A stretch of DNA of 62,872 bases from Candidatus Vecturithrix granuli. Lineage in GTDB: Bacteria > Moduliflexota > Moduliflexia > Moduliflexales > Moduliflexaceae. The notes under the pieces were generated by a model. The model had not been told where the DNA came from. It searched no databases and worked only from the letters and a program-made list of their open reading frames with translations. Made by a program: the position numbers and the translations under genes. This document shows, in pieces, positions 1 through 62,872 of this stretch. Numbering within the stretch: position 1 is the stretch's first letter; each line of letters opens with the position of its first letter. The DNA is taken from contig DF820470.1 in NCBI GenBank assembly GCA_000739535.1, forward strand, positions 119,581-182,452, in the 5' to 3' direction.

Positions 1-273
1 TACGAAAACAACGAGGGGGATACTCATAATCAATTGTTTTTGTTTAACTTATAACCGGACACTAATGACAAAATATATTGAAAATCCAGGAAGCATAGTC
101 CGAAATCTAACGAGTTATTTTTCTTGACAGCCCTGAAAACATTATGGTTAAACAAGGCTGAAGTAATTACAAGGATTTCTCATAAGTAAGGATTTCAGAA
201 CTTTTGCCTTTAACATCGATTTCTGAAGAATTCTCATGAAACGAAAAACATACTATGTTTGATAAGTTTTTTT
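1..273. other. Non-coding stretch upstream of the MNTase gene
   Basis: AT-rich sequence with no convincing reading frame, RNA gene or repeat. It presumably holds the promoter of the downstream toxin-antitoxin pair. I could not pick out a reliable -35/-10 pair. Confidence 0.4.
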
Positions 274-654
274 ATGGCAGTAGATGTGTTGACCAGACAA
301 GAAATTGCGGAATATAGAAGTACAGCCAGAAAACGGAAAGAAGAAGACCGCATCCGACAGGAACAACGTCGTGAACGCGCTATACATGTGGCAAAGCTAT
401 CTGCAAAGATCCTGAAAGAGCAATTTGCAGTCACCCGGGTGATTCTTTTTGGTTCCTTAGCGCGGGGCGACCTCTTTCATGCACATTCTGACGTGGATCT
501 GCTTGTATCGGGATTGGAAGAGCGTGCGCTCTATCGAGCGGTTGGAGTGTTGCTCAGTTTAGATCCGGAGATTCAGATCGATGTCGTGCGCTTCGAAGAT
601 GCTTCTGAGCTATTGCGAACCACGATTGAGCAGGAAGGAGTGAGCTTACTATGA
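274..654 (+). CDS. MntA-type nucleotidyltransferase (MNTase) antitoxin
   Basis: Minimal nucleotidyltransferase of 126 aa. The fold signature is visible as GSLARG at about residues 60-65 followed by SDVDLLV at about 72-78; the two Asp residues are the usual metal ligands. In MNTase/HEPN systems such proteins AMPylate and so silence the HEPN toxin. A charged, probably helical extension of about 45 residues rich in Arg, Lys and Glu precedes the domain. The ATG at 274 is chosen; an in-frame TTG at 259 would add five residues, and neither has a clear Shine-Dalgarno. The stop codon overlaps the next start as ATGA, so the pair is translationally coupled. The antitoxin role is inferred from family and arrangement. 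Confidence 0.8.
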   Translation: MAVDVLTRQEIAEYRSTARKRKEEDRIRQEQRRERAIHVAKLSAKILKEQFAVTRVILFGSLARGDLFHAHSDVDLLVSGLEERALYRAVGVLLSLDPEIQIDVVRFEDASELLRTTIEQEGVSLL

Positions 655-1151
655 ACCCTGAATATACTGCCCTGATTGGACGTATAGATCAGATGATTGC
701 AGATATTGAACGTGTAGTGAATCGGGCTGAATATTTACTTGATAAAGCCTGCAAAACCGGAGATGATGGGTATTGGGATGGGATTGCTCTGAATTTACAT
801 GGGTTTTATGCGGGTGTTGAACGGATTTTCGAAGACATTGCCCGCACAATAGACCAGAGTGTTCCGACCGGTACGACCTGGCACCAGGATTTATTGCTCC
901 AGATGTCGGCAAAAGTCAATGCTCTGCGTCCGCCAGTTATTACGATTGACACGCGCTATTGTCTGGATGAATACCGGGGGTTCCGAGATCTTGTGCGGAA
1001 TGTCTATACCTTTCATCTGCGTCCTGCTCGCTTACAAGAATTGACGACCGACTTACGCGATTGCACCAGAAATATCCAACGCGATCTGAAGGTATTCACT
1101 CATTTTTTAGAACAAATGACTGATGCCGATGAAGAGAACGAGGAAAAATAG
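651..1151 (+). CDS. HepT-like (HEPN) ribonuclease toxin
   Basis: An all-helical 166 aa protein coupled to the MNTase gene by a 4-base ATGA overlap. It carries an R-x5-H motif (R116 to H122, within RNVYTFH), which matches the catalytic R-x4-6-H of HEPN RNases, followed by the R-P-A-R-L segment typical of the HepT-like group that travels with MNTase partners. Predicted role: RNA cleavage when not modified by its partner. The protein has no signal peptide or membrane segment and should be cytosolic. The HEPN call rests on the motif, helical content and neighbour rather than a strong whole-length match that I can recall. Confidence 0.7.
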   Translation: MNPEYTALIGRIDQMIADIERVVNRAEYLLDKACKTGDDGYWDGIALNLHGFYAGVERIFEDIARTIDQSVPTGTTWHQDLLLQMSAKVNALRPPVITIDTRYCLDEYRGFRDLVRNVYTFHLRPARLQELTTDLRDCTRNIQRDLKVFTHFLEQMTDADEENEEK

Positions 1152-1317
1152 TGATTTTTCTCGACTCATATTTTTTGTTGACATCGTGAAGCATGAGAAC
1201 TCATAAGATAGAGATGAAGCCAATGAGCGATAAAATACTCTCAGAGAGGTGGGCACATCATAGTGACGCGAAAAATCCTCAAAAACGAAATTGATTTTAT
1301 CCAGGATGAATACTTAG

Positions 1318-1440
1318 AAGCTGTTTTAAAAGTTTGCAGGTGAGGAGTGTGAAAGCTCTGCTTTCGCTGTCAAAGCAGAGCTTTCACACTCCTGTTCACC
1401 TCTCTCGAAATGCCCGTTGCATGGACTTTTAAAACAGCTT
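1318..1440. repeat. Palindromic MITE-like element
   Basis: Perfect 16-bp terminal inverted repeats lie at 1318-1333 and 1425-1440. An inner palindrome (about 1344-1392) is built on GGAGTGTGAAAGCTCTGC and its complement. The 7-bp sequence CTTAGAA sits directly on both sides (1313-1319 and 1441-1447), like a target-site duplication that overlaps the repeat tips. It carries no coding capacity, so any movement would need a transposase in trans. The core resembles the palindrome at 58468-58612 (21 of 24 bases over 1344-1367 against 58513-58536). It sits at the 5' end of the hicB gene. Confidence 0.75.
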
Positions 1441-1647
1441 CTTAGAATTACGATAGAACTATATGAAGATGGCGTGTTTGTCGCGGAATGTCCAACATTG
1501 CCTGGTTGCATTTCACAAGGTATTACACGCCAGGAAGCCATCCGGAATATTCAAGATGCCATGCAAGGCTATGTGGCAAGTCTGAAAAAGCATAACGAAC
1601 CGATTCCGCCTACGATTATGGAAGAGTTGGTCGAGGTGGCTGTATGA
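1417..1647 (+). pseudogene. hicB: HicB-family antitoxin, 5' end disrupted by palindrome
   Basis: The protein from about 1441 onward is a clear HicB antitoxin: a short beta strand rich in I-x-I-E, then VAECPTLPGCISQG, the hallmark of the HicB partial RNase H fold, then a helix and a C-terminal EPIPP segment. Normal HicB proteins of this type begin only a few residues before the first strand. Here the first residues are encoded by the inserted palindrome, and the only available start is a TTG at 1417 without a ribosome binding site. Reading upstream of the insertion in the same frame meets a stop. It is therefore either a disabled gene or one rescued by a start inside the repeat. Confidence 0.7.
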
Positions 1648-1721
1648 GCAAATTGTCGGTGATGTCAGGGGAAAAAATTGTGTCAAATTTATCCATCGAG
1701 TTAAAAACAACGATATTTTAG
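1644..1721 (+). pseudogene. hicA: HicA toxin, N-terminal stump
   Basis: An ATG overlaps the hicB stop as ATGA, exactly where hicA should begin. The first residues, MSKLSVMSGEKIVSNLS, match the start of HicA mRNA interferases (typically M-S-K-L-P-x-x-S/T-G-K-x-x-I-x-x-L). The match stops after about 18 residues and the frame closes at 1719-1721. The catalytic His and the rest of the dsRBD-like fold are missing. The lost 3' part coincides with the 3' end of the convergent radical SAM gene (1701), so a recombination or insertion joint lies near 1690-1701. Confidence 0.7.
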
Positions 1722-3236
1722 TATAGCCTTTGCCTTTTCTGTAAAAGCCTTACTTTCTTGTTGTCCCATTCCGGCATGAACTTCATATCGATACCCCAAC
1801 CGATCCCATTTAATAGCTACGCCATGCTTATCCTCATAAAATATTTTTGTAATACCAAATTTATCTGGCTCATTAAAAACTGTCGTACCCTCCTCTAGAC
1901 AAAATGGTTGCATAACAACAAAATCATATAACTCTTTGTTATTAATAAGGAAATCAAGAGTCATTGAAGCTTCTTGTTGAGTTTCGGTAGGAAATCCAAA
2001 AATGACATCGACAATAATTTCTATGCCTACCTTCTTGAGTATCCTAAATATTCTTTTTGCATCTTCTGGAATGTGGGGTTTCCCCATTAATTTTAATATT
2101 CTTGAGGACATTGATTCTAATCCTACAATAACCTGGGAACAACCTGATTGAGCCATTGATTGGATGATTGATTCATTCAGCCCAGGAAGCAAGGCTAAAT
2201 ATGTCCACCATTGAATAGTAACATGTTCTTTTACCAGGGTATCAGAGAATTCTTTTAAAAAGCGAGGAGTCAGAAAATCGTCTATGATCCGAAATTTAGA
2301 GATCGTATATTTATACTGCAAATTTTTAATCATAGTGACAATATTTTCTACTGTTCCCTGAGAAAATTGTTGATGTAGTAGGCGATATGTACAAAATGTA
2401 CATCGTCCCCATGGGCAACCGTAAGATGTGCGTATTGGAAGAGCAGAATAGCGAGAAGCATCTTTAAAAATAGGTTCAAAAATATAATCGGCATTAGCGT
2501 GAAATGTATCAGGGGTTCTGGTACATGTTCCATTGCCATTTTTAAAATATAAATTAGGAATCTTGCTGAAATCATGTGAATGTTCCAATTGATAGATTAA
2601 TTCGGCTAATGGTTCTTCCCCATCAAAGATAATAAAGCCATCAATAAATTTGCAAAGTTCTGTATTTTTACTTAAGATAGCAGCATGTTTCGTAATTAGA
2701 ACTCCCCCTATAATAATAAACAGGTGTTTATGAGACATTTTAAGTAATTTAGCAAGAATAAGTGAATAATACAGTTGAATTGGATAAAAAACTGAGAATC
2801 CTACAATCCGTATATTATCATTTTTGATGAGATTTGCTGCATAATTATAATATTTATTTACACGTTCACCTTCATATTGAATAGCTGAGGTGATAATCGC
2901 ATCAAGAGATGATGTAATTATATCAGGTGAAGGTGTCCGTGAAGATTGATATTGAATAATTTTCTTGGTTATTGATGAAAGGATATATTTAAGAAAAGGA
3001 TAAAACTTTCTTGGAATCAAATCTGATAAACGTCCAAAATACTGATACATTTTTGATGGCTTACTTAAATCCTCTACCACTAAACCTGAATAACCTCTGC
3101 TTTTCAGAAAAGCATGTAACTGTGAAATACTTAATAGAGGGCAAATATTGTGGCGGGGAGATCCTGGTGGATAGAGCAATAAAGTTTTAAGTGTGATTTT
3201 ATTCAAATCTCTCTCTTTTCTTTTCAAAATGGTCAT
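1701..3236 (-). CDS. B12-binding-type radical SAM protein
   Basis: The protein is 511 aa. The N-terminal half has a Rossmann-like, cobalamin-binding-domain-type layout (LLLYPPGSP opening, IVGFSVFYP and IIIGGV strands). The radical SAM core follows, with the iron-sulfur motif reading GCPWGRCTFC, that is C-x4-C-x2-C rather than the usual C-x3-C-x2-C. Further landmarks are VGLESMSSRILKLMGK and FGFPTET, typical of B12-type radical SAM enzymes. A GGAG Shine-Dalgarno precedes the ATG. The substrate is unknown. It is transcribed away from wecE at the edge of the polysaccharide region and could modify a sugar, lipid or peptide. Confidence 0.8.
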   Translation of the reverse strand: MTILKRKERDLNKITLKTLLLYPPGSPRHNICPLLSISQLHAFLKSRGYSGLVVEDLSKPSKMYQYFGRLSDLIPRKFYPFLKYILSSITKKIIQYQSSRTPSPDIITSSLDAIITSAIQYEGERVNKYYNYAANLIKNDNIRIVGFSVFYPIQLYYSLILAKLLKMSHKHLFIIIGGVLITKHAAILSKNTELCKFIDGFIIFDGEEPLAELIYQLEHSHDFSKIPNLYFKNGNGTCTRTPDTFHANADYIFEPIFKDASRYSALPIRTSYGCPWGRCTFCTYRLLHQQFSQGTVENIVTMIKNLQYKYTISKFRIIDDFLTPRFLKEFSDTLVKEHVTIQWWTYLALLPGLNESIIQSMAQSGCSQVIVGLESMSSRILKLMGKPHIPEDAKRIFRILKKVGIEIIVDVIFGFPTETQQEASMTLDFLINNKELYDFVVMQPFCLEEGTTVFNEPDKFGITKIFYEDKHGVAIKWDRLGYRYEVHAGMGQQESKAFTEKAKAILKYRCF

Positions 3237-3546
3237 ATCATTTCTCCAAAAAGTCTTTTATAATGAATATATTCAATGAAAATCCCACGATATGAATAAT
3301 TTCAGGTTACTATTCCAATAAACACTCTAGAGTGATAATTCTATTTGACAAAAAAATGGATAGTATGGAAGATGCTTAATTTATATAGGTTTGAAAATTT
3401 GTGGTCGCGTGTGTTTCAATCCAAATTACCAGGGATAACAGATAAATATATGCACTAATATTGCTAAGTTATTAATTGTAATTGCTTTATATTTTATTGT
3501 TTTTGTCAAGAACTATCCTATGAACAGTTAAATGAAGGGATAAAAA
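3237..3546. other. Divergent intergenic region, radical SAM / wecE
   Basis: AT-rich spacer of 310 bases between divergent genes. It should contain both promoters, but I see no unambiguous -35/-10 pair, riboswitch or strong hairpin. A GTTTCAATCC-like string near 3410 resembles the end of some CRISPR repeats but occurs once. Confidence 0.5.
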
Positions 3547-4680
3547 ATGAAAAAGATACCTTTTAATAAGCCATTTCTCATCGGAAAAGAGGTTGAATAT
3601 ATTGCTGAAGCCGTCAAATCAGGGAAAATTTCAGGCAATGGTATGTTTACTAAGAAATGTCATGAGTTTTTCGAACAGCGTTATGGATTTGCAAAGGTGC
3701 TGCTCACCACATCATGTACTGATGCCCTGGAAATGGCGGCAATTTTAACCAATATTCAGCCGGGAGATGAGGTGATTATTCCTTCCTATACTTTTGTCTC
3801 AACCGCAAATGCCTTTGTGCTGCGAGGAGCGAAAATTATCTTCGCTGATAGTGAAGCCCAGACGCCGAATCTTGATGCGTCTGCGCTTGAAGAACTCATT
3901 ACCCCTCGCACAAAAGCGATTGTCGTTGTGCATTATGCCGGCGTGGCCTGTGATATGGATGTGATCATGGAATGTGCGCGTCAACATGACCTGATCGTCA
4001 TTGAAGATGCGGCTCAGGCGATCGATGCGTATTATAAAGGCAAACCTCTTGGCTCAATTGGACATTTAGCCGCGTTTTCCTTCCATGAAACCAAAAATAT
4101 CATCTCTGGTGAGGGGGGAATGTTAGTGGTCAATGATGAACGCTTTCGGGATCGAGCGGAGATCATCTGGGAAAAAGGGACGAATCGCGCAGCCTTTTTC
4201 CGGGGCGAAATCAATAAATATGGCTGGGTAGATGTTGGCTCGTCATTTTTGCCTTCTGAGGTAATCGCCGCATTTTTGTACGCTCAATTGGAACACCTTG
4301 AACAAATTCAAGAAAAACGGGTGACCCTGTGGAATCAGTATTATGATGGATTACTATCGTTAGAAGAGCAAGGTCGAATTCAATTACCTGTTCTTCCTGA
4401 CTATGCCACCAATAACGGGCATTTATTTTATATCGTGTGCCAAAATTTGGCAGAACGGCAAGCGCTGATTGGATGCCTCAAAGAACATCAGATTCATGCC
4501 GTGTTTCATTATCTTTCGCTGCATGAGTCCCCCTTCTATCAAGACAAGCATGATGGCCGCAAGCTCCCCAATACTGCTCGGTATATGGATTGTCTGCTCC
4601 GACTGCCGATGTATTATGAACTGGAAAATGAGGAACAAGAGTTTATTATAGAGATGATTCAGAAATTTTTTGAGGAATGA
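3547..4680 (+). CDS. wecE: dTDP-4-amino-4,6-dideoxygalactose transaminase
   Basis: A PLP-dependent DegT/DnrJ/EryC1-family sugar aminotransferase of 377 aa that follows enterobacterial WecE/RffA closely from end to end. Matching blocks include an IPFNKP start, GDEVIIPSYTFVSTANAFVL, VVHYAGVACDMD, EDAAQAID and SFHETKN. The PLP-binding lysine is K183 in HETKN. The expected reaction is amination of dTDP-4-keto-6-deoxy-glucose with glutamate to give dTDP-4-amino-4,6-dideoxygalactose, a precursor for surface polysaccharide. A GAAGGG purine stretch precedes the ATG. It stands alone on the plus strand among minus-strand polysaccharide genes. Confidence 0.9.
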   Translation: MKKIPFNKPFLIGKEVEYIAEAVKSGKISGNGMFTKKCHEFFEQRYGFAKVLLTTSCTDALEMAAILTNIQPGDEVIIPSYTFVSTANAFVLRGAKIIFADSEAQTPNLDASALEELITPRTKAIVVVHYAGVACDMDVIMECARQHDLIVIEDAAQAIDAYYKGKPLGSIGHLAAFSFHETKNIISGEGGMLVVNDERFRDRAEIIWEKGTNRAAFFRGEINKYGWVDVGSSFLPSEVIAAFLYAQLEHLEQIQEKRVTLWNQYYDGLLSLEEQGRIQLPVLPDYATNNGHLFYIVCQNLAERQALIGCLKEHQIHAVFHYLSLHESPFYQDKHDGRKLPNTARYMDCLLRLPMYYELENEEQEFIIEMIQKFFEE

Positions 4681-4691
4681 TCGTATTGACT

Positions 4692-4714
4692 GCGCCCCAG
4701 GTACAAGAGCCTGG
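4692..4714 (+). terminator. GC-rich hairpin after wecE
   Basis: GCCCCAGG and its complement CCTGGGGC flank a short loop 12 bases after the wecE stop. No U-run follows, so it may be a 3' stabilising hairpin rather than an intrinsic terminator. Confidence 0.4.
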
Positions 4715-4803
4715 GGCCGGTGAAAAACGACAATTAATGCTATTGACTATGAAAGATCGTTTTCAATTATTGGTAAAGCAATAGTTCATTTTGGAGCTTA
4801 AAA

Positions 4804-4831
4804 CACTTAGAAATCTTCTTCTATCTAAGTG
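4804..4831 (-). terminator. Intrinsic terminator after the GT39-like gene
   Basis: On the minus strand CACTTAGA and TCTAAGTG pair around a 12-base loop and are followed by TTTT. It lies just beyond the stop codon of the gene at 4844-6244. Confidence 0.6.
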
Positions 4832-4843
4832 TGAAAATTCTTC

Positions 4844-6244
4844 TTATTGTTCTTGCTTTTCGTTCAGCAAATACACCTCGGTTATATTCTCGTGGTAATC
4901 GAATCGCTTTTTCTTGATTCGCAACATCCGAATCCCATGTTTCCAAAGCCATTGATCTACATCTTGCGGGATTTCTTCGCGAGCCAGGGAATATATAAGC
5001 CACACTCGCTGTTTGTCAGCGATATGTTGTTCCAAACTTAAAATAGCGGTTTTCCCTTCTTGTAAGTTAGGGATTGGTGTGACTTGAAAAGCAGGAAGAT
5101 AATATCGTAAAACACTGATCCAGCTCGCAGAAAGAATAATATCGCCAGGTTGATAATGGTCGTTGATAAATTTTGCGGCGGAGCGATAATCATGGCGATC
5201 TCCATCCTGATAGTGACTGACAAAAGAAGGGAGTGGAAGCAGAATAAAAACCATGGACATAGCAAGCGCGATAAGTCGGGATTGCTTTTTGACCTGTTCA
5301 TACATGAGGGCGACAAAACGGGCGGCTAATATGAAAAATGCTACTGTGGAAGCAAATACATAATCTTGACGGAAAGGCAGGAATAATGGGGCCAATATCG
5401 CGACGACAATGACTATGATAACAACTACACCCCACAAACGATCCGATGCATCTTTACTATACCACATTGCCCACCACCAACCAGCACAGGCTGTTAACGT
5501 AATTCCCCAATTCAGATTAAACGCAATTCCCATCAGGGTATGAATGCTAGTATAGCCCCAATTCTGTCTTTCACTCCAGTTTTGCCAGCCAAACCATGCC
5601 CAGAAACAAAGAAACAGGAGCAAAGGAACTCCAACGAGCAAATAACCTCTTATTGCACGCCAGGAGATGGTGGGGTGATGGCGAAGGATCTCAAAAATCA
5701 CAAATGTTCCCAGAGCCACAGGAATAACCATACTCAGGGAGTGAGTAGCGACAGTAAGTGCTGACATCAATCCTGAAAGCGCGGCCCATTTCCCATTGTT
5801 TTCTTTCCACGCAAGGGCTGCTGTCAGAAGGGCCATAGCTCCGAAAAAAAAGGCGTAAGAATAGCTACGTTGATTTTGGCTATGAAAAAGGTGCCAGGGG
5901 GATAGAAGCAATATAAACCCAAGCAGAACTGCCGTCACATGCCCATATAATCGAAATACCAAAAGAACAATGAATGCGATTGCAAGAGTCCCTGTGATAG
6001 CAACCCCCATTCGGGATTCTCTTTCACCTCTGCCAAACAGTTGATAGGTAATGTGCTGCAAATAATATGCTAATGGGTCAGGGGGAATTTTGTCTTCAAG
6101 CGCTTTGACCTGAAGAAACGTGCTGGTTTCATCCCCCCAAAAACTCCAATCAAGACGATAAAATCGGGTCATTGCTCCTAACAATAAGAATGTGAAGACG
6201 ATAATCCATGTAAATTTTGACCAGCGATAAACATTGTTATTCAT
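4844..6244 (-). CDS. GT39-like membrane glycosyltransferase
   Basis: A polytopic membrane protein of 466 aa. The first predicted membrane helix is followed by a loop with FWGDETS, which matches the acidic D-E motif in the first extracytoplasmic loop of the PMT/ArnT (GT39, GT-C) superfamily. Around nine to eleven hydrophobic helices follow and the C-terminal 110 residues form a soluble domain. GT-C enzymes use lipid-linked sugars to glycosylate lipids or proteins outside the membrane. An AAGGAG Shine-Dalgarno precedes the ATG. It could transfer a sugar made by the neighbouring pathway; donor and acceptor cannot be read from the sequence. Confidence 0.75.
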   Translation of the reverse strand: MNNNVYRWSKFTWIIVFTFLLLGAMTRFYRLDWSFWGDETSTFLQVKALEDKIPPDPLAYYLQHITYQLFGRGERESRMGVAITGTLAIAFIVLLVFRLYGHVTAVLLGFILLLSPWHLFHSQNQRSYSYAFFFGAMALLTAALAWKENNGKWAALSGLMSALTVATHSLSMVIPVALGTFVIFEILRHHPTISWRAIRGYLLVGVPLLLFLCFWAWFGWQNWSERQNWGYTSIHTLMGIAFNLNWGITLTACAGWWWAMWYSKDASDRLWGVVVIIVIVVAILAPLFLPFRQDYVFASTVAFFILAARFVALMYEQVKKQSRLIALAMSMVFILLPLPSFVSHYQDGDRHDYRSAAKFINDHYQPGDIILSASWISVLRYYLPAFQVTPIPNLQEGKTAILSLEQHIADKQRVWLIYSLAREEIPQDVDQWLWKHGIRMLRIKKKRFDYHENITEVYLLNEKQEQ

Positions 6245-6410
6245 AAATTCTTCTCCTTCTTGTAAACGATGGCCCTCATTTTTACAATTCTAACCAAGCA
6301 ACAATAGGCAAAACTGTACCATGAAGCAGTCAGAGTTTGTCAAGACAGAAGATAGTGATCTTTAAATTATCTTCCTATCCGGTGAATTCATTGGGCAGTT
6401 TGAAGAAATG

Positions 6411-6445
6411 CCCTCTTGCGAAGATAGAAGATTTTCGCAAGAGGG
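6411..6445 (-). terminator. Hairpin after the M23/golvesin gene
   Basis: CCCTCTTGCGAA pairs with TTCGCAAGAGGG around an 11-base loop, 32 bases past the minus-strand stop codon at 6477. The stem is long and stable, the U-tract is weak (CATTTCTT). Confidence 0.55.
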
Positions 6446-6476
6446 AATGATTGAAAATTTTCAGAGGCGTTTCAAA

Positions 6477-9400
6477 TTAAGAGAAGTTGTTATCTTTTTT
6501 TGACAATTCTTTCTCTATGATCCGCCTTAAAACAATACGTCTGAACAGAAAGATCCCTATCAGACCCGAACCGACGAGGAAGAGCGTGTTCAGTTCAGGA
6601 ATACCCAAAACGGTGATGTCAACAGCATCAATGACAAGTTCAGGAACAGCGGCAATCCTCGTACTATCATCGCTCATAAGACCAAGTTCAACGATATTAG
6701 CTGCTTCAGTATCAGAATCAACCTGGAGAAGTTCAAAGACGGATGACATTTCCAATCCGACAAGTTCAGATACACCAGAAACTTCGTTAACAGCGAGAGT
6801 GGCGAATTCAGAGGAATCGGCAGATAGAGTACGAGTGGTGACAAGGGGCGATGTAAATAAGGCGGTCGTTTCAGTATCCTTTGCCGAAGAATCCCATACA
6901 AAGCGAAAGGCATCTGCGACAACCTCTCCTTTTAATGTACTGGATAGCACCACAGAATTACTCTCCCCTGCTTCAAAAAGAAATGTTCCGAGGTACTTCC
7001 ACTCTTTGTAATAATTGGTAAAATCAACGACAACCTGATCTTGCTGTCCCGCATGATTAATAGTAATTACGGCATTGGTCGCTCTTGAACTTGAAGATGA
7101 ACTAAAGGCATCACGCCACCATCCATAGACCTGATAATTTCCGGTTTCAGGGATATTAGGTGTCCAGGAAGCTGTTGAACGGCCCTTACTCACAGAGGCA
7201 ATCAAAAAATCTGATCCGTAAAATCCCATTATATTGGTGGTGCTTTCCCAATCGCCGGAATACTGAAATTCAGGGTCATCATTGTCGATGATAATCCCAC
7301 TTTCAGTTTTGCTACAGCTTCCGTCTGTCTGCGAAACACCCGTCTCACACCCACAGACAATGCTATTTTCTACCAGATATCCACCTGTTATACATCGCAG
7401 AGGTTTTGTCGCAGAACAGGCGTCAACAAGGGTGCCATCCGGACACTGTTCAGGAGGATTTGAGTTGTACGTCATTCTGGAAAGAATAAACTCATAGGCA
7501 TTCTCGTGATCGCTCAAATCAGAAATATACCCTCCATAAAAATCATAGACTCGCTTGATTTCAAGATGAATATGGAGTCCGGAAGGCGCCCATCCTGTTT
7601 CCCCCACTATTCCAAGAACAGTTCCTTTCGGAAGAAATTCTCCTATACTAAAACGATCTGCAGGGGAATCAGCAAGATGGTTATACCAGGAATAGACATA
7701 CTCTCCATTTGGTAAAAGGTGCTTGATCATAATCGCGTTCCCAAATCCATTAAAGCTTTGTACCCATCCATTGGCAATATTAAGAGCATTAACGTCAGTG
7801 CGATAGACTGCAAAGTCGGTTCCGGCATGATAACCACTTTGTTCTAATCGTTTATTGCCAAAGGCCTGGAAAATAAAAAAGTCTTGTTCTTCAATGGGCC
7901 ATATAAACTCATACGCCACAATATCAGAATCACTCACAATCACGTAATCGGATTTGAAAATCGTCTCTTCCTGATTATTACTATCTGTCACGGTGAGTTG
8001 GACCGTGTACGTGCCAGGTTCCTCGTAACTATGGGTTGGATGTTGCTCAGTACTCGTGGTCCCATCTCCGAACTCCCACAGCCAACTCACAATCTCACCC
8101 AGAGAATTATCCGTGAATTGTACTTCTAACGGAGCCAAACCTGTCAGAGGAGTCGCCGTAAAATCTGCTTCAAGTGACAAAGTAGATTGAAATTTTATAG
8201 CATCTGCTACCGGATTGCCATCGGTCTCATTGGTTACCACCACGGTGGTTTCCCCCGCCAGGAAATGATACGTGCCTAAATCATTCCATTGTCCTCCATT
8301 ACTCTGCTGATCAACTTCGATTCTGGCTGATCCCTCAGCATGCGTGATGATGTATGGCACATTCGAGGCTCTGGTCGAATACGGGCTTGACCACCAGGCC
8401 GACACTCGATAGTCGCCCTCTTCTGGAATCGTGATCGTCCAGATTGCCTTGTCTGTCCCATCCCCGCCATAGCTCCACTGATAGTTATTGCCATAATAAC
8501 CTGAAATCAAAGTTGAGAAAGGCCAATCTCCAACTGTGCTAAACTTACTATCTTCATTGTCGATAATCATGACTGTCCAAGAGGGCGTTACCGTCGGGGT
8601 TGCCGTCGGTACAGGCGTCGGAGTCACTGTTGGAATAGGCGTTGGAGTCACGGTCGGGATAGGCGTGGGCGTCGGGGTTGATACCGCCACCTCGAGTTTC
8701 ACGGCATCAGCCACCGGCACGTTATCAGCGTCATTACTTAACACCACGGTCGTCGTCCCGGCCAGAAAATGATAGATCCCTAACGGATTCCATTGCCCCC
8801 CATTACTCCGCTGATCCGCCTCAACTCGCGTTGTTCCCTGAGCATGGGTGATCGTATAGGGAGCATTCGACGGTCTGGTCGAATACGGATTCGACCACCA
8901 GGCTGATACCTGATAATCCCCTTCCACCGGAATGTAAAAAGTCCAGATGGCTTTGCTGGTCCCCGTCCCGGCATAGCTCCACTGGTAGTTCGTCCCATAA
9001 TACCCGGATACCAGGGTAGAAGCAGGCCAGTCACCCACCACGCTGAAATCACTCTCACTGTTATCAATAATCTTGCTTGTCCAGAGTTCTGAAATAGTGA
9101 TATATCGAGTTTTCGTGAGAGTGTCTTCCTGACTATCACCCGTGATGGTCAGACTCACGGAGTAGGTCCCCGGGGTAGAATAGATGTGGGTCGGATGTTG
9201 CTCTCTACTCGTGGTGCCATCTCCAAACTCCCACAGCCAATTCGTGATCGTTCCCTGAGACTGATCTGTAAACGACACCTCTAACGGGGCGACCCCTATC
9301 AATGGACCTGCGACAAAATCGGCCTTTATGGACACGGACTCCAGTTTTACGGCATCGGCGACCGGATTGTTGTCAGCGTCATTACTCAACACGACAGTCG

Positions 9401-9809
9401 CTGTCCCGGCCTGGAACTGATAGGTGCCTAACGGGTTCCATTGTCCTCCATTACTTCGCTGATCAACCACAACTTTGGTGGCACCATTCGCATGATTGAT
9501 CGTATATGGGGCATTTGACGCTCGCGTCGAATACGGGCTCGACCACCAGGCAGATACCTGATAGTACCCCGTCGCCGGGACGGTAAATGTCCACGTTGCT
9601 CTCCTGGAGCCAGTACCTGCATACGCCCAGTGATAATTGCTCCCATAATACCCAGGCACTGTAGTAGAGGTGTACCAGCTTCCAACCGTACTGAACCCCG
9701 CATCCTTATTATCAATAGTGATAATATCAGCCTGGAGGACAGGGGATATTCCTGTTATCAATATTACACTACATATAACGATGAAAACAGATCTTCTTCT
9801 CATACTCAT
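6477..9809 (-). CDS. Secreted M23 metallopeptidase with golvesin-like and PKD domains, PEP-CTERM-type anchor
   Basis: Protein of 1110 aa. Order: signal peptide (1-27), golvesin-like domain 1 (30-160), PKD 1 (160-243), golvesin-like 2 (245-375), a Pro/Thr linker of repeated PTPTP units (374-410), golvesin-like 3 (415-540), PKD 2 (543-626), peptidase M23 (632-770), a Cys-containing linker (777-833), golvesin-like 4 (835-973), then a tail ending in IPELNT, a hydrophobic helix and an Arg cluster (1068-1090), a PEP-CTERM variant. M23 zinc ligands appear as HAGTD (about 662) and HIH (about 748). The likely role is cleavage or binding of peptidoglycan or matrix at the surface. The ATG at 9809 is chosen because GAGGAGG lies six to eight bases upstream; a GTG at 9851 lacks this. 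Its leader holds a c-di-GMP riboswitch candidate. Confidence 0.85.
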   Translation of the reverse strand: MSMRRRSVFIVICSVILITGISPVLQADIITIDNKDAGFSTVGSWYTSTTVPGYYGSNYHWAYAGTGSRRATWTFTVPATGYYQVSAWWSSPYSTRASNAPYTINHANGATKVVVDQRSNGGQWNPLGTYQFQAGTATVVLSNDADNNPVADAVKLESVSIKADFVAGPLIGVAPLEVSFTDQSQGTITNWLWEFGDGTTSREQHPTHIYSTPGTYSVSLTITGDSQEDTLTKTRYITISELWTSKIIDNSESDFSVVGDWPASTLVSGYYGTNYQWSYAGTGTSKAIWTFYIPVEGDYQVSAWWSNPYSTRPSNAPYTITHAQGTTRVEADQRSNGGQWNPLGIYHFLAGTTTVVLSNDADNVPVADAVKLEVAVSTPTPTPIPTVTPTPIPTVTPTPVPTATPTVTPSWTVMIIDNEDSKFSTVGDWPFSTLISGYYGNNYQWSYGGDGTDKAIWTITIPEEGDYRVSAWWSSPYSTRASNVPYIITHAEGSARIEVDQQSNGGQWNDLGTYHFLAGETTVVVTNETDGNPVADAIKFQSTLSLEADFTATPLTGLAPLEVQFTDNSLGEIVSWLWEFGDGTTSTEQHPTHSYEEPGTYTVQLTVTDSNNQEETIFKSDYVIVSDSDIVAYEFIWPIEEQDFFIFQAFGNKRLEQSGYHAGTDFAVYRTDVNALNIANGWVQSFNGFGNAIMIKHLLPNGEYVYSWYNHLADSPADRFSIGEFLPKGTVLGIVGETGWAPSGLHIHLEIKRVYDFYGGYISDLSDHENAYEFILSRMTYNSNPPEQCPDGTLVDACSATKPLRCITGGYLVENSIVCGCETGVSQTDGSCSKTESGIIIDNDDPEFQYSGDWESTTNIMGFYGSDFLIASVSKGRSTASWTPNIPETGNYQVYGWWRDAFSSSSSSRATNAVITINHAGQQDQVVVDFTNYYKEWKYLGTFLFEAGESNSVVLSSTLKGEVVADAFRFVWDSSAKDTETTALFTSPLVTTRTLSADSSEFATLAVNEVSGVSELVGLEMSSVFELLQVDSDTEAANIVELGLMSDDSTRIAAVPELVIDAVDITVLGIPELNTLFLVGSGLIGIFLFRRIVLRRIIEKELSKKDNNFS

Positions 9810-9854
9810 TTTCCCCTCCTCAATAATGTTTTCTAGCGTTTTTGTTCGCACGTC

Positions 9855-9955
9855 ATAAAAAAAACCGGGTTACCCTTCAGGCAACCCGGCTATCTTCAAA
9901 AAGACCCGCAGCTTTCCGTCCTTATCTCTCGATAAGTTTGGCTTTATCTATATTT
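9855..9955 (-). promoter_or_regulatory. Cyclic-di-GMP-I (GEMM) riboswitch with overlapping terminator
   Basis: Read on the minus strand from about 9950: AAAGCCAAAC, a perfect CUUAUC-GAGA-GAUAAG hairpin with a GNRA tetraloop (9921-9936), GGACGGAAAGC, GCGGGUCUU, then GAAGAUAGCCGGGUUGCC. These blocks occur in the order and spacing of the GEMM-I aptamer: CAAAC, GNRA-capped P1b, GGACGxAAAGC, and the 3' UAGCCGGGUUGCC receptor strand. The last block also forms the 5' arm of a terminator (CCGGGUUGCC with GGGUAACCCGG, 9865-9889) followed by eight U. Ligand binding should therefore block termination and switch the M23/golvesin gene on. This is read by eye, without a covariance model. Confidence 0.82.
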
Positions 9956-10621
9956 TTTGTTTCTTCTATATGTTTTTACCTCATATTTTCTGCAATATAT
10001 GTACCAAATTAAAGCATTTTAGAAAAAGATAGTTTTATAGTCTTGGGTTTCCAGCATTTTACGAACAGTTTAAGGATGAAAAATTTTTTTCAAGAGAGAA
10101 TATTTCAGAGATTTTACATCTCAAACTTCGCTCATTTTGTAAAATTTTTCGACATGTACTTTTTTAAATTTCCTGGAATTACTCTCATGTAAGGTATATT
10201 GGGAAAATTTTCGAACTGTCGATAAATTTTACACCTTATTTAACTAATTTTACAACTCATTGATTTTATTAAATTTATGTTAATTAAGAACTGTAAAAAA
10301 AATCGACAGGCTTTTGGAGGAAGATAAGATTGGCATGATTTACGCTTATAACTAGAGAGCTATAAGATATCGTATTCGAGACAGTTGCTTCGATGAGAGT
10401 TGTTTCGCTATGGTCGCCTGATTCATGATAGAAGGCGAAGTCTCAATATATGGCCTCCGTTCACGACAGATATCAGGCGACCACCATGCGTTCTCGTCAA
10501 TCCTTTGAGAGGGTTTCATCATTCAACCTCTTTTCTTCTCGTTGATGATGAAACCATCATTTATAACCCCTCTGATTCAATGCAAGTGAATAGTGTTACA
10601 TATAATATCTGCAATGGCAGA
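9956..10621. other. Long AT-rich spacer with inverted repeats
   Basis: About 670 bases without a convincing gene. 9956-10330 is very AT-rich and should contain the promoter for the riboswitch leader. 10411-10555 holds two inverted repeats: TGGTCGCCTGAT (10411-10422) with ATCAGGCGACCA (10472-10483), and GGTTTCATCAT (10512-10522) with ATGATGAAACC (10545-10555). They may serve as the 3' processing or termination region of the PEP-CTERM gene ending at 10622, or be a decayed palindromic repeat. Confidence 0.5.
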
Positions 10622-13600
10622 TTAGTGAGTGATGATGCGTCGTTTAATTGCAATGATTCCAAGAAATCCCAGACCAATTAGCAGCAGAGTTGCGGGTTCG
10701 GGAACTGGTGCGATCTCTGTACGGCAATCAATGGCCTGTACCCCTCGGATCACCCAATTGTTTTCATAAATATCAAGGTACCACCATCCACCAGCCATAT
10801 CTACCGAAAGGAGAATCATGGCATTCAAAGTATCCTTTGAATCAGTTACCCATAACCCCGTATAATTTCCGAAATCGTCAAACTCATACCCCCAGACAGC
10901 CAAATCGTGGACACCATCATTTCCATAAGCATTCAGGGTGACACCATATCCGCTGTGAAGATAGTTCTTGATTGTTTCCATTAAATGGCTTCCATTACTC
11001 CACTGTCCATCAGAGAAATTCGCCCAATCTTCGTAAAAGTAATCAAAAAAATTATACTCTCCCCAATAATTGCCTGATCCGGTGAAATCAACTTGAGATG
11101 GACTTTCCTCGATAGTTGGTTGGTAGCCATTCAACCACCATGACCAACCATATTTCACATCGCCGAGGTCATCAGTCCAATGGGTTTCCATATTTTCAAA
11201 AATTGCCTGAGCTGTTTCATAAATTGGAGTATCCCAACCGGCCCATTTAAGGATATTGGCTGCCGCGGCCGCCCAGGCCATATTATCGGTAATTGTTTGG
11301 GTTGCATCGTGCCATGAACCTCCAAATTCTTCAAAACCAAAATATGATGTCGTCAGAATTTTCTGAAATTGAGCTTCTATGGTGTGATTCATCTGCACAT
11401 TCGTAAAGGTGTAGGTTGTGATACTCCCCTGGGCAATCCCGTCAACGTACACTTGTGCGATCTGATACCCAGTGTTTGGCGCCACGGTGAATGTCTTATC
11501 AGTTCCCTGAGTGATATGGATCTCGCCATTTGGGGTGATTGCTCCCCCTTCTCCTGCACCGGCACGAATGGTATAGGTCGTAAGGCTTGGTTGAAATTGA
11601 GCTTCTATGGTATGATTCATCTGCACATTCGTAAAGGTGTAGGTTGTGAGGCTCCCCTGGGCAATCCCATCAACAACCAACTGTGTAATCTGATACCCGG
11701 CGTTCGGCGTCACGGTGAACGTCTTATCTGTTCCCTGAGTGATATGGATCTCGCCATTTGGGGTGATTGTTCCCCCTTCTCCTGCACTGGCATGAATGGT
11801 ATAGGTCGTAAGGCTTGGTTGAAATTGAGCTTCTATAGTGTGATTCATCTGCACATTCGTAAAGGTGTAGGTTGTGATGCTCCCCTGGGCAATCCCGTCA
11901 ACAACCACCTGTGTGATCTGATACCCAGTGTTCGGCGTCACGGTGAATGTCTTATCCGTTCCCTGAGTGATACGGATTTCGCCATTTGGGGAGATCGTTC
12001 CCCCTTCTCCTGCACTGGCATGAATGGTATAGGTCGGGATTTCTTTAAATGTAGCAAGAACTTCTTTTGTACTATCGATTGTAATGGTGCAAGCATTAGT
12101 TCCAGTACAGTCCCCAGACCATCCATCAAAAAGGGAGTCAGGGTTGGGGGTTGCCGCCAGTGTTAAGATTGTCCCTTGTTTGTATGCTTCTGAACAATCA
12201 GAGGGACAATCTATTCCCTGTAAGTCGCTTGTCACTACACCTGTTCCTGAGCCTGATGTATTGACTGTCAGTGTATGCTTTACCGAAAGAGTTCCAACTT
12301 TCCAGACATGAATTACTGGCTGAGAATCTTCTCCAGAGCTCTCTGCCAGGTATAAATAACCATTAACATTATCATAGGCTATTGCGGACATAGAGGGATA
12401 TTGCTCATCTTTTTTAATCAGGGTATTGGTAATATCTATAGAATAATATGCTTTAGGTTCCCATGATTCTATCTCACCTTTAGCAACTTTTCCAAGTTCA
12501 ACTGGATTATAAAATTTTAACATACATTTTGTTTGGCTAGAATTGTAACCGCGAATCATCGAATGAGTTGTTGAGGGAATATCCTGATCACTTAACTCAG
12601 CAGAATCTCCATCTTCCCCACCGTACCATACATCACCATTAGGCCTGATCCCTACAAAAACCAGTGCGGACTTTTGTCCCGTTTCAAGCCAGACTGCTCC
12701 ATCATTCGCACTCATTGGAGTCCAATTTGTGTCCCAATGTTCCATTTCATCAGTTGGTTCATAGCCGAGTAATTTGACAGCACTTACAAAACCGCCATTT
12801 TCAGGTAAATGACCCCTTTCCCATGGGGCAGTAGCATAGAGGGTGGGACCACAGGAAGGCCAACCATGGCCACTTATTGGCCAGCCAAGACCAACAAGCA
12901 GAGATCTTCCACCAGTATACTGGTCCGCCCAATTTTGGGGAACTGCTACGATAAATTTGCCAGTATAACGAACATCTACCCTCTCTGAAGAACCTAAAGG
13001 CCCGCCTATATGCCAGGCGCCAATTGAATCGGTGAGAGCCATATTGAAATAGCCATGCGCTGGTGCAGTTAATGAAGTAGAGTAAGATTTGTATAACCCA
13101 TAGTAAATTCCTTCCAGAACCCCATTCATACTCGGATGATAGGCTATTCCAACCCCATTTGACACACTTCCTGCCGGTAACCAGTCTCCATTATATACTC
13201 TTGGCCAGATATTTACAAAAGGTTTTAAGGTTCTTGCCCTTAGCATATTGGATGTATTGAGAGTCTTGGTCGGTTTAGGAATGCTGATTTCAGAGATTTC
13301 TATACGATGATCGTGACCTATCCCATAGAGAGAACCGGGGAATTCTGTTGCAGGATTATAATTAGGATTTCCTTTGGGGTAGAATGTCAATCCTTGACCA
13401 CCATACTCCCAATCACTATCAGTTGGTAATGTAAAGCCACCTAAATATTCCAAATCCTCAAACGGATTAATTAGGGAATCCGAAGTAACTGTAGGTGTCG
13501 TGATCGAAGTAGTGGCAGGGGCACTCTCATTTCCTAATCTAGCCTGAAAATCATTGGCAGGAGAAGGGTAATACCCATTTTTGGTATTATCAATTGCTGT

Positions 13601-14542
13601 TACAGAATAATGATAGGTTGTATTGGAGGCAACATTGGAATCTATATACTGAATATTCTCTCCCCAATAGATTGTCCAGTCGCTATTTACTGTATCGTAT
13701 AACTCTCCATTCCGATAGATAAAATAGCGAGATATACCTGAAGGATCGGCGTTATTTGATCCTGGCGGATCTGGAGGTTGATTCCAGGTTAGTTCTACAA
13801 GATTATTATCAGTGTCTTGCGACAGAGATGTTAAATGAGCCTTAAGGTTAATCGGTGATAAAGGGGGAGTTATGTCGGCATTTTTCAACTCTATCTTTGT
13901 TAAGACAATTTCACCGAAGGAGCTATCATAATCATGAGCAATATTTATGTTTACAACATCATGGAATCCTTCAGTCGGAAGAGCTAGTGGGGCATTTATA
14001 TGAGCCTGATCTGTAATATTAAATATCAACTCACCAGTTTGATGACCGTCTAAAGTTAAATAACCCTCTCTTTCCTCATAGTACATGGTATTCCATGGGG
14101 TATCGAATGTGGCTCCTTTTGGCGAATCCTTGTCTGAAAAACTTATTCTGGCCATTATTCTTCTTGACTGGCCTGTGGCATTATAAAAAGTGGCAACAAT
14201 CTTTTGGCCGTATTGAAAGTGAATAGGAGTCGTTCCTTTTATCCCGATATAAGGAAGATGTTTATCTGGAGTATTTCTCGTATCAGTAATTCCAGCATGT
14301 TGCGGATTTCCGTCAGGATTCACATAAGTTGTATATTGCGGATGCCTTATGACCTGATTCCATCCATCAATCTCAAATTGATTTTCTTGTTCATTCTTGC
14401 CAAAATCAACAAGTACTCCGAGAGTTGGGTTACTATCATCAGAAAAAGAGTAAGGAATATGAACAAAAAGAATAACTATTGCTAAAACTATAGAGCTTAC
14501 TATTAACTTTTTCATAACACGATTGATCTGTAGAATACCCAT
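10622..14542 (-). CDS. Giant PEP-CTERM protein with IdeS/C39-like domain lacking the catalytic Cys
   Basis: Protein of 1306 aa: signal peptide, N-terminal beta domain, a fibronectin-III-like stretch (about 228-338), a 390-residue region I do not recognise (about 361-755, possibly a beta-propeller), four tandem repeats of the Flg_new_2/InlB-B type (about 757-1064; the last three nearly identical), a papain-like domain of the IdeS/C39 kind (1066-1270), and VPEPATLLLIGLGFLG with an Arg pair (1278-1302), a textbook PEP-CTERM signal. The protease domain keeps VHDLAVWGYEF (His) and VTDSKD (Asp) but where relatives read D-N-x-C-W-A-A it has DNMAWAA; the Ala codon is at 11276-11278. It is probably a surface-anchored binding protein. 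The start is uncertain; ATG at 14515 is an alternative. Confidence 0.8.
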   Translation of the reverse strand: MGILQINRVMKKLIVSSIVLAIVILFVHIPYSFSDDSNPTLGVLVDFGKNEQENQFEIDGWNQVIRHPQYTTYVNPDGNPQHAGITDTRNTPDKHLPYIGIKGTTPIHFQYGQKIVATFYNATGQSRRIMARISFSDKDSPKGATFDTPWNTMYYEEREGYLTLDGHQTGELIFNITDQAHINAPLALPTEGFHDVVNINIAHDYDSSFGEIVLTKIELKNADITPPLSPINLKAHLTSLSQDTDNNLVELTWNQPPDPPGSNNADPSGISRYFIYRNGELYDTVNSDWTIYWGENIQYIDSNVASNTTYHYSVTAIDNTKNGYYPSPANDFQARLGNESAPATTSITTPTVTSDSLINPFEDLEYLGGFTLPTDSDWEYGGQGLTFYPKGNPNYNPATEFPGSLYGIGHDHRIEISEISIPKPTKTLNTSNMLRARTLKPFVNIWPRVYNGDWLPAGSVSNGVGIAYHPSMNGVLEGIYYGLYKSYSTSLTAPAHGYFNMALTDSIGAWHIGGPLGSSERVDVRYTGKFIVAVPQNWADQYTGGRSLLVGLGWPISGHGWPSCGPTLYATAPWERGHLPENGGFVSAVKLLGYEPTDEMEHWDTNWTPMSANDGAVWLETGQKSALVFVGIRPNGDVWYGGEDGDSAELSDQDIPSTTHSMIRGYNSSQTKCMLKFYNPVELGKVAKGEIESWEPKAYYSIDITNTLIKKDEQYPSMSAIAYDNVNGYLYLAESSGEDSQPVIHVWKVGTLSVKHTLTVNTSGSGTGVVTSDLQGIDCPSDCSEAYKQGTILTLAATPNPDSLFDGWSGDCTGTNACTITIDSTKEVLATFKEIPTYTIHASAGEGGTISPNGEIRITQGTDKTFTVTPNTGYQITQVVVDGIAQGSITTYTFTNVQMNHTIEAQFQPSLTTYTIHASAGEGGTITPNGEIHITQGTDKTFTVTPNAGYQITQLVVDGIAQGSLTTYTFTNVQMNHTIEAQFQPSLTTYTIRAGAGEGGAITPNGEIHITQGTDKTFTVAPNTGYQIAQVYVDGIAQGSITTYTFTNVQMNHTIEAQFQKILTTSYFGFEEFGGSWHDATQTITDNMAWAAAAANILKWAGWDTPIYETAQAIFENMETHWTDDLGDVKYGWSWWLNGYQPTIEESPSQVDFTGSGNYWGEYNFFDYFYEDWANFSDGQWSNGSHLMETIKNYLHSGYGVTLNAYGNDGVHDLAVWGYEFDDFGNYTGLWVTDSKDTLNAMILLSVDMAGGWWYLDIYENNWVIRGVQAIDCRTEIAPVPEPATLLLIGLGFLGIIAIKRRIITH
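11350..12040 (-). repeat. Three tandem 228-bp coding repeats
   Basis: Within the PEP-CTERM gene, three consecutive units of about 76 codons are nearly identical at the DNA level, for example the segment encoding TYTFTNVQMNHTIEAQFQ recurs with almost no changes. Such uniformity suggests recent duplication or gene conversion and makes the region prone to copy-number change and assembly error. An upstream fourth unit (about 12035-12275) is diverged. Confidence 0.85.
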
Positions 14543-14996
14543 TGCAAAGTGTGTTTTGATACTTTAGAATATCTGAAACAATTTCTACAATGGTTATTTC
14601 TGACAGTATCTGCCTTCACTTTTGGGTTAACTTAAAATACACAGCAAACAGAACATTCTTTTGTCAAAAACATCCTGATTCGTTGTTGCATATTATTAAA
14701 TTCTGACTTAATGCATCATTCATTATTAAGAGTTAGCAATCATCATGCCAACAGTGATGTAGAAACTTTAATGTGAAGGCTTATTTCTGGAATGCTCTTC
14801 AATTATTGGAGAGATAATAGTGCGTCTTGAGGCTTAAAACAGGTGAAAGCTCTTCTTCTATTCTTTGAAAGCTTCAGAAGGTAAAAGAATTTTCATGTAA
14901 ATAACTGCTAAATAACTACAAGAATGAAGAATAAAGCAAAATTTTCTGACTTTCGCTGAATAGCAGCGATTTTCGCCAAACAAAAGTCAAAAAAAA
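14543..14996. other. Spacer between PEP-CTERM gene and wecB remnant
   Basis: 454 bases, AT-rich, no convincing gene. It should contain the promoter of the minus-strand PEP-CTERM gene. I looked for a second GEMM-type aptamer here and found none. Confidence 0.45.
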
Positions 14997-15452
14997 TTAT
15001 TGATACTTACTTATGGAAACAACCTGTAGTAGATGAGATTGATGTGGTATTTTTTCACAGACATCTTGAGTGTGAAAATTTTTAGCACACATATAAATAA
15101 CCTGATTTATATGGCGAAAAGAAGGATAAAGAATGATAGGAAATATGCTTACGGTCAAGTGAAGTGAGAACAATATTCGCACAACAAGCATCATATATGC
15201 ATCATTTTGAATTTTTTCGAATGCGATCATGATTCTGGCAGTTTGCACAGCATGCGGGGCCGAACCTATTTCAAGATCGATATCTGGCCTGGGAATTTCT
15301 AATTCCTCAAAAAACAATTTCGACATGTTTTCATCATAATGCTGCCCCGTATAAACGAGCAGAGGATGAATCTCGTCTGGATACTTTTTCATCTCTTTCA
15401 CTATCAGGGCAATCTTCATAAAATTGGGACGAGCACCAGCAACATTAAGCAT
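14997..15452 (-). pseudogene. wecB: Truncated UDP-GlcNAc 2-epimerase (WecB)
   Basis: The first 80 residues (15452 down to about 15209) are clearly the N-terminus of UDP-N-acetylglucosamine 2-epimerase: GARPNFMK, a VYTGQHYDENMSKLFF block and PHAVQTARIMIAFEKI. WecB converts UDP-GlcNAc to UDP-ManNAc for surface polysaccharide. After FEKI the expected VGDVNS segment is absent and the frame reads unrelated, low-complexity sequence until a stop at 14997. About three quarters of the enzyme, including the active site, is missing. It is probably non-functional unless another copy exists elsewhere. Confidence 0.75.
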
Positions 15453-15546
15453 TTTCACCATAATTTTGTCTATCCACTCCAATTAAATTACGACCAAGTT
15501 CGCCAATGCTAAGCGGATAGTTAAAATTGGGTTGAATATGTATCAT
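15445..15546 (-). CDS. Small 33-aa frame coupled to wzx
   Basis: An ATG overlaps the wzx stop codon as ATGA and opens a 33-codon frame that ends over the start of the wecB remnant. The overlap is the normal arrangement for a coupled gene, but the peptide (with SIGELGRNLIGVDR) matches nothing I recognise. It may be the N-terminal scrap of a lost glycosyltransferase-type gene. Confidence 0.3.
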   Translation of the reverse strand: MIHIQPNFNYPLSIGELGRNLIGVDRQNYGENA

Positions 15547-17057
15547 TTTTTCTTTATCCATGATTTCTGCTGGAGTCTAGTGTAGAAAGATGCTAAAGCA
15601 GGATGAATTTTCTTTAATTCCTCGGCAAGGCTTTCTTTTTCATCATGTTCCAGATACGGGCCAAAAACTAAGAGTAATGGGAGAATTGTTGAAAAAACAA
15701 GTTCTTTAAAAAATTCTAATATGCTATTTTGTAAAAAAAGGGCATTGTTTATGAGCACGAGACCAATTCCGATTCCTAAAAGAAAACCGAGACGTCCAAA
15801 TTCAAAGGGAATCGGATATACCTTTCGAAAAAGGAAAAAATTTAAAATACTAAAAACTAAATAGGTAATTACCGTATTCCAGGCTGCAGCCATATAACCA
15901 TATCGAGGTAACAAATACCAATTTAGAGCGATATTTATACATGCTGCAAGTATGTGTGAGACAGGTAAATACCAGGTTTTATTTTTGATAAATGCCCCAG
16001 TGACGAAAAAATTATGAAAAGAATAAAAACACATTCCTATCCCTATAACCTGTACAACTTTCCAGGCCTGGAAATATTCCGGTGCTGCCAATATTCTCAC
16101 AATTGTAGGAGCCATAATGATCAGGAGATATTGGGCAACAACATACACTGTGACAAAATAGGTCGTGACTTTGGCATAAATTTTTTGATAATCCTTTTGT
16201 GCTGCAATTTCGTACATGACGGAAGCGTACCATATTCTCCCAAACGAATCAAGAAGAAGAGAGTTGAGCATAAAGGGAAATCGGTAACCTAAGCCATAAA
16301 CTCCCACATCTTGCAAGGAGGTAAACCTGGGAAGTAATAGGCGATCAGCCTTATGCATAAGAGTCGCACTAAATGTAGTTGGAATAAAAGGCAAACCAAA
16401 TTTTAGCATATTAACAAGCAGTCGGGAACGGAATCTTAGACCATTTGTTTTGGCTAAATACCCTACAAGTACAATTCCAACAATTACTGAAGATAGGAGT
16501 TCTCCGTAAAGCATTCCTCTTGCCTGAAGACGAAGAACAATGATAAAATAAAGGTTTGCAGCAATATTAAGACCCAACCTGCTTAAAGAAGCAATCAAAA
16601 ATAATTGAGATTTTTTTCGAATATTCAAATAACTTTCGCCTGTTGTTAAAAATGCTTGAATAAACAAGAGAATAATTCCCAGATCAATATAGACAACAAA
16701 TTTAGCACTTGTTAAAAATTGCTCGGCTAACGCGTTATCAAAAAGAAACAAAAGTGCTATCCAAACAAGCCCTGAAACAACAATGAACCAAAACGAAGTA
16801 CCCACAACATCTCTTTTTTTATCTTCGGAATTGGCCTCATTGTAGAATTTTGCCATCGCAGGTACAAATCCCGCCAGCAGTATCACGATAAGTTGCGCTC
16901 TTATCGTATCAATAACTTCTATAATACCATAATCAGTTCTTGAGAGGAAGCGTGTATATATCGGAAGGAGGATAATGCTTGCTATGACACTTGCAAATCC
17001 TCCCAATGAATAAATAATAGAATGTAATCCCAGTTCTTTAATCGTTTTTCGCAGCAT
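15543..17057 (-). CDS. wzx: Wzx-type polysaccharide flippase
   Basis: A very hydrophobic 504 aa protein with about twelve to fourteen membrane helices in the MATE/MOP layout. The start SIIYSLGGFASVIASIILLP and the IYTRFLSRTDYGIIEV segment are typical of O-antigen and exopolysaccharide flippases. It would move undecaprenyl-linked oligosaccharide units from the cytoplasmic to the periplasmic face of the inner membrane. The gene begins three bases after the glycosyltransferase stop at 17061, so the two form an operon. The acidic or basic tail of about 40 residues is cytosolic. Confidence 0.85.
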   Translation of the reverse strand: MLRKTIKELGLHSIIYSLGGFASVIASIILLPIYTRFLSRTDYGIIEVIDTIRAQLIVILLAGFVPAMAKFYNEANSEDKKRDVVGTSFWFIVVSGLVWIALLFLFDNALAEQFLTSAKFVVYIDLGIILLFIQAFLTTGESYLNIRKKSQLFLIASLSRLGLNIAANLYFIIVLRLQARGMLYGELLSSVIVGIVLVGYLAKTNGLRFRSRLLVNMLKFGLPFIPTTFSATLMHKADRLLLPRFTSLQDVGVYGLGYRFPFMLNSLLLDSFGRIWYASVMYEIAAQKDYQKIYAKVTTYFVTVYVVAQYLLIIMAPTIVRILAAPEYFQAWKVVQVIGIGMCFYSFHNFFVTGAFIKNKTWYLPVSHILAACINIALNWYLLPRYGYMAAAWNTVITYLVFSILNFFLFRKVYPIPFEFGRLGFLLGIGIGLVLINNALFLQNSILEFFKELVFSTILPLLLVFGPYLEHDEKESLAEELKKIHPALASFYTRLQQKSWIKKK

Positions 17058-17060
17058 ACT

Positions 17061-18233
17061 TTATAGTCCCAATTTGGTCATTAATAGCTGATATTGGGCA
17101 AAAACCTTTTCATAAGTCATCAACAATGAAAAATTCTTCCCTTGTTCTCCAAGTTTTCGAGCGAATTGATCATCAGAGAGAATTTTCAGAATCCCCTGAG
17201 CAATCTCCTCGACAGAATTTCCATCTACTAATAGTCCTGTTTTTCCATCTTGAACAGCATCTGGAACTCCTCCTGAATTTCCTCCAATAACCGATTTTCC
17301 CAAAAAGCCCGCTTCAAGAAAGACGATGCCAAACCCTTCAACATCTCCGCCAGGTTCAAAACGATTCGGCATGAGAAATAGATCACAGGCCGCATAATAA
17401 TAAGGAAGTTCCTGATTTCCGATTTCCCCCAGGATTTCAACGTGTTTGCCCATTCCGGTTTCTTCTATGATTTCCTCCAGGTATTGTTGTAACCCTGTTG
17501 TTCCTCCGTGTGTAGAACCGATGATCAGATACTTTACTTCAGGAAACTGTTCAACCACTTTTGGCAATGCCCGGATAACATGATCTTGTCCTTTGCGCCG
17601 TTGCAAACGGCCTACTGTTAACAAAATCGGCGATCCTCCGAACTTCTGCCGTAATTGTACGATCTTTTGAGGTTCGAGATTTTTCAAAAGTGTTGGATCG
17701 AATCCTGGTGGAATAACCCCAGTACGGACGTTGGGTCCACCGAGAGCTTTCACAAGATTTTCCGTAAATGTAGAAATCGCCAAATTGAGATGAGCAGATC
17801 GGATAATAGTTTTGAGGAGGAAGCGTTCTACTCGATAGTTCTGGAGCACAGAAATATCTTCTCCCTGAAAATTGATCACAAGTTTTTTAAACAGCACTTT
17901 TGCAAGTACATAACCTGCAATTCCTTCAGGTAAGGGACGGGCGCATTGAATAATCTCAACTTTTTGTTTTAATGCTAAAAGAATCCCAGTTTTGAGCAAC
18001 CCCCAAACAACCCCCAACCATTCAAACCCTTTTGGGCCTTTCCATTGTAGCGGTACCCGCGTTATCTGATAGTTAACATGTTTATCAAAGTCTTGAGCAT
18101 GTGGAACAGCTTTTGTTAAGATAACGATCTTCTCTGGAGCATACAGGCCAAAACGACTGGCAAACATGGTACACGTTCCCCCTACCAAAGGGGGATAAAG
18201 TTCAGTCAGGAATAATGTCTTTTTCAGATTCAA
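17061..18233 (-). CDS. GT4-family glycosyltransferase
   Basis: Protein of 390 aa with the GT-B fold. The glycine-rich N-terminal loop (YPPLVGGT) is followed by the C-terminal nucleotide-sugar domain with LTVGRLQRRKGQDHVIRALP and an E-x7-E motif in the FEPGGDVEGFGIVFLEAG segment. It should add a sugar to a lipid-linked intermediate at the cytoplasmic face. The start is a TTG with a strong AGGAGG six bases upstream (TTG at 18231-18233). The next gene, wzx, follows after three bases. Donor and acceptor are not readable from the sequence. Confidence 0.85.
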   Translation of the reverse strand: MNLKKTLFLTELYPPLVGGTCTMFASRFGLYAPEKIVILTKAVPHAQDFDKHVNYQITRVPLQWKGPKGFEWLGVVWGLLKTGILLALKQKVEIIQCARPLPEGIAGYVLAKVLFKKLVINFQGEDISVLQNYRVERFLLKTIIRSAHLNLAISTFTENLVKALGGPNVRTGVIPPGFDPTLLKNLEPQKIVQLRQKFGGSPILLTVGRLQRRKGQDHVIRALPKVVEQFPEVKYLIIGSTHGGTTGLQQYLEEIIEETGMGKHVEILGEIGNQELPYYYAACDLFLMPNRFEPGGDVEGFGIVFLEAGFLGKSVIGGNSGGVPDAVQDGKTGLLVDGNSVEEIAQGILKILSDDQFARKLGEQGKNFSLLMTYEKVFAQYQLLMTKLGL

Positions 18234-18326
18234 TTGTATCCTCCTATTTTAAGATATGAAGTCCATGAGAATATTTTGAGCGTGTATAATCCTAAAAGAA
18301 TCATTGTGTCAATGAAAAACAGTACA

Positions 18327-19655
18327 TTAGAAAAATTGAAACTGGATTTCATAGACTGGTCCTGCCTGTTCAGTCATAGTCATCACCCGGGCTTTGACTG
18401 AATGTTTCCCTGGCAAGAGATGAAAAGAGTCATGACCAGATTTTGTATCATGCCAGGTTCTGTCATCTACAGAAATTTGAAAAGTTTTGAAAAATGGACT
18501 ATAGCCAAACAATCCAATATTGAGAAGGGGAGGGTTTTGAGAAGAGTCTAGAGAGCGCGCATAGATGTTCACACTATTCACAGGCCAATCAAATTTCTTT
18601 TGATGATCAACACGAATTTTAGCTGTTAAAATATTTCCGAAAGATGGCCGAGCTGTCCACCATGTAGCTAAATCTCCTCCTGCTGGACTTCCACGACGCA
18701 GGCGACGAGAATACCAATCGTTTCTCAAATCAATATGGATATACCTGTAAAATGGCAACAAATCTATGAGAGGAAGGCTTGGTTTCGGAGGTGCAATTTC
18801 CCGAGTGTATAATTGTTTTGTCTTCTGAAGTTCAAGACCATTGTGACAAAGCTCAAAAGCTGAGAGAGGAATTCCGTTGGCTTCATAAACTATGTTGAAG
18901 TCAGTATCCATGACAAACCATTTGCGATGTTGGTTCGACCATAGTTCTGCAAGAGCATGTTCCCATGTGTAACCATCTCTGGATGCTGTCACCAGACGAG
19001 CTGGCCAACCTAAGGCAGTCGCGGCGTTTACCGTTACTTTTGCGGCAACTTCACACCAAAATTTCGAACCGTTTTCTCCGGCTTGAATGATGTCTAACGG
19101 ATGAGGGATTGTAATGCCTTGTGGTACGGGATCAATGCCATGATCCCAACGAGTACCTACCCATGCCCCCAAACGTAACATGGCATGATATTCATCAGGA
19201 GCTTCCATAATAAGTTGATCTAACTGATAATGTTCTCGAAGCTCTACAAGATATTGGGCATTCATTGATTCATAGATAAAAGGAATGTCTCGTTGGATGT
19301 TCTCATTGCTGCCATTTCCACCTAAAAAGCGGAATCCAGGTACTTGAGCTTCGATATGTTTCCAACTTTCGAGGGAAGATGATGATATGACATTACTCTC
19401 ACCAATCCAGGAATTTTGTCGGAGTAGTTCAGCAGATTTTTTATCTTCGGCATAAAGTTTAGCAAAGACAGGGACAATAATCACTCTGCTCCCTTGTTTG
19501 GCCAATTGAATTGGAGTTAAGTGGAAATAATGACTTGATCCAAGCCATAAAAAAACGATAGCGAAAAGACCGGCAATAAAGGTTTTCCACTTCGGTTTAC
19601 AGATAAAGTATTTGTAATAATGTCGCATTTTTTTGTTATCGGTATTTATATTCAT
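18327..19655 (-). CDS. Membrane-anchored transglutaminase-like protein
   Basis: Protein of 442 aa with one N-terminal membrane helix (WKTFIAGLFAIVFLWLG) and a periplasmic domain of the transglutaminase-like cysteine-protease fold. The likely triad is C201 (FWCEVA), a His in WEHALAELW and an Asp in VMDTDF. The C-terminal third looks like a beta-rich binding domain. The ATG at 19655 overlaps the stop of the upstream YetA-like gene as ATGA, which decides the start and shows tight coupling. Related domains act as proteases, amidases or acyltransferases, so a peptide- or amide-processing role on the cell surface is inferred. Confidence 0.7.
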   Translation of the reverse strand: MNINTDNKKMRHYYKYFICKPKWKTFIAGLFAIVFLWLGSSHYFHLTPIQLAKQGSRVIIVPVFAKLYAEDKKSAELLRQNSWIGESNVISSSSLESWKHIEAQVPGFRFLGGNGSNENIQRDIPFIYESMNAQYLVELREHYQLDQLIMEAPDEYHAMLRLGAWVGTRWDHGIDPVPQGITIPHPLDIIQAGENGSKFWCEVAAKVTVNAATALGWPARLVTASRDGYTWEHALAELWSNQHRKWFVMDTDFNIVYEANGIPLSAFELCHNGLELQKTKQLYTREIAPPKPSLPLIDLLPFYRYIHIDLRNDWYSRRLRRGSPAGGDLATWWTARPSFGNILTAKIRVDHQKKFDWPVNSVNIYARSLDSSQNPPLLNIGLFGYSPFFKTFQISVDDRTWHDTKSGHDSFHLLPGKHSVKARVMTMTEQAGPVYEIQFQFF

Positions 19656-22234
19656 TTTTTTAAAATCTTCTGTATTGTACTTGCGCAATGAGATATGATT
19701 GTTCTTAATTTATACATATAATAAAGTTGAGGTTTGAATTGTTGAGGTTTTCCAAAACCATAAGAACATTGGGTATTCGGTGCCTTTTCTTCCGGATGTT
19801 GCTGAAAATACGAATGCATTGTTGTATTTGTCATCAAAATAATAAGCGGTCTTGTCAAGGTTCTTGTTTCAAAAGAGAACAAGTCTTGCAGAGGTTTCTC
19901 GAAAAAAAACTCTGATTTTTGTAGAAACTTTTTTCGAAGAGGTGCCTCGGAATACTTGGCAGCAAATTTAAATACATTACTTTTTCGAAGATCGTGGGCC
20001 GGCCATGTTTCAGTTGGATATTCCACAGTATCAAACACAGTCGAGGTACACACTTCATGGTCACGCATCCATTGAGCATAGTGAAGAAGACTTTTTTTCG
20101 CATAACAGTACAGATAGTCAAGTTCATTTATCTCCGCTTTGAGATCTAAATACCTTCCCAAGATCTGAAGAAAGATTGTATAAGACCACCGGACCTCGGT
20201 GTTTGTCAATTCTCGTTCTTCAATATTATCTTCAGGATGAATACAACGCTGAATGAGTTGTTCTGCTTTTGTAAGATATTTTTTATTTTTTGTTAATAGA
20301 AAAGCGTCTATTAGTGCATTGATCGAATAGCCTGCTCCTCGACCAGGACCATGATACGAATAATCCGGACTGTCAGTCGTGCTCACAAGCCCAGTATTCC
20401 TTGTATTCATGAACCTGAACTTTGTTTGAGTTCCATCATCCATATTAATGATCCAATCTGCTAATCCAATTGCTGTCTCTTTTGAAGCGATCTCTCCTGT
20501 AAGATAATAATGATAGACCAGGCCGGTGGTGTAATTATGCTCGTTCGCTGGTCCTCCGCCATAACTGCTCAGGCTTTTAATCTCGATCGTAGCTTTGGAA
20601 TATCCACGATGGGTTGCGGTTGCAGCATCCGTATAATGATCTGTATGCCAGAAGAATCCCCCATTAAAATTTGGTTTATCTTGAGTCGTATGGTATATAT
20701 CTATATCAATGACATGATGAGTCAGATCATTGAACAGCGGAAACCATCTGATATTTCCACTGCATAGATATTGGATGATCATCCCGTAAATACAATCGTA
20801 TTGATTGTTATAATGTGAAATGGGTATTCCTTCGCCCTGATAATATATTTTTTCATGATCGGCATATAAATCGCCAAAGTTCCGCCAACCATATTCATCA
20901 ATGAGTTCACGGCGATCGACAAATGTATTATCCCCCTCAATAGCACTATAAATAAGTTCTTGTACTTCAGGATAGGGGGCATCAGCAGAGGGGGTCAAGT
21001 AATCAACAACTTTTGATTGGGAATAATGCTCAGGAGAGAGATGAGGAATCAATGGATTTTCAATCCAGGCAAGTCTTGATATCCCTTCTGATGATGGTTC
21101 AAAACTTAAAAAAAGCGTATGCGTTTTCTGCTCGCCTCCTTGAAGTTCAAACAGATCTTGATATTGATTGGGGAAAACCCTGATTTTCAGGAGATTTCCT
21201 GTGCCTTCAAGAGCTTTGGGAAAATTCTCCCAGAATCCTTTGACTGTTCCGGTAATCCTTTTCACGCTATCCTGAATCGCAATAATCGGATGCGTTCGAC
21301 TGCCTTCCTCAATCAGTTCACCGTTGCTTCTGACCTGGTATCCCCGGAAGCTATGCATGACCTTTCCAAAGCGGTTAACATGGTTTGAACTGTTCCAATT
21401 TATCCCTCCGCTCGAGTCCTGATATATTGTGAGCGTCTCTGCTGTCTGTTTTTGCAGAGGGCGTTCCGGGCAGGTTGTCCAATGAATGCTGACACCTTCA
21501 TTAGCTAACAGAGCAAGTTGTAGTGATAGATCCTGAAAATAGACCGAGCCAGCATCTCCCAAATCCCATAAGCCGCCAAGGTGTTGAGCGGCTTGTGGAT
21601 TACGGATTGTATAATCTATTTTCGTCAACGCACTCTGCGCATAAAAATGAATCCGTGCAAAGAATTCCAGAGGTGATGAGGAGAGTTGCCCTTCAACTTT
21701 GAGCGTTGTTCGCAAAGGCCCGACTGTTTCTAATGAAACTCGACGAATGATGTGTTCACAATGCTGGCCTGCTTCATCAACAAAATCCATAAAACTTTCT
21801 GCCGGGTTAATTATCGGATCATGATCTTTGAAAAGTACCTGCTTCAAGGGTTTGAAGACATTTTTATCAACAATAAAACAAGCAACGTCTGTGTTAATAT
21901 CAATGGTGTCAGAGTGTTCTCGTACGATAATCCCTTCAGAAGATGTTGATTGAAGAGATTCCCCAGTTTTATCGTGCTTGCGTATCGTGTATTGAGTTTG
22001 GGTATGGGCAGCAAGCGTGACTTGAAAATCGAATAATACCCATTTTAAGCTCTGATCGTGCCATCTGTCGAGTACTTGCAATTGCGCCGGAACATGTGCA
22101 TGTTGATCATTGACTACGCTCAGTTCATCCAGACTGGTAAACAGGGCTTTTGGAAAGGGAATTCCTACCGTGACCGGTTCATTCTTCCTGGGAATTCCGG
22201 CGGTTTCTACGATCAAAAGAGGAAAAGATAACAT
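19652..22234 (-). CDS. PcRGLX/YetA-like (exo-rhamnogalacturonan lyase-like) protein
   Basis: Protein of 860 aa. The N-terminus (ETAGIPRKNEPVTVGIPFPKA and the following beta-rich 350 residues) matches the RIFT-barrel start of the PcRGLX/YetA family. The second half is alpha-helical with Trp- and His-rich loops (HTDHYTDAATATHRGYS, GPGRGAGYSINALIDAFL), suggesting an alpha/alpha toroid as in polysaccharide lyases and glycosidases. No signal peptide is evident. It is coupled by ATGA to the transglutaminase-like gene. Within this locus a role in trimming or degrading the exported polysaccharide is likely, but activity is not shown. Confidence 0.65.
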   Translation of the reverse strand: MLSFPLLIVETAGIPRKNEPVTVGIPFPKALFTSLDELSVVNDQHAHVPAQLQVLDRWHDQSLKWVLFDFQVTLAAHTQTQYTIRKHDKTGESLQSTSSEGIIVREHSDTIDINTDVACFIVDKNVFKPLKQVLFKDHDPIINPAESFMDFVDEAGQHCEHIIRRVSLETVGPLRTTLKVEGQLSSSPLEFFARIHFYAQSALTKIDYTIRNPQAAQHLGGLWDLGDAGSVYFQDLSLQLALLANEGVSIHWTTCPERPLQKQTAETLTIYQDSSGGINWNSSNHVNRFGKVMHSFRGYQVRSNGELIEEGSRTHPIIAIQDSVKRITGTVKGFWENFPKALEGTGNLLKIRVFPNQYQDLFELQGGEQKTHTLFLSFEPSSEGISRLAWIENPLIPHLSPEHYSQSKVVDYLTPSADAPYPEVQELIYSAIEGDNTFVDRRELIDEYGWRNFGDLYADHEKIYYQGEGIPISHYNNQYDCIYGMIIQYLCSGNIRWFPLFNDLTHHVIDIDIYHTTQDKPNFNGGFFWHTDHYTDAATATHRGYSKATIEIKSLSSYGGGPANEHNYTTGLVYHYYLTGEIASKETAIGLADWIINMDDGTQTKFRFMNTRNTGLVSTTDSPDYSYHGPGRGAGYSINALIDAFLLTKNKKYLTKAEQLIQRCIHPEDNIEERELTNTEVRWSYTIFLQILGRYLDLKAEINELDYLYCYAKKSLLHYAQWMRDHEVCTSTVFDTVEYPTETWPAHDLRKSNVFKFAAKYSEAPLRKKFLQKSEFFFEKPLQDLFSFETRTLTRPLIILMTNTTMHSYFQQHPEEKAPNTQCSYGFGKPQQFKPQLYYMYKLRTIISHCASTIQKILKK

Positions 22235-22259
22235 AATCGCTACTCCAAATGGTTACAGG

Positions 22260-23207
22260 TCATGAGATGTTGACGACTTTAAAAAGTCCGATAATTGTCC
22301 CAATTGTACGAGCAGGAAAGTAAATGCTATAAAAATGTAGCGCATCGAGAAACTGAATTCTCCCTTTACCAATGCCATAGAGTCTGAGTGTATAAAGCAC
22401 AATAGGGAGGCAACTTATCACCAAAGAAAAAAAAGCAAAGTCGATCTGGGCAATACCAAGCGAAATGATACTCAGTAACAGTAAAACCCCCTGCCATAAT
22501 GGCATGAAAAAACTTGGAAGTTCTCGCAAGATAATTTTTCTGCCACGCATAGATTGCAGATTCGATTGTCCCCTCCAGATTTCTTTCCGAAACATTTCCG
22601 CGTAACTCTTATCTTCGCCCAGATGAATATAAGAAGCTTTAGATGTAAAATACAATTCTCCCTGTTGATGCACTGTATTCGTGAAATAATAGTCTTCACA
22701 GGTGACAAGATGTTCCGGAAATCCGCCTGCTTTCTCAAAAATACTGCGCTTGAGGAACAGATCGCGCCCATCCAGAAATTGTACCGTACTGTCAGCCGCT
22801 GTATTATTCAAAATTACACGAATCTGTTCAATAATCCCGGCCTCAGGGGCGCATTGTTGGATCGCGCTGACCAGAACGCGGTCAGGATGCTGGTCTAATT
22901 CGTCAAACATCACATGCAGCCAGTTTGGTGAGAGCTGAATATCGGCGTCTAAAAACACGAGATATTCTCCGGAAGCATGGCGTACACCAACATTTCGCAG
23001 GGCAGAGATCGTTTTATCTCCCGGTTGAAAAATTGTTTGCAGATGAAACTGGGTGTTCTCGTGCTTGAGATCATCTAACGTGTTGTTTTGGGTGACAATG
23101 ATCACCTCAAGTTCCGTCTGATCAAATTCAAGGTTCGCGATCGATTGAAGCGTTTGTTCAAGCAATTCTGTTCTGCCTTTATGAGGAATAATAAATGAAA
23201 CGAGCAT
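22260..23207 (-). CDS. GT2-family glycosyltransferase
   Basis: Protein of 315 aa with the GT-A fold: SFIIPHKGRTELLEQTL start, metal-binding FLDADIQL (D-x-D) at about residues 89-96 and a TCEDYYF acceptor-site acidic motif at about 169. Hydrophobic segments near the C-terminus (about 232-275) suggest membrane association. It would use a nucleotide sugar to extend a lipid-linked glycan. It lies 25 bases upstream of the YetA-like gene in the same orientation. The start ATG is preceded by AAGGAT, a modest ribosome binding site. Confidence 0.85.
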   Translation of the reverse strand: MLVSFIIPHKGRTELLEQTLQSIANLEFDQTELEVIIVTQNNTLDDLKHENTQFHLQTIFQPGDKTISALRNVGVRHASGEYLVFLDADIQLSPNWLHVMFDELDQHPDRVLVSAIQQCAPEAGIIEQIRVILNNTAADSTVQFLDGRDLFLKRSIFEKAGGFPEHLVTCEDYYFTNTVHQQGELYFTSKASYIHLGEDKSYAEMFRKEIWRGQSNLQSMRGRKIILRELPSFFMPLWQGVLLLLSIISLGIAQIDFAFFSLVISCLPIVLYTLRLYGIGKGRIQFLDALHFYSIYFPARTIGTIIGLFKVVNIS

Positions 23208-23254
23208 AGATGTTAAATCCTTTTTGGTCTGATAATCAGGATATTTAACAGATA

Positions 23255-24442
23255 CTAGTGTGTGAATTCAGCCAGGATATGTTCGAGTTTCTCCAGGTTT
23301 GTATCCCAATTGTAATATTTTTCGATCACCTCGCGGGCATTTTGAGCGAGCGTGTTTCTCAAAGATGGATCGTTCATGAGGCGGATCACCTGTTCAGCAA
23401 ATTGATCCGGCTGATCCTCAACCAGCACACTCTGCCCTGGTTCTGCGATGATCCCTTCAAATCCCAGGGAATTTGTGACGACTGGAACGCCCATCGCCAT
23501 GGCTTCCAGAATCTTATTTTGTACTCCGCGGGCGATACGCATCGGTGCAATAAATACAACTGACTTCAGTACATAGGGTTGTATATGTTCAACAGAACCT
23601 GTTACAATAATGTTCGTCTGATTTTTCCCCAATGCCTGGACTTCCGGTGAAGGATCTCGACCAACAATATAAAATTTGACTTCCGGTATAGCGCGTTGGA
23701 TTCGTGGCAGAATCTCATGACAAAAATAGCGCACAGTTTCTACATTGGCCCAATAATCCATTGCCCCGGTAAATACGATCGCTGTTGGATCGTAAGGCTC
23801 AGAAGACGGATGAAACATCTCTGTATCTACCCCGTTTAAAATCGGGGTCATTCTGGAACAGGGACACACCAGCTTTTGAAAATCGGCAACTTCTTTTTCT
23901 GACACCAGAAAACAGTGTTGGAATGTGTTGGCAAGAAAAATTTCATACGTTCTCAGACGTTGGCTTTCCAAACGATAGATGAATTTTTGAGGAAATCTGG
24001 CATAACGAGTATATTGATGCCATTTTTCGGAATCGATATCAACAAAATCAATCACTTTGGGAATATGCTGGATATGCTCAACATATTGCGCCATTGACGA
24101 GCAATACACAAAGATCAAATCTATCTGCTGCTCTTCCAGGCGATGTTTGATAATAGTGTACAATTGTTTCGAGTAAAAATATCCAAGAGTCAAAGGCTTT
24201 GAAGAACAGATACTACACAATGCTTGTATGTTAGAGCGCAGGGAAGAGTGCAAGACAATATCAACAGATTGGCAATAGGCTTTGAGTTTATCTTCATAGT
24301 GAAAGTCTTCCTGATTATCCGTGAGACAGGCCAGAAAAATCTGATGGGTTCGAGCAAGAAATTTGATTTCATTGAACGAACGGAGTTTATCACCTTTTTT
24401 AGGGGGAAACGGAACGCGTTGAGATAAAAATAATATGTTCAT
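23255..24442 (-). CDS. PEP-CTERM/XrtA-associated GT4 glycosyltransferase (TIGR03087 type)
   Basis: Protein of 395 aa, GT-B fold. The opening MNILFLSQRVPFPPKKGDKLR is characteristic of the TIGR03087 family, glycosyltransferases that co-occur with exosortase A and PEP-CTERM proteins. The C-terminal donor domain shows VFTGAMDYWANVE, YIVGRDPSPEV, and an IARGVQNKILEAMAMGVPVV motif with E-x7-E spacing. Its presence ties the polysaccharide locus to the PEP-CTERM proteins at 6477-14542. The sugar donor is not known for this family. It is followed by the GT2 gene after 47 bases. Confidence 0.85.
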   Translation of the reverse strand: MNILFLSQRVPFPPKKGDKLRSFNEIKFLARTHQIFLACLTDNQEDFHYEDKLKAYCQSVDIVLHSSLRSNIQALCSICSSKPLTLGYFYSKQLYTIIKHRLEEQQIDLIFVYCSSMAQYVEHIQHIPKVIDFVDIDSEKWHQYTRYARFPQKFIYRLESQRLRTYEIFLANTFQHCFLVSEKEVADFQKLVCPCSRMTPILNGVDTEMFHPSSEPYDPTAIVFTGAMDYWANVETVRYFCHEILPRIQRAIPEVKFYIVGRDPSPEVQALGKNQTNIIVTGSVEHIQPYVLKSVVFIAPMRIARGVQNKILEAMAMGVPVVTNSLGFEGIIAEPGQSVLVEDQPDQFAEQVIRLMNDPSLRNTLAQNAREVIEKYYNWDTNLEKLEHILAEFTH

Positions 24443-24490
24443 ACTCTTGCAGGTCTGCCTGAAACAGGATACCCTTTCACCGTTTTACAT

Positions 24491-26194
24491 TCAGTGCATG
24501 CCCATAACTTCTTCATAAATCGCTTCTACTGTTTTTAATCTGTTTGTAAATGAAAATTTTTGACATATCGTTTTTCGGCCATTTTCCTTCAACATATTGG
24601 CCTTTTCCGGATCACAAAGAATAGAAAGAATAGCCTGAGAAATGCCATCCACATCACCGACCTGACAAAGAATTCCATTATATCCGTTCTCGATCATTTC
24701 ATGAACCCCGCCAACATCAGTATAGACAACAGGAACTTCCATGGCCAATGCTTCTAACACCGTGTTTGGGGTGCCTTCCATGAGAGAGGTTGAGGCAAAG
24801 AGATCGAGGCTTGCATAGATATTCATAGCATCTTTTCGGAATCCCAGAAATAGAACTTTCTCAGAAAGTCCTCTATGTCGAACTTGTTGTTCCAATTCTG
24901 CTCTGTCAGGCCCATCCCCAACCAGTATAAAGTAGGTATCAGGTCGTTCCCGAATCACTTTTTCTGCAACATTTAATGTACTTTGCAGATCCTTTTCCCA
25001 TCGCAATCTCCCAACTACCCCGACAATTTTACTTGTTGAAGAAATTTGTAGTTCTGCTCGAAGAGTGGGGGTCACTTTCTCGCGAGTCCAGGTCTCCACA
25101 TCAATAGCGTTATGAACAACCGTAATTTTTTTCGAATCAAGGCCACTGTCAAGCATTAATTGTTTGGTGGCATGGGATACGGCAATCATTTTATGGTATT
25201 TTTTGAGCGAGAAAAGATTGAGCCAGGTGTAGAGCTTCTGTTTAGTGCTATCCACCACCCATCCATGGGCTGTAAAGACAAGTTTCATACGTGGGTGAAT
25301 CTTGCTCAGTAAATATCCAATAAAACACGTTTTATAATCTCTGGCATGATAAATATCGATGTGATAGGTTCGAATAAGCTGATGAATCTCCCTGAGATTC
25401 TTCAGATCAAGTTTTTTATGTTCTAATACTTCATGAATAGTTAATCCTTTTTCTCTGGCCCATTTGGCGATTTGAAATTCGGTATCGTCTGTCCCCCGCA
25501 TATACATGAGGATGATATTAAATTTGTCACGATCATGTTTTTCGGCAGCCAGTAAAACTGTTTTATCCGGTCCGCCTCCAGTAGTGTACGTACTGCGACA
25601 TTGCAAAACATTTATTTTTCTTTGACTTGAAGAAGGAGGTGTGGTTGAATTGTTTTTATGATCCAAACTTTTATTTTCTCCGATAATTTTTGCAGGAATC
25701 CCTCCCACGATCACATTTGGAGGGACTGATTTGGTTACCACAGAGTTTGCGCCAATGATCACATTGTCGCCAATCGTAATATCCCCCAGAATCTTGGCGC
25801 CTGCCCCAATAAGAACATTATTCCCAACTGTTGGAGGTTCCCCCCATCCGCCTTTATCGCCAAAGGTTACCTCGTGATAAATCGTACAATGTTCGCCCAT
25901 TTTCACATGTGAGTGAAAAATAACGCCTCCGAAATGGTGAATCCGTAACCCCTTGCCAATATCGGTTTCAGCAGGAATGGAAATACCAGTGATAATTTCT
26001 ATGAATCGTTCGAAAATAAACCGAAACGGCTGGGTGGGAATCCCACGAACATGAAACCACCGAAAAAAACGATACACAAAGAGAGCTTGAAATCCTTGAG
26101 AAAGCAACCCCCGGATGAAAATACGAAACGACGAATTCTTCGAATCGGTTTCTTCGGCAAACCTGTTCAGATCGGCTCTTAGGTTTTCAAACAT
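24491..26194 (-). CDS. Fusion: hexapeptide acetyltransferase plus GT4 glycosyltransferase
   Basis: Protein of 567 aa. Residues 1-175 resemble CysE-type serine acetyltransferase: an N-terminal helical part, then left-handed beta-helix hexapeptides (IGKGLRIHHFGGVIFH, VGNNVLIGAGAKILGDITIG) and the VVGGIPAK-like close. After a Ser/Thr/Lys/Asn linker (about 178-195) a complete GT4 glycosyltransferase follows, with a GGGPDKTV donor loop, VVGRLRWEKDL and an EGTPNTVLEALAMEVPVV E-x7-E motif. The reading frame is continuous with AAGGAGC before the second of two overlapping ATGs. One chain may both glycosylate and O- or N-acetylate the growing glycan; the acetyl acceptor may instead be serine. Confidence 0.8.
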   Translation of the reverse strand: MFENLRADLNRFAEETDSKNSSFRIFIRGLLSQGFQALFVYRFFRWFHVRGIPTQPFRFIFERFIEIITGISIPAETDIGKGLRIHHFGGVIFHSHVKMGEHCTIYHEVTFGDKGGWGEPPTVGNNVLIGAGAKILGDITIGDNVIIGANSVVTKSVPPNVIVGGIPAKIIGENKSLDHKNNSTTPPSSSQRKINVLQCRSTYTTGGGPDKTVLLAAEKHDRDKFNIILMYMRGTDDTEFQIAKWAREKGLTIHEVLEHKKLDLKNLREIHQLIRTYHIDIYHARDYKTCFIGYLLSKIHPRMKLVFTAHGWVVDSTKQKLYTWLNLFSLKKYHKMIAVSHATKQLMLDSGLDSKKITVVHNAIDVETWTREKVTPTLRAELQISSTSKIVGVVGRLRWEKDLQSTLNVAEKVIRERPDTYFILVGDGPDRAELEQQVRHRGLSEKVLFLGFRKDAMNIYASLDLFASTSLMEGTPNTVLEALAMEVPVVYTDVGGVHEMIENGYNGILCQVGDVDGISQAILSILCDPEKANMLKENGRKTICQKFSFTNRLKTVEAIYEEVMGMH

Positions 26195-26453
26195 TTCATG
26201 CTCCTTGAATAAAAAAAGCTTTTACGAAATACTGACTACTCCTTTCTACACTAGAAACCATAACCATATCGCTTTGTCAAGAACGAATAATCAGAGTATA
26301 ATCAAAATTTTCCGAGAAAACGGTGAGAATTCAAAAAAATGCTTTACAAAAATTCCCAAAGAATACTATACATAGAAAGAGGGAATTTTTTTTGCTACGA
26401 CTCTTATTGGCAACAAACGCAGGAGTAAGTCTCCTGTTTGAGGGTAGAAAACC
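26195..26453. other. Divergent promoter region
   Basis: 259 bases separate the minus-strand fusion gene from the plus-strand deacetylase. A TTTACA box near 26343 with TACTAT about 15 bases later could serve the plus-strand operon, but the spacing is short and I regard it as weak. Confidence 0.3.
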
Positions 26454-27458
26454 ATGAGTATTGCAAAGGGAGATAAAAAATGTATTTTGTTTGTATTAAC
26501 GGTTGATACAGAAGAAGAGTGGGATTGGGATAAGGAGTTTCCAACAGGGACCCCTGCTGTCCAAAATATTCACAGGATTCCAAAATTTCAGTCGTTCTGT
26601 CATGAGTTAGGAATAAAACCGACCTATTTCATTGATTACGCAGTGATTTCCGATCAATCAAGTCGCCAATATTTTCAAAAGCCTTTTGAAAAAGGAGAGT
26701 GTGAACTTGGTTCCCATCTTCATACCTGGGTGACTCCTCCTATTGAGGAGAGCATCCATGAGAAAAATACTCACGCTATTAACCTGCCTTCAGAGCTTGT
26801 TAAAAGGAAATTGAGAACTTTAACTCAAAAATTTGAAGCAACTTTTGGAGTATGCCCACAGGTGTTTCGTTCCGGAAGATGGGGTGTAAATGGTGCCCTA
26901 TTACAGATGTTGATCGAAGAAGGGTATCACATAGATTCTAGTGTCTATCCATTTTATGCTGATTCGACATTTTCCTATTATGAGGCTCCTGGTATTCCCT
27001 ATTGGCCGGATTTGGAAATATGTACGCACGAGAGCAGCCAGAAGGAAATATTTGAGATTCCCGTAACATCTGGTTTTAATCATCCCTCTTTTACAAGATG
27101 TCACCGGATTCATCAATTTCTCGCAAAGAAACCCTGGAATCTGATTCATGGGGTTGGGATTTTATGGAATCTTCAGCTTCTGAGAAAACTCCAATTAAGC
27201 CCTGAACTTACAGATATACATGATATGATCACTCTAATTCATGCCTGTCTGAAACGTGGTCATCAAATTATTCATATGTTTTTACATAGTTCTAGTTTGC
27301 TTCCAGGAGGTTCTCCGTATGTTCGTACTGAAGATGATGAGCGAAAGTTTTATCAGAGTATTGCTGATGTAGTTCACTATTTGAAAGATCAGACTGATGT
27401 CAGTTTTTGTACCTTGACAGAGGCGAAACAGCATTATTTACAGGAGGAAAATGCATGA
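26454..27458 (+). CDS. WalW-type polysaccharide deacetylase-like protein
   Basis: Protein of 334 aa with a NodB-like TIM-barrel signature: VLTVDTEEEWDWD provides the first Asp, ELGSHLHTW the metal-binding histidines, and FRSGRWG the substrate-binding loop. This pattern fits the WalW/COG0726 deacetylases of polysaccharide loci, which remove N-acetyl groups from sugars. No signal peptide is present, so it probably acts on cytoplasmic intermediates. The final TGA overlaps the carbamoyltransferase start as ATGA, forming an operon. A GAGGG stretch sits 9-13 bases before the ATG. Confidence 0.75.
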   Translation: MSIAKGDKKCILFVLTVDTEEEWDWDKEFPTGTPAVQNIHRIPKFQSFCHELGIKPTYFIDYAVISDQSSRQYFQKPFEKGECELGSHLHTWVTPPIEESIHEKNTHAINLPSELVKRKLRTLTQKFEATFGVCPQVFRSGRWGVNGALLQMLIEEGYHIDSSVYPFYADSTFSYYEAPGIPYWPDLEICTHESSQKEIFEIPVTSGFNHPSFTRCHRIHQFLAKKPWNLIHGVGILWNLQLLRKLQLSPELTDIHDMITLIHACLKRGHQIIHMFLHSSSLLPGGSPYVRTEDDERKFYQSIADVVHYLKDQTDVSFCTLTEAKQHYLQEENA

Positions 27459-29278
27459 GAATTCTTGGGATTTCACCACTTGATAAAAACACAACCATCT
27501 GTCTTGTTGAAGATGGGAAAATTATTGCGGCAATGGGAGAAGAACGATTTAGTCGCCAGAAAATGCACTCTGGATTTCCGCATCTTGCGTTACAAGAGCT
27601 TTTCACGACATATCGGCTGACTGCTGATGATATCGATTATGTGGCCTATGCCTTTTTTGATGCTGACACAGAAAAACAGATGATGCAGCAATCTCAGCAG
27701 TGGTATCAGGAGAAAATGAGTCAAACTTCTTCTAAAGAGATTTTTTCAAAATTTCGAAATCTCCCTGCTTATAGGGAAAAATTTTTTCATATCCCAGGGC
27801 TTTCTCAAGACAAATTATATATGAAAAAACCCTGGCACATGAACTTGTTTTATACACTTGCCAGTACATTGAATTTTTTGGGGAATGCGATTCAACAGCG
27901 CTATTTTGATTTGTGGATCGCAGATGCCTTTGCTGATCATGCTCAATATCAAACCGAACTACTCCAGAATTTACAAAAATTCGGACTCACAGAAAAACTT
28001 GTTCGTTTTGATCACCATCTCTGTCATTCTGCCAACGCCTATTACACCTCTGGATTTGACGAAGCCCTGATAGTGACGCTTGATGGGTATGGCAGTGGAT
28101 TGGCCGGAAGTATTGCTGTGGGAAAAAATGGTAAGATCGAACGTATTCATGGAATGCGCTATCCGGTCAGTTTGGGAGAATTTTATGAGCGTGTCACCTC
28201 GTCGTTGGGATTTCGTCCCGGGCGTCACGAGGGGAAGATCGTCGGACTTGCCGCTTATGATGATCCGAATATTTTATTTGAGACGGTGCGCTCATTTTTT
28301 GAGGTGAAAGATGGAGAAGTGTTGTATAAGCTGCCTCATAATTTCTTCCTGGTGCGCTATCTGGCTTCTCGTTACCCCAAACCGACTGTCGGATCTGCCT
28401 TTCAAAAAGTTCTTGAAGATGTATCATGTGAATATGTGAGTTATTATCAGAAACAGACTGGCTTGAAAAATATTGTGGTATCTGGCGGGGTGGTCGCAAA
28501 TGTAAAAGCGAATCAGCGGTTGTTTGAAATTCCTGGCATTGAAAAAATCTTTATTCACCCGGCCATGGGCGACGATGGGTGTTGTGTCGGAGCGGCCTTA
28601 TTGCTGACAAGCCAAAAACAAGATTTGAAACCGTATGAACTGAAAGATGTATATTTGGGGCCTGGTTATACTGAAGAAGAAATGGAAGAGGCCCTGAAAC
28701 AAGAAGGACTTGTTGCTGAAAGACCGGAGAATTTACCCAAACGTGTCGCTGAACTTCTGGTTGATGGTAAAATCGTCGCTCGTTTTAATGGACGAATGGA
28801 ATATGGCCCCCGTGCTCTGGGCAACCGTACAATCATGTATCATGCCAAAGATCCCAGTGTGAATCTCTGGCTGAACACGCAGCTCAAACGTACGGAATTT
28901 ATGCCCTTTGCGCCTGCTACACTATATGAGCATCGGGAAAAATGCTATAAAAACATCCAGGGCGCTGAATATGCCGCCAATTTTATGACGATTACTTTTG
29001 ATTGTACGGATTTCATGATAAAACAGTGTCCGGCGGCCGTTCACGTGGATAAAACTGCTCGCCCGCAACTCGTTCGCAAAGAGGTCAATGAAAGTTTCTA
29101 TCAGATCATTGAAGAATACTATAAACTCACCGGAAATCCTTCGATTATTAATACGAGTTTTAATATGCACGAAGAGCCGATTGTCTGTACGCCGTTTGAT
29201 GCTATTCGAGCTTTCAAACTAGGACATTTACATTATTTGGCGATGGGCCCTTTCCTGGTAAAAGGAGAGGAAGTCTAG
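27455..29278 (+). CDS. NodU/CmcH-family carbamoyltransferase
   Basis: Protein of 607 aa. The N-terminal ASKHA domain starts ILGISPLDKNTTICLVEDG and contains DHHLCHSANAYY and VTLDGYGSG, the metal and ATP site of the TsaD/HypF-related fold. The C-terminal Carbam_trans_C domain shows RMEYGPRALGNR and NTSFNMHEEPIV. The family transfers carbamoyl from carbamoyl phosphate, via carbamoyl adenylate, to a hydroxyl such as a sugar O-group. The ATG at 27455 is chosen because AGGAGG precedes it and it overlaps the upstream stop (ATGA); longer forms lack these. It likely decorates the locus polysaccharide. Confidence 0.85.
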   Translation: MRILGISPLDKNTTICLVEDGKIIAAMGEERFSRQKMHSGFPHLALQELFTTYRLTADDIDYVAYAFFDADTEKQMMQQSQQWYQEKMSQTSSKEIFSKFRNLPAYREKFFHIPGLSQDKLYMKKPWHMNLFYTLASTLNFLGNAIQQRYFDLWIADAFADHAQYQTELLQNLQKFGLTEKLVRFDHHLCHSANAYYTSGFDEALIVTLDGYGSGLAGSIAVGKNGKIERIHGMRYPVSLGEFYERVTSSLGFRPGRHEGKIVGLAAYDDPNILFETVRSFFEVKDGEVLYKLPHNFFLVRYLASRYPKPTVGSAFQKVLEDVSCEYVSYYQKQTGLKNIVVSGGVVANVKANQRLFEIPGIEKIFIHPAMGDDGCCVGAALLLTSQKQDLKPYELKDVYLGPGYTEEEMEEALKQEGLVAERPENLPKRVAELLVDGKIVARFNGRMEYGPRALGNRTIMYHAKDPSVNLWLNTQLKRTEFMPFAPATLYEHREKCYKNIQGAEYAANFMTITFDCTDFMIKQCPAAVHVDKTARPQLVRKEVNESFYQIIEEYYKLTGNPSIINTSFNMHEEPIVCTPFDAIRAFKLGHLHYLAMGPFLVKGEEV

Positions 29279-29447
29279 GCTTTCAAGAATAGGTGGTTAT
29301 TCCTGCTCTCTGAACGCGATCTGAAAATCTTTTCCCAGGAGGAAAACTGGCGTATTCGCTGCAAAAAACCTCTCGCGGGATGAGAGGCGGAAAAAAGTTT
29401 CGAGTTCACTGGAAATATGAAATTTTGGCATAACAGGGAGGTTTGGT

Positions 29448-30212
29448 ATGTATGAAAAAATGGAACCATTAAAAATTTCAACAGTGTGTGCGAATATCCC
29501 TGATCTTGATGCGGTATTGAGTGTATTGTACACCCGCCTGAAACTTGCCCCATTTTTACGATTTGATTTAGAGGCCACTGAAGGAGTTACTCCTGTCGCA
29601 TTCATCCGAATTGGTGAACATACTATGGAGCTTTTGGGGCGTATAAAGGGAGAACGCCCCCAAAGCGGAGTTATTCACTGTGTTGAAATTGAGGCTCCTG
29701 GACAGGAAAAGACAGAAATTGAACTTGCTCCGGAAACAATCCTTCGTTGTTGTCCCGGAGAACAAATTCGACTCAGGGCGATAGAGATTATGACTTCTCT
29801 ACCCAAAGAAGATGCTGCCGCTTTCATTGATTATACAGGAGCAACAATGGCTGGCCCAGAGAATTCTCTCGATTTATGCGGGATAGCCATCCGGCTTGTT
29901 GAGACAGAAGGGATCCCCCCAAAAGAATTGCCAGGATTGTTCTTTCCAGGATGGCACCGATTGAGTGTGCATGTCCCTTCAGTAAGTGAGTCTTACGAGA
30001 CAATGTCGGCAAGTGGGAGTAGTCTGGAAAGTCTGGTTGAACCATTTCAGGTCATGCCAGGTCACAAGGAAGCGATGCTCTCGCTCCCGTCACATGTGAT
30101 CCTTCAACTGACTGAGGAGTCTTTCTTGAAAATGACCCCTTCGCTCGCAGTGGAATGGGTAAAAAGCAAATTTTCAGGGCATCGGATGAGATTTAATACA
30201 AGGGGAAAATAG
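29448..30212 (+). CDS. Uncharacterised protein, possible VOC (glyoxalase) fold
   Basis: Protein of 254 aa that I do not recognise firmly. Two halves each start with a strand-helix pattern (STVCANIPDLDAVLSVLY; GWHRLSVHVPSVSESYETM) that recalls the paired beta-alpha-beta-beta-beta modules of vicinal-oxygen-chelate proteins. There is no signal peptide. A GGGAGG Shine-Dalgarno precedes the ATG. It lies 169 bases downstream of the carbamoyltransferase in the same direction and probably belongs to that operon. Any enzymatic role is conjecture. Confidence 0.45.
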   Translation: MYEKMEPLKISTVCANIPDLDAVLSVLYTRLKLAPFLRFDLEATEGVTPVAFIRIGEHTMELLGRIKGERPQSGVIHCVEIEAPGQEKTEIELAPETILRCCPGEQIRLRAIEIMTSLPKEDAAAFIDYTGATMAGPENSLDLCGIAIRLVETEGIPPKELPGLFFPGWHRLSVHVPSVSESYETMSASGSSLESLVEPFQVMPGHKEAMLSLPSHVILQLTEESFLKMTPSLAVEWVKSKFSGHRMRFNTRGK

Positions 30213-30346
30213 TGCTCAGATATAAGGTCGGTCGTTTGTAGATATTGTCAATGTCGGACTTAGGATGGGCAATCGCATTGCACGTTAAGGGTAACAACTT
30301 GTGAACCTGCAACATTATAGACGCTGGTTATTCCGCCCCTACTTTC

Positions 30347-30401
30347 AACCACAGATTTCACAGATTTTTAGTGATCGGTAGAATCTGTGCAATCTGTGGT
30401 T
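30347..30401. repeat. Palindromic repeat, left of Uma2 gene
   Basis: AACCACAGATTTCACAGATT (30347-30366) and AATCTGTGCAATCTGTGGTT (30382-30401) are inverted with one mismatch in 20. The same vocabulary of CAGATTTCACAGAT and AATCTGTGGTTT recurs at 31011-31058 on the other side of the Uma2 gene. Confidence 0.8.
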
Positions 30402-30414
30402 TGGTCCCTCGCCT

Positions 30415-30972
30415 TTAATCTATGCGTACGCGGCGATACAGAGCGTCCAGAGGTATTGTCAGTCTGACGGATTCCAGGTAAATCTCGCCGCTGCGATACT
30501 TTTCCGGCTGCCACTCGCGGCTGCGGCGAAAAAGCGTCGCTTCCTTCATTTCCTGTTCGAGCAGTAGATATTCCTGAAGCGTAGGAATCTGCTGATACGC
30601 CCAGAATTTTTCAAACCGATCCTGTCGTTCGGTGGAAGATGAGATCACCTCGATGATAAGACAGGGTTTTTCCCGATAATATGCCTTCCGATCATTGTCC
30701 GCGCAACTCACAACCACATCAGGATAGTAAAACAGAAGTTTGCGTGGCAAACGAATTCGGACTTTCATATCCGCTACAAACACTTCACACTCGTCTGGCA
30801 AATTTTGATTCAAAAAAGCGTTTGCATTTGAACTAATCAGATTATGCTTATCGCTTGCGCCAGCCATCGCATACACCTGACCATCCATGTATTCATGGCG
30901 GATCGTGCTTGCCTCTTCGCCGGTCAAATAGTCCTCTTCGCTGATAACATATACAGGTTGCGGTAATGCCAT
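30415..30972 (-). CDS. Uma2-family (DUF820) endonuclease-like protein
   Basis: Protein of 185 aa in the PD-(D/E)XK superfamily. Uma2 landmarks are the LTGEEASTIRHEYMDGQVYAM start, a YYPDVVVSCAD motif (D of the catalytic core) and PCLIIEVISSSTERQDR with E-x-x-S in place of ExK. The family is common in cyanobacteria and filamentous bacteria, often in many copies; its biological role is not settled. The ATG at 30972 is chosen because GGGGAG lies upstream and it matches the family start. Palindromic repeats flank the gene on both sides, which suggests insertion as a unit between the VOC-like gene and asnB. Confidence 0.8.
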   Translation of the reverse strand: MALPQPVYVISEEDYLTGEEASTIRHEYMDGQVYAMAGASDKHNLISSNANAFLNQNLPDECEVFVADMKVRIRLPRKLLFYYPDVVVSCADNDRKAYYREKPCLIIEVISSSTERQDRFEKFWAYQQIPTLQEYLLLEQEMKEATLFRRSREWQPEKYRSGEIYLESVRLTIPLDALYRRVRID

Positions 30973-31010
30973 AACAATGCTGTCTCCCCTTCTCAGACCC
31001 CAGATGACCC

Positions 31011-31058
31011 AGATTTCACAGATGAAAAAATCTGTCACATCTGTTTAATCTGTGGTTT
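31011..31058. repeat. Palindromic repeat, right of Uma2 gene
   Basis: AGATTTCACAGAT (31011-31023) and ATCTGTTTAATCTGTGGTTT (31039-31058) repeat the left-hand element at 30347-30401 in the same orientation. The right end runs into the asnB stop codon. Confidence 0.75.
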
Positions 31059-32952
31059 ACAATTCCATAAATCGCCGGTACCACAGTTCAAACATCAGAA
31101 GAGTCCAGAAATTTGTTCCGAAATTTCGCTGCCCTGATTGGTGCTGTTGCCACATCTTTTCTACATACGCTGGTTGAAAAAATCCCCGACTATACGTTTT
31201 CGACGAAAGGAGTGTTTCCTGTGAAAAATCTTTTAATTCATTTCGAAACCATTTGTCAAGGGGGATCTCGAAACCATGTTTTTTTCGGTAAAGAATTTCT
31301 GGCGGCAGATAGGGCGTCAGAGCTTTCTTCAAAATATACTTTTTTTCTTGTCCGTGCAGTTTGAAGCGAACTGGAATCGTTGCGACAAATTCCATAAATT
31401 TATGATCCAACATTGGTGCTCGTACTTCCAACGAATTTGCCATACTCATGCGATCAACTTTGACCAAAATATCCCCTGGAAGGTAGTTTTTGATGTCCAC
31501 ATATTGCATTTTCGATAAGGGATCATCTGTATCAGCTTTCTTGTAAAACTGTTCAATCACGGTAAAGGGATCATATCCGTGGATACTGCGTTTGAAATCT
31601 TCACTCAATAGCTGATTTTGCTCGTGTTGCGTCAGATATGTATTCGTTCGATAAAATCCATGCGCATGAGAAAGCGTGAGATTCGTTAAGAAAAATTTTC
31701 CCCGTAAATATTGCGGCAGCCAATCCCACTGCGGATAGATATTCGCCAGTGGGGTAATGATTGCCTGTTTTATCACGTTCGGAATACGAGTCCGCAGAGC
31801 ATGTTCCAGCATGTCTATTGAATATTTCGCATAGCCTGCAAAATTTTCATCCCCTGCGTCGCCAGCCAGAGCCACTGTCACTTTTTCTCTTGAGAGCTTC
31901 GACACATAGTAGGTAGGGACAGCCGATGAATCGGCAAAGGGTTCATCAAAATGCCAGACAATTTTGTCCAGAATACCTAGAGCATCAGCTTTGACCACGC
32001 GTTCAAAGTGGTCGGTATGATATTGCTGGCTTACCTTACGCGCAAAGTCCAGTTCGTTAAATTGACGTTCTTCAAATCCGATTGATGTCGTAATAACCTG
32101 GCCTTTCGTTGATTGCGCCATCATCGCAACCACGCCGCTGGAATCGATCCCGCCGCTTAAAAAAGCTCCCAGAGGCACGTCACTCATCAAACGAATCCTG
32201 GTCGCTTCCTCAAACAGTTCAATCAGTTTTTCACAAAAATAGGATTCATTATGTTGCTCTTCCACGCGAGCAAACGAAAGATCCCAATATTCATAAGGTC
32301 CATGAATTCCTGTTGGTTTACAGACCAGATAATGTGCCGGGGGAAGTTTATAAATATGTTTGAAGATGGTTTTCGGAGCAGGAACATACAAATACATGAG
32401 ATAATCATATAGTGCTTCATAGTTAATTTCTTTTGGGATGGTCGGATCCTGGAGTAAACATTTTAACTCCGAACCAAATACAATTCGGTAGTCATCCGCA
32501 TAATAATAAATCGGTTTTTTGCCTAATCGATCTACTGCTAAAAAAAGCTGCTGCTGTTGCTCATCCCAAATCGCAAAGGCAAACATCCCACGCAGATATT
32601 GCACGCATTGCTCACCATATTCACGATATAAATAGATAATGACTTCTGTATCGGTTTTTGAATGAAATTTATGCCCTCGTTGCTGGAGATTTTCGCGATA
32701 ATCCAGGTAATTGTAGATTTCCCCGTTAAACACAATAGCAAATTGGCGGTCGAGAGAAAACATCGGCTGTCGTCCAGCTTCCGAGAGATCGATGATACTC
32801 AAGCGGCGATGTCCCAGACCAATATTATCCTTGACATACACACCATCCGCATCTGGCCCACGATGTTGGATTATATCAGTCATACGCTGAACTAATTCGG
32901 GATCAACGCCTTTTGACCCTCTAAAATTATAACTTCCTGCAATTCCACACAT
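31057..32952 (-). CDS. asnB: Glutamine-dependent asparagine synthase-like amidotransferase
   Basis: Protein of 631 aa. The N-terminal Ntn glutaminase begins with Met-Cys-Gly (C2 nucleophile after Met removal), followed by HRGPDADG and FNGEIYNY. The synthetase domain shows the PP-loop GAFLSGGIDSS and VDRMSMANSLEVRAP. AsnB-type enzymes make asparagine, but copies inside polysaccharide loci often amidate sugars or PEP-CTERM-associated substrates, so the true substrate here is open. AAGGAA precedes the ATG. The C-terminus WYRRFMEL ends within a flanking repeat. Confidence 0.85.
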   Translation of the reverse strand: MCGIAGSYNFRGSKGVDPELVQRMTDIIQHRGPDADGVYVKDNIGLGHRRLSIIDLSEAGRQPMFSLDRQFAIVFNGEIYNYLDYRENLQQRGHKFHSKTDTEVIIYLYREYGEQCVQYLRGMFAFAIWDEQQQQLFLAVDRLGKKPIYYYADDYRIVFGSELKCLLQDPTIPKEINYEALYDYLMYLYVPAPKTIFKHIYKLPPAHYLVCKPTGIHGPYEYWDLSFARVEEQHNESYFCEKLIELFEEATRIRLMSDVPLGAFLSGGIDSSGVVAMMAQSTKGQVITTSIGFEERQFNELDFARKVSQQYHTDHFERVVKADALGILDKIVWHFDEPFADSSAVPTYYVSKLSREKVTVALAGDAGDENFAGYAKYSIDMLEHALRTRIPNVIKQAIITPLANIYPQWDWLPQYLRGKFFLTNLTLSHAHGFYRTNTYLTQHEQNQLLSEDFKRSIHGYDPFTVIEQFYKKADTDDPLSKMQYVDIKNYLPGDILVKVDRMSMANSLEVRAPMLDHKFMEFVATIPVRFKLHGQEKKYILKKALTPYLPPEILYRKKHGFEIPLDKWFRNELKDFSQETLLSSKTYSRGFFQPAYVEKMWQQHQSGQRNFGTNFWTLLMFELWYRRFMEL

Positions 32953-33102
32953 TATATATTTCCTTAGTCAAAGTAAGAAATCAGGATATAGTACACCGCA
33001 GATTTATCAAATTCTGCAATAATACGTCTGCTATACTTGCACACCAGTCCTAAAAAATAAAAAGAAAACCCATTATTTGCGTGAACTCTTTTTCGTCTGA
33101 CG

Positions 33103-34239
33103 TTATCTGGCTACCTTAAAATATAGATCAGTATATGCTTTCACCATAAGATCTAAAGAGAAGTTGATTTCGACCCATTTTTTTCCTGCCAGGCCCATCT
33201 TATGTCGCATTTTGGTATCTTGAAGAAGTTTAATTAGCATATTTGCCATTTCCTCAGCATTATTGCTTTCAACTAAAAATCCGGTTTCATGTTCCCTAAC
33301 CACCTCCGGATTTCCTCCGACTCGAGTTGCAACGATGGGCAACCCCGCCCCCATTGCTTCAAGCAAAGTTACCGATGTGCCTTCACTAAATGAAGATAAG
33401 GCAAAAATATCAAAAACATGTAATAACTCTGAGATATCAGATCTAGCTCCAAGAAAACGGACTTTATCGGTAAGATCACGCGATTGAACGATGTTCCTCA
33501 ACCTTTCTTCTTCCGGTCCATCTCCAACTATGATGAGATAAGTTTCAGGCAAATGTTGCAATATCTGTTCAAATGCCTGAAGTAGAATCGGATGATTTTT
33601 AATAGGATCCAGACGTGCCACAATTCCGATAACATTGTAATGAGGCTGCAAGCCCAATTCACGTTTTTTAGTGAGAGGATCGCCTACGTGAGAAAATTGT
33701 TTGAGATCGATTCCATTATAAATCACCTTAATTTTATGCGCTGGAAAATTTTCATATTTGATAAGACTTTCTTTTGTACTTTCAGAAATCGTCACAATTT
33801 CATCGGTGAAACGGCTTAAAATGGGATTAATAAGAACTCGCTTAATTTTCCTCTGATCCGGATAAAATCTGCCATGTTCTGTAAATATTAACCTGGGTTT
33901 TTGCTCTGCCTGAATAAGCCTACTATATAAAGAGGCCATAAGACCATAAAAATAGGGAGTGTATTGATGCGCATGGATAACATCAATCCGCTCTTGTTGG
34001 ATGACGCCGTTAATTCGTTTTACGAGTCCCCAATCAATTCCTGACTTTCTGTTAAGGAGATATATTGGATATCCGTGATGTTGTAATTCTTCTCCAAAAT
34101 GTCCTAATTTATCAAAGCAGCAAATCACGGGCGATACACGTAGTTTATCTATTCGCTGCACAATATCATAGACTAGTTTTTCAGTTCCGCCAAAAACTAA
34201 GCTCAGAACTAGCTGGATCACTCGTAGAGGGGTATGCAT
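33103..34239 (-). CDS. GT4-family glycosyltransferase
   Basis: Protein of 378 aa with a GT-B fold. LSLVFGGTEKLVYDIV is the N-terminal acceptor domain loop, GIVARLDPIKNHPILLQAF and FSEGTSVTLLEAMGAGLPIV carry the donor-site Lys and E-x7-E motif. It resembles the exosortase-A-associated GT4 proteins of surface polysaccharide loci. AAGGA precedes the ATG. The gene begins 29 bases after the stop of the O-ligase-like gene (34269), so both are likely co-transcribed. Specificity cannot be told from sequence. Confidence 0.85.
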   Translation of the reverse strand: MHTPLRVIQLVLSLVFGGTEKLVYDIVQRIDKLRVSPVICCFDKLGHFGEELQHHGYPIYLLNRKSGIDWGLVKRINGVIQQERIDVIHAHQYTPYFYGLMASLYSRLIQAEQKPRLIFTEHGRFYPDQRKIKRVLINPILSRFTDEIVTISESTKESLIKYENFPAHKIKVIYNGIDLKQFSHVGDPLTKKRELGLQPHYNVIGIVARLDPIKNHPILLQAFEQILQHLPETYLIIVGDGPEEERLRNIVQSRDLTDKVRFLGARSDISELLHVFDIFALSSFSEGTSVTLLEAMGAGLPIVATRVGGNPEVVREHETGFLVESNNAEEMANMLIKLLQDTKMRHKMGLAGKKWVEINFSLDLMVKAYTDLYFKVAR

Positions 34240-34268
34240 AATTTTTCCTTATCACAGATTGGTGTTAG

Positions 34269-35681
34269 TTAGGCATAAATACGTCTTCTAATAGGATATT
34301 CCTCTATCTCTTCTTCATCCTCTTTTCCTAGCTCGATCTGTTTTTGAGCCGATTTTCCTATGTTGGCAACAACACCTGAAAGTGTTAGAGTCCAGTAGAA
34401 AAAGTCAATAAATTCAAGTGTTACAAACATCACCGCAATGCAAAATCCGATGATCCCAGTTTCTATCGCCCAGGCATAAAGATGGATATTAACGCCATCT
34501 ACAAATTTAGGATATTTTTTGGGGATATTGTGTGCCTGGCGAATGACATAAAAAATAAGAAATAGGTATGTTGGAAATACCAGGAGACCTCCTCCTAGAA
34601 GAAAATTGAGAAAGGTATTGTGCATTTGTTTACCCCCCTGTGCAATCTGGACAAATTCATCAGGTTCAAGGTATGCTCTGATTTCATCTATATGATAATC
34701 TTTATAGATAAGATAAAAACAGTTCATTCCAACCCCGGTAAGCCAATACTCTGGATGTGTCCTATAGATAAAAAGTGCAGCTTTCCATATAACTACTCTG
34801 CCACTAGCAGAAGACTCATATTTAACTTCTCCTGTGTCCTCACTTTCCTGTCCTAACATTGTTTTCAGACGTTCTGTATAATCGCTGATATATTCTGGGG
34901 GCATAAATAATATAAAAATAAAAACCAATAATCCCCCAACTACAATTAATGCAAACAACGTTTTTATTTTCTGTGTTCCGGGTGAACGTAAAAAGATATA
35001 GGCATAGCTTCCTATTAAGGCCAAAAATGCTCCTCTTGATCCACCGAGAATGATGAAAATAATAAAAACGAGAGTTGAATATACTCCAAGAAATTTTATC
35101 AACTTATTTCTACTAAACATAAAATAATATCCCATTGGAATGTACAGCATATAGACTGCGGATAAATCATTAATGTCAAACAGGACAACCCCTCCTAATC
35201 CTTCCATCCGGCTATTTCCTCCAAATTTCTGTTGGATGCCCCACATTGCCAACAATGTCCACCATAGAACGGAAATTCCATAATATAATTCTAATTTCTT
35301 TGTTGTATTGATCGATTTTGAAATCAGAAAACAAAAAAGCACCACCCGAATAAACAAATTTGTCCATCGCCAGCTAAAAGCCGGAACAAGCGCATAAAAA
35401 TACACGATAATCATTTCTATAATCATGAGCACAAAAATTTTTATTTGGAACGGGAGCTTCGTGTATTCCAGTTTTAGCTTATTACTATGAATGATCCATG
35501 ATGTAAAAGTGGCAACTTGAGTTGCAAGGAATATTCGTCCTGTAGCACTTGTATCACCCCATAATAATTGCTCAGGTCGGATAATGTTAACAACTGCATA
35601 TAGAATAGTTCCATAAAAGGGATCGACAAAAATCAGAGGGATGGGACCCCAAAACATGACAATTAGAAATAATTTCCTCAT
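34269..35681 (-). CDS. Exosortase-A-associated O-ligase/Wzy-like membrane protein
   Basis: Protein of 470 aa with about ten to twelve membrane helices. The start (LFLIVMFWGPIPLIFVDPFYGTI and IIRPEQLLWG) fits the TIGR03097-type probable O-glycosylation ligase linked to exosortase A. A Wzy_C signature is present: GGSRGAFLALIG, then TGVGMNCF and HNTFLNFLLGGG around the large periplasmic loop. It would polymerise or transfer lipid-linked glycans in the periplasm. Its ATG overlaps the upstream gene by ATGA (35678-35681). The last 30 residues are acidic then basic and cytosolic. Confidence 0.8.
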   Translation of the reverse strand: MRKLFLIVMFWGPIPLIFVDPFYGTILYAVVNIIRPEQLLWGDTSATGRIFLATQVATFTSWIIHSNKLKLEYTKLPFQIKIFVLMIIEMIIVYFYALVPAFSWRWTNLFIRVVLFCFLISKSINTTKKLELYYGISVLWWTLLAMWGIQQKFGGNSRMEGLGGVVLFDINDLSAVYMLYIPMGYYFMFSRNKLIKFLGVYSTLVFIIFIILGGSRGAFLALIGSYAYIFLRSPGTQKIKTLFALIVVGGLLVFIFILFMPPEYISDYTERLKTMLGQESEDTGEVKYESSASGRVVIWKAALFIYRTHPEYWLTGVGMNCFYLIYKDYHIDEIRAYLEPDEFVQIAQGGKQMHNTFLNFLLGGGLLVFPTYLFLIFYVIRQAHNIPKKYPKFVDGVNIHLYAWAIETGIIGFCIAVMFVTLEFIDFFYWTLTLSGVVANIGKSAQKQIELGKEDEEEIEEYPIRRRIYA

Positions 35682-36856
35682 GAATGAATGTTTCCTCCAT
35701 CTGCATACATTTGCTCAAGGATTTGGTCAGGTTCTTTGTTTTCCCCTTTTTCCGCTGCTTTAATTAAACCATATAATTCCCTGGCGGTTACATAATATAA
35801 TTTATAATGAATACCATCATTATAAGTTGTTTCAAGATAGGAAAGCATTTTGTTCATAGGCTCTCCTAAAAGCATATTGCAATTTTCTTCTTGTGCTCCG
35901 TGTGTATGGAGTTTGACAAAAATCCACTTTGGTTGACCAGATACATGGATGTGTTGTTGAATCCATAAGTCAACACGGGAGGAAACCGGAGGATTATCTC
36001 CCGATAGCTCACTGTTTTCTATCCGTGGGAAGATTCCCCATTTTCTGGTTCTCCAGTTAAGGGTTAAGATCCCCTGGATAATCATCAGATCCCCTGAAGG
36101 TGGTCTATTCACTTCTACATCAATTCCAGTATTATGTGATTTCGGTTGTTGAGGATCATCTGTAGCGTAATAAATGCTATTAATCTTTTGAGTTTGCGTG
36201 ACATCAGGTGCGGATGGATAGGTAAAATCCGCATAGCAACCCGTTTCTCTCAAGATAATAAGTTCATCATTCACTCCACACCATTTCCCATCAGGTCTAG
36301 AATTGTCTAAAGCCCAGTTCCCATGAATAAAACCATATTCGACATTTCCTGTATCACGATTTTTGTGCAATAACCCATGAGTGTCGTGAAGAATCGTCTT
36401 AAATCTGATTAAAGTTTCTCGTAAATTCTGACTTGTATCATTGTTATGGTGTAAGTGGATTTCGACGTCGCCAAATCCATTTTTATGGATTCTTGCTAAT
36501 TTATCTAAATGTTCTGTTCTGTATTCTTCTTCAGGATAAAAGAATGTGTGCTGATATGGCCTTCCCCTTGAATCTCTATGGTTTAAAGCCATAATAGGAT
36601 ATTGCTTCACCCAAATATCAACTCGTTGACATTCTTGTTCATAAGTTGCATGATTCCACCGTGGCTCAAAATGATCAACAACGCAGAAGAAAATATAGAT
36701 GGGAGTAGCTTCTATTTGTATTTTTCTCTTGAGCAGATGAAGAACATAAGCGCTAAACCAGATATGAATGTTCCTTGATCGTAACATATATAAAAATAAT
36801 GATATGATAAAGAAGCATACAAGAAGAAAGCTAACGCCTAAACCAGTCATTATCAT
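35678..36856 (-). CDS. Membrane-anchored deacetylase-like protein
   Basis: Protein of 392 aa. One N-terminal membrane helix (GVSFLLVCFFIISLFLYML) is followed by a soluble domain with FCVVDHFEPRWNH, VEIHLHHNND and a FVKLHTHG segment. These His/Asp clusters resemble the metal site of NodB-type carbohydrate esterases, though I cannot assign a family with certainty. The ATG at 36856 is chosen because GGGAG lies six to seven bases upstream; a GTG at 36898 has no such site. It is coupled by ATGA to the O-ligase-like gene, so it probably works on the same glycan. Confidence 0.6.
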   Translation of the reverse strand: MIMTGLGVSFLLVCFFIISLFLYMLRSRNIHIWFSAYVLHLLKRKIQIEATPIYIFFCVVDHFEPRWNHATYEQECQRVDIWVKQYPIMALNHRDSRGRPYQHTFFYPEEEYRTEHLDKLARIHKNGFGDVEIHLHHNNDTSQNLRETLIRFKTILHDTHGLLHKNRDTGNVEYGFIHGNWALDNSRPDGKWCGVNDELIILRETGCYADFTYPSAPDVTQTQKINSIYYATDDPQQPKSHNTGIDVEVNRPPSGDLMIIQGILTLNWRTRKWGIFPRIENSELSGDNPPVSSRVDLWIQQHIHVSGQPKWIFVKLHTHGAQEENCNMLLGEPMNKMLSYLETTYNDGIHYKLYYVTARELYGLIKAAEKGENKEPDQILEQMYADGGNIHS

Positions 36857-37108
36857 ACTATGCTCCCATGTAAAAATCTCTAAGTCGGTTAGAATCACAT
36901 TCTAATTTGCTAGAATAAGTTTCTCCCCTTATATTGTCTTTAAGTATCTTTGAAATAAATATCCAATTGTCAAGCAATTTTACTCTGCGGGAATAGAAAT
37001 GGCGATAGTATTTCAGTATAAAAAGAAAAAACGAGATTCTAAACAGTTTGAGCTTGACTATACGATGAATTTTCTCAAATATGCCTTAATTGCCTCGATA
37101 AGGCGGCT

Positions 37109-37921
37109 TCATAACTGCAAAATCGTCATTATCGTCCCGGACCAGATGGCGTTGCGCTGCTCTTCTGGAAGCTGGAGTTTGTCAAACAGGTTTTCATAGA
37201 AATCCTTAATGGTCCAGGCGCTGTCTTCGGGGTAATCGCTGCCGTAAATCAGCTTATAATACGGGGCAAGGGTTTTAATCGCATATTCAATCGCATTCTG
37301 ACGATCTGGCCGTCCCTGGTATTGTTTTTGTTCAAATTCATGAATCCAGGAGAGATCTAAAAACACGTTCGAGCGCTGCCGGCAAATATCCACCATGTCA
37401 TACAGATATTCTCCGCCTAAATGCGCGACAATGATGGGGAGATCATAGAAAATCGAGGCTAAGGCGTCAATTTCGCGCAAGTCTGTTTCAAGTATGGGGA
37501 GAAAACTGCCGTGAGTGACGCCATCAATCAACACTGGGATATTTAATTTGGCTGCTTCGTATAATAACCCATACACACGCGGGTCTTTCAGACTGAATTG
37601 CTGTAAGCGCGGATGAATTTTCAATCCGCGAAATTTTTCAATAATCACCAGGCGACGCAGTTGGATTTGAGGAGCGGTTTCGTTGACGAGATGGAAGAAG
37701 GTCGGATGGATTGAACAATAGCCAATCAAGCGATCAGGAAATTTGCGACAGAGATTTTGGACAGTACTATTTCGGTCGTACGGCGCAATCGGGGCCATGA
37801 CCGCCATATCCATGTCATTCTGATCTAAATACTGAATAATATCAGCCTCTTCCCGTTTCGGATACCGATGAAACAACGAGGTTTCATCCAAACAAGCATG
37901 TACGTGCGCATCAATTCTCAT
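37109..37921 (-). CDS. Amidohydrolase-family (TIM-barrel) protein
   Basis: Protein of 270 aa of the amidohydrolase 2 group (COG2159). Metal-ligand motifs are visible: RIDAHVHAC (H-x-H), FRGLKIHPRL, VAHLGGEY and YGSDYPED, with the final Asp. Such proteins hydrolyse or decarboxylate small cyclic or carboxylic compounds; the substrate here is unknown. It shares a 4-base ATGA overlap with the helicase gene upstream (37918-37921), so they are co-translated. No signal peptide is present. Confidence 0.8.
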   Translation of the reverse strand: MRIDAHVHACLDETSLFHRYPKREEADIIQYLDQNDMDMAVMAPIAPYDRNSTVQNLCRKFPDRLIGYCSIHPTFFHLVNETAPQIQLRRLVIIEKFRGLKIHPRLQQFSLKDPRVYGLLYEAAKLNIPVLIDGVTHGSFLPILETDLREIDALASIFYDLPIIVAHLGGEYLYDMVDICRQRSNVFLDLSWIHEFEQKQYQGRPDRQNAIEYAIKTLAPYYKLIYGSDYPEDSAWTIKDFYENLFDKLQLPEEQRNAIWSGTIMTILQL

Positions 37922-39924
37922 GCAAATTCTTCCTCCCCATCCTCTTCGATGTCTTCTTCAAATAATGACCATTGCTCTAAATTCTTGCGCGAGATCCCTT
38001 CAAGAAAACGGGAGGGGCGTCCAAAATAATTACCCCATTTATTATCATACACCGGATAGGTCAAATACAGATGCTGCATGGCACGGGTGGTCGCCACATA
38101 CAACAGCCGTAATTCTTCTTCCAGGGCTTCATCGTCATCAAGGGAATACATGCTGGGAAAACGTCCTTCTGCCAGCCAGATGACAAATACACTCTGCCAT
38201 TCAAGACCTTTGGCCGAGTGAATGGTTGAAAGCACCAGCAAATCTTCATCCTGATCTTCGACCTGCGCCATGTTGTCCACGCTGCGATTCGGCGGTTCTA
38301 AGGTCATTTCCGTCAGAAATTTCTCCAGACTCGTGAATTGTTCAGTGATAATATTTAATTGCTCCAAATCCGGTTCGCGTTTGGCAAAATCATCATAGTG
38401 ATTTTTGAGAATCGGCGCGTAATATTCCCGCAACATGCGAACTTGTTCTGCCGGAGGTAAGGGTAAAATTGTGAGCAAGGTACTGCCTAAACGCTGCACA
38501 TCCAGACGGTATTTGGTTTTTTTGGGATACTCGCTCAGCCAGGCAAAAGGATTCTGCTCGACCAGCAGCTGTTGAATGATCATCGCCGCAGTTTTTGGGC
38601 CGACGCCGTCAAGCAGGAGCAGCATGCGCCGCCAACTGATTTCATCTAACGGATTGACGAGGACACGCAGATGGGCTAAAATGTCTTTAATATGGGCGGC
38701 TTCAATAAATTTTACACCGCCGACTTTGACGAAGGGAATATTGCGCCGATTCAGTTCAAGTTCCAGATCAAAGGCATGAAAACTCGAGCGAAACAGCACC
38801 GCCATCTTCGCCAGAGGAATCCCTTCTTCCTGCCACAGTTCCAAAATCCGCTGCGCGACAAATTGCGATTGCTGACGTTCGTTGAGCGTCGGCACTAAAA
38901 TAGGCCGTGTTCCGCCGATTTGCCGCGTATAGAGTCGTTTTTGAAACGATTCCCGCGCTTGTTTGATGACATCATTCGTGACATTCAGGATCGGTTGGAC
39001 GCTGCGGAAATTTTCCTCAAGCTTAATAATTGTCGTGCCGGGAAATTGCTCAGGGAATTCGAGAATATTGCGATAATTTGCGCCGCGGAACGCATAGATG
39101 CTTTGCGCTTCATCGCCAACCGCCATGACATTATCATGCGTAGCCGCCAATAAACGCACAATCCGGGCCTGAATTTTGTTGGTATCCTGGTATTCATCAA
39201 CCATGATAAATTGGTACAGATCTGAAAGATGCTGGCGCACGTCCTGATGCTGTTCCAACAAACGCTGCAAATACACAAGGAGATCATCATAATCCAGCAA
39301 TTGGTGCTCAAATTTATACTGGCAGAAGAGGGCGTGGAGTTTGGTCAATTCCTCAATTTCCTGAAAATACGTGGAGTAGTATTTTGCGATCACCGTGTCA
39401 ATGGAAAACTCTTTATTCACGGCTTTCGTAAACATCGCATGAATCGTGCCTTTTTTGGGAAAACTGCGCCCTTGTTTTTTGAATCCTATCTGGTCGAGAA
39501 GAATTCCGATCACATCTTCGGCATCGCCCTGATCAAGAATCGTAAAGGTTGAATCCAGGCCGATTGCCCGGCCATAACGACGCAGGATCATATTGGAAAA
39601 GGAATGAAAGGTTCCGCCGGCAACATGTTCACAGCGCGTATCCAGCAGAGCTGCGGCGCGGCGCAGCATTTCCTGCGAAGCTTTGCGAGTGAAGGTGAGT
39701 AAGAGAATCGCTTCTGGCGCAATCCCGCTTTCAACCATACGTGCGACCCGGTAGGTTAAAGTTCTGGTTTTTCCGCTTCCGGCTCCGGCCACCACCAGAA
39801 TTGGCCCGTAAAAAGTTTTGACGACCTGCAATTGGGCTTCATTGAGTTCCGCGTCATAGTCTAACGAAAAATGGTCAGAACGTACTTGATCGGCGCGAGG
39901 TATTTTTAACGCATACTTTTTCAT
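37918..39924 (-). CDS. UvrD/PcrA/Rep-type ATP-dependent DNA helicase
   Basis: Superfamily 1A helicase of 668 aa. Motifs in order: Walker A VVAGAGSGKTRTL (about 45-57), TFTRKASQEM (motif Ia), MVDEYQDTN (Walker B), GDEAQSIYAFRGA (motif III), LEENFRS (motif IV), TIHSAKGLEW (motif V) and LLYVATTRA (motif VI). It should unwind DNA 3' to 5' during repair and replication restart. The length is a little shorter than PcrA (about 720 aa) and the acidic C-terminal tail lacks the usual RNA-polymerase-binding Tudor-like region. It is coupled to an amidohydrolase, an arrangement I do not recognise as a standard operon. Confidence 0.9.
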   Translation of the reverse strand: MKKYALKIPRADQVRSDHFSLDYDAELNEAQLQVVKTFYGPILVVAGAGSGKTRTLTYRVARMVESGIAPEAILLLTFTRKASQEMLRRAAALLDTRCEHVAGGTFHSFSNMILRRYGRAIGLDSTFTILDQGDAEDVIGILLDQIGFKKQGRSFPKKGTIHAMFTKAVNKEFSIDTVIAKYYSTYFQEIEELTKLHALFCQYKFEHQLLDYDDLLVYLQRLLEQHQDVRQHLSDLYQFIMVDEYQDTNKIQARIVRLLAATHDNVMAVGDEAQSIYAFRGANYRNILEFPEQFPGTTIIKLEENFRSVQPILNVTNDVIKQARESFQKRLYTRQIGGTRPILVPTLNERQQSQFVAQRILELWQEEGIPLAKMAVLFRSSFHAFDLELELNRRNIPFVKVGGVKFIEAAHIKDILAHLRVLVNPLDEISWRRMLLLLDGVGPKTAAMIIQQLLVEQNPFAWLSEYPKKTKYRLDVQRLGSTLLTILPLPPAEQVRMLREYYAPILKNHYDDFAKREPDLEQLNIITEQFTSLEKFLTEMTLEPPNRSVDNMAQVEDQDEDLLVLSTIHSAKGLEWQSVFVIWLAEGRFPSMYSLDDDEALEEELRLLYVATTRAMQHLYLTYPVYDNKWGNYFGRPSRFLEGISRKNLEQWSLFEEDIEEDGEEEFA

Positions 39925-40013
39925 GAATAGCTGCTATCGTTGGGGTTAGGGGATGAAAGCTGCGGATCAGGGATTACCAGAGACGTACTCTCTTCTCATC
40001 CCCAGGAGATTTA

Positions 40014-40085
40014 TGCCCCCAGGAGGACTCGAACCTCCGCACATGGTTCCGGAGACCAATGCTCTATCCCCTGAGCTATGGGGGC
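40014..40085 (-). tRNA. tRNA-Arg (anticodon CCG)
   Basis: Minus-strand cloverleaf of 72 nt without encoded CCA: acceptor GCCCCCA with TGGGGGC, D-arm GCTC-AGGGGATA-GAGC, anticodon loop CTCCGGA giving CCG at 34-36, T-arm GGAGG-TTCGAGT-CCTCC, discriminator A. It decodes CGG arginine codons. The first base pair of the anticodon stem is a U-U mismatch (TTGGT against ACCAT), which is unusual but the other four pairs are intact. Confidence 0.9.
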
Positions 40086-40209
40086 ATGTTCAAGACAAAA
40101 ATTTCTTCGCGTTTCGCTTATGGAGATGAGTACTTCGTAATCAGAACACTAATTTTAGATTCGCAAAACTGTCAAGAAAAACTATGTGTTTTTATTAGGG
40201 TGTTCGCAA

Positions 40210-40241
40210 AAAACCGGGTTTCGTGAAAAACCCGGTTTTGA
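40210..40241 (-). terminator. Intrinsic terminator after the beta-barrel gene
   Basis: AAAACCGGGTTT and AAACCCGGTTTT pair around a short loop in the spacer beyond the stop at 40271. On the minus strand a T-run follows (CCCGGTTTTTTG), and the plus strand also reads TTTT, so it may act both ways. Confidence 0.75.
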
Positions 40242-40270
40242 AATGACTCAAAAAATTTTTGAAAAAGTGT

Positions 40271-40846
40271 TCAAGGAGTCCCGATGACCGTAGGGGTCAA
40301 ATCGAAAATTATACCCATCGTGACCTGAAAACTACTGGCATTGTCATTATCAAAATCCACGAAATTTCTGGCGCCCTCAATCACAAGATTCAGGCGGCGA
40401 TCTTCAAAAAATCGTAATCCGCCCGACACTCTTACTCCAAAACGGGTTGCAGATTCATTCGACCCATCTTTATAATCCCGATCAAAGAAAAAGGTGCCTA
40501 TGCCTACTCCGACAAAAGGGGTCGTCCGGTAACGCGGCAAAAAATTATATTTCGCTGAGAATATAACCGGGATAATGCTGATATCTCCGCCTAATTTCGA
40601 ATTATCGCTCTTTTGCTTATAATAGTCAACAGTGGCTTCCAGTACAATTCCCATATTACTGTCTAATTCCAATATTCCTCCGAACATTACATCGGAATCA
40701 AATTCATCCTTAAACGGAGCCTGATCCGGAATCAACATTCCGCCTCGAATCCCAAACCCAACTTCTGCTGCTGCCGAGAAACTCCACCCACACATGATAC
40801 TCACAATGATTACAACAATACCTGATATTTTCCTATATCGCATCAT
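40271..40846 (-). CDS. Outer-membrane beta-barrel protein
   Basis: Protein of 191 aa. A signal peptide (basic start, then GIVVIIVSIMCGWSFSAAA) precedes alternating amphipathic strands that end in an aromatic-rich pattern (GIIFDLTP). The glycine-rich FGIRGGM opening, and YNFLPRYRTTPFVGVGIGTFFF resemble OmpW/OprF-like eight-stranded barrels. Its role may be transport or surface binding. The ATG at 40846 is favoured because GAGGGAG lies about eight bases upstream; the ATG at 40855 is also possible. The gene is monocistronic, with a terminator at 40210-40241. Confidence 0.7.
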   Translation of the reverse strand: MMRYRKISGIVVIIVSIMCGWSFSAAAEVGFGIRGGMLIPDQAPFKDEFDSDVMFGGILELDSNMGIVLEATVDYYKQKSDNSKLGGDISIIPVIFSAKYNFLPRYRTTPFVGVGIGTFFFDRDYKDGSNESATRFGVRVSGGLRFFEDRRLNLVIEGARNFVDFDNDNASSFQVTMGIIFDLTPTVIGTP

Positions 40847-41187
40847 TCCCTTCATCTCCCTCTTAATAGGTCTGAGGAAACAATCTCTATGTTCCCTCCT
40901 CCGATTGATAGTCACATAATACTCGCGTTACATACATTAAAGTGTAGTATAGCATATATTTTATTCATGTCAACAAAGAAATAGGGCATTTACGCAAAAT
41001 TTCGGAAAATCACGGGTGTCATCAAGCGAACAGGGGGACAAAATCTGCCGGAAACCTCAGACGATAACCTGTTCCGGAATAAATCTCATCTGTAAAAGGT
41101 GAAAAAATCAGCAGTCTGAAGACAGAACAACAAACAGCATGATTCCCGGATTCACCTTTCATTATGCTGATTTGTCTCTCATCGCAC
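40847..41187. other. Spacer between beta-barrel and nitroreductase genes
   Basis: 341 bases, no convincing gene. The beta-barrel promoter should lie near 40920-40980. Several short inverted segments (for example AAACAGCATGATT with AATCAGCATAATG-like partners at 41130-41180) could form the nitroreductase 3' hairpin. Confidence 0.35.
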
Positions 41188-41706
41188 TCAATATTGATTC
41201 AGATGAATCTTGCCATATTCCAGGCTTGAAGTTGGATGCGGTTCTTTCTGCTCATCAGGATAGCCAATGCTGATGATAGATTCCACTCTCAAATATTCAG
41301 GGAGATGTAACAGGCGTTGTACATATTGTTCAGCGCTCGTCGTGTCATTGTGCGTCCGATTCCGAATCTGAATCCAACAGGTTCCGAGGCCGATAGCATG
41401 AGCTGCGAGTTGCAGAATGATGGAAGCAATCGAACAGTCTTCAACCCAGACATCGGTTTGACGTTCATCTCCACAGACTACCACGCCAAGTGCGGCCTGC
41501 TGCAAAAACGCTGATCCGTGCGGTTTGGCGGAGGCCAATTGCGCTAAAAGATCAGGCTGGTCAACAAACACAAATTCCCAGGGATTGAGGCCGCGCGACG
41601 ATGGCGAGCGCAGCACGGCTTCTTTCAGAGTATCAATGACGTCTTGATCCGGGCGTTGCTGTGTATAACGGCGAATACTCCGGCGTGCTTGTAAAAGTGA
41701 TAACAT
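41188..41706 (-). CDS. Nitroreductase-family FMN oxidoreductase
   Basis: Protein of 172 aa. It begins with an R-R-S-I-R-R FMN-binding segment and has SPSSRGLNPWEFVFV and a glycine-rich LGTCWIQIR block near the C-terminus, all typical of the smaller nitroreductases that dimerise around FMN and use NAD(P)H. The physiological substrate is unknown. The 5' leader contains a palindromic repeat at 41732-41796, only 26 bases from the start codon, that could change expression. Confidence 0.85.
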   Translation of the reverse strand: MLSLLQARRSIRRYTQQRPDQDVIDTLKEAVLRSPSSRGLNPWEFVFVDQPDLLAQLASAKPHGSAFLQQAALGVVVCGDERQTDVWVEDCSIASIILQLAAHAIGLGTCWIQIRNRTHNDTTSAEQYVQRLLHLPEYLRVESIISIGYPDEQKEPHPTSSLEYGKIHLNQY

Positions 41707-41731
41707 GGCGTTTTCTCCTTTGAATTTGAAA

Positions 41732-41796
41732 ATGTAGCGCGAAACTCCAGTTTCGCGGCTGTCAACGATGCGCGAAACTGAAGTTTCGCGCTACAT
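41732..41796. repeat. Palindromic REP-like element, copy 1
   Basis: ATGTAGCGCGAAACT at 41732 is matched by AGTTTCGCGCTACAT at 41782-41796, with a second inner hairpin on CGCGAAACTCCAGTTTCGCG. A partial copy lies at the window end (62831-62872), identical over more than 30 bases. It precedes the nitroreductase start. Confidence 0.85.
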
Positions 41797-41925
41797 CTTA
41801 TTTTCATGGCGTCGGGTGAGCCGAAGCTCATGACAACTCCTTTGAAACTATAGAATGCATATCATGGCAGAAATGTCTTCTTATTTTATATACCATCCCT
41901 GTAATACCCCGGCTATGTAAAACAG

Positions 41926-42588
41926 TTAAAAACCGACATACAGAATATCTACGCCGCGATCATGACGATAGATGAGGCCCCAGGGCATGTAACCTTGTTC
42001 AATATTGCGATTAATGCCCTCAATATGCGCTCCGGTTTCGTAACTCTCAATTCGCCAATACTTCACTGTGGTATCCGGGATCAACAAGAGTAATGTCCAA
42101 TATTCTCCTTGGTATGCCGTAATTCCGACCGGAACATATCCCTGGTCAATAATGGGTTGAATGGCTCGTTGAACAGCTTTCAGATTCGTTCCAGAGGGAA
42201 TCAGTTGCCAGGCATCAGCAGAACTTTTCGCTTTGACATACAACACATAGAACAGATCGCCGGTATAGGTGATCCCTGTGGGAATATAGCCATTATTCAT
42301 GTTTTCAGTGATTCCGTTTTGAATTTCATCGCGACCATCGTACCACTCAATCAACCAGCCTTCCAGACCAAAGTCTCTCTCCTGAAGATACAGAATATAC
42401 AGTTCCACATTGTCATAGGTAATTCCTAAAGGTACATACCCATTCTTGATGTATTCATTTACTTCTTTTTTCAACAAATCCAGATCATTGCTATGCTGCT
42501 TGATTTCCCAGGATAGCATTTGAGCTGAAACATTGACTGACAAAATCAGAAGAAACAAACATGCACTCAGTTGCAACAATTTTTTCAT
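41926..42588 (-). CDS. Secreted protein of four tandem 50-residue repeats
   Basis: Protein of 220 aa with a signal peptide (MKKLLQLSACLFLLILSVNVSA, cut near SAQ). The rest is four repeats of about 50 residues, each with a Trp near the start, then a helix, then G-Y-x-P-x-G-I-T and a closing strand ending in YVLYV-like sequence. I do not recognise a named family with certainty. The ATG at 42588 is chosen because AGGAGG lies nine bases upstream; a longer form starts in the ribosome binding site. It probably acts in the periplasm or outside the cell. Confidence 0.7.
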   Translation of the reverse strand: MKKLLQLSACLFLLILSVNVSAQMLSWEIKQHSNDLDLLKKEVNEYIKNGYVPLGITYDNVELYILYLQERDFGLEGWLIEWYDGRDEIQNGITENMNNGYIPTGITYTGDLFYVLYVKAKSSADAWQLIPSGTNLKAVQRAIQPIIDQGYVPVGITAYQGEYWTLLLLIPDTTVKYWRIESYETGAHIEGINRNIEQGYMPWGLIYRHDRGVDILYVGF

Positions 42589-42697
42589 CGCAATATCCTC
42601 CTGTTGTGAAAACAGTTGATGCATTAGGGAACACGTTATCTGTAATATTCAGATTGATTTCTCTGGCGTCAAGGACAATCAGAAGAGTTTTTATACG

Positions 42698-44143
42698 TTA
42701 TACCTCCAATTTTTCTTTCAGGAGTGTATTGACAAGTTGGGGGTTTGCCTTGCCTTTGGTGGCTTTCATCACCTGTCCGACAAAAAACCCGAAAGTCTTG
42801 GTTTTCCCCTCACGATATTGTGCCACAGGACCGGGATTTTCAGCTAAAATCCGCGTAATGACGTCTTCAAGCTGCGCTTCATCCGAAATCTGAACCAGTC
42901 CCTTCGCGTTGATGATCTCAACCGGCATTTTCCCGGTAGCGTACATTTCTTCAAACACAGTTTTGGCAATTTTGCCGCTAATCGTGTTGTTTTCGACCAG
43001 TTTCAGCATCTCCGCAAGATGAGCCGGCGACACAGGACACGTGCGAATATCGGCGTTTTGCTGTTTTAACTCACGCAGAATATCTCCCATCACCCAATTA
43101 CTGACGACTTTGGGTCTGGGGAATAAACGGACGCACTCTTCATAATAGGTCGCAAGATGTTTGGAACTGGTCAATACCTCAGCATCATATTCCGGCAGTT
43201 GATATTCCTCAATAAACCGTTGTTGCCTGGCGGCTGCTAATTCCGGCAGTTCTGCCTTGATGCGTTGAATCCACTCATCGCTGATGGTCAGCGGAATCAA
43301 ATCCGGTTCAGGAAAATAACGGTAATCATGGGCTTCTTCTTTGCTGCGCATTGAGAATGTCATGCCCCGGTCGGCATCCCACAGACGCGTTTCCTGCACA
43401 ACGGGCTGGCCGGATTCCAGCAGCATGGTCTGGCGTTCCACCTCATATTCCAATGCCCGCTGGACATTGCGGAAGGAATTCATATTTTTCACCTCAGTTC
43501 GTGTGCCAAACACCGCACTGCCTACCGGGCGCAGGGAGATATTTGCATCACAGCGCAAACTCCCCTCTTCCATGTTACAATCCGAGACTTCGAGATAGTC
43601 AAGAATATTTCTCAACGTGATTAAATATTCTTTGGCTTCTTCAGGTGAGCGTATATCTGGCTCGCTGACAATTTCGAGCAGAGGCACACCGCAGCGGTTA
43701 AAATCCACGTAACTGTATTTGCCTGAAGTATCGCCGGCATATTCGTGCAGCAGTTTCCCGGCGTCTTCTTCGATATGAATACGGGTAATGCCGATCGGTT
43801 TGGCGGTCTCGCCCACCTTGATTTCCAGACGACCATGTTCAGCTAACGGCAGTTCGTATTGTGAAATCTGGTAGGCTTTGGGTAAATCCGGATAAAAATA
43901 ATTTTTGCGAGCAAATACACTGTGATTCGAGACCTGGCAGTTTGTTGCCAGAGCTGTCCGGATCGCAAATTCGACTACTTGTCGATTGAGCACCGGCAGG
44001 ACGCCGGGCATTCCCTGACAGACGGGGCAGGTGTTCGTGTTTGGCGTGGCCCCGAATTGCGTGCTGCACGCACAAAAAATTTTTGATTTTGTCATCAATT
44101 GCGTATGGACTTCGAGTCCGATCACGATTTCAAACGTTGACAT
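42698..44143 (-). CDS. gatB: Aspartyl/glutamyl-tRNA amidotransferase subunit B
   Basis: Protein of 481 aa. It starts [13 protein letters not shown] and has the zinc site FCACSTQFG...CPVCQG and a [17 protein letters not shown] block. The C-terminal YqeY-like tail ends in [13 protein letters not shown]. GatB binds misacylated Glu-tRNA(Gln) or Asp-tRNA(Asn) and, with GatA ammonia, amidates it. GAGGTG precedes the ATG. The spacer to gatA holds two hairpins (44172-44251). Confidence 0.95.
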
Positions 44144-44171
44144 AATTTTTTCACCTCAACGTGGAAGAAAC

Positions 44172-44251
44172 TGAGTTTTTCGAAAAAACTCAATTTCTAT
44201 CGCTTTCAAGTGACTAAAATGTGAGGAAGGCTCTTCACCTTTAGTCACTTG
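44172..44251 (-). repeat. Two hairpins in the gatA-gatB spacer
   Basis: TGAGTTTTTTCGAAAAACTCA (44172-44192) and CAAGTGACTAAA (44207-44218) with TTTAGTCACTTG (44240-44251) form stems between gatA and gatB. Neither ends in a clear U-run. They may be processing sites, mRNA stabilisers or a repeat element. Confidence 0.5.
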
Positions 44252-44276
44252 AGTTCACTTTTGTCATTTTTCCTCA

Positions 44277-45758
44277 TCATTTGTCGTCTATTCGCGCAAT
44301 TTCAGGCTGCTGCCTGTGAAAGTTCGTCTGTTCCTGAAAGGCAAACGCGGTGCGAAGCACCTTTTCTTCCTGAAAATGTCCGCCGATAATCTGAAGTCCG
44401 ATGGGAAGATGATCCTGTGTAAATCCGCAGGGAATTGAGATTCCAGTTAATCCGGCGAGATTGATCGGGACAGTATAAACATCAATGAGATACATGGTCA
44501 AGGGGTCGTCCACAAATTCTCCGATTTTGAAAGGCGGAGTAGGTGTAATAGGCGTGGCCAGTACGTCAACTTCCTGAAAGACCCGTTCAAAATCCTGCCG
44601 CACCAGGGTTCGGACTTTCTGAGCTTTGAGATAATAGGCGTCGTAATAGCCGGAACTGAGTGTATATGTTCCGAGCATAATGCGCCGGATGACCTCCGGT
44701 CCAAATCCTTCGGATCTGGTTTTGGTGTACATGTCCATCAGATCCGAATAGTTTGCGGTGCGATATCCATATTTTACGCCATCATAACGTGCCAGGTTGG
44801 AACTGGCTTCGGATGGAGCAATAATATAATAGGTTGCCACACCATAGGCCGTATTCGGCAGCGAGACTTCCCGACAAGTCGCTCCCAGGCGTTCAAGCAC
44901 GTCAATCGCATTGCGCACGGCGCGTTCGATTTGCGGATCAAGTCCTTCGGCAAAATATTCTTTGGGAATACCTATCTTCACCCCCTGCAGATCAGGAAGA
45001 AGCGATTGCGTATAGTCCGGGACAGAGTAATTCACCGAGGTAGAATCTTTGGGATCATGGCCGCTGATGGCCTGGAGCAAAATCGCGGCATCGAACACAT
45101 CTTTTGTCATGGGGCCAATTTGATCGAGGGATGAGGCAAACGCGACCAGCCCATACCGCGAAACTCTGCCGTATGTGGGTTTTAATCCGGTAATGTTACA
45201 AAACGCAGCAGGCTGCCGGATTGAGCCGCCTGTATCTGTGCCCAGGGCGGCAATAGCTTCTCCGGCTGCCACTGCCGCGGCAGATCCCCCGCTAGAACCT
45301 CCCGGCACGCGCTCAATATCCCAGGGATTTCTGGTGATCCCATAGGCTGAATGTTCGGTGGATGCACCCATCGCAAATTCATCCATATTAGTTCGCCCGA
45401 TCAATACCGGATGCTGCTGCTTTAACTTCTGAATCACGGTGGCATCGTAAGGGGGAACAAAATGCTCTAATATCTTTGATCCGCAGGTGGTAGGGACGCC
45501 CTTTATGCAGATCACATCTTTAATCGCAAGAGGAATGCCGGTCAAATAGGTCGGCTCAATCTCACCTTTACCTAATTGTTCATCAATATGATCGGCCTGA
45601 TCTAAGGCCTCTTCTTTCATCACGCGAATATATGAGTGAAGCGTTGGTTCCACCTCATCAATCCGAGCTAAGACTGCTTCTGTGATTTGTCGTGATGACA
45701 CCTCTCCATCACATAATTTCTGATGCAACTCGCGAATTGTGTGGTGATATAACTCCAT
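44277..45758 (-). CDS. gatA: Aspartyl/glutamyl-tRNA amidotransferase subunit A
   Basis: Amidase-signature protein of 493 aa that hydrolyses glutamine and passes ammonia to GatB. The Ser-cisSer-Lys triad is visible: PLAIKDV (Lys), [14 protein letters not shown] (cis-Ser), [13 protein letters not shown] (nucleophilic Ser). The start [15 protein letters not shown] is the family N-terminus. GAGGT precedes the ATG. Order gatC-gatA-gatB in one operon, typical of organisms without GlnRS or AsnRS. Confidence 0.95.
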
Positions 45759-45791
45759 AGATTGTACCTCGTTCTTTTTTCAGGCTGATTG

Positions 45792-46079
45792 TTATTCGAT
45801 AATTTTGGGAACCCGATAAAATGCTCCTACCCGGTCAGGAGCATTTTGGAGAGCTTCTTCTAATGGAAGCGATTCTTTGATCTCATCGTTCCGAAAGACG
45901 CTTTCCATCTTGACAACATGGGATGTCGGCAATACATCTGTTGTATCAACATGATTGAGTGTATCCATATACGTCAGAATATCATTGAAGATTTCCGACA
46001 TTTTATGAATTTGAGCAGAGTCTAATTGGAGTCGCGCAAGTTTAGCAACATAGCGAACATCATCTTCCGAAATTTTCAT
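45792..46079 (-). CDS. gatC: Aspartyl/glutamyl-tRNA amidotransferase subunit C
   Basis: Protein of 95 aa that clamps GatA and GatB together. VRYVAKLARLQLD, NDILTYMDTLNHVDTTDVLPTSHV and the C-terminal PDRVGAFYRVPKIIE are standard GatC blocks. The ATG at 46079 gives the family N-terminus; a longer frame to 46115 adds an unrelated basic stretch. It leads the gatCAB operon. Confidence 0.95.
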   Translation of the reverse strand: MKISEDDVRYVAKLARLQLDSAQIHKMSEIFNDILTYMDTLNHVDTTDVLPTSHVVKMESVFRNDEIKESLPLEEALQNAPDRVGAFYRVPKIIE

Positions 46080-46405
46080 ACGCCTGCAACACCTGGTTTC
46101 CTGCCGCTTGCTCATCAGGAAAACGGCAGAAACAGACGGTTCCTGTGGTTATGAACTCTTCAATGTTCCTGTACGTCACAATATCTCAGGCAGAGTACAA
46201 GATGATCCTTACATCGTCAATATTTTTCTCGAGACTTGTCGGGTCAAGACATTTTCACATAATCATGGCAGAAAGGACAAATTTTATTGACAGGAATTTA
46301 GAGACGCATATTATAATATTCAATGAGAAATGATTGTGTCGTACGCAAATGTATGTTCTCATCAGCAACGGAAAATATATCAGAATAACCCTTTTCACGG
46401 TGAAT
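46080..46405. other. Divergent spacer gatC / HTH gene
   Basis: 326 bases of divergent promoter space with no convincing gene, RNA or strong repeat. Promoters for gatCAB and for the plus-strand operon should lie here; none is clear by eye. Confidence 0.4.
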
Positions 46406-46792
46406 ATGAAATTTGGAGTATTTTTACGAAAAGAGCGGGAATTGCGAGGAATGACCCTCGAAGAAATCTCACATCAAACGAAAGTCCACACTCGCTTTCT
46501 TGAGGCCATAGAACTTGATGATTTCAGTCTATTGCCGGCAAAAGCCTTTGCAAAAGGGTTTTTACGTTCGTATGCTCGCATGGTGGGACTGGACGAAGAG
46601 TTAGTGATCACAAATTTTGAATATTGTCATCGGACGCTGCAAACCAAAGAAGAGAGTGACCATGTGCGAAAACATGCAGAAAGCCAACCTCGTCATCGCC
46701 TGGTATTTTTGACGCTGATGTTAATTATTGTTGTTCTCACAGCCATTATTATTTTGTATTATCAAGGATACCTTACATTTAATTGGCTCTAA
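46406..46792 (+). CDS. RodZ-like HTH membrane protein
   Basis: Protein of 128 aa. Residues 1-70 form a RodZ-type helix-turn-helix (HTH_25): FGVFLRKERELRGMTLEEISHQTKVH, then FLEAIELDDFSLLPAKAFAKGFLRSYA. A basic linker and one membrane helix (about 97-118, VFLTLMLIIVVLTAIIILYY) follow. The periplasmic C-terminal domain of classical RodZ is absent. It may link cell shape or envelope state to the cytoplasm, or just bind DNA at the membrane. The ATG at 46406 opens the HTH exactly; longer versions start at TTG 46334. It leads a plus-strand run with the duplicated-repeat gene 27 bases downstream. Confidence 0.7.
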   Translation: MKFGVFLRKERELRGMTLEEISHQTKVHTRFLEAIELDDFSLLPAKAFAKGFLRSYARMVGLDEELVITNFEYCHRTLQTKEESDHVRKHAESQPRHRLVFLTLMLIIVVLTAIIILYYQGYLTFNWL

Positions 46793-46819
46793 CGATTTTT
46801 CTGGCAGGAGTCGAATATA

Positions 46820-48103
46820 ATGGATATGAAACCGTCAAATCCGCTGAATAATATTGCTGCCAATCTTGGAGTGACTCCGAAGGTTCTGACACAACTTGCG
46901 ACAGGAGATGATCGAGAATTTCGTGAATTAGTGCGTGGAATCCTGGGGATGTTGCCTGAAAACGAAGTCATTCTTGTCGCGAGCGATCCAGGGATCAATC
47001 CGGAATTTCTTGATTACCTTGGTCGACTCTTTGAAGCGAACCGGAAAGTGTTGGTCTCGATTTTACAGAATCCTTCTGCGAGCAAACAGACCAAACGCTA
47101 TATTTTGGAACGTTTGCCTGAAGAACTGATTGTTTCGCTGGTAAAAAATTCAAAACTCCCGCCAGAAACCTTGAAAATCTTGACAGAACGCACCAAAACT
47201 TCTGTCGATGCCGCAGGAATTTTTGGTCAGGCAGAAGAATTGAAAATTAAGCTGAAGGTGTCGAAATTGCTGAATGATCTTGAAGCGAACCTAGGGGTGA
47301 CAATCGATGCCTTTATGCAAATTCGGACCAAAGATGACGATCAATCCCGGGAATTTGTCCGAGAGGTGTATAATGCCCTTCCGGAACAACATGTGCTACT
47401 CGTCGCACGGGATGCGAATTCTAACCCGAAAATTCTTAATTATCTGAGCCGGTTGTTTGATACGAATCAAAAAGTACTCTTAACGATTTTACACAATGTT
47501 TCAGCGGATAGGCAGACAAAACTCTTTATTCTTGATCAGATTTCTGAAAAAATGGTGCTCTCCTTAGCAGGAAGCGCGAAAACGCCGACTGATTTGTTAG
47601 TATTATTAGGAGAGCATTTTACGTCATCAATAGATATTCTGGCCACCTTATTGGCGAATCCTTCTACGCCGATTGAGATAAAAGAACGTATTCAAACGCT
47701 ACCGGTACCGGAAGAATCGTCAGCAGAGGATATTGTAGAATTGAGGAGTGAGGATTTATTGACACCTCTGGACGAGAGAGATGAGGCGGTAGCTTCTGGA
47801 GACGATGAAATGGAGGCGAAAATCGCGTTGTGTGTTGATCGCCTGTATGATATTAATGCTGATATTGTGACTGAATTTATAAAAAAAGCTCGAGCTGAAA
47901 TTCTCAAGCGTTTGAATTTAATTGCAAAAGCGAACCGCTTAATTTTACGGACGATCGTGCAACATCCGTCCCTTTCAATTGAAGAATTAGAAAATATTAA
48001 TATGGATATGTTTGCGTCATTGTTGAAGCAATCGCCTGATAACATTGATGATAAAACCGTCTTAAAGCTCATTCAACAGGCGAAAATGCAGAACCCTGGA
48101 TAA
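46820..48103 (+). CDS. Protein with an internal 140-residue duplication
   Basis: Protein of 427 aa that I do not assign to a named family. Residues about 5-130 and 148-275 are duplicates: ANLGVTPKVLTQL against ANLGVTIDAFMQI, YLGRLFEANRKVLVSILQNPSA against YLSRLFDTNQKVLLTILHNVSA. The helix pattern with N-P-x-x-P/A turns recalls leucine-rich variant or HEAT-like repeats, so a solenoid scaffold is probable. A third related segment follows an acidic linker (about 295-335). No signal peptide or membrane helix. It sits between a membrane HTH gene and an FmdB zinc-ribbon gene in the same direction. Confidence 0.6.
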   Translation: MDMKPSNPLNNIAANLGVTPKVLTQLATGDDREFRELVRGILGMLPENEVILVASDPGINPEFLDYLGRLFEANRKVLVSILQNPSASKQTKRYILERLPEELIVSLVKNSKLPPETLKILTERTKTSVDAAGIFGQAEELKIKLKVSKLLNDLEANLGVTIDAFMQIRTKDDDQSREFVREVYNALPEQHVLLVARDANSNPKILNYLSRLFDTNQKVLLTILHNVSADRQTKLFILDQISEKMVLSLAGSAKTPTDLLVLLGEHFTSSIDILATLLANPSTPIEIKERIQTLPVPEESSAEDIVELRSEDLLTPLDERDEAVASGDDEMEAKIALCVDRLYDINADIVTEFIKKARAEILKRLNLIAKANRLILRTIVQHPSLSIEELENINMDMFASLLKQSPDNIDDKTVLKLIQQAKMQNPG

Positions 48104-48118
48104 ACAAAGGAGAAAGTT

Positions 48119-48337
48119 ATGCCTATTTTTGAATATCATTGCAATCAGTGTGGTCAGGAATTTGAAAAACTGGTGTTCAAGCTCTCAGAAGCGGTGCAAT
48201 GCCCTGCATGTGAAGGGTATGAGGTGAAAAAGAAATTTTCTGCCTTTGGGATGAAAAGTGGGGGAAAATTTGTGTCCTCCTCGGGCAGTTCGTGCAGTTC
48301 CTGTTCTTCGCATTCGTGTGCAGGCTGTCATCATTGA
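48119..48337 (+). CDS. FmdB-family zinc-ribbon protein
   Basis: Protein of 72 aa. It starts MPIFEYHCNQCG, has a second C-x-x-C (QCPACEG) and a Ser-Gly-Cys-rich tail with a CSSCSSHSCAGCHH end. The FmdB putative regulatory proteins share this N-terminal zinc ribbon; the role is not settled. AAGGAG precedes the ATG and the gene begins 15 bases after the repeat protein, in a run ending with dut. Confidence 0.8.
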   Translation: MPIFEYHCNQCGQEFEKLVFKLSEAVQCPACEGYEVKKKFSAFGMKSGGKFVSSSGSSCSSCSSHSCAGCHH

Positions 48338-48356
48338 TGGGAAAGGTTTGCTCACG

Positions 48357-48797
48357 ATGGAAGTTCGGGTTATAAAAATTCATGAAGATGCTATTCTTCC
48401 CCATTACTCGTATCCAGGGGATTCGGGAATGGATCTGTATAGCATCGAAGATGTGATCATTCCACCAGGAGATACACAATTAGTTCGAACCGGCTTGAAA
48501 ATAGCGGTGCCTGACCGGTATGAGGCGCAGGTACGGCCGAAAAGTGGATTGGCATTACAACATGCAGTTACAGTGACGAATACTCCTGGAACAGTTGACA
48601 GCGGGTATCGGGGCGAAATTTGCGTCATTTTAATTAATCATGGTCGTGAAGCCTACCATGTTCAAAAACATGCCAAGATCGCGCAATTGGTGATCTGTCC
48701 AGTTGTGCGGGCCAAAATAATTGAGGTAGAACAGCTAGATGAGACGAGCAGAGGCAACAGTGGATTCGGTTCTACTGGCCTGACGCATCTTGTATGA
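48357..48797 (+). CDS. dut: Deoxyuridine 5'-triphosphate nucleotidohydrolase
   Basis: dUTPase of 146 aa that hydrolyses dUTP to dUMP and pyrophosphate, keeping uracil out of DNA and feeding thymidylate synthesis. The five motifs are visible: DSGMDL (I), RPKSGLAL (II), PGTVDSGYRGEI (III), AKIAQLV (IV) and the C-terminal RGNSGFGSTG (V). It is a trimer in the family. The ATG at 48357 gives the standard N-terminus; the spacer to fmdB is 19 bases. Confidence 0.93.
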   Translation: MEVRVIKIHEDAILPHYSYPGDSGMDLYSIEDVIIPPGDTQLVRTGLKIAVPDRYEAQVRPKSGLALQHAVTVTNTPGTVDSGYRGEICVILINHGREAYHVQKHAKIAQLVICPVVRAKIIEVEQLDETSRGNSGFGSTGLTHLV

Positions 48798-48842
48798 GAT
48801 GACAACGGGTGTGACGGACTCTCTTGCGCTCTCTTTCTTTGT

Positions 48843-49760
48843 ATGCCGATGAAAAAATCACTTCCTCTTACGACCTGGAAGAATATTGCCCCGCCGTATC
48901 ATGATTACGAGTATTTTCAGGGGAAGGATGTGTATCCTTTTCGTCCGGACGCCGAACACTTCGATTTCGTGAATGCCTGGTGGCTCAGTGAAAGCGCAAC
49001 ACTTGCGTATGCAGAAGAAGAGTTTGCCTGCCCTCGATTTTTCTCGGCCGGTTTTTCTGAGGTACGTCATTTCAAGGGCAGCAGCACAGATTGTTTTGTC
49101 GCTCATAATGATGTTTGGATTGTTGTGGCGTTTCGGGGAACAGAAACGCGACGCCGCTCAGGTGTTCGGGATTGGCAAAATATTATCGCCGATATTAAGA
49201 CCGATTGTGATATTTTGTTGATTGACACTCCTCATCACGGCGGCAAAGTTCATAAGGGATTTCTTGCGGCTCTGGAAGAAATTTGGGAGGATTTGGAGCA
49301 CTATTTAGCCTCGATCCACAGCTCTTCCCGGACTCTGTGGATGACAGGACATAGTTTAGGGGCAGCGCTAGCGACGCTGGCGACTGACCGATACAAGAAG
49401 GTGCAGGGCTTATATACCTTTGGTTCCCCCAGGGTCGGCAATACAGAATTTAAGAAACAATTTCAGATCAGAACGTTTCGTATTGTAAATAACACTGATC
49501 TTGTGACAACAGTACCGCCATCTGGGTTCTATGAGCATGTGGGGGAACTCTGGTACATTGACAGCGAAGGCCAGATGCGCAAAAATTGTCGGCGGAGTGA
49601 GATGTGGACGGATGGCTTCCGAGGCGAAGTGCAAAATATTGTGGATTCTCTCGAACAAGTAAAACAAGGTTCATTCAACTTTATTCCAGGCGGACTGAAA
49701 GATCATGTCCCGACCCGGTATGCTGTGCACATTTGGAACAATCTCATCGAACAGGAATGA
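48843..49760 (+). CDS. Class 3 lipase-family alpha/beta hydrolase
   Basis: Protein of 305 aa. The nucleophile elbow GHSLGAALA is at about residue 169, FGSPRVGN follows, and the Asp is in NNTDLVTTVPP, with a His near DHVPTRYAVH. VVAFRGTE is the oxyanion-hole segment. These are the marks of lipase class 3 (triacylglycerol lipases). No signal peptide is obvious, so it may be cytosolic or use a non-classical route. It ends 7 bases before a terminator hairpin. Confidence 0.85.
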   Translation: MPMKKSLPLTTWKNIAPPYHDYEYFQGKDVYPFRPDAEHFDFVNAWWLSESATLAYAEEEFACPRFFSAGFSEVRHFKGSSTDCFVAHNDVWIVVAFRGTETRRRSGVRDWQNIIADIKTDCDILLIDTPHHGGKVHKGFLAALEEIWEDLEHYLASIHSSSRTLWMTGHSLGAALATLATDRYKKVQGLYTFGSPRVGNTEFKKQFQIRTFRIVNNTDLVTTVPPSGFYEHVGELWYIDSEGQMRKNCRRSEMWTDGFRGEVQNIVDSLEQVKQGSFNFIPGGLKDHVPTRYAVHIWNNLIEQE

Positions 49761-49767
49761 ATAAAAA

Positions 49768-49797
49768 AGGCGTTATCGCGTCCTGCGATAACGCCTG
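49768..49797. terminator. Terminator between convergent lipase and BRCT genes
   Basis: AGGCGTTATCGC and GCGATAACGCCT form a 12-bp stem with a short loop. On the minus strand a T-run follows (CGCCTTTTTTATT), terminating the BRCT gene; the plus strand lacks a U-run but the stem may still stop the lipase transcript. Confidence 0.8.
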
Positions 49798-49833
49798 AGC
49801 TATCTGTATTTCTTCAGGAAAACCAGGAAAATA

Positions 49834-50115
49834 TCACATTTCCACCTGGAGCATATCAATAAACTGTCCCTCAGTAATGATCTGAATCTTGTCTCCTCGC
49901 TGATTCAATTCTTCGACTTTACGAAGTTTTTTCCCTTTTTTGCCATTGCCATTGTTAATAAGAGGGGAATTTTTACTGCCAACGACAAGAAAATCCAATT
50001 CTCGCGTCACGCTGCTAGGAATAGATCCACCTCGTCTGAGAACTTCTTCCTGAGCGTGTTTACGAGACATAGTCGTCATCTCTCCTGTAAATGCAAAACT
50101 TTTTCCTGAAATCAT
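49834..50115 (-). CDS. Stand-alone BRCT-domain protein
   Basis: Protein of 93 aa that is little more than one BRCT domain of the NAD-dependent DNA ligase type: GKSFAFTGEMTTMSRKHAQEEVLRRGG, then SVTRELDFLVVGSK, a basic loop and IITEGQFIDML. BRCT domains mediate phosphopeptide or DNA-end contacts in repair. The ATG at 50115 is chosen because GGAGG lies seven bases upstream; the ATG at 50130 lies in that ribosome binding site. No ligase or polymerase domain is fused. Confidence 0.8.
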   Translation of the reverse strand: MISGKSFAFTGEMTTMSRKHAQEEVLRRGGSIPSSVTRELDFLVVGSKNSPLINNGNGKKGKKLRKVEELNQRGDKIQIITEGQFIDMLQVEM

Positions 50116-50420
50116 AATATGTTCCTCCATGAATTAAAACACGATATCCATACAGATACTCTGTCGGTTTTTCTGTATAGGAACTTCTATACAGATCATG
50201 CACAACTACATTAGGTTATCAGGTACAATCTGTCAAGGCAAAAAATCTTGGAAATTTTGCAACAAACAGTTGACAGAATTCTCAAAATTCTCTAAAAAGA
50301 AACAGAGTGTAACATCCAGAGTTTCAAGAAGTTAACCGAACAGACCAGTATATGCGAGATCGAGGATCCCTTTACGCCTTGATCGCCTGATACGGGTTCT
50401 TGAAGACAAGGAAACGTTCT
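50116..50420. other. Divergent spacer BRCT / TatA
   Basis: 305 bases. It contains one short palindrome CTGTATAG-GAACTT-CTATACAG (50173-50194), of operator or small hairpin type, and nothing else that I can support. Confidence 0.4.
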
Positions 50421-50708
50421 ATGTTTGGAATAGGAATGCAAGAGTTGATCGTGATTTTCATCATTGCGTTGATTGTAGTTGGACCCAAAAAACTCCCGGA
50501 ACTAGCGAAAGCGCTCGGACGCGGTTTTGCGGAATTTAAACGTGCCGCCAATGAAGTGCGCCAAACCATTGATACAGAAATTAACCTGGATGATCAGGCT
50601 CCCAGGAAGTCTTCCAACCATTTCCTGGCGTCCCACTCGTCATCTGCTCGTCCAGAAAATTCCAGCATACCCCCTACTGATCATGATCAGCCAGATCCAA
50701 AAGTCTGA
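50421..50708 (+). CDS. tatA: Sec-independent translocase TatA/TatB-type subunit
   Basis: Protein of 95 aa: a membrane helix ([14 protein letters not shown]), the [15 protein letters not shown] hinge and amphipathic helix [11 protein letters not shown], then a polar tail. It would form part of the twin-arginine export channel for folded proteins. No tatC is adjacent. The choice between TatA and TatB is unclear; the FGIGMQEL start fits both. The ATG at 50421 is chosen over a TTG at 50400. Confidence 0.8.
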
Positions 50709-50739
50709 ACTCGGTAACTCAAACAGGTTGATCATATCT

Positions 50740-52338
50740 TTATTTTGGGGAAGCCAGGGCATCTAACATTTTTTCAGCCCGCTGGCGATATTCGAGCGCC
50801 TGCGGGTTGCCGGGATCTAAGTCGAGCACTTTTTCCCATTCCAGGATAGCATCTTCAAGGGCTTCACGGTTAAAAAATTTAATGCCTTCATTTAAGTGAA
50901 ACGTGACCAGCTTTTTGACCTCATCCCGGGTTTCTTCAAGGTATTTTTGAATTTCTCGGTTTTGCGGAGCAAGTTGAACGGCCTGCTCAAAGGAGGCTAT
51001 GGCGGATTTGAGATCGCCTGCTTTCGAGGAATTCAGCCCTTGTTGCTTCAAATCGTCAATTTCACGTTCTACATCCCGCTCATGTTCCAGGCTCTCTTCT
51101 TGTTCCATCTCGATAATCGGCATTCCCCCCTTCATCGCGCTTGCTGCCCGCATGAAATATTCATAGGCCTCCTGATTTTCAGGATCCCGTTCATACACAA
51201 GTTGAAAGAGAGTCATCGCGTAACGATAATTCCTCTGATTATACGCTGTGATGCCTTCTTCAAACACCTGGTCAACCGGAGGAAGGTTGTCGTCAGCAGA
51301 GGTTGCGGGGGGCGTGAGGCTTCGCGCATCGGTTTGGTTGGCCTGAACCTCGTCATTCACTTCGGCCAGCGTATCTTCTCCCTGTGGATCTAACACTGCT
51401 CTAAAATTCAGAATATGTGGTATTTTTATTATCTGACCGATTTTTAACGGATCTTGAGCCTTCAAATTATTAAAATCTAGCAGAATCGGGAAATCAGCGG
51501 AATTACGACTATATTTTGCTGCAATCGAAGAAAGTGTATCGCCTTTCTGAACCACATATTCTGTAAAAGGAATATGCTCGATCTTTGTTAAATACGAGAG
51601 AGTTCGCTTGTTCGCTGGATTTATTCGTTGAGCTTTTTCAAATTCTGTTTTTGCCTGGTTGGTCAGCCCTTTATTGAGCAAAGAACGTCCGCGCTGAAAG
51701 AAAACGCTGTCACTGGTCGCGGTGATAACCTCAATATCGGCCAAACGTTGTTTCGCAGTTTCATGCTCAGGAACGATTGCGAGTAAGCCTTCCCACTCCC
51801 GTTTAGCTTTCTCATATTCCCCTTGCGAAAAATATAGTTCTCCTAACGCTTTATGGCGTTCGACGGCATCTTCTAAGAGTGCGTGAAGTTCTTCAATTTT
51901 TTCATGCAGTACGTTATTGTCCGGTGCAAGGAGTCGGGCTTCTTCATACATGTCCAGAGCTTTGGAAAATTCTCCTTGTTGTTCGAACTGTTCAGCCTGT
52001 TTTACGTATTGATCAAATTGAGAAATTTCTTGTTCATCAGCAAACTCTTGTTCTGTGATGCGGTTCATCTGCAAACGAGCTTGTCTGATAGCCATTTGCG
52101 CATCAAGGTATTTCGGATCTGTTGGGGGGACCTGTTCCCACAAGTCAATGGCATCTTGAAATCGTCCGGCAGCGAAAAGCCGTTGGGCTTCTTGAAAGAC
52201 AACAGAAGATTGGACAATATGTTCTTCAGAAGGCAAAGTCAAGGAAATCGAGCTACACCCTCCGGCAAATCCTGCCACACAGAGAATAAACATGCTGATA
52301 ACCCGTAATTTTATGGGCAAATCCCTTTGGATCAACAT
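50740..52338 (-). CDS. LysM/TPR lipoprotein
   Basis: Protein of 532 aa. A signal peptide ends in a lipobox-like GFAGGC (Cys about 28). TPR-like helices fill about 40-260, one LysM follows (YVVQKGDTLSSIAAKY...IGQIIKIP, about 270-320), and further TPRs occupy 350-530. LysM binds peptidoglycan and TPRs bind proteins, so it is a likely envelope scaffold. It ends the block that starts with the SpoIIE phosphatase; its ATG overlaps the anti-sigma gene stop by one base (52338). Confidence 0.8.
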   Translation of the reverse strand: MLIQRDLPIKLRVISMFILCVAGFAGGCSSISLTLPSEEHIVQSSVVFQEAQRLFAAGRFQDAIDLWEQVPPTDPKYLDAQMAIRQARLQMNRITEQEFADEQEISQFDQYVKQAEQFEQQGEFSKALDMYEEARLLAPDNNVLHEKIEELHALLEDAVERHKALGELYFSQGEYEKAKREWEGLLAIVPEHETAKQRLADIEVITATSDSVFFQRGRSLLNKGLTNQAKTEFEKAQRINPANKRTLSYLTKIEHIPFTEYVVQKGDTLSSIAAKYSRNSADFPILLDFNNLKAQDPLKIGQIIKIPHILNFRAVLDPQGEDTLAEVNDEVQANQTDARSLTPPATSADDNLPPVDQVFEEGITAYNQRNYRYAMTLFQLVYERDPENQEAYEYFMRAASAMKGGMPIIEMEQEESLEHERDVEREIDDLKQQGLNSSKAGDLKSAIASFEQAVQLAPQNREIQKYLEETRDEVKKLVTFHLNEGIKFFNREALEDAILEWEKVLDLDPGNPQALEYRQRAEKMLDALASPK

Positions 52339-52799
52339 TATAGTGTCCTGTCCTCACTGTTATGGTCAAGTTGTAAATATTTCGTTAAAATTAGCACATT
52401 ACATCCTTCTGGGGTTCTCCTGTAATCAATTTCATCCATTGTTTGTTTGATCAAGCTGATTCCCAGTCCCCCATCTCGTTTCATGGTAATCAGTTTCTGA
52501 ATATCAGGAGGTGGTTTCAAGCGCGGATCAAAACTTTTCCCCTGATCAATGATCTTTAACACCAGTTTTTGATCATCGATCTCCATCTGAATGGTCAGGC
52601 TTTTATCTGGAGCGTTAGGCTCATAGCCGTGTTCAATCACATTAGCGCAGGCCTCATCAACGGCTAATTCAATGTTCAGAATATCTTGTTCATCGATTCC
52701 GACTTCTGCCGCAATTCCCGTAATAAATTCCCGAATTCGATAGAGATAGCTCATTTCTCCAGGCGTTTGAACAACAATACTTGTTCTGTTGTGACTCAT
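52338..52799 (-). CDS. RsbW/SpoIIAB-like serine kinase (anti-sigma type)
   Basis: HATPase_c protein of 153 aa. N-box ELAVDEACANVIEHGY and the G-boxes IIDQGKSFDP and GGLGISLIKQTMDEI mark the GHKL fold of RsbW-type anti-sigma kinases. Such proteins phosphorylate a STAS antagonist or bind a sigma factor. No sigma factor gene is nearby. It lies directly after the STAS gene, and AAGGAT precedes the ATG. Confidence 0.88.
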   Translation of the reverse strand: MSHNRTSIVVQTPGEMSYLYRIREFITGIAAEVGIDEQDILNIELAVDEACANVIEHGYEPNAPDKSLTIQMEIDDQKLVLKIIDQGKSFDPRLKPPPDIQKLITMKRDGGLGISLIKQTMDEIDYRRTPEGCNVLILTKYLQLDHNSEDRTL

Positions 52800-52842
52800 A
52801 TATCAGGATATCCTTAGGGCCTCTGGGGAAGCGCCAAAAAAC

Positions 52843-53193
52843 TTATTTAAAGGAGTTGAGAGCGGTCTGTTCATCATCAACAATTGTAAAGATCTCTGTA
52901 AAACCAAGTAGATCAAACACCTTGTAAATTTTGGGCGGCATTTTCATCAGAATAATGTCGCCATTATTATTTTTGACATCACCAATCACGCTCATAAAAA
53001 CCCCTAACCCTGCACTGCTAATGTATGATAAGGCGTTAAAATCCACAATAATACGATATTTCCCGTCATTCAACAACCCGTGAATGATTTTTTCCATTTC
53101 AGGAACCGTATGAGCATCTAAAAATCCTTCTACCGAGATTTTGGTTACATTCTGTTCACTCAACGTATCAATAGTAATATTAAGCTTTCTCAT
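52843..53193 (-). CDS. STAS-domain anti-sigma factor antagonist
   Basis: Protein of 116 aa with the SpoIIAA-like fold. The phosphorylatable Ser lies in ALSYISSAGLGVFMS, the usual D-x-S or S-S-A-G-L motif. It would release or capture the RsbW-like kinase when dephosphorylated. The ATG at 53193 gives the family N-terminus; a TTG at 53241 has AAGGAGG inside the codons that follow it and is unlikely. It lies between the SpoIIE-type phosphatase gene and the kinase gene. Confidence 0.88.
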   Translation of the reverse strand: MRKLNITIDTLSEQNVTKISVEGFLDAHTVPEMEKIIHGLLNDGKYRIIVDFNALSYISSAGLGVFMSVIGDVKNNNGDIILMKMPPKIYKVFDLLGFTEIFTIVDDEQTALNSFK

Positions 53194-53257
53194 GGTTCTG
53201 TTCTCACTCCGCAATGTTTCTTGAGGCTCGTCCTCCTTCAAGATAGACGACCTCAGA

Positions 53258-55237
53258 TTATTTGACCTTAATAGCTATCGCTGTAATATCATCACTTTGG
53301 GCAAAACCCTCTGTAAACGCTCGGATTTCTTGATCAAGCGAGGCCAGAAACTCGTTCACATTCTGGTGCGCGTATTTCTGAATCGCCTCCTTTAGCCGCT
53401 CTTCGCCAAATTCTTCTTGTTGTTGATTCATGGCTTCTGTGATACCGTCAGTATATTGTAACAACAGATCCCCAGAAGACAAGGAAACGTCCTGGTTTTG
53501 GAGGATCGCATCAAAGATGGTACCTTTGTCAAGTCCTAAAGCAATCCCTTTCGGGTTATATTCATATAAATCTCCGGTTCGTGAATTATAGACGAGCGTG
53601 GCGTTATGGCCGGCGCTCACAAATCGAAATCGTAAAGTATGGATGTTTAAAATGCCATAATTCGCCGTAATAAACATCCCTTTTCTGATATCTTGCGAGA
53701 TCATCTGGTTGGTTTTCCGAATTACTGACGCCGGATCTCCCCCATTGCCTGAGGGTAATTTATGGGACAGTTCATCACTCTTGACGGCTTTGGCCCGAAT
53801 CACGGCTTTGGCCATAGTCATCATCAACGATCCTGGAATTCCTTTGCCGGAGACATCTGCAACGACAATTCCCAATTCCTCTTCACTCACCCAGAAGAAA
53901 TCATACAGATCTCCTCCGACCTGGGCCGCTGCTCGATATAACGCGCCGACTTCAACGCGATCTATCATTGGCGTATCTCTGGGGAGTAAGGCCATCTGGA
54001 TTTCTCTAGCGATTTCCAACTCACGAGCTAAACGCTCACTAGCTATCAGTCGTTGTTGCGCATCTTTCAGCTTTATTCTGGCATCATCAAGGGTTTTAGC
54101 CAAGACCCCAACTTCATCGAAGGTACTGACCTGGATTGGGGAGTCCAGATCCCCTCCTCCAAGAATCTCAGCATCGTGTACCAGATTTTTTATCGGTTTG
54201 ACCACCAGACTTGCTAACGCATACGCGCCTGCGGACCCAAGTAGAATCGCGATGAGAGTGATATACATGATCCGCTGTTTGGCTTTGTTCACATCTTTTT
54301 GAATCGAATCTTCCCGTAACCCGACATGAACGGAACCAATATACGCTCTGCCAATATTTTTGTCACGCACAAAGACCGGCGACGCAAGATCAATATGTGG
54401 TTCTCCTTTAAACAAGACATGGTGGTTAATTTTGGTCGCATCTTCTTCGGGATTGAACCGGGTTGTTCCTTCTGGCCAGAAGTATGATTGCCCCAGTTGT
54501 TCAATGTCAGGGTGCGCCTGGATAATTCCCTCTTTATCAAGAACAATGGCATAACCAATAAAAGGATTTTTCACATACCCTAAAATTTCATTAAAAATAC
54601 GTTCTGCCAATTTCGACGTCAAGTCTTCCCGTTGGGCTTTAGAAATATCTTCAATATGAATGGCGACTCCTAAATCCGTCAGGGTGGTGAGGGATTCAAC
54701 AATTGACCGCGTCCAGGGATATTGTTGAAAAAAAGTGTTATACTGTTCTTGCGTCTTCAGATCGTTCACAATATTCACGACATCATGAAAAACTGCTGCG
54801 GCGAGCGGTTTAATCTGGTCAACAGAAAGGTGTTCAACGTGAATATAGATATTGGCATATTTCCTGTCAATCAATGATCTTAACGGCTGAATCTTATTCT
54901 CAAGAAAAAATTGATGTAAAAATGTTTCAAATTCTTTTATAGTAAATCTGGCAGGATTTTCTGCGACGATTTGATCTCTGGCTTCAAGCGAGGTAATTAA
55001 ATTATTAAGACTCAGGTTGTCGCCTTCCAACAGGGGTGCAACCACGTTTTTCGCCAAATTTTTTACTAAAAATCGCCCAGTTTCTTCCATTTGAAGCCAT
55101 AACGCCTTCTGTTGCTGATTGATGACAATCGATCCGACAGAAAGCATGATAATGCCTACTAATAACACGGTTAAAAGGCACAACTTCGTTTTTAAACTCT
55201 GGTTTCTGATCCAATGGAAGATCTGGTTCTTCATCAT
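53258..55237 (-). CDS. Membrane sensor SpoIIE-type PP2C phosphatase
   Basis: Protein of 659 aa. An N-terminal membrane helix (about 18-38), a periplasmic sensor of about 290 residues, a second helix (about 330-350), a HAMP domain (VKPIKNLVHDAEILGGGDLD) and a PP2C/SpoIIE domain (about 420-655) with ADVSGKGIPGS and YTDGITEAMN. It would dephosphorylate the neighbouring STAS antagonist in response to an external cue, a classic partner-switching set with the next two genes. Confidence 0.9.
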   Translation of the reverse strand: MMKNQIFHWIRNQSLKTKLCLLTVLLVGIIMLSVGSIVINQQQKALWLQMEETGRFLVKNLAKNVVAPLLEGDNLSLNNLITSLEARDQIVAENPARFTIKEFETFLHQFFLENKIQPLRSLIDRKYANIYIHVEHLSVDQIKPLAAAVFHDVVNIVNDLKTQEQYNTFFQQYPWTRSIVESLTTLTDLGVAIHIEDISKAQREDLTSKLAERIFNEILGYVKNPFIGYAIVLDKEGIIQAHPDIEQLGQSYFWPEGTTRFNPEEDATKINHHVLFKGEPHIDLASPVFVRDKNIGRAYIGSVHVGLREDSIQKDVNKAKQRIMYITLIAILLGSAGAYALASLVVKPIKNLVHDAEILGGGDLDSPIQVSTFDEVGVLAKTLDDARIKLKDAQQRLIASERLARELEIAREIQMALLPRDTPMIDRVEVGALYRAAAQVGGDLYDFFWVSEEELGIVVADVSGKGIPGSLMMTMAKAVIRAKAVKSDELSHKLPSGNGGDPASVIRKTNQMISQDIRKGMFITANYGILNIHTLRFRFVSAGHNATLVYNSRTGDLYEYNPKGIALGLDKGTIFDAILQNQDVSLSSGDLLLQYTDGITEAMNQQQEEFGEERLKEAIQKYAHQNVNEFLASLDQEIRAFTEGFAQSDDITAIAIKVK

Positions 55238-55816
55238 TCTTTAAAGTACGTATTTTTTCTGTAGGTTGACGATTTTCGCTTGCCCTTGAAAAGCATATTG
55301 TTTATTTGACGAACAAATCCTTCTACGGTTGAAGGAGATATACATCCGCAAATAGAGAATCTCCTTTAGTCACAAAGAGAAAATGACGATAGGATGGACA
55401 AAATGTCTTCACCTGATAAACGTTCATAGCATAAGATCAAATGTATCATATCTCAAAGAAGTCGTTCACGAATATCATGGTTTTTTTAGGTTTCTCAGGT
55501 CAAGAAAATTCTCTCACGATTTCAATGAAAGGTACAATTATTGATGAGATACGTATGTCGAGTTGGTTAAAAATTCAGACATTCATATCCGATGAATATT
55601 CTTGAGATGGCATATATGTCGAAACGAACATTCCAACACACGCCCTGTATGAAAATATGATGTTTACATGAACGAAATCACACGTTCGCTCTACATTTTC
55701 AAAGGAGAGTATGAAATCAGAAGAAAACAGGAAAGGAAGTCAAAATGTCTCAGATCATACCTGCCTTTTCGACTTCCCTCCTGCTAAAATCCCATTAGGA
55801 CTGATGGGATAACCTC
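55238..55816. other. Long spacer with a degenerate repeat
   Basis: 579 bases. 55238-55660 shows no gene. A degenerate REP-like string (ACGAAATCAC, CGTTCGCTCTACATTTTC, 55669-55700) resembles the family at 41732. It is followed by a small frame at 55711 and a weak hairpin (ATCCCAT with ATGGGAT, 55789-55810) that may stop the ferredoxin transcript. Confidence 0.4.
55711..55812 (+). CDS. Possible 33-aa small protein
   Basis: An AAAGGAG site lies four bases upstream of an ATG that opens a 33-codon frame, MKSEENRKGSQ onward, with Pro- and Leu-rich C-terminus. It matches nothing I know. The same AAAGGAG context follows repeat-like sequence at 62784. The frame may be fortuitous. Confidence 0.25.
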   Translation: MKSEENRKGSQNVSDHTCLFDFPPAKIPLGLMG

Positions 55817-55987
55817 TTACGGAGCATCAATCGCGTCAGACGGGCAAACATCTACACAGGCACCGCAATCAGTGCAGGTGTCAGGATCGATGATATATTT
55901 CGGATCGCCTTCACTGATCGCTTCTACCGGACATTCGCTTGCACATGCGCCGCACATAATACAATTATCATTAATACTATGAGCCAT
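55817..55987 (-). CDS. 2[4Fe-4S] ferredoxin
   Basis: Protein of 56 aa with two C-x2-C-x2-C-x3-C-P clusters (CIMCGACASECP and CTDCGACVDVCP), the bacterial 2[4Fe-4S] ferredoxin pattern. It would carry electrons at low potential in the cytosol. The ATG at 55987 is chosen because AGGAGG lies seven bases upstream; an ATG upstream overlaps this site. Confidence 0.93.
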   Translation of the reverse strand: MAHSINDNCIMCGACASECPVEAISEGDPKYIIDPDTCTDCGACVDVCPSDAIDAP

Positions 55988-56110
55988 AACATTACCTCCT
56001 GGTATGACAAACATCATTATGGTCGATTATAGAGACAGTCTCTTCTTTTACATCAACAGTGGAATACAGGAATATATTTGGCTAAAATAGTCAAGGAAAA
56101 TTCATGATTT

Positions 56111-57133
56111 TCACACAAAGATTTGCGTAATTTCATCTTGATGATAGATTGGCAAAGGAAGCTCTCGCCGGGTTTTTACTAAAATTCGCCCCTCCTTTGC
56201 AGAGGTCGCTTTGCCTATAACCGATGCCTGAATCCCTTTTTGCTGAAATCCCGTTAATAGACGACCTGTTTCCTGGGGAGCCGCGGTCACTATCAGCGCT
56301 CCTGAGGCAATAGCTCCTAACGGATCAAGCTCATATTCTGCGCAGAGCGTCCGCGTCTCGGGGAAAATAGGGATCGCCTCATATTGAATTCGCAAGCCGA
56401 TTCCTGCCGCTTCTGCGAGTTCGTGCAGGCCAGTCGCTAGCCCTCCTTCAGTAGGATCGTGCATTGCGGAAACATGGCCAGATTCAAGGGCAGCCATGGC
56501 GTCTTCAATCACACTGATTCCGGGCGTATAAATAAACTGCCGGCAGGTATGCAGAAAACCCACAGAATATTTGTGTTGAAGCACCTGAGATTTCACGCTG
56601 GCAATGATGGAGGTGGCTTCGATGGCAATCCCTTTGGTTAACAAAATATCATCGCCTACTCTGGCCCCTGAAGTCTGGATAAGCTGATCTTTGCGGACTT
56701 CTCCTAGCATCTGCCCGATCACGATTGGACGGTCAAGACCGTATGTCACTTCGGTATGTCCGCCGCACAACACGATATGATAGCGGCGACAGGCTGCGGC
56801 AAGTTGAGCAAAAATGGCGTCAACCAGGTATTCTGTCGTCTGGTGTTCAGGTAGGAGAATGGTTGCCAAAAACCACTTTGGCGTTGCACCGCGTGTGACA
56901 ATATCGTTGGCATTGACCACGATCGTGTACCAGCCAATATCATCGGTGACAAAAGTAATTGGGTCAGTTTTGGCGACCAGATAGGTCTCGCCAAAATCTA
57001 TGACAGCAGCGTCTTCTCCAACCCGTGCGCCTACGACCACTCGCTCATCGCAGGTAGTATATTTTTGGAGCAGCTCTTGTAACTGTTCGAGTTTGAGTTT
57101 CCCTACTGGCAAAGGCTTTGTCTCGTGTTGCAT
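56111..57133 (-). CDS. AIR synthase/HypE-related protein
   Basis: Protein of 340 aa in the PurM/HypE/ThiL/SelD superfamily. GARVGEDAAVIDFG and KTDPITF open the ATP-binding half; NDIVTRGATPKWFLATILLP, GGHTEVTYG and MHDPTEGGLATGLHELAEAA follow. HypE dehydrates thiocarbamate during hydrogenase maturation, but relatives have other roles and no hyp genes are nearby. The start has a purine-rich GAAGAAG site. It precedes the ferredoxin, which might be a partner. Confidence 0.75.
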   Translation of the reverse strand: MQHETKPLPVGKLKLEQLQELLQKYTTCDERVVVGARVGEDAAVIDFGETYLVAKTDPITFVTDDIGWYTIVVNANDIVTRGATPKWFLATILLPEHQTTEYLVDAIFAQLAAACRRYHIVLCGGHTEVTYGLDRPIVIGQMLGEVRKDQLIQTSGARVGDDILLTKGIAIEATSIIASVKSQVLQHKYSVGFLHTCRQFIYTPGISVIEDAMAALESGHVSAMHDPTEGGLATGLHELAEAAGIGLRIQYEAIPIFPETRTLCAEYELDPLGAIASGALIVTAAPQETGRLLTGFQQKGIQASVIGKATSAKEGRILVKTRRELPLPIYHQDEITQIFV

Positions 57134-57145
57134 CTTCTTCTCTTC

Positions 57146-58405
57146 TTATTCATTTTTTGTCCACAATTCACATACATATAGAATCACTTCTGCCGCTTTT
57201 TGTAATGCGATTTCTGGGATCCATTCTTTTTTTGAATGCGCAAGTAAGCCGCCGGTAAAAATGTTGGGGGTGGGCATTCCCTGGAATGAGAAACGGGACC
57301 CATCTGTCCCTCCGCGAATAGCTTTCTTGATGAGTTCAACTCCGGCCATTTCGATAGCCTGTTCGGCTTTGCTTGTGACTTCAGGATATTTTTGCAACAC
57401 TTCACGCATGTTTTTGTATTGCTCTTTCAGATGTAACTCGATGCGTAAGCCAGGATACTTGAATTCAAAGACCTGGATCAGGTGTTGTAACAATTCAGCC
57501 CGTTTCAAGTTCGCGGCTGGTTCAAAATCTCTGAGGATGAACCGGATTTCTGCCAGATTTTCTTCCCCATTGATGCGGGTTAGATGATAGAACCCTTCAC
57601 GAATTTCAGTGTGTTCCGGTGTCTCATATTCTGGCAACATGGCCACAAAACGAGCGGCAATGGCAGCGGCATTGATCATCCGATTTTTGGCCGTACCAGG
57701 ATGGACATTGACGCCATGAAAGGTCAGCGTCGCACGCAGGGCATCAAAACACTCATCTTCGAGTTCGCCCATGTCACCGCCGTCAAGGGTATAGCCATAG
57801 CGGCCCAATTTTTCTTTTTTAATATGGAGTGTGCCTTCGCCGATTTCTTCATCCGGCGTGAACACAATGCGTAACTCAGGATGAGAAAAATCCTTGAATT
57901 GCTGCAAAGCGGCAAGGGTGGCCATGATTTCAGCAATGCCGGCTTTATCATCCGCGCCGAGTAATGTGGTACCCGATGCCGTTATAATTGTTTGCCTAAG
58001 ATATTTTTTCAACTCCGGCGAATTCTCCGGAGATAATTGTAAATCGGAATTATCAGGAAAAGTAATGATCCCTCCATCATAGCGCTCGTGCAAAACGGGT
58101 TTCACCTGCTTGCCCGACTCTGAAGATGAAGTATCAAGATGAGCGCAAAACGTAATGGGTGGAGCGGTTACTCCTTCTGAGGTAGGCAGTGTGCCATAAA
58201 CATAACAATATTCATCGAGCACTACATCCTGAAGCCGTAAAGCTTCCAGTTCTTCTTTGACCATCCTTGCCAGGTTCCACTGGGTTTCGGAAGAAGGATG
58301 GGTACCTGAATTTTCATCGGATGTTGTCTCGATTTGAACATACCGTAAAAACCGTTCTCTGGCTTCATTTCGTAGAAATTCCTGGATTATCGAATTTATG
58401 ATCAT
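57146..58405 (-). CDS. pepT: Peptidase T (tripeptidase)
   Basis: Metallopeptidase of 419 aa (M20). Zinc-binding and catalytic segments are FCAHLDTSS, LGADDKAGIAEI and FTPDEEIGEG, followed by the dimerisation domain and IRGGTDGSRFSFQGMPTPN. It releases N-terminal residues from tripeptides. The ATG at 58405 gives the family N-terminus (IINSIIQEFLRNEARERFL); a longer frame upstream to 58585 reads through a palindromic repeat and is not used. Confidence 0.9.
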   Translation of the reverse strand: MIINSIIQEFLRNEARERFLRYVQIETTSDENSGTHPSSETQWNLARMVKEELEALRLQDVVLDEYCYVYGTLPTSEGVTAPPITFCAHLDTSSSESGKQVKPVLHERYDGGIITFPDNSDLQLSPENSPELKKYLRQTIITASGTTLLGADDKAGIAEIMATLAALQQFKDFSHPELRIVFTPDEEIGEGTLHIKKEKLGRYGYTLDGGDMGELEDECFDALRATLTFHGVNVHPGTAKNRMINAAAIAARFVAMLPEYETPEHTEIREGFYHLTRINGEENLAEIRFILRDFEPAANLKRAELLQHLIQVFEFKYPGLRIELHLKEQYKNMREVLQKYPEVTSKAEQAIEMAGVELIKKAIRGGTDGSRFSFQGMPTPNIFTGGLLAHSKKEWIPEIALQKAAEVILYVCELWTKNE

Positions 58406-58467
58406 TGCGAGATCCTTTCCTGGTGTTAAGTTTTGTTCAAAAGTTTGTAAACATGTAAAAACCGGGT

Positions 58468-58612
58468 TTCTTGAAAAAATTGTTGCTGTAAATAATCCTG
58501 TGTCGCCTGGCTGGAGTGCGAAAGTTCTACTTTCGCAAGTGAGTGTTTGCCGAAAAATTGACACGCAAACGTAGAACTTTTGCACTCCGGCACAGAATTA
58601 TTTACAGTAACA
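58468..58612. repeat. Palindromic element related to 1318-1440
   Basis: TTGCTGTAAATAAT at the left is matched by ATTATTTACAGTAAC at the right (about 58598-58612), with the core GGAGTGCGAAAGTTCTAC (58513 on) and GTAGAACTTTTGCACTCC between them. The core shares 21 of 24 bases with that at 1344-1367. It lies 60 bases upstream of pepT. Confidence 0.75.
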
Positions 58613-58653
58613 AAAAATTCGGTTTTTCTGCTGGAAAACTTCTAATCAGTTAC

Positions 58654-60213
58654 TCAAGTTTGAGTTGCGGCATCTTCTTCTGAGAGTTCAAACTGGTGAA
58701 TAAAATGGTACAGTTCCTGGGCCAGGGTTTTCATTTCGGTGGCGATTTTTGACACTTGATTCCCGGCCCCAACAAATTGCTGCGTGCTGTCAGATATTTC
58801 TTTCAGGGCAAATAACATCTGATCATGAGCTAGCTGTTGATCCTGAGTCGCCATGGCTATTTGTTTCGCCTCATCAGTTGTTCGATTGGCAACCCCGAGA
58901 ATCTCCTGTAACCCGGTATTCATGATTTTCGTCTGCTGCGTCCCTTCCGTGATGCGCTGGGTAGTCAGATTAGAGGAAAGCACAAGTTCTCGAATCCCCC
59001 CTTGAATTTCGAGAATATTCCTGCTAATTTCTTCCGTCGATTCGATAATAGAATCTGCTAACCTCCGGATTTCTATTGCCACGACATTAAACCGTTTACC
59101 TGTCGTATCTGATGCGCCAACCGCTTCTAATGCGGCATTAAAGGCAATAAGTTTTGTTCGATCAGCGATATCATTAATAATTTCGATGACATCGCCTATT
59201 TTTCCGGAACGTTCTCCTAAAGAAAGAATTTTTTGCTGAAATTGCGTGTTTGTCTCCTGAATGTCTTGCATTTTTTGAATCATTTCCTGGGCAAACGTTA
59301 CGCCCTTTTGGGCAACCGTTCGAGTTTGTTCAGACATGTCTGCCACAGTCTTCGTATTACCTGAAATTTGCCGGAATGTTGTGGTCATAGTTTCCATAGT
59401 CGCCGTAGTTTGCACGATTGACGCGGATTGCTGTTCCAGGGCTGCCGCAAGCTGATTAACTGCCATAAAAATGTTCTCCGAAGCAATTTGTATTTTTTCC
59501 CCTGCTTTTCTAATATGGATAATCATCTGTTGCAACCGTTGTCGCATAACATCAAAGGCCCGACTTAATTCCCCAATCTCATCGCGTATGTGCGCTCTTT
59601 CCGGTTTGAGTTTCATGGGAACATCCAATTTGCCCTCGGTAATGAATGTCACAGATTCTACCAGGGCTGATAAGGGTTGCAGAACATGCCGTTTAGCGAT
59701 GATAATCGAGACTATTGAAATTGATGCAATAATCGCCAGGGTTAAGAGGGCGATAGTGAAGAGGTCAAGCAGCATTTCCCGTCGAATATTCTGGCGCGAC
59801 ATGGCTATTTGAAAATGGCCGATGATCTGCTGATCTTTTTCAATATCCAATGTCTGCGTAATAAATTGTGAGGGATCGCGAAAAAACAAAAAGTCTGCAC
59901 CAGCGAACTCCGGCAGCATCTTGACGCCAAGGATCTCATGATCGGAAATCACACAGGCATACACAATGGTTTCGTCAATAAAAATTGCCTCGAGAATATC
60001 ATGAATAGAATCAGGGTTTAATTGCCACACCGCCGATTCAAGGCTCATTTCTGCCAGTTGAACCGTGCGGTGCAATTGTTGTTCTAATTGGGACTCTAAA
60101 GTTATCATGTTATAAAACATGATGAATCCGGAAAATATCAACACGATTGCGGTCACAATCGCGGTTAATGTATAGCTTAATCGGCGAATAAGGCTGGATT
60201 GCAACGTCAACAT
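58654..60213 (-). CDS. Methyl-accepting chemotaxis protein
   Basis: Protein of 519 aa: two membrane helices (about 12-35 and 155-178) around a small periplasmic domain, a HAMP domain (VLQPLSALVESVTFITEGKLD, ARAFDVMRQRL), and a cytoplasmic signalling coiled coil. The hairpin tip reads IADRTKLIAFNAALEAVGASD...RRLADSI, with AVGASD in place of the usual AARAGE, so the tip varies but is still recognisable. It would sense a ligand and control a CheA kinase. No che genes are close. Confidence 0.88.
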   Translation of the reverse strand: MLTLQSSLIRRLSYTLTAIVTAIVLIFSGFIMFYNMITLESQLEQQLHRTVQLAEMSLESAVWQLNPDSIHDILEAIFIDETIVYACVISDHEILGVKMLPEFAGADFLFFRDPSQFITQTLDIEKDQQIIGHFQIAMSRQNIRREMLLDLFTIALLTLAIIASISIVSIIIAKRHVLQPLSALVESVTFITEGKLDVPMKLKPERAHIRDEIGELSRAFDVMRQRLQQMIIHIRKAGEKIQIASENIFMAVNQLAAALEQQSASIVQTTATMETMTTTFRQISGNTKTVADMSEQTRTVAQKGVTFAQEMIQKMQDIQETNTQFQQKILSLGERSGKIGDVIEIINDIADRTKLIAFNAALEAVGASDTTGKRFNVVAIEIRRLADSIIESTEEISRNILEIQGGIRELVLSSNLTTQRITEGTQQTKIMNTGLQEILGVANRTTDEAKQIAMATQDQQLAHDQMLFALKEISDSTQQFVGAGNQVSKIATEMKTLAQELYHFIHQFELSEEDAATQT

Positions 60214-60405
60214 CGTATCAAGCAGTTATACAGATCCATCCTGAACCATGAACGTTTCCGGAGAGATCCGGATTCTGTGCGTGGCAGAGCCTTTGCTACG
60301 GTCCCCGGTATCTATCTGACTCTGCCGTTGCATGTGCTTAAAAAACCAATGCGTCAACATCTTGATGACAAGGCACTGGCAAAAGGGGTGGTGATAAAGT
60401 AGAAT

Positions 60406-60753
60406 TTAAAAACTTTTCAGCGCATGTTCAATATTGTCATGAATTTCAAACACTCGATCTAACCGGAGAAGGCTGAAAATTTCTTTGGGCTGCCCTACTA
60501 AGCGTGAAATTTTGACATCGCCTTTATTCGAACGAACACGCTTAAATAAGGCAATAATGGCTCCGATCCCGGAGCTATCAATCTGTTCCAAATCATATAA
60601 ATCGAACAAGACTTTGCGCTGACCTCCTGAGATGATCGCGTCAATATCAGCTTTCATCCCCGAAACCGTCCCGATATCCAGACTGCCTTTCAACGTGAAA
60701 ATAACAATATTGCCTTGTTCTTCTTTCTTGTATTCAAAGCGATTATTCATCAT
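60406..60753 (-). CDS. Second STAS-domain antagonist
   Basis: Protein of 115 aa with the SpoIIAA fold: FTLKGSLDIGTVSGMKADID, VLFDLYDLEQIDSSGIGAIIALF, with Ser in the D-S-S-G-I-G motif. It could be an alternative partner for the RsbW-like kinase at 52338 or act with the chemotaxis receptor gene downstream. The start is uncertain; the ATG at 60753 gives a normal length while a frame to 60840 is longer. Confidence 0.8.
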   Translation of the reverse strand: MMNNRFEYKKEEQGNIVIFTLKGSLDIGTVSGMKADIDAIISGGQRKVLFDLYDLEQIDSSGIGAIIALFKRVRSNKGDVKISRLVGQPKEIFSLLRLDRVFEIHDNIEHALKSF

Positions 60754-60846
60754 TGCAATGTCACATCCGGGGATTGAGAATAAGAAAGAGGAGGACTCTC
60801 TTCTTTCCAACTTCTTCTCCGATGTCAATAAAATGTTCATCCCTGC

Positions 60847-60887
60847 GTGTAAAAAACGGGTTTATACTACAAACCTGGTTTTTACAC
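60847..60887. terminator. Imperfect hairpin between STAS and pgi genes
   Basis: GTGTAAAAAACGGGTTT and AAACCTGGTTTTTACAC pair with two mismatches, 41 bases in all. It may be the terminator of pgi (which ends at 61086) or a repeat. A U-run is internal to the stem rather than after it. Confidence 0.4.
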
Positions 60888-61085
60888 CGGACTCCTATTT
60901 AACGAACGGGTGTGAAGATCAGAATTGCGGCAAGGAAACATCATGCCTGCGAATATTTCACCCCACCTTCATTTTTAAATGAAGATATTTTTTCATAAAT
61001 TTCTTTTCGTGTCAAGAGTAAAAATTTTCAGACTAACACATCAATTTTTTCCCTTCCCGAAAAATCACGATGACTTGAAGGTTTC

Positions 61086-62459
61086 CTACTTTTCCAGAGT
61101 GACAATGTGTTTTGGCTGAATGCGCTCAAGTCTGGTGTGAATCTCGTGCGTGGCCTGTTCAACCCCAGGTTTGCCTAATAAAGCAAACATGTTTTTCTTA
61201 TAGGCTTCAACCCCTGGTTGATCAAAGGGATTCACTTTGAGCAGATAGCCGCTGACAGCCACCGCGATTTCGAAAAAGTACAGGAGTTGTCCGAGATAGT
61301 AAGGCGTTAACTCAGGTAATTCAATCGTCATGCTCGGCGCGCCGCCGTCTTTGTGAGCCAGAGCAGTGCCTTGATAAGCAGAAAAATTGATCTCATTCAG
61401 ATTTTTTCCTTCCAGATAATTCAAAGTGTCCAGATTGCTCTCATCGTGCGGGACAGTGACCGTATGCCGGTTTTTATTTACAATGATAAAGGTTTCAAAC
61501 AGATTACGGACGCCATCTTGAATAAGCTGCCCCATAGAGTGCAAATCCGTGGTAAAATCAACGCTTGCGGGGAATAAGGCTTTGCCGTCCTTGCCTTCAC
61601 TTTCTCCAAACAGTTGTTTCCACCATTCTGAGACATAGTGCAGGGCCGGTTCAAAATTTACCAGAATTTCAATCTGTTTTCCTTGACGATAGAGCAAGGT
61701 TCGAATCGCGGCATACGCCAACGCCGGATTATTCTTTAAAGACGATTCTGCTGTCAGCGCAGAGGCCATCGCACGAAAACCTTTTATAAATTCCTGAATA
61801 GAGATACCAGCGCAAGCAATCGGGAGGAGGCCGACAGGCGTGAGCACAGAAAAACGGCCGCCCACATCGTCAGGAATAATAAAAGTTTTATACCCTTCAT
61901 CGTTCGCCAACTGCTTTAACGCGCCTTTAGCCTTATCGGTAATTGCCACAATCCGCTTTCCGGCTTCCTCTTTGCCATAACATTTTTCCAATGCGTCTCT
62001 CAAAATTCGAAACGCCAGCGCAGGTTCTGTGGTGGTGCCGGATTTCGAGATCACAATCAAGCTGAAATCCTTTTTTTCCAGGAAAGTCAGCAAATCCTGC
62101 ATATACCAGGAACTGATATTGTGTCCGGCATAGAGTACTTGTGTTGCTTCATGATACGGAGCCAAAGGCCCCTGCACGGCTTCAATAACTGCTCGTGCGC
62201 CAAGATAGGAACCGCCGATGCCGATTGAAATGATCACGTCGCTTTTAGCGCGAAGGGCGTCTGCTGTCTGTTGAATATCTTGCAGGAGCGCCTCCGGAAT
62301 TTCATGCGGAAGGGACACCCATCCCAGAAAATCGCGGCCTGCTCCGGTTTTTTCAAGCGTTGCACGTAATGCCTGTTCAACTTCCGGTTGGATTTGCATA
62401 AACGCTTCATCGCTGATCACATCCGACATATAGGTATAATTCAACGTTATACGTTCCAT
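61086..62459 (-). CDS. pgi: Glucose-6-phosphate isomerase
   Basis: Protein of 457 aa that interconverts glucose-6-phosphate and fructose-6-phosphate. GGSYLGARAVIEA, VISKSGTTTEPALAFR (phosphate-binding), DVGGRFSVLTPVGLLPIA and SEWWKQLFGESEGKDGKAL are the known active-site stretches. The ATG at 62459 is chosen because AAGGAGG lies six bases upstream; a GTG at 62465 lies closer to the site. It supplies the nucleotide-sugar precursors used by the polysaccharide genes. Confidence 0.93.
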   Translation of the reverse strand: MERITLNYTYMSDVISDEAFMQIQPEVEQALRATLEKTGAGRDFLGWVSLPHEIPEALLQDIQQTADALRAKSDVIISIGIGGSYLGARAVIEAVQGPLAPYHEATQVLYAGHNISSWYMQDLLTFLEKKDFSLIVISKSGTTTEPALAFRILRDALEKCYGKEEAGKRIVAITDKAKGALKQLANDEGYKTFIIPDDVGGRFSVLTPVGLLPIACAGISIQEFIKGFRAMASALTAESSLKNNPALAYAAIRTLLYRQGKQIEILVNFEPALHYVSEWWKQLFGESEGKDGKALFPASVDFTTDLHSMGQLIQDGVRNLFETFIIVNKNRHTVTVPHDESNLDTLNYLEGKNLNEINFSAYQGTALAHKDGGAPSMTIELPELTPYYLGQLLYFFEIAVAVSGYLLKVNPFDQPGVEAYKKNMFALLGKPGVEQATHEIHTRLERIQPKHIVTLEK

Positions 62460-62872
62460 AATCACCCTCCTTGCTGTTCTTCGGAAAATTCTCTCTTATT
62501 CAATGTTCTTCGTCGTGAGTATTGGCAGAAACATTGATTTGTCAATGACTCAACGAGGAAAATCACAAATTTCTTTGATTCTTCCCTCTGCTTACTATTT
62601 TTGATTGGACATTTTTGTCAAAGAAAAAACCGATTCAATAGATTCTTAGAAAATATGAAGAATTATTTGACAAGACCTTTACGGTTTTATAGGGCGTTTA
62701 AAAAAGGGTTCTCATGTTTTGAGAACCAGGCGACTGAAAAGAGAGGTTTTGATGCACGAAATACCATTTCGCGCTGCATTTTCAAAGGAGTTGCCATGAG
62801 TTAACGCTCACCCGGCGCAATGAAAATACAATGTACCGCGAAACTCCAGTTTCGCGGCTGTCAACAATGCGC
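62460..62872. other. Spacer beyond pgi with repeat and minigene
   Basis: 413 bases. A TTGACA box at 62667 with TATAGG 15 bases on could be a weak plus-strand promoter, and GGTTCTC pairs with GAGAACC near 62708-62728. A strong AAAGGAG at 62784 precedes ATG AGT TAA (62796-62804), a start codon followed almost at once by a stop. The REP-like repeat then begins and is cut by the window end. Confidence 0.45.
62831..62872. repeat. Palindromic REP-like element, copy 2 (cut by window end)
   Basis: ATGTACCGCGAAACTCCAGT onward matches the start of the element at 41732-41796 with few changes, over at least 40 bases. It continues past the last base. Confidence 0.85.

Follow-up and report, generated by a model that had tools for sequence, protein, structure and literature searches.

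A golvesin-PKD-M23 protein of Candidatus Vecturithrix granuli encoded behind a predicted c-di-GMP riboswitch

Introduction

Why should an M23 peptidase domain be built into one long chain with four golvesin and two PKD domains, and which signal might decide when such a protein is made? The question is raised by a gene of Candidatus Vecturithrix granuli in the window analysed here, a stretch of 62,872 nucleotides (contig DF820470.1, positions 119,581 to 182,452) whose own numbering is used throughout. The domain make-up of the protein, its intact active-site residues, a riboswitch in the leader of its gene, a terminator that overlaps this riboswitch and a genome-wide regulon were all computed. 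On balance, and with modest confidence, we believe that the gene encodes a secreted M23 peptidoglycan endopeptidase on a sugar-binding scaffold, which would be made in the sessile, high-c-di-GMP state.

Results

The gene is a single uninterrupted open reading frame at 6477-9809 on the minus strand, encoding 1110 amino acids counted from an ATG (open-reading-frame list and translation). The ATG at 9809 is the best start, being preceded by AGGAGGGG. A longer reading from a GTG at 9851 is less likely because this codon follows directly after the terminator described below and lacks a strong ribosome-binding site, with nothing resembling AGGAGGGG ahead of it. Consensus promoters numbered 8, against a mean of 7.9 in shuffled sequences, which is chance level, and we therefore claim no promoter. 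A hairpin on the 3' side of the stop codon, at about 6411-6445, was read by eye and is missing from the scan output. The gene and its modules are laid out as follows.

9813..9820, minus strand, ribosome-binding site AGGAGGGG ahead of the ATG at 9809 (read from the sequence)
6477..9809, minus strand, coding sequence of the golvesin-PKD-M23 protein (open-reading-frame list, translation, domains)
9729..9809, minus strand, Sec-type signal peptide ending in LQA before the mature protein (read from the translation, no predictor)
9336..9719, minus strand, Golvesin_C module 1 (PF25275; 132 bits in the genome search; modelled fold similar to the C-terminal domain of xanthan lyase and to CBM6/CBM35)
9093..9332, minus strand, PKD domain 1 (PF18911/PF00801; 62.5% identical to PKD domain 2)
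8688..9071, minus strand, Golvesin_C module 2 (PF25275; 71.1% identical to module 1)
8580..8681, minus strand, Thr-Pro-rich linker (translation)
8184..8567, minus strand, Golvesin_C module 3 (PF25275; shares 62.5% identity with module 1 and 71.1% with module 2)
7935..8177, minus strand, PKD domain 2 (Pfam)
7551..7832, minus strand, M23 peptidase domain with HxxxD, YNHL and HxH residues (Pfam PF01551, alignment, model)
7314..7445, minus strand, Cys-rich linker module, CPDGT...CSATKPLRC...CGCETG...GSC (translation)
6885..7292, minus strand, Golvesin_C module 4, a more divergent copy that shares 39.1-44.5% identity with the other modules (PF25275)

An earlier note, made from the letters alone, had placed four golvesin domains, two PKD domains and one M23 domain in a single protein, and the HMM searches that it proposed (golvesin C-terminal domain, PF00801, PF01551) agree, with every family above its Pfam cut-off. 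Golvesin_C (PF25275) matches four stretches with 429.3 bits (cut-off 31.6) and gives four matches of 100-132 bits in a genome search; the two PKD models each match two stretches and pass their cut-offs (PF18911, 122.9 bits; PF00801, 93.5 bits); and Peptidase_M23 (PF01551) matches one stretch with 32.6 bits, just above the cut-off of 28.7. The Cys-rich linker at 7314-7445 has no Pfam match at E <= 1. A golvesin module resembles residues 907-1039 of xanthan lyase (6f2p) by sequence (8.1e-22), and the same entry ranks first in a Foldseek search with the module's model, with CBM6 and CBM35 entries in the next ranks. The best reading of the golvesin domain is that of a predicted sugar-binding module, with the xanthan lyase C-terminal domain as its nearest solved relative. 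Residues 907-1039 of 6f2p appear to form an unclassified module, and IPR033803 probably denotes the same domain as PF25275. Combinations of sugar-binding modules, PKD modules and a Thr-Pro linker typically belong to extracellular proteins. Several of the golvesin papers in the open-licence literature concern Dictyostelium.

The M23 domain retains the HxxxD motif, the catalytic histidine and the HxH motif, all matching solved M23 enzymes, and H675, D679, H725, H760 and H762 (P0001 numbering) align with LytU (5kqb) and with paralogues; a loss of HxxxD/HxH ligands on alignment, which the earlier note had raised as an objection to itself, was not seen. In a six-frame genome search with PF01551, the domain at 7551-7832 is not among the 6 matches at E <= 0.001. 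Its model (pLDDT 77.7) has the LytM fold according to both Foldseek and VIA (Z up to 13.5). Foldseek returned 14 matches at E <= 0.001, comprising 13 M23/LytM-type chains and 1 cyanophage pre-ejectosome chain, and the structural neighbours found with VIA include ShyA (the best, Z 13.5), Csd3 (13.1) and other gram-negative M23/LytM domains, DipM and EnvC among them, as well as lysostaphin (12.3); LytM is matched in fold too. These M23/LytM neighbours share 13-32% identity with the domain and are thus distant in sequence. The label of a lysostaphin-type peptidase should not be taken to imply lysostaphin-like specificity, such as cleavage of pentaglycine bridges, because ShyA, Csd3 and other gram-negative domains are among the neighbours and lysostaphin scores slightly lower.

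The C-terminal tail had been taken for a PEP-CTERM anchor.

6537..6602, minus strand, degenerate PEP-CTERM-like segment IPELNTLFLVGSGLIGIFLFRR (HMM score below cut-off; compared with 25 other genome matches)
6480..6536, minus strand, 19-residue C-terminal extension past FRR (sequence comparison)

We reject a normal PEP-CTERM anchor in the form proposed, since the score stays below the curated cut-off (10.1 bits against 20.7; the genome search gives 16.9 bits, E 0.107) and the second proline is missing. The tail has PEL in place of the PEP seen in 24 of the 26 genome matches (another has SEP), and the 8 NCBIfam families listed at E <= 1 for the protein do not include the PEP-CTERM model. The segment LFLVGSGLIGIFLFRR, a candidate hydrophobic stretch with basic cluster, is present, with 19 residues after it; 20 of the 25 other genome matches stop no more than about 13 residues beyond the basic cluster, and those of L111, L117, L118, L120 and L135 likewise continue in frame past the tail. 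One EpsH-type exosortase is encoded in the genome (E 3.8e-76). With so degenerate a PEP motif, the case for an anchor is weaker than had been claimed, and exosortase-dependent display on the surface is doubtful.

The best clue to the timing of protein production is a riboswitch in the leader RNA. The earlier note does not mention it.

9876..9951, minus strand, c-di-GMP-I riboswitch aptamer, best Rfam model c-di-GMP-I-GGC RF03167 (cmscan)
9863..9891, minus strand, terminator hairpin followed by a T run, the expression platform (13-pair stem)

The aptamer reaches 70.4 bits in cmscan (gathering score 59; E 2.7e-15) and was also recovered in a scan of the whole window. The terminator hairpin has a minimum free energy of -22.3 kcal/mol (z -5.36), and none of 200 shuffled sequences folds equally well; a pattern scan for terminators over 6240-10400 found 2 sites against 3.6 in shuffles, so that the evidence lies in the strength of this hairpin and the count provides none. 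The 3' strand of the aptamer is the 5' arm of the terminator, with an overlap of 15 bases, an arrangement that by analogy suggests an ON switch. At the position that we equate with Vc2 20, and which we take to be the ligand-reading position, this copy has a G, and c-di-GMP is therefore the predicted ligand rather than cGAMP. The position that we presume to correspond to Vc2 47 holds an A, the pocket residues having been assigned by eye in Vc2 numbering.

Across the genome, at least 29 c-di-GMP riboswitches, 12 of 29 with a score under the gathering threshold, lie upstream of 26 transcription units. The terminator uses the 3' strand of the aptamer in 18 of 29 copies, the one at 9876-9951 counted, compared with 0 of 290 shuffled sequences, and 6 of the 29 copies lack a strong terminator in the scan. 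The position presumably equivalent to Vc2 20 is G in 25 copies and A in 4. The genome also encodes 20 GGDEF domains. Most of the regulon consists of secreted, tail-bearing proteins. A PEP-CTERM-type match occurs in 12 riboswitch units, including that of the golvesin-PKD-M23 gene, and in the 11 others the match has a proper PEP motif. In 8 units the encoded proteins end in the tail (L/I)LWT(K/R), which is apparently undescribed so far; in the open-licence literature LLWTK returned only matches that are unrelated by title. The RNA switch probably turns on the golvesin-PKD-M23 gene along with many other surface proteins.

The gene is flanked by genes for a PMT_2-type protein and a PEP-CTERM protein, and polysaccharide genes lie at 14997-24442 (a flippase, glycosyltransferases, an epimerase fragment and a lyase-like gene). 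Among four genomes of the phylum, the M23 region finds matches in its own genome only, and golvesin occurs in two; the relative has a single copy in an open reading frame of 276 residues, which is too short for the golvesin-PKD-M23 architecture. A scan of genome contigs confirmed 17 of 26 candidate loci, with matches that, from the query residues matched, were judged to fall mostly within the PKD stretches. Plasmid records matched the M23 region in 2 cases and the golvesin module in 7, none of them in both lists; the 2 golvesin matches that were inspected lie in RHS-repeat proteins, with no M23 match in the part examined. Phage records gave no match to the golvesin module. The combination of M23 and golvesin was found in no relative among the phylum genomes, genome contigs and plasmid records, and within these searches, which cover part of sequence space, the architecture is likely to be rare.

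Discussion

The earlier proposal of a targeted cell-wall hydrolase, displayed on the surface or released from it, still names the best class of explanation because the M23 site is complete and golvesin has a carbohydrate-binding fold; it loses ground in the anchor, for which the tail offers a weaker PEL motif. From the computed features we infer a probable course of events, including the ligand, the ON direction, the sugar bound, and the location, substrate and role of the enzyme. At low c-di-GMP the leader RNA would form the terminator and transcription would halt, and with c-di-GMP bound the aptamer would retain the strand that the terminator requires, allowing the gene to be transcribed. 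The signal peptide would export the protein, and the four golvesin modules may then tether it to a polysaccharide or to the envelope, the cell's own exopolysaccharide being the simplest target because a polysaccharide gene cluster adjoins the gene. The degenerate PEP-CTERM-like tail may anchor the protein in the envelope or slow its release, while the zinc-dependent M23 domain would cleave peptide cross-links of peptidoglycan, either for remodelling or cell separation within the matrix or against touching neighbours.

The tail leaves room for a different location. It could be a plain C-terminal membrane anchor and no exosortase substrate, holding the protein in the inner membrane and facing the periplasm, where M23 would remodel the cell's own wall and golvesin would bind wall or periplasmic glycans. 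We regard this as unlikely, yet as the reading to be taken most seriously beside our own: PEL is unlike the 25 other matches (24 PEP, 1 SEP), 19 residues follow FRR where 20 of 25 end within about 13, the PEP-CTERM score stays under its curated cut-off, and many of the solved neighbours (ShyA, Csd3, DipM, EnvC) are gram-negative proteins of wall remodelling or division. Against this, four golvesin and two PKD modules together with a Thr-Pro linker are what one expects of an extracellular protein, 11 other regulon units carry a proper PEP motif, the tail is still recognisably similar to PEP-CTERM, and the extension alone is not decisive, given that the five loci named above run on too.

That the matrix-held enzyme serves as a weapon, lysing competitors or prey in contact with the biofilm in the manner of lysostaphin or LasA, seems improbable to us. 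The structural neighbours do include extracellular M23 bacteriolysins, namely lysostaphin, LasA and beta-lytic protease, at Z 10.3-12.3, and the sugar-binding modules of a secreted form could target foreign glycans, but these neighbours do not distinguish self-acting from foreign-acting enzymes, and no immunity gene was recognised in the adjacent PMT_2-type and PEP-CTERM genes, where one is easily missed. Equally hard to favour is a domain that is non-catalytic in practice and contributes wall binding or structure to a matrix adhesin. The modest PF01551 score is consistent with it, and altered ligands are seen in other M23-like proteins of the genome and of its relatives (HLY in L002 and L182, YLY in L180 and L181), so that non-catalytic M23 domains do occur in the lineage; the protein studied here, however, keeps its zinc ligands and both catalytic histidines.

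Returning to the secreted endopeptidase, a wider proposal can be made tentatively, with rather less than even confidence: a genome-wide c-di-GMP riboswitch regulon may switch on surface proteins with two kinds of tail, PEP-CTERM and the undescribed (Y)LLWT(K/R), and the M23 enzyme may be a matrix-held wall endopeptidase whose production follows the biofilm state. A single second messenger, acting through RNA, would then govern both the cutting of the wall and the building of the matrix. If this is true, a wall-cutting enzyme is linked directly to the biofilm signal c-di-GMP by an RNA switch; in the open-licence literature we found no paper that joins a c-di-GMP riboswitch with M23 and peptidoglycan. 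One genome moreover displays a large set of surface proteins under predicted riboswitch control, golvesin can be read, testably, as an exopolysaccharide-binding module outside polysaccharide-degrading enzymes, and the regulon reveals (L/I)LWT(K/R) as a second tail class.

In its fold and its zinc and catalytic residues, the protein resembles ShyA, Csd3 and the LytM/lysostaphin group, and it differs from all of these in that M23 is embedded among sugar-binding and PKD modules in a chain of 1110 residues. The leader at 9876-9951 is like the pilM riboswitch in the mutual exclusion of terminator and aptamer, predicted here from sequence, and unlike that cGAMP riboswitch it has a G at what we take to be the ligand-reading position, where c-di-GMP is expected. 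For pilM, a riboswitch of the GEMM class, aptamer and terminator are reported to be mutually exclusive, which makes an ON switch (PMC9262584). The golvesin modules are clearly similar in sequence and fold to the xanthan lyase module of 6f2p, and the carbohydrate-binding domains Cbeg4 and Cbeg5, lectin domains of the IPR033803 type, bound glycans on an array (PMC9166713); compared with these proteins, four copies are found here on one M23 protein. In Methylophaga nitratireducenticrescens GP59, four c-di-GMP riboswitches are reported to flank genes of the PEP-CTERM type (3) or VPLPA-CTERM type (1) near exopolysaccharide genes, and 10 of 11 riboswitches of all classes are higher in biofilm; the exception, located before a PEP-CTERM gene, is higher in planktonic cells and therefore counts against a simple biofilm-ON rule (PMC12530212). 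By comparison, the genome analysed here has at least 29 riboswitches and 12 units with PEP-CTERM-type matches, including one that encodes an M23 enzyme, together with (L/I)LWT(K/R) as a second class of tail.

Domain organization of the golvesin-PKD-M23 protein

The golvesin-PKD-M23 protein is best read as a predicted c-di-GMP-induced, secreted, sugar-tethered peptidoglycan endopeptidase. Its gene lies on the minus strand, where GTG 9851 gives the longest reading, but we prefer ATG 9809 as the start because it is preceded by AGGAGGGG. Pfam searches bear out the domain content claimed in the earlier note, four golvesin-like modules, two PKD domains and an M23 peptidase, since four Golvesin_C stretches (G1-G4), two PKD stretches (PKD1, PKD2) and one M23 domain exceed the cut-off. 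They are arranged as signal peptide, G1, PKD1, G2, Thr-Pro linker, G3, PKD2, M23, Cys-rich module, G4 and hydrophobic tail.

7314-7445, minus strand: Cys-rich module between M23 and G4, without Pfam match

Protein identity is 62.5-71.1% among G1, G2 and G3, 39.1-44.5% between G4 and these modules, and 62.5% between PKD1 and PKD2. At the DNA level G1-G3 are 66.4-72.4% identical, which makes the repeats look ancient and not like an assembly artefact.

The domain name "golvesin" is historical. In a sequence search (8.1e-22), G1 matches the C-terminal residues 907-1039 of a xanthan lyase from Paenibacillus (6f2p), a stretch that we infer to be an unclassified module of that enzyme, and 6f2p also ranks first for a structure model of a golvesin module (5 sequences; pLDDT 74.1), whose 16 structural matches at E <= 0.001 include CBM6 and CBM35 entries, a Cry5B toxin structure and domains that bind collagen. 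Carbohydrate-binding domains of gut Bacteroides proteins, which we take to be akin to golvesin modules, function as lectins (PMC9166713). Because of these related domains and both 6f2p matches, we read the golvesin modules as predicted sugar-binding domains. Golvesin_C domains also occur within RHS-repeat proteins of two actinobacteria, one of which has a pretoxin HINT domain.

Catalytic domain, C-terminal tail and rival readings

Once secreted, the protein would be tethered to sugar and act as a peptidoglycan endopeptidase; the sequence is also compatible with the rival readings, a non-catalytic adhesin, a contact weapon and a self-wall enzyme anchored in the inner membrane. Bearing on catalysis, the M23 domain scores modestly (32.6 bits, Pfam) and is missing from the six matches of a six-frame genome search at E <= 0.001, and alignment nevertheless finds its HxxxD and HxH residues complete (H675/D679 and H760/H762), with H725 also kept within YNHL. 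Not every M23-like protein in this genome and its relatives keeps these residues (HLY stands in loci L002 and L182, YLY in L180 and L181). A structure model of the domain (15 sequences; pLDDT 77.7) resembles M23 structures: 14 of 452 Foldseek matches reach E <= 0.001, 13 of them M23/LytM-type chains and one a cyanophage pre-ejectosome chain. In VIA-align it is close to ShyA (Z 13.5, rmsd 3.1, 112 aligned), LytM-like 3nyy (Z 13.4), EnvC (Z 13.2), Csd3 (Z 13.1) and lysostaphin (Z 12.3). Since EnvC, a non-catalytic LytM domain, stands here beside active enzymes, the fold alone shows neither activity nor substrate.

Bearing on the inner-membrane rival, the PEP-CTERM anchor proposed earlier stands only as a likeness: IPELNTLFLVGSGLIGIFLFRR is similar to a PEP-CTERM segment, but it carries PEL, and its 10.1 bits fall short of the cut-off of 20.7. 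Among 26 PEP-CTERM-type matches in the genome (PEP in 24, SEP in one, PEL in this protein) it is the weakest and the sole one under the cut-off (16.9 bits, E 0.107). Given this score, the PEL motif, the 19 residues that extend beyond the segment and the one exosortase gene in the genome, we treat the anchor as a candidate. Five of the other 25 matches (L111, L117, L118, L120, L135) also continue in frame past the motif. In the first four, motif and basic cluster are followed, apparently, by a second signal peptide and further secreted protein, LRR-like in L118 and LRR-like plus papain/IdeS-like in L120.

Genomic neighbourhood

Gene annotation of the window extends to 24442, with one tRNA beyond. 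The golvesin-PKD-M23 gene is flanked on one side by genes for a membrane protein of the PMT_2 type and an aminotransferase of the WecE type. The other side carries a PEP-CTERM protein and, beyond it, an epimerase fragment, a flippase, glycosyltransferases and genes resembling a transglutaminase and a lyase.

10622-14542, minus strand: PEP-CTERM protein next to the gene, with a C-terminal region (DNMAWAAAAANILKW) that looks papain-like by eye

The papain-like Cys, present in a related ORF (L057, DRMCWAAAASNVLFW), is replaced by Ala in this neighbour, which is perhaps a pseudo-enzyme.

c-di-GMP-I riboswitches before the gene and across the genome

9876-9951, minus strand: c-di-GMP-I aptamer (70.4 bits, gathering score 59)
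9863-9891, minus strand: 13-pair hairpin followed by a T run (-22.3 kcal/mol, z -5.36)

The hairpin forms by pairing of the aptamer's 3' strand with bases downstream, and aptamer and putative terminator would exclude each other. Terminator-like sites are not enriched around the gene, where a pattern scan counts 2 and shuffled sequence gives 3.6; the case for a terminator lies in the strength and position of this hairpin. c-di-GMP would then induce the gene.

The genome holds at least 29 c-di-GMP-I matches at E <= 0.001, 17 above the gathering score, a lower bound because scoring covered 150 of the 807 initial candidates; the other three genomes of the phylum that were searched have 3, 4 and 4. 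Of the 29 listed riboswitches, 23 have downstream a T-tailed hairpin that counts as strong (at least as stable as -11.5 kcal/mol), and in 18 it overlaps the aptamer, compared with 6 and 0 among 290 shuffled sequences (10 per riboswitch). The presumed ligand-reading position, which we take to be equivalent to Vc2 G20, is G in 25 of the 29, including this leader, and A in four (L023, L029, L032, L033). An A here marks cGAMP-type members of the class, and part of the regulon may respond to cGAMP. A genome search found 20 GGDEF domains.

Reading the next ORF on the same strand assigns the 29 listed riboswitches (one tandem pair, one triple) to 26 transcription units, 12 of which carry one of the 26 PEP-CTERM-type matches (chance overlap p 2e-23 to 6e-25, assuming 6000-8000 genes). 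These 12 include the golvesin-PKD-M23 gene itself, L117, L118 and L120 with their additional in-frame protein, and L049, whose frame is broken at an N within a Thr-Pro repeat. Eight further units have a gene ending in LLWT(K/R) or ILWTK, one of them with the weakest riboswitch listed (L035, 35.3 bits), and the remaining six are other genes, including, by inspection only, a FolD-like and an outer-membrane-like protein. At L055 (C14:491404-491910), three tandem riboswitches, each with its own overlapping terminator, precede a 1350-residue LLWTR-tailed protein.

An (L/I/F)LWT(K/R) C-terminal tail

A strict DNA pattern found 30 ORFs in the genome with a YLLWT(K/R)-type end before the stop (28 YLLWT(K/R), one ending in Q, one with F replacing the first Leu), and none in the reversed genome or in three relatives. 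A crude signal-peptide rule flags 18 of the 30, including one 12-residue stub. Within 19 kb of contig C18, 11 ORFs with (L/I/F)LWT(K/R) ends lie on one strand, interspersed with four riboswitches.

C18:501845-520540: example LLWT(K/R) locus (L053)
C4:77119-90281: example LLWT(K/R) locus (L051)

The peptide is constant while synonymous codons differ, and the tail looks like an undescribed C-terminal signal. By eye, the LLWTK genes at C18:477690 and C18:497060 have between them an ORF whose start is integron-integrase-like (L200, C18:483524-484315), and attC-like sequence follows some LLWTK genes, which may be mobile cassettes.

Comparison with known systems

The exclusion of aptamer and terminator predicted for this leader is shared with the pilM riboswitch, described as an ON switch (PMC9262584). 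In a study on one Methylophaga strain, c-di-GMP riboswitches are associated with PEP-CTERM-type genes beside exopolysaccharide genes, and 10 of the 11 riboswitches of any class are higher in biofilm, the exception sitting before a PEP-CTERM gene (PMC12530212). As that strain and this genome share the association, the link itself is not new; as far as the literature searched shows, what is new here is the scale of the regulon and its M23 member.

Follow-up and report, generated by a model that had tools for sequence, protein, structure and literature searches.

A predicted c-di-GMP-I riboswitch before a golvesin/M23 peptidase gene of Candidatus Vecturithrix granuli, and its sister copies in the genome

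Introduction

The pilM riboswitch of Geobacter metallireducens, a GEMM-Ib element that senses cGAMP and is placed before a pilus operon, was experimentally shown to be an ON switch (PMC9262584). In Clostridioides difficile, a c-di-GMP-I riboswitch precedes zmpI/PPEP-1, which codes for a secreted zinc metalloprotease acting on surface proteins (PMC6366702). In Methylophaga nitratireducenticrescens GP59, c-di-GMP riboswitches (Ribo4-7) are reported before PEP-CTERM genes beside exopolysaccharide (EPS) genes, most of them with more transcript in biofilm (PMC12530212). For pepA of Aquincola tertiaricarbonis, a PEP-CTERM gene, the dependence on RpoN is known experimentally and that on PrsK-PrsR by prediction (PMC9850573). 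Moreover, c-di-GMP-linked control of an M23 hydrolase has been described in a system without a riboswitch (PMC7705223).

The locus analyzed here lies in a window of 62,872 nucleotides from Candidatus Vecturithrix granuli, the whole stretch of contig DF820470.1 that was studied. It is very likely that a c-di-GMP-I ON riboswitch forms the 5′ leader of a peptidase mRNA whose transcription starts from a sigma-54 promoter, and that the product takes part in envelope or matrix remodeling; within this reading, we infer the ligand, the polarity, the promoter use, the enzyme activity and the physiological role.

The combination of a c-di-GMP-I riboswitch and a secreted metalloprotease is shared with zmpI/PPEP-1, which differs in being regulated negatively by c-di-GMP, in coding for a Pro-Pro endopeptidase instead of an M23 enzyme, and in having Gram-positive sortase substrates as its targets. 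The Methylophaga targets are PEP-CTERM/VPLPA-CTERM proteins, and neither an M23/golvesin target nor a sigma-54 link is reported in the passages considered (PMC12530212). As in pepA, a sigma-54 promoter-like site stands before the gene of an exported PEP-CTERM-type protein, linked in that case to EPS and flocs, and PrsR is also found in the host genome; however, neither a riboswitch nor c-di-GMP is mentioned for pepA, whereas here the control of initiation and that of elongation would act in series. The preliminary description of this locus had considered the coupling of riboswitch and peptidase as undescribed. It is less new than that, because of the Methylophaga and C. difficile precedents (PMC12530212; PMC6366702): what is new is the golvesin-M23 target and the serial arrangement of sigma-54 and riboswitch, and what was already known is the coupling of a riboswitch with PEP-CTERM genes beside EPS genes.

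Aptamer and terminator in the peptidase leader

The leader carries the following elements:
9876 to 9951, minus strand: c-di-GMP-I (GEMM-I) aptamer (cmscan and alignment to the model)
9921 to 9936, minus strand: P1b hairpin capped by a GNRA loop, GAGA (sequence, model alignment and compensatory changes across 27 genome copies)
9857 to 9890, minus strand: intrinsic terminator, a 12-bp stem followed by eight U (5′ arm formed by the aptamer 3′ strand; fold energies)

The top-scoring Rfam model for the aptamer was RF03167 (c-di-GMP-I-GGC), with 70.4 bits and E 1.2e-14 for a curated cut-off of 59 bits. The Infernal search against RF01051 suggested in the preliminary description also gave a significant match, at 66.9 bits for a cut-off of 35. 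Searched with the same covariance models, the host genome yielded 28-29 strong copies, and none of the well-known control genomes rose above the cut-off, which excludes a chance match. The blocks previously placed in GEMM-I order on the minus strand, which are CAAAC (9940-9936), P1b, GGACGGAAAGC (9921-9911) and UAGCCGGGUUGCC (9892-9880), proved exact in their coordinates. The three-helix GEMM-I fold with its GNRA-capped P1b was supported by the alignment of 27 genome copies, in which the helices were preserved and compensatory changes occurred in P1b; the outermost P1 pairs of this aptamer were poor.

The sharing of the aptamer 3′ strand with a terminator, noted before, was recovered in full: the strand GCCGGGUUGCCU (9890-9879, minus) both closes the aptamer and forms the 5′ arm of the stem at 9890-9864, which runs into the U tract at 9864-9857. 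Two terminator-like structures were present in the leader, against a shuffle mean of 0.5. The terminator alone reached -21.1 kcal/mol and beat the aptamer fold from a transcript of about 84 nt onward, and a bare-energy model favored it by about 25 kcal/mol at full length. At least 15 other genome copies have the same layout, with the terminator 5′ arm inside the aptamer.

The terminator takes up the ligand-contact base C92, whose partner lies only 6 nt downstream, the shortest spacing among the copies measured; in pilM, the ligand-pairing C and its terminator partner are 27 nt apart (C75 to G102). This spacing implies a short time for ligand binding, so that the switch could be weakly responsive, and we infer a short decision window with a strong dependence on polymerase speed. 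The same spacing, together with a terminator that outweighs the aptamer fold, would also fit a decayed riboswitch or a simple terminator, in which the window is too short for any useful ligand response. Such decay is improbable, however, as every conserved aptamer position is intact, the score is the fourth best in the genome, and spacings of 7-9 nt are found in several copies that are clearly intact.

Signal and polarity

The ligand-contact bases of the aptamer, read from the alignment, are G at 9942 (G20), A at 9915 (A47) and C at 9880 (C92). They occupy positions 10, 37 and 76 of RF03167, which we take to be Vc2 G20, A47 and C92 after mapping by hand and a check against the model consensus. 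By this alignment, they are the canonical c-di-GMP base set, in line with the c-di-GMP-I class originally proposed. Among the 27 aligned genome copies, positions 47 and 92 were A and C in all 27, and position 20 was G in 23 and A in four. Moreover, the genome encodes 20 GGDEF domains, and the serine signature of Hypr-type GGDEF domains (PMC6456294) was found in none of those where the site was readable; for this reason, c-di-GMP is the expected signal. An aptamer sensing 3′3′-cGAMP (GEMM-Ib) would fold alike, pilM with this layout responds to cGAMP as an ON switch (PMC9262584), and the four A20 copies show that the cGAMP-type base occurs in this genome. Nevertheless, the peptidase leader carries G20 instead of A20, and with no Hypr serine at the readable sites this reading is marginally less probable than decay.

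Read-through in the presence of ligand is the best prediction for the peptidase leader, because the terminator overlap is arranged as in the ON switch pilM, with which it shares the aptamer architecture, the use of the aptamer 3′ strand as terminator 5′ arm and the mutual exclusion of the two folds. The ON polarity formerly deduced from this overlap is, by this analogy and by the lack of a separate terminator, the most likely one. If, as with ZmpI/PPEP-1 of C. difficile, the ligand promoted termination, the switch would resemble about six other genome copies (hits 0, 2, 5, 7, 13 and 24), in which a separate downstream terminator has a 5′ arm that can pair with the aptamer 3′ strand. This OFF polarity is less probable still than cGAMP sensing, since the peptidase leader has no second hairpin and its sole terminator uses the aptamer strand itself.

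In two further copies (hits 1 and 8), the aptamer strand is set against the Shine-Dalgarno sequence. Because the copies use the aptamer strand in different layouts, the genome seems to hold both polarities, with the layout classes read by eye, the automatic classifier having mislabeled some OFF-like copies (0, 5 and 24) and missed short U tracts (9, 17 and 23). The predicted-OFF copies (C17:371056, C16:317217, C18:145159, C17:515396, C13:284117 and C15:68326) stand beside an ON majority, and four of the six precede PEP-CTERM genes.

Least probable is that the aptamer belongs to the separate c-di-GMP-I-GGC variant family and senses another ligand. Although RF03167 is the best-scoring model, its name, which we read as G20/G47/C92 in agreement with the model consensus, calls for a G47 (model position 37), and this base is A both here and in all 27 copies examined; RF01051 also lies far over its cut-off.

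The peptidase and its neighborhood

Downstream and upstream of the riboswitch, the following features were delimited:
6477 to 9809, minus strand: gene of a 1110-aa exported-type protein, with its ATG at 9809 (Pfam, residues, tail profile)
9813 to 9820, minus strand: Shine-Dalgarno sequence AGGAGGGG (sequence)
10622 to 14542, minus strand: gene of a 1306-aa PEP-CTERM protein with InlB-type repeats, upstream of the peptidase gene (Pfam, NCBIfam TIGR02595; no riboswitch by Rfam)
14997 to 36898, no strand assigned: exopolysaccharide locus of the PEP-CTERM/XrtA type (profile matches)

The M23/golvesin nature of the 1110-aa product was borne out by Pfam, which recognized four Golvesin_C, two PKD and one Peptidase_M23 domain, the last at residues 660-753 (32.6 bits, cut-off 28.7) with the HxxxD and HxH metal-ligand motifs present (H661, D665, H711, H746 and H748). 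A signal peptide was read by eye at the N-terminus. In a PDB search, the golvesin part resembled the C-terminal domain of the Paenibacillus xanthan lyase 6f2p, and this resemblance suggests polysaccharide binding.

The C-terminal tail IPELNTLFLVGSGLIGIFLFRR presents a PEL/TM/RR organization that is PEP-CTERM-like but degenerate, with PEL for PEP. A local profile showed its resemblance to the genome's own PEP-CTERM tails (20.0 bits, vs. 8.1 for the best of 999 shuffled tails), but the curated cut-offs were missed, as PF07589 gave 16.9 bits for a cut-off of 20.7 in the genome scan and TIGR02595 found no match on the protein. The label of PEP-CTERM peptidase given earlier is only loosely right, because the tail is PEL and not PEP.

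The neighboring exopolysaccharide locus was likewise as described, comprising a TIGR03087 glycosyltransferase (456.6 bits, cut-off 316.65), a Wzy_C ligase, a flippase, an asparagine synthase-like protein and further glycosyltransferases. The 1110-aa protein is the only Golvesin_C protein in the genome, and one golvesin protein occurs elsewhere in the family. No orthologue was found in three genomes of the same order, so that the pairing of riboswitch and peptidase lacks conservation support; other genomes gave only partial matches (PKD, golvesin and other single domains), and the coupling of riboswitch and golvesin-M23 protein is known from one genome.

Sigma-54 promoter motif

One further element lies upstream of the aptamer:
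9991 to 10007, minus strand: sigma-54 (-24/-12) promoter-like site TTGGTACATATATTGCA, located 40 nt upstream of the aptamer (pattern scan and scoring)

Like the 29-copy regulon treated below, this site adds to the preliminary description. It matches the consensus, with the -24 GG and -12 GC at fixed spacing (strict TGGYAYRNNNNTTGCW match at 10006-9991, minus strand), and its sigma-54-like score is the second best in the window on both strands. The best site, TTGGCATGATGATTGCT (14751-14735, minus strand), precedes the 1306-aa PEP-CTERM gene, which has no riboswitch. Sites scoring at least 15 were present up to 150 nt upstream of 15 of the 29 GEMM-I copies vs. 1.1% of random stretches (binomial 4e-22), by a hand-made score that was designed after the site at 10007-9991 had been seen. 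A strict consensus of the published type was also enriched (4/29 vs. 0.0008 per stretch). For sigma-70 promoters, the matches in the leader were no better than in shuffles, reaching at best 8/12 within 130 nt. One exosortase and PrsR (TIGR02915, 613.7 bits for a cut-off of 502.6) are also encoded in the genome.

A genome-wide set of GEMM-I riboswitches

With a size of 8.4 Mb and an estimated contamination of 10.75%, the host genome carries 29 GEMM-I copies, grouped into 26 units, compared with 3, 4 and 4 copies in three same-order relatives. Judging from the genes that follow, most of the 29 riboswitches are predicted to control cell-surface proteins. Eleven of the 26 units stand before PEP-CTERM genes, with 25 PEP-CTERM proteins genome-wide and an estimated gene total of 7000 behind the enrichment figures of the regulon; in this assignment, the gene of hit 12 is 0.9 kb off, and the PEP-CTERM of hit 10 is read in a different frame, the gene being apparently frame-shifted. 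The peptidase unit, with its degenerate tail, is the twelfth, and eight units precede proteins ending in [S/N]SY[L/I]LWT[K/R] or close variants. A sigma-54-like site accompanied 10 of the 11 PEP-CTERM units vs. 1 of the 8 tagged units (Fisher p 0.001).

The set includes several unusual arrangements. At C14:491404-491910 (L031), three complete GEMM-I elements in series, each with its own terminator, precede the gene of a single cadherin-like protein of 1350 aa with LLWTR at its end. Two tandem copies at C2:17809-18114 (L018), the first of terminator type and the second apparently translational, precede a PEP-CTERM gene. Three riboswitch-controlled frames, at L025:3917-5983 (P0002), L033:4068-7067 (P0003) and L017:5541-7094 (P0004), continue in frame beyond the PEP-CTERM tail into another segment resembling a signal peptide and then into more exported sequence, which carries LRR repeats in two of them, as if two exported proteins had been fused into a polyprotein. 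A 26-nt GEMM-I remnant (C2:53980-54005, 19.2 bits), which looks like a decayed riboswitch, lies upstream of the PEP-CTERM gene C2:53077, a gene that retains a strong sigma-54-like site. The copy at C9:106245-106323 is unusually placed: its 3′ strand lies opposite the Shine-Dalgarno sequence of a tiny open frame, and a gene judged by eye to be FolD-like follows about 190 nt further downstream. The four A20 (cGAMP-type) copies are found at C18:511147, C18:508541, C21:116508 and C4:76918, three of them before SYLLWTK-type genes.

A shared C-terminal tag

Beyond the window, about 39 otherwise unrelated and mostly exported proteins of the host genome, including trypsin-like, papain, beta-propeller, cadherin, Spherulin4 and other types, end exactly in [S/N]SY[L/I]LWT[K/R]. 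The pattern matched 39 times in this genome, never in a reversed control, and at most once in any of the 191 other genomes scanned. Its origin from a repeated DNA element or the end of a cassette was ruled out, since the synonymous codons of the tag vary and the DNA downstream of the tagged genes is unrelated. No NCBIfam model and no relevant publication were found for SYLLWT[K/R], which appears to be a so far undescribed sorting tag at the C-terminus. Eight tagged proteins are encoded by the first genes after riboswitches, and more than 12 tagged genes are clustered on one strand at C18:497-525k. Example loci of tagged genes are:
C18:497060-525422 (L102-L104)
C4:77122-90281 (L105-L106)
C14:368690
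C16:120754-120844

Reached through the sister copies of the riboswitch, this tag was the most unusual item met in the analysis and is the larger opening.

Proposed mechanism and meaning

According to the preferred reading, the peptidase mRNA would begin with the c-di-GMP-I riboswitch as its leader and would most likely be transcribed from the sigma-54 promoter, starting some 30 nt ahead of the aptamer and driven by a PrsR-type activator. With c-di-GMP bound when the aptamer is completed, AGCCGGGUUGCC would be kept in the aptamer, the terminator would be blocked and the polymerase would enter the peptidase gene; with no ligand, the aptamer strand AGCCGGGUUGCC would pair with GGGUAACCCGG and transcription would end at the U tract. 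The product would be an exported, probably polysaccharide-binding M23 peptidase involved in the remodeling of the envelope or matrix in the sessile state. Filament remodeling as its role is speculation.

On a wider scale, a cyclic-dinucleotide regulon of 29 aptamers may control a large part of the surface proteome via two sorting routes, a proposal that we regard as evenly balanced between right and wrong. The exosortase/PEP-CTERM route would be gated twice, at initiation by sigma-54/PrsR and at elongation by c-di-GMP, through both ON and OFF copies. The route marked by the SYLLWT[K/R] tag on about 39 exported proteins would rely mostly on sigma-54-independent promoters and partly on A20 (cGAMP-type) aptamers. 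Since the same genes seem to be controlled first at initiation and then at elongation, this organism lends itself naturally to testing how two signals govern matrix proteins. In this bacterium, c-di-GMP would be tied by RNA directly to a secreted M23 hydrolase and, with the other 28 copies included, to a large share of the cell surface.
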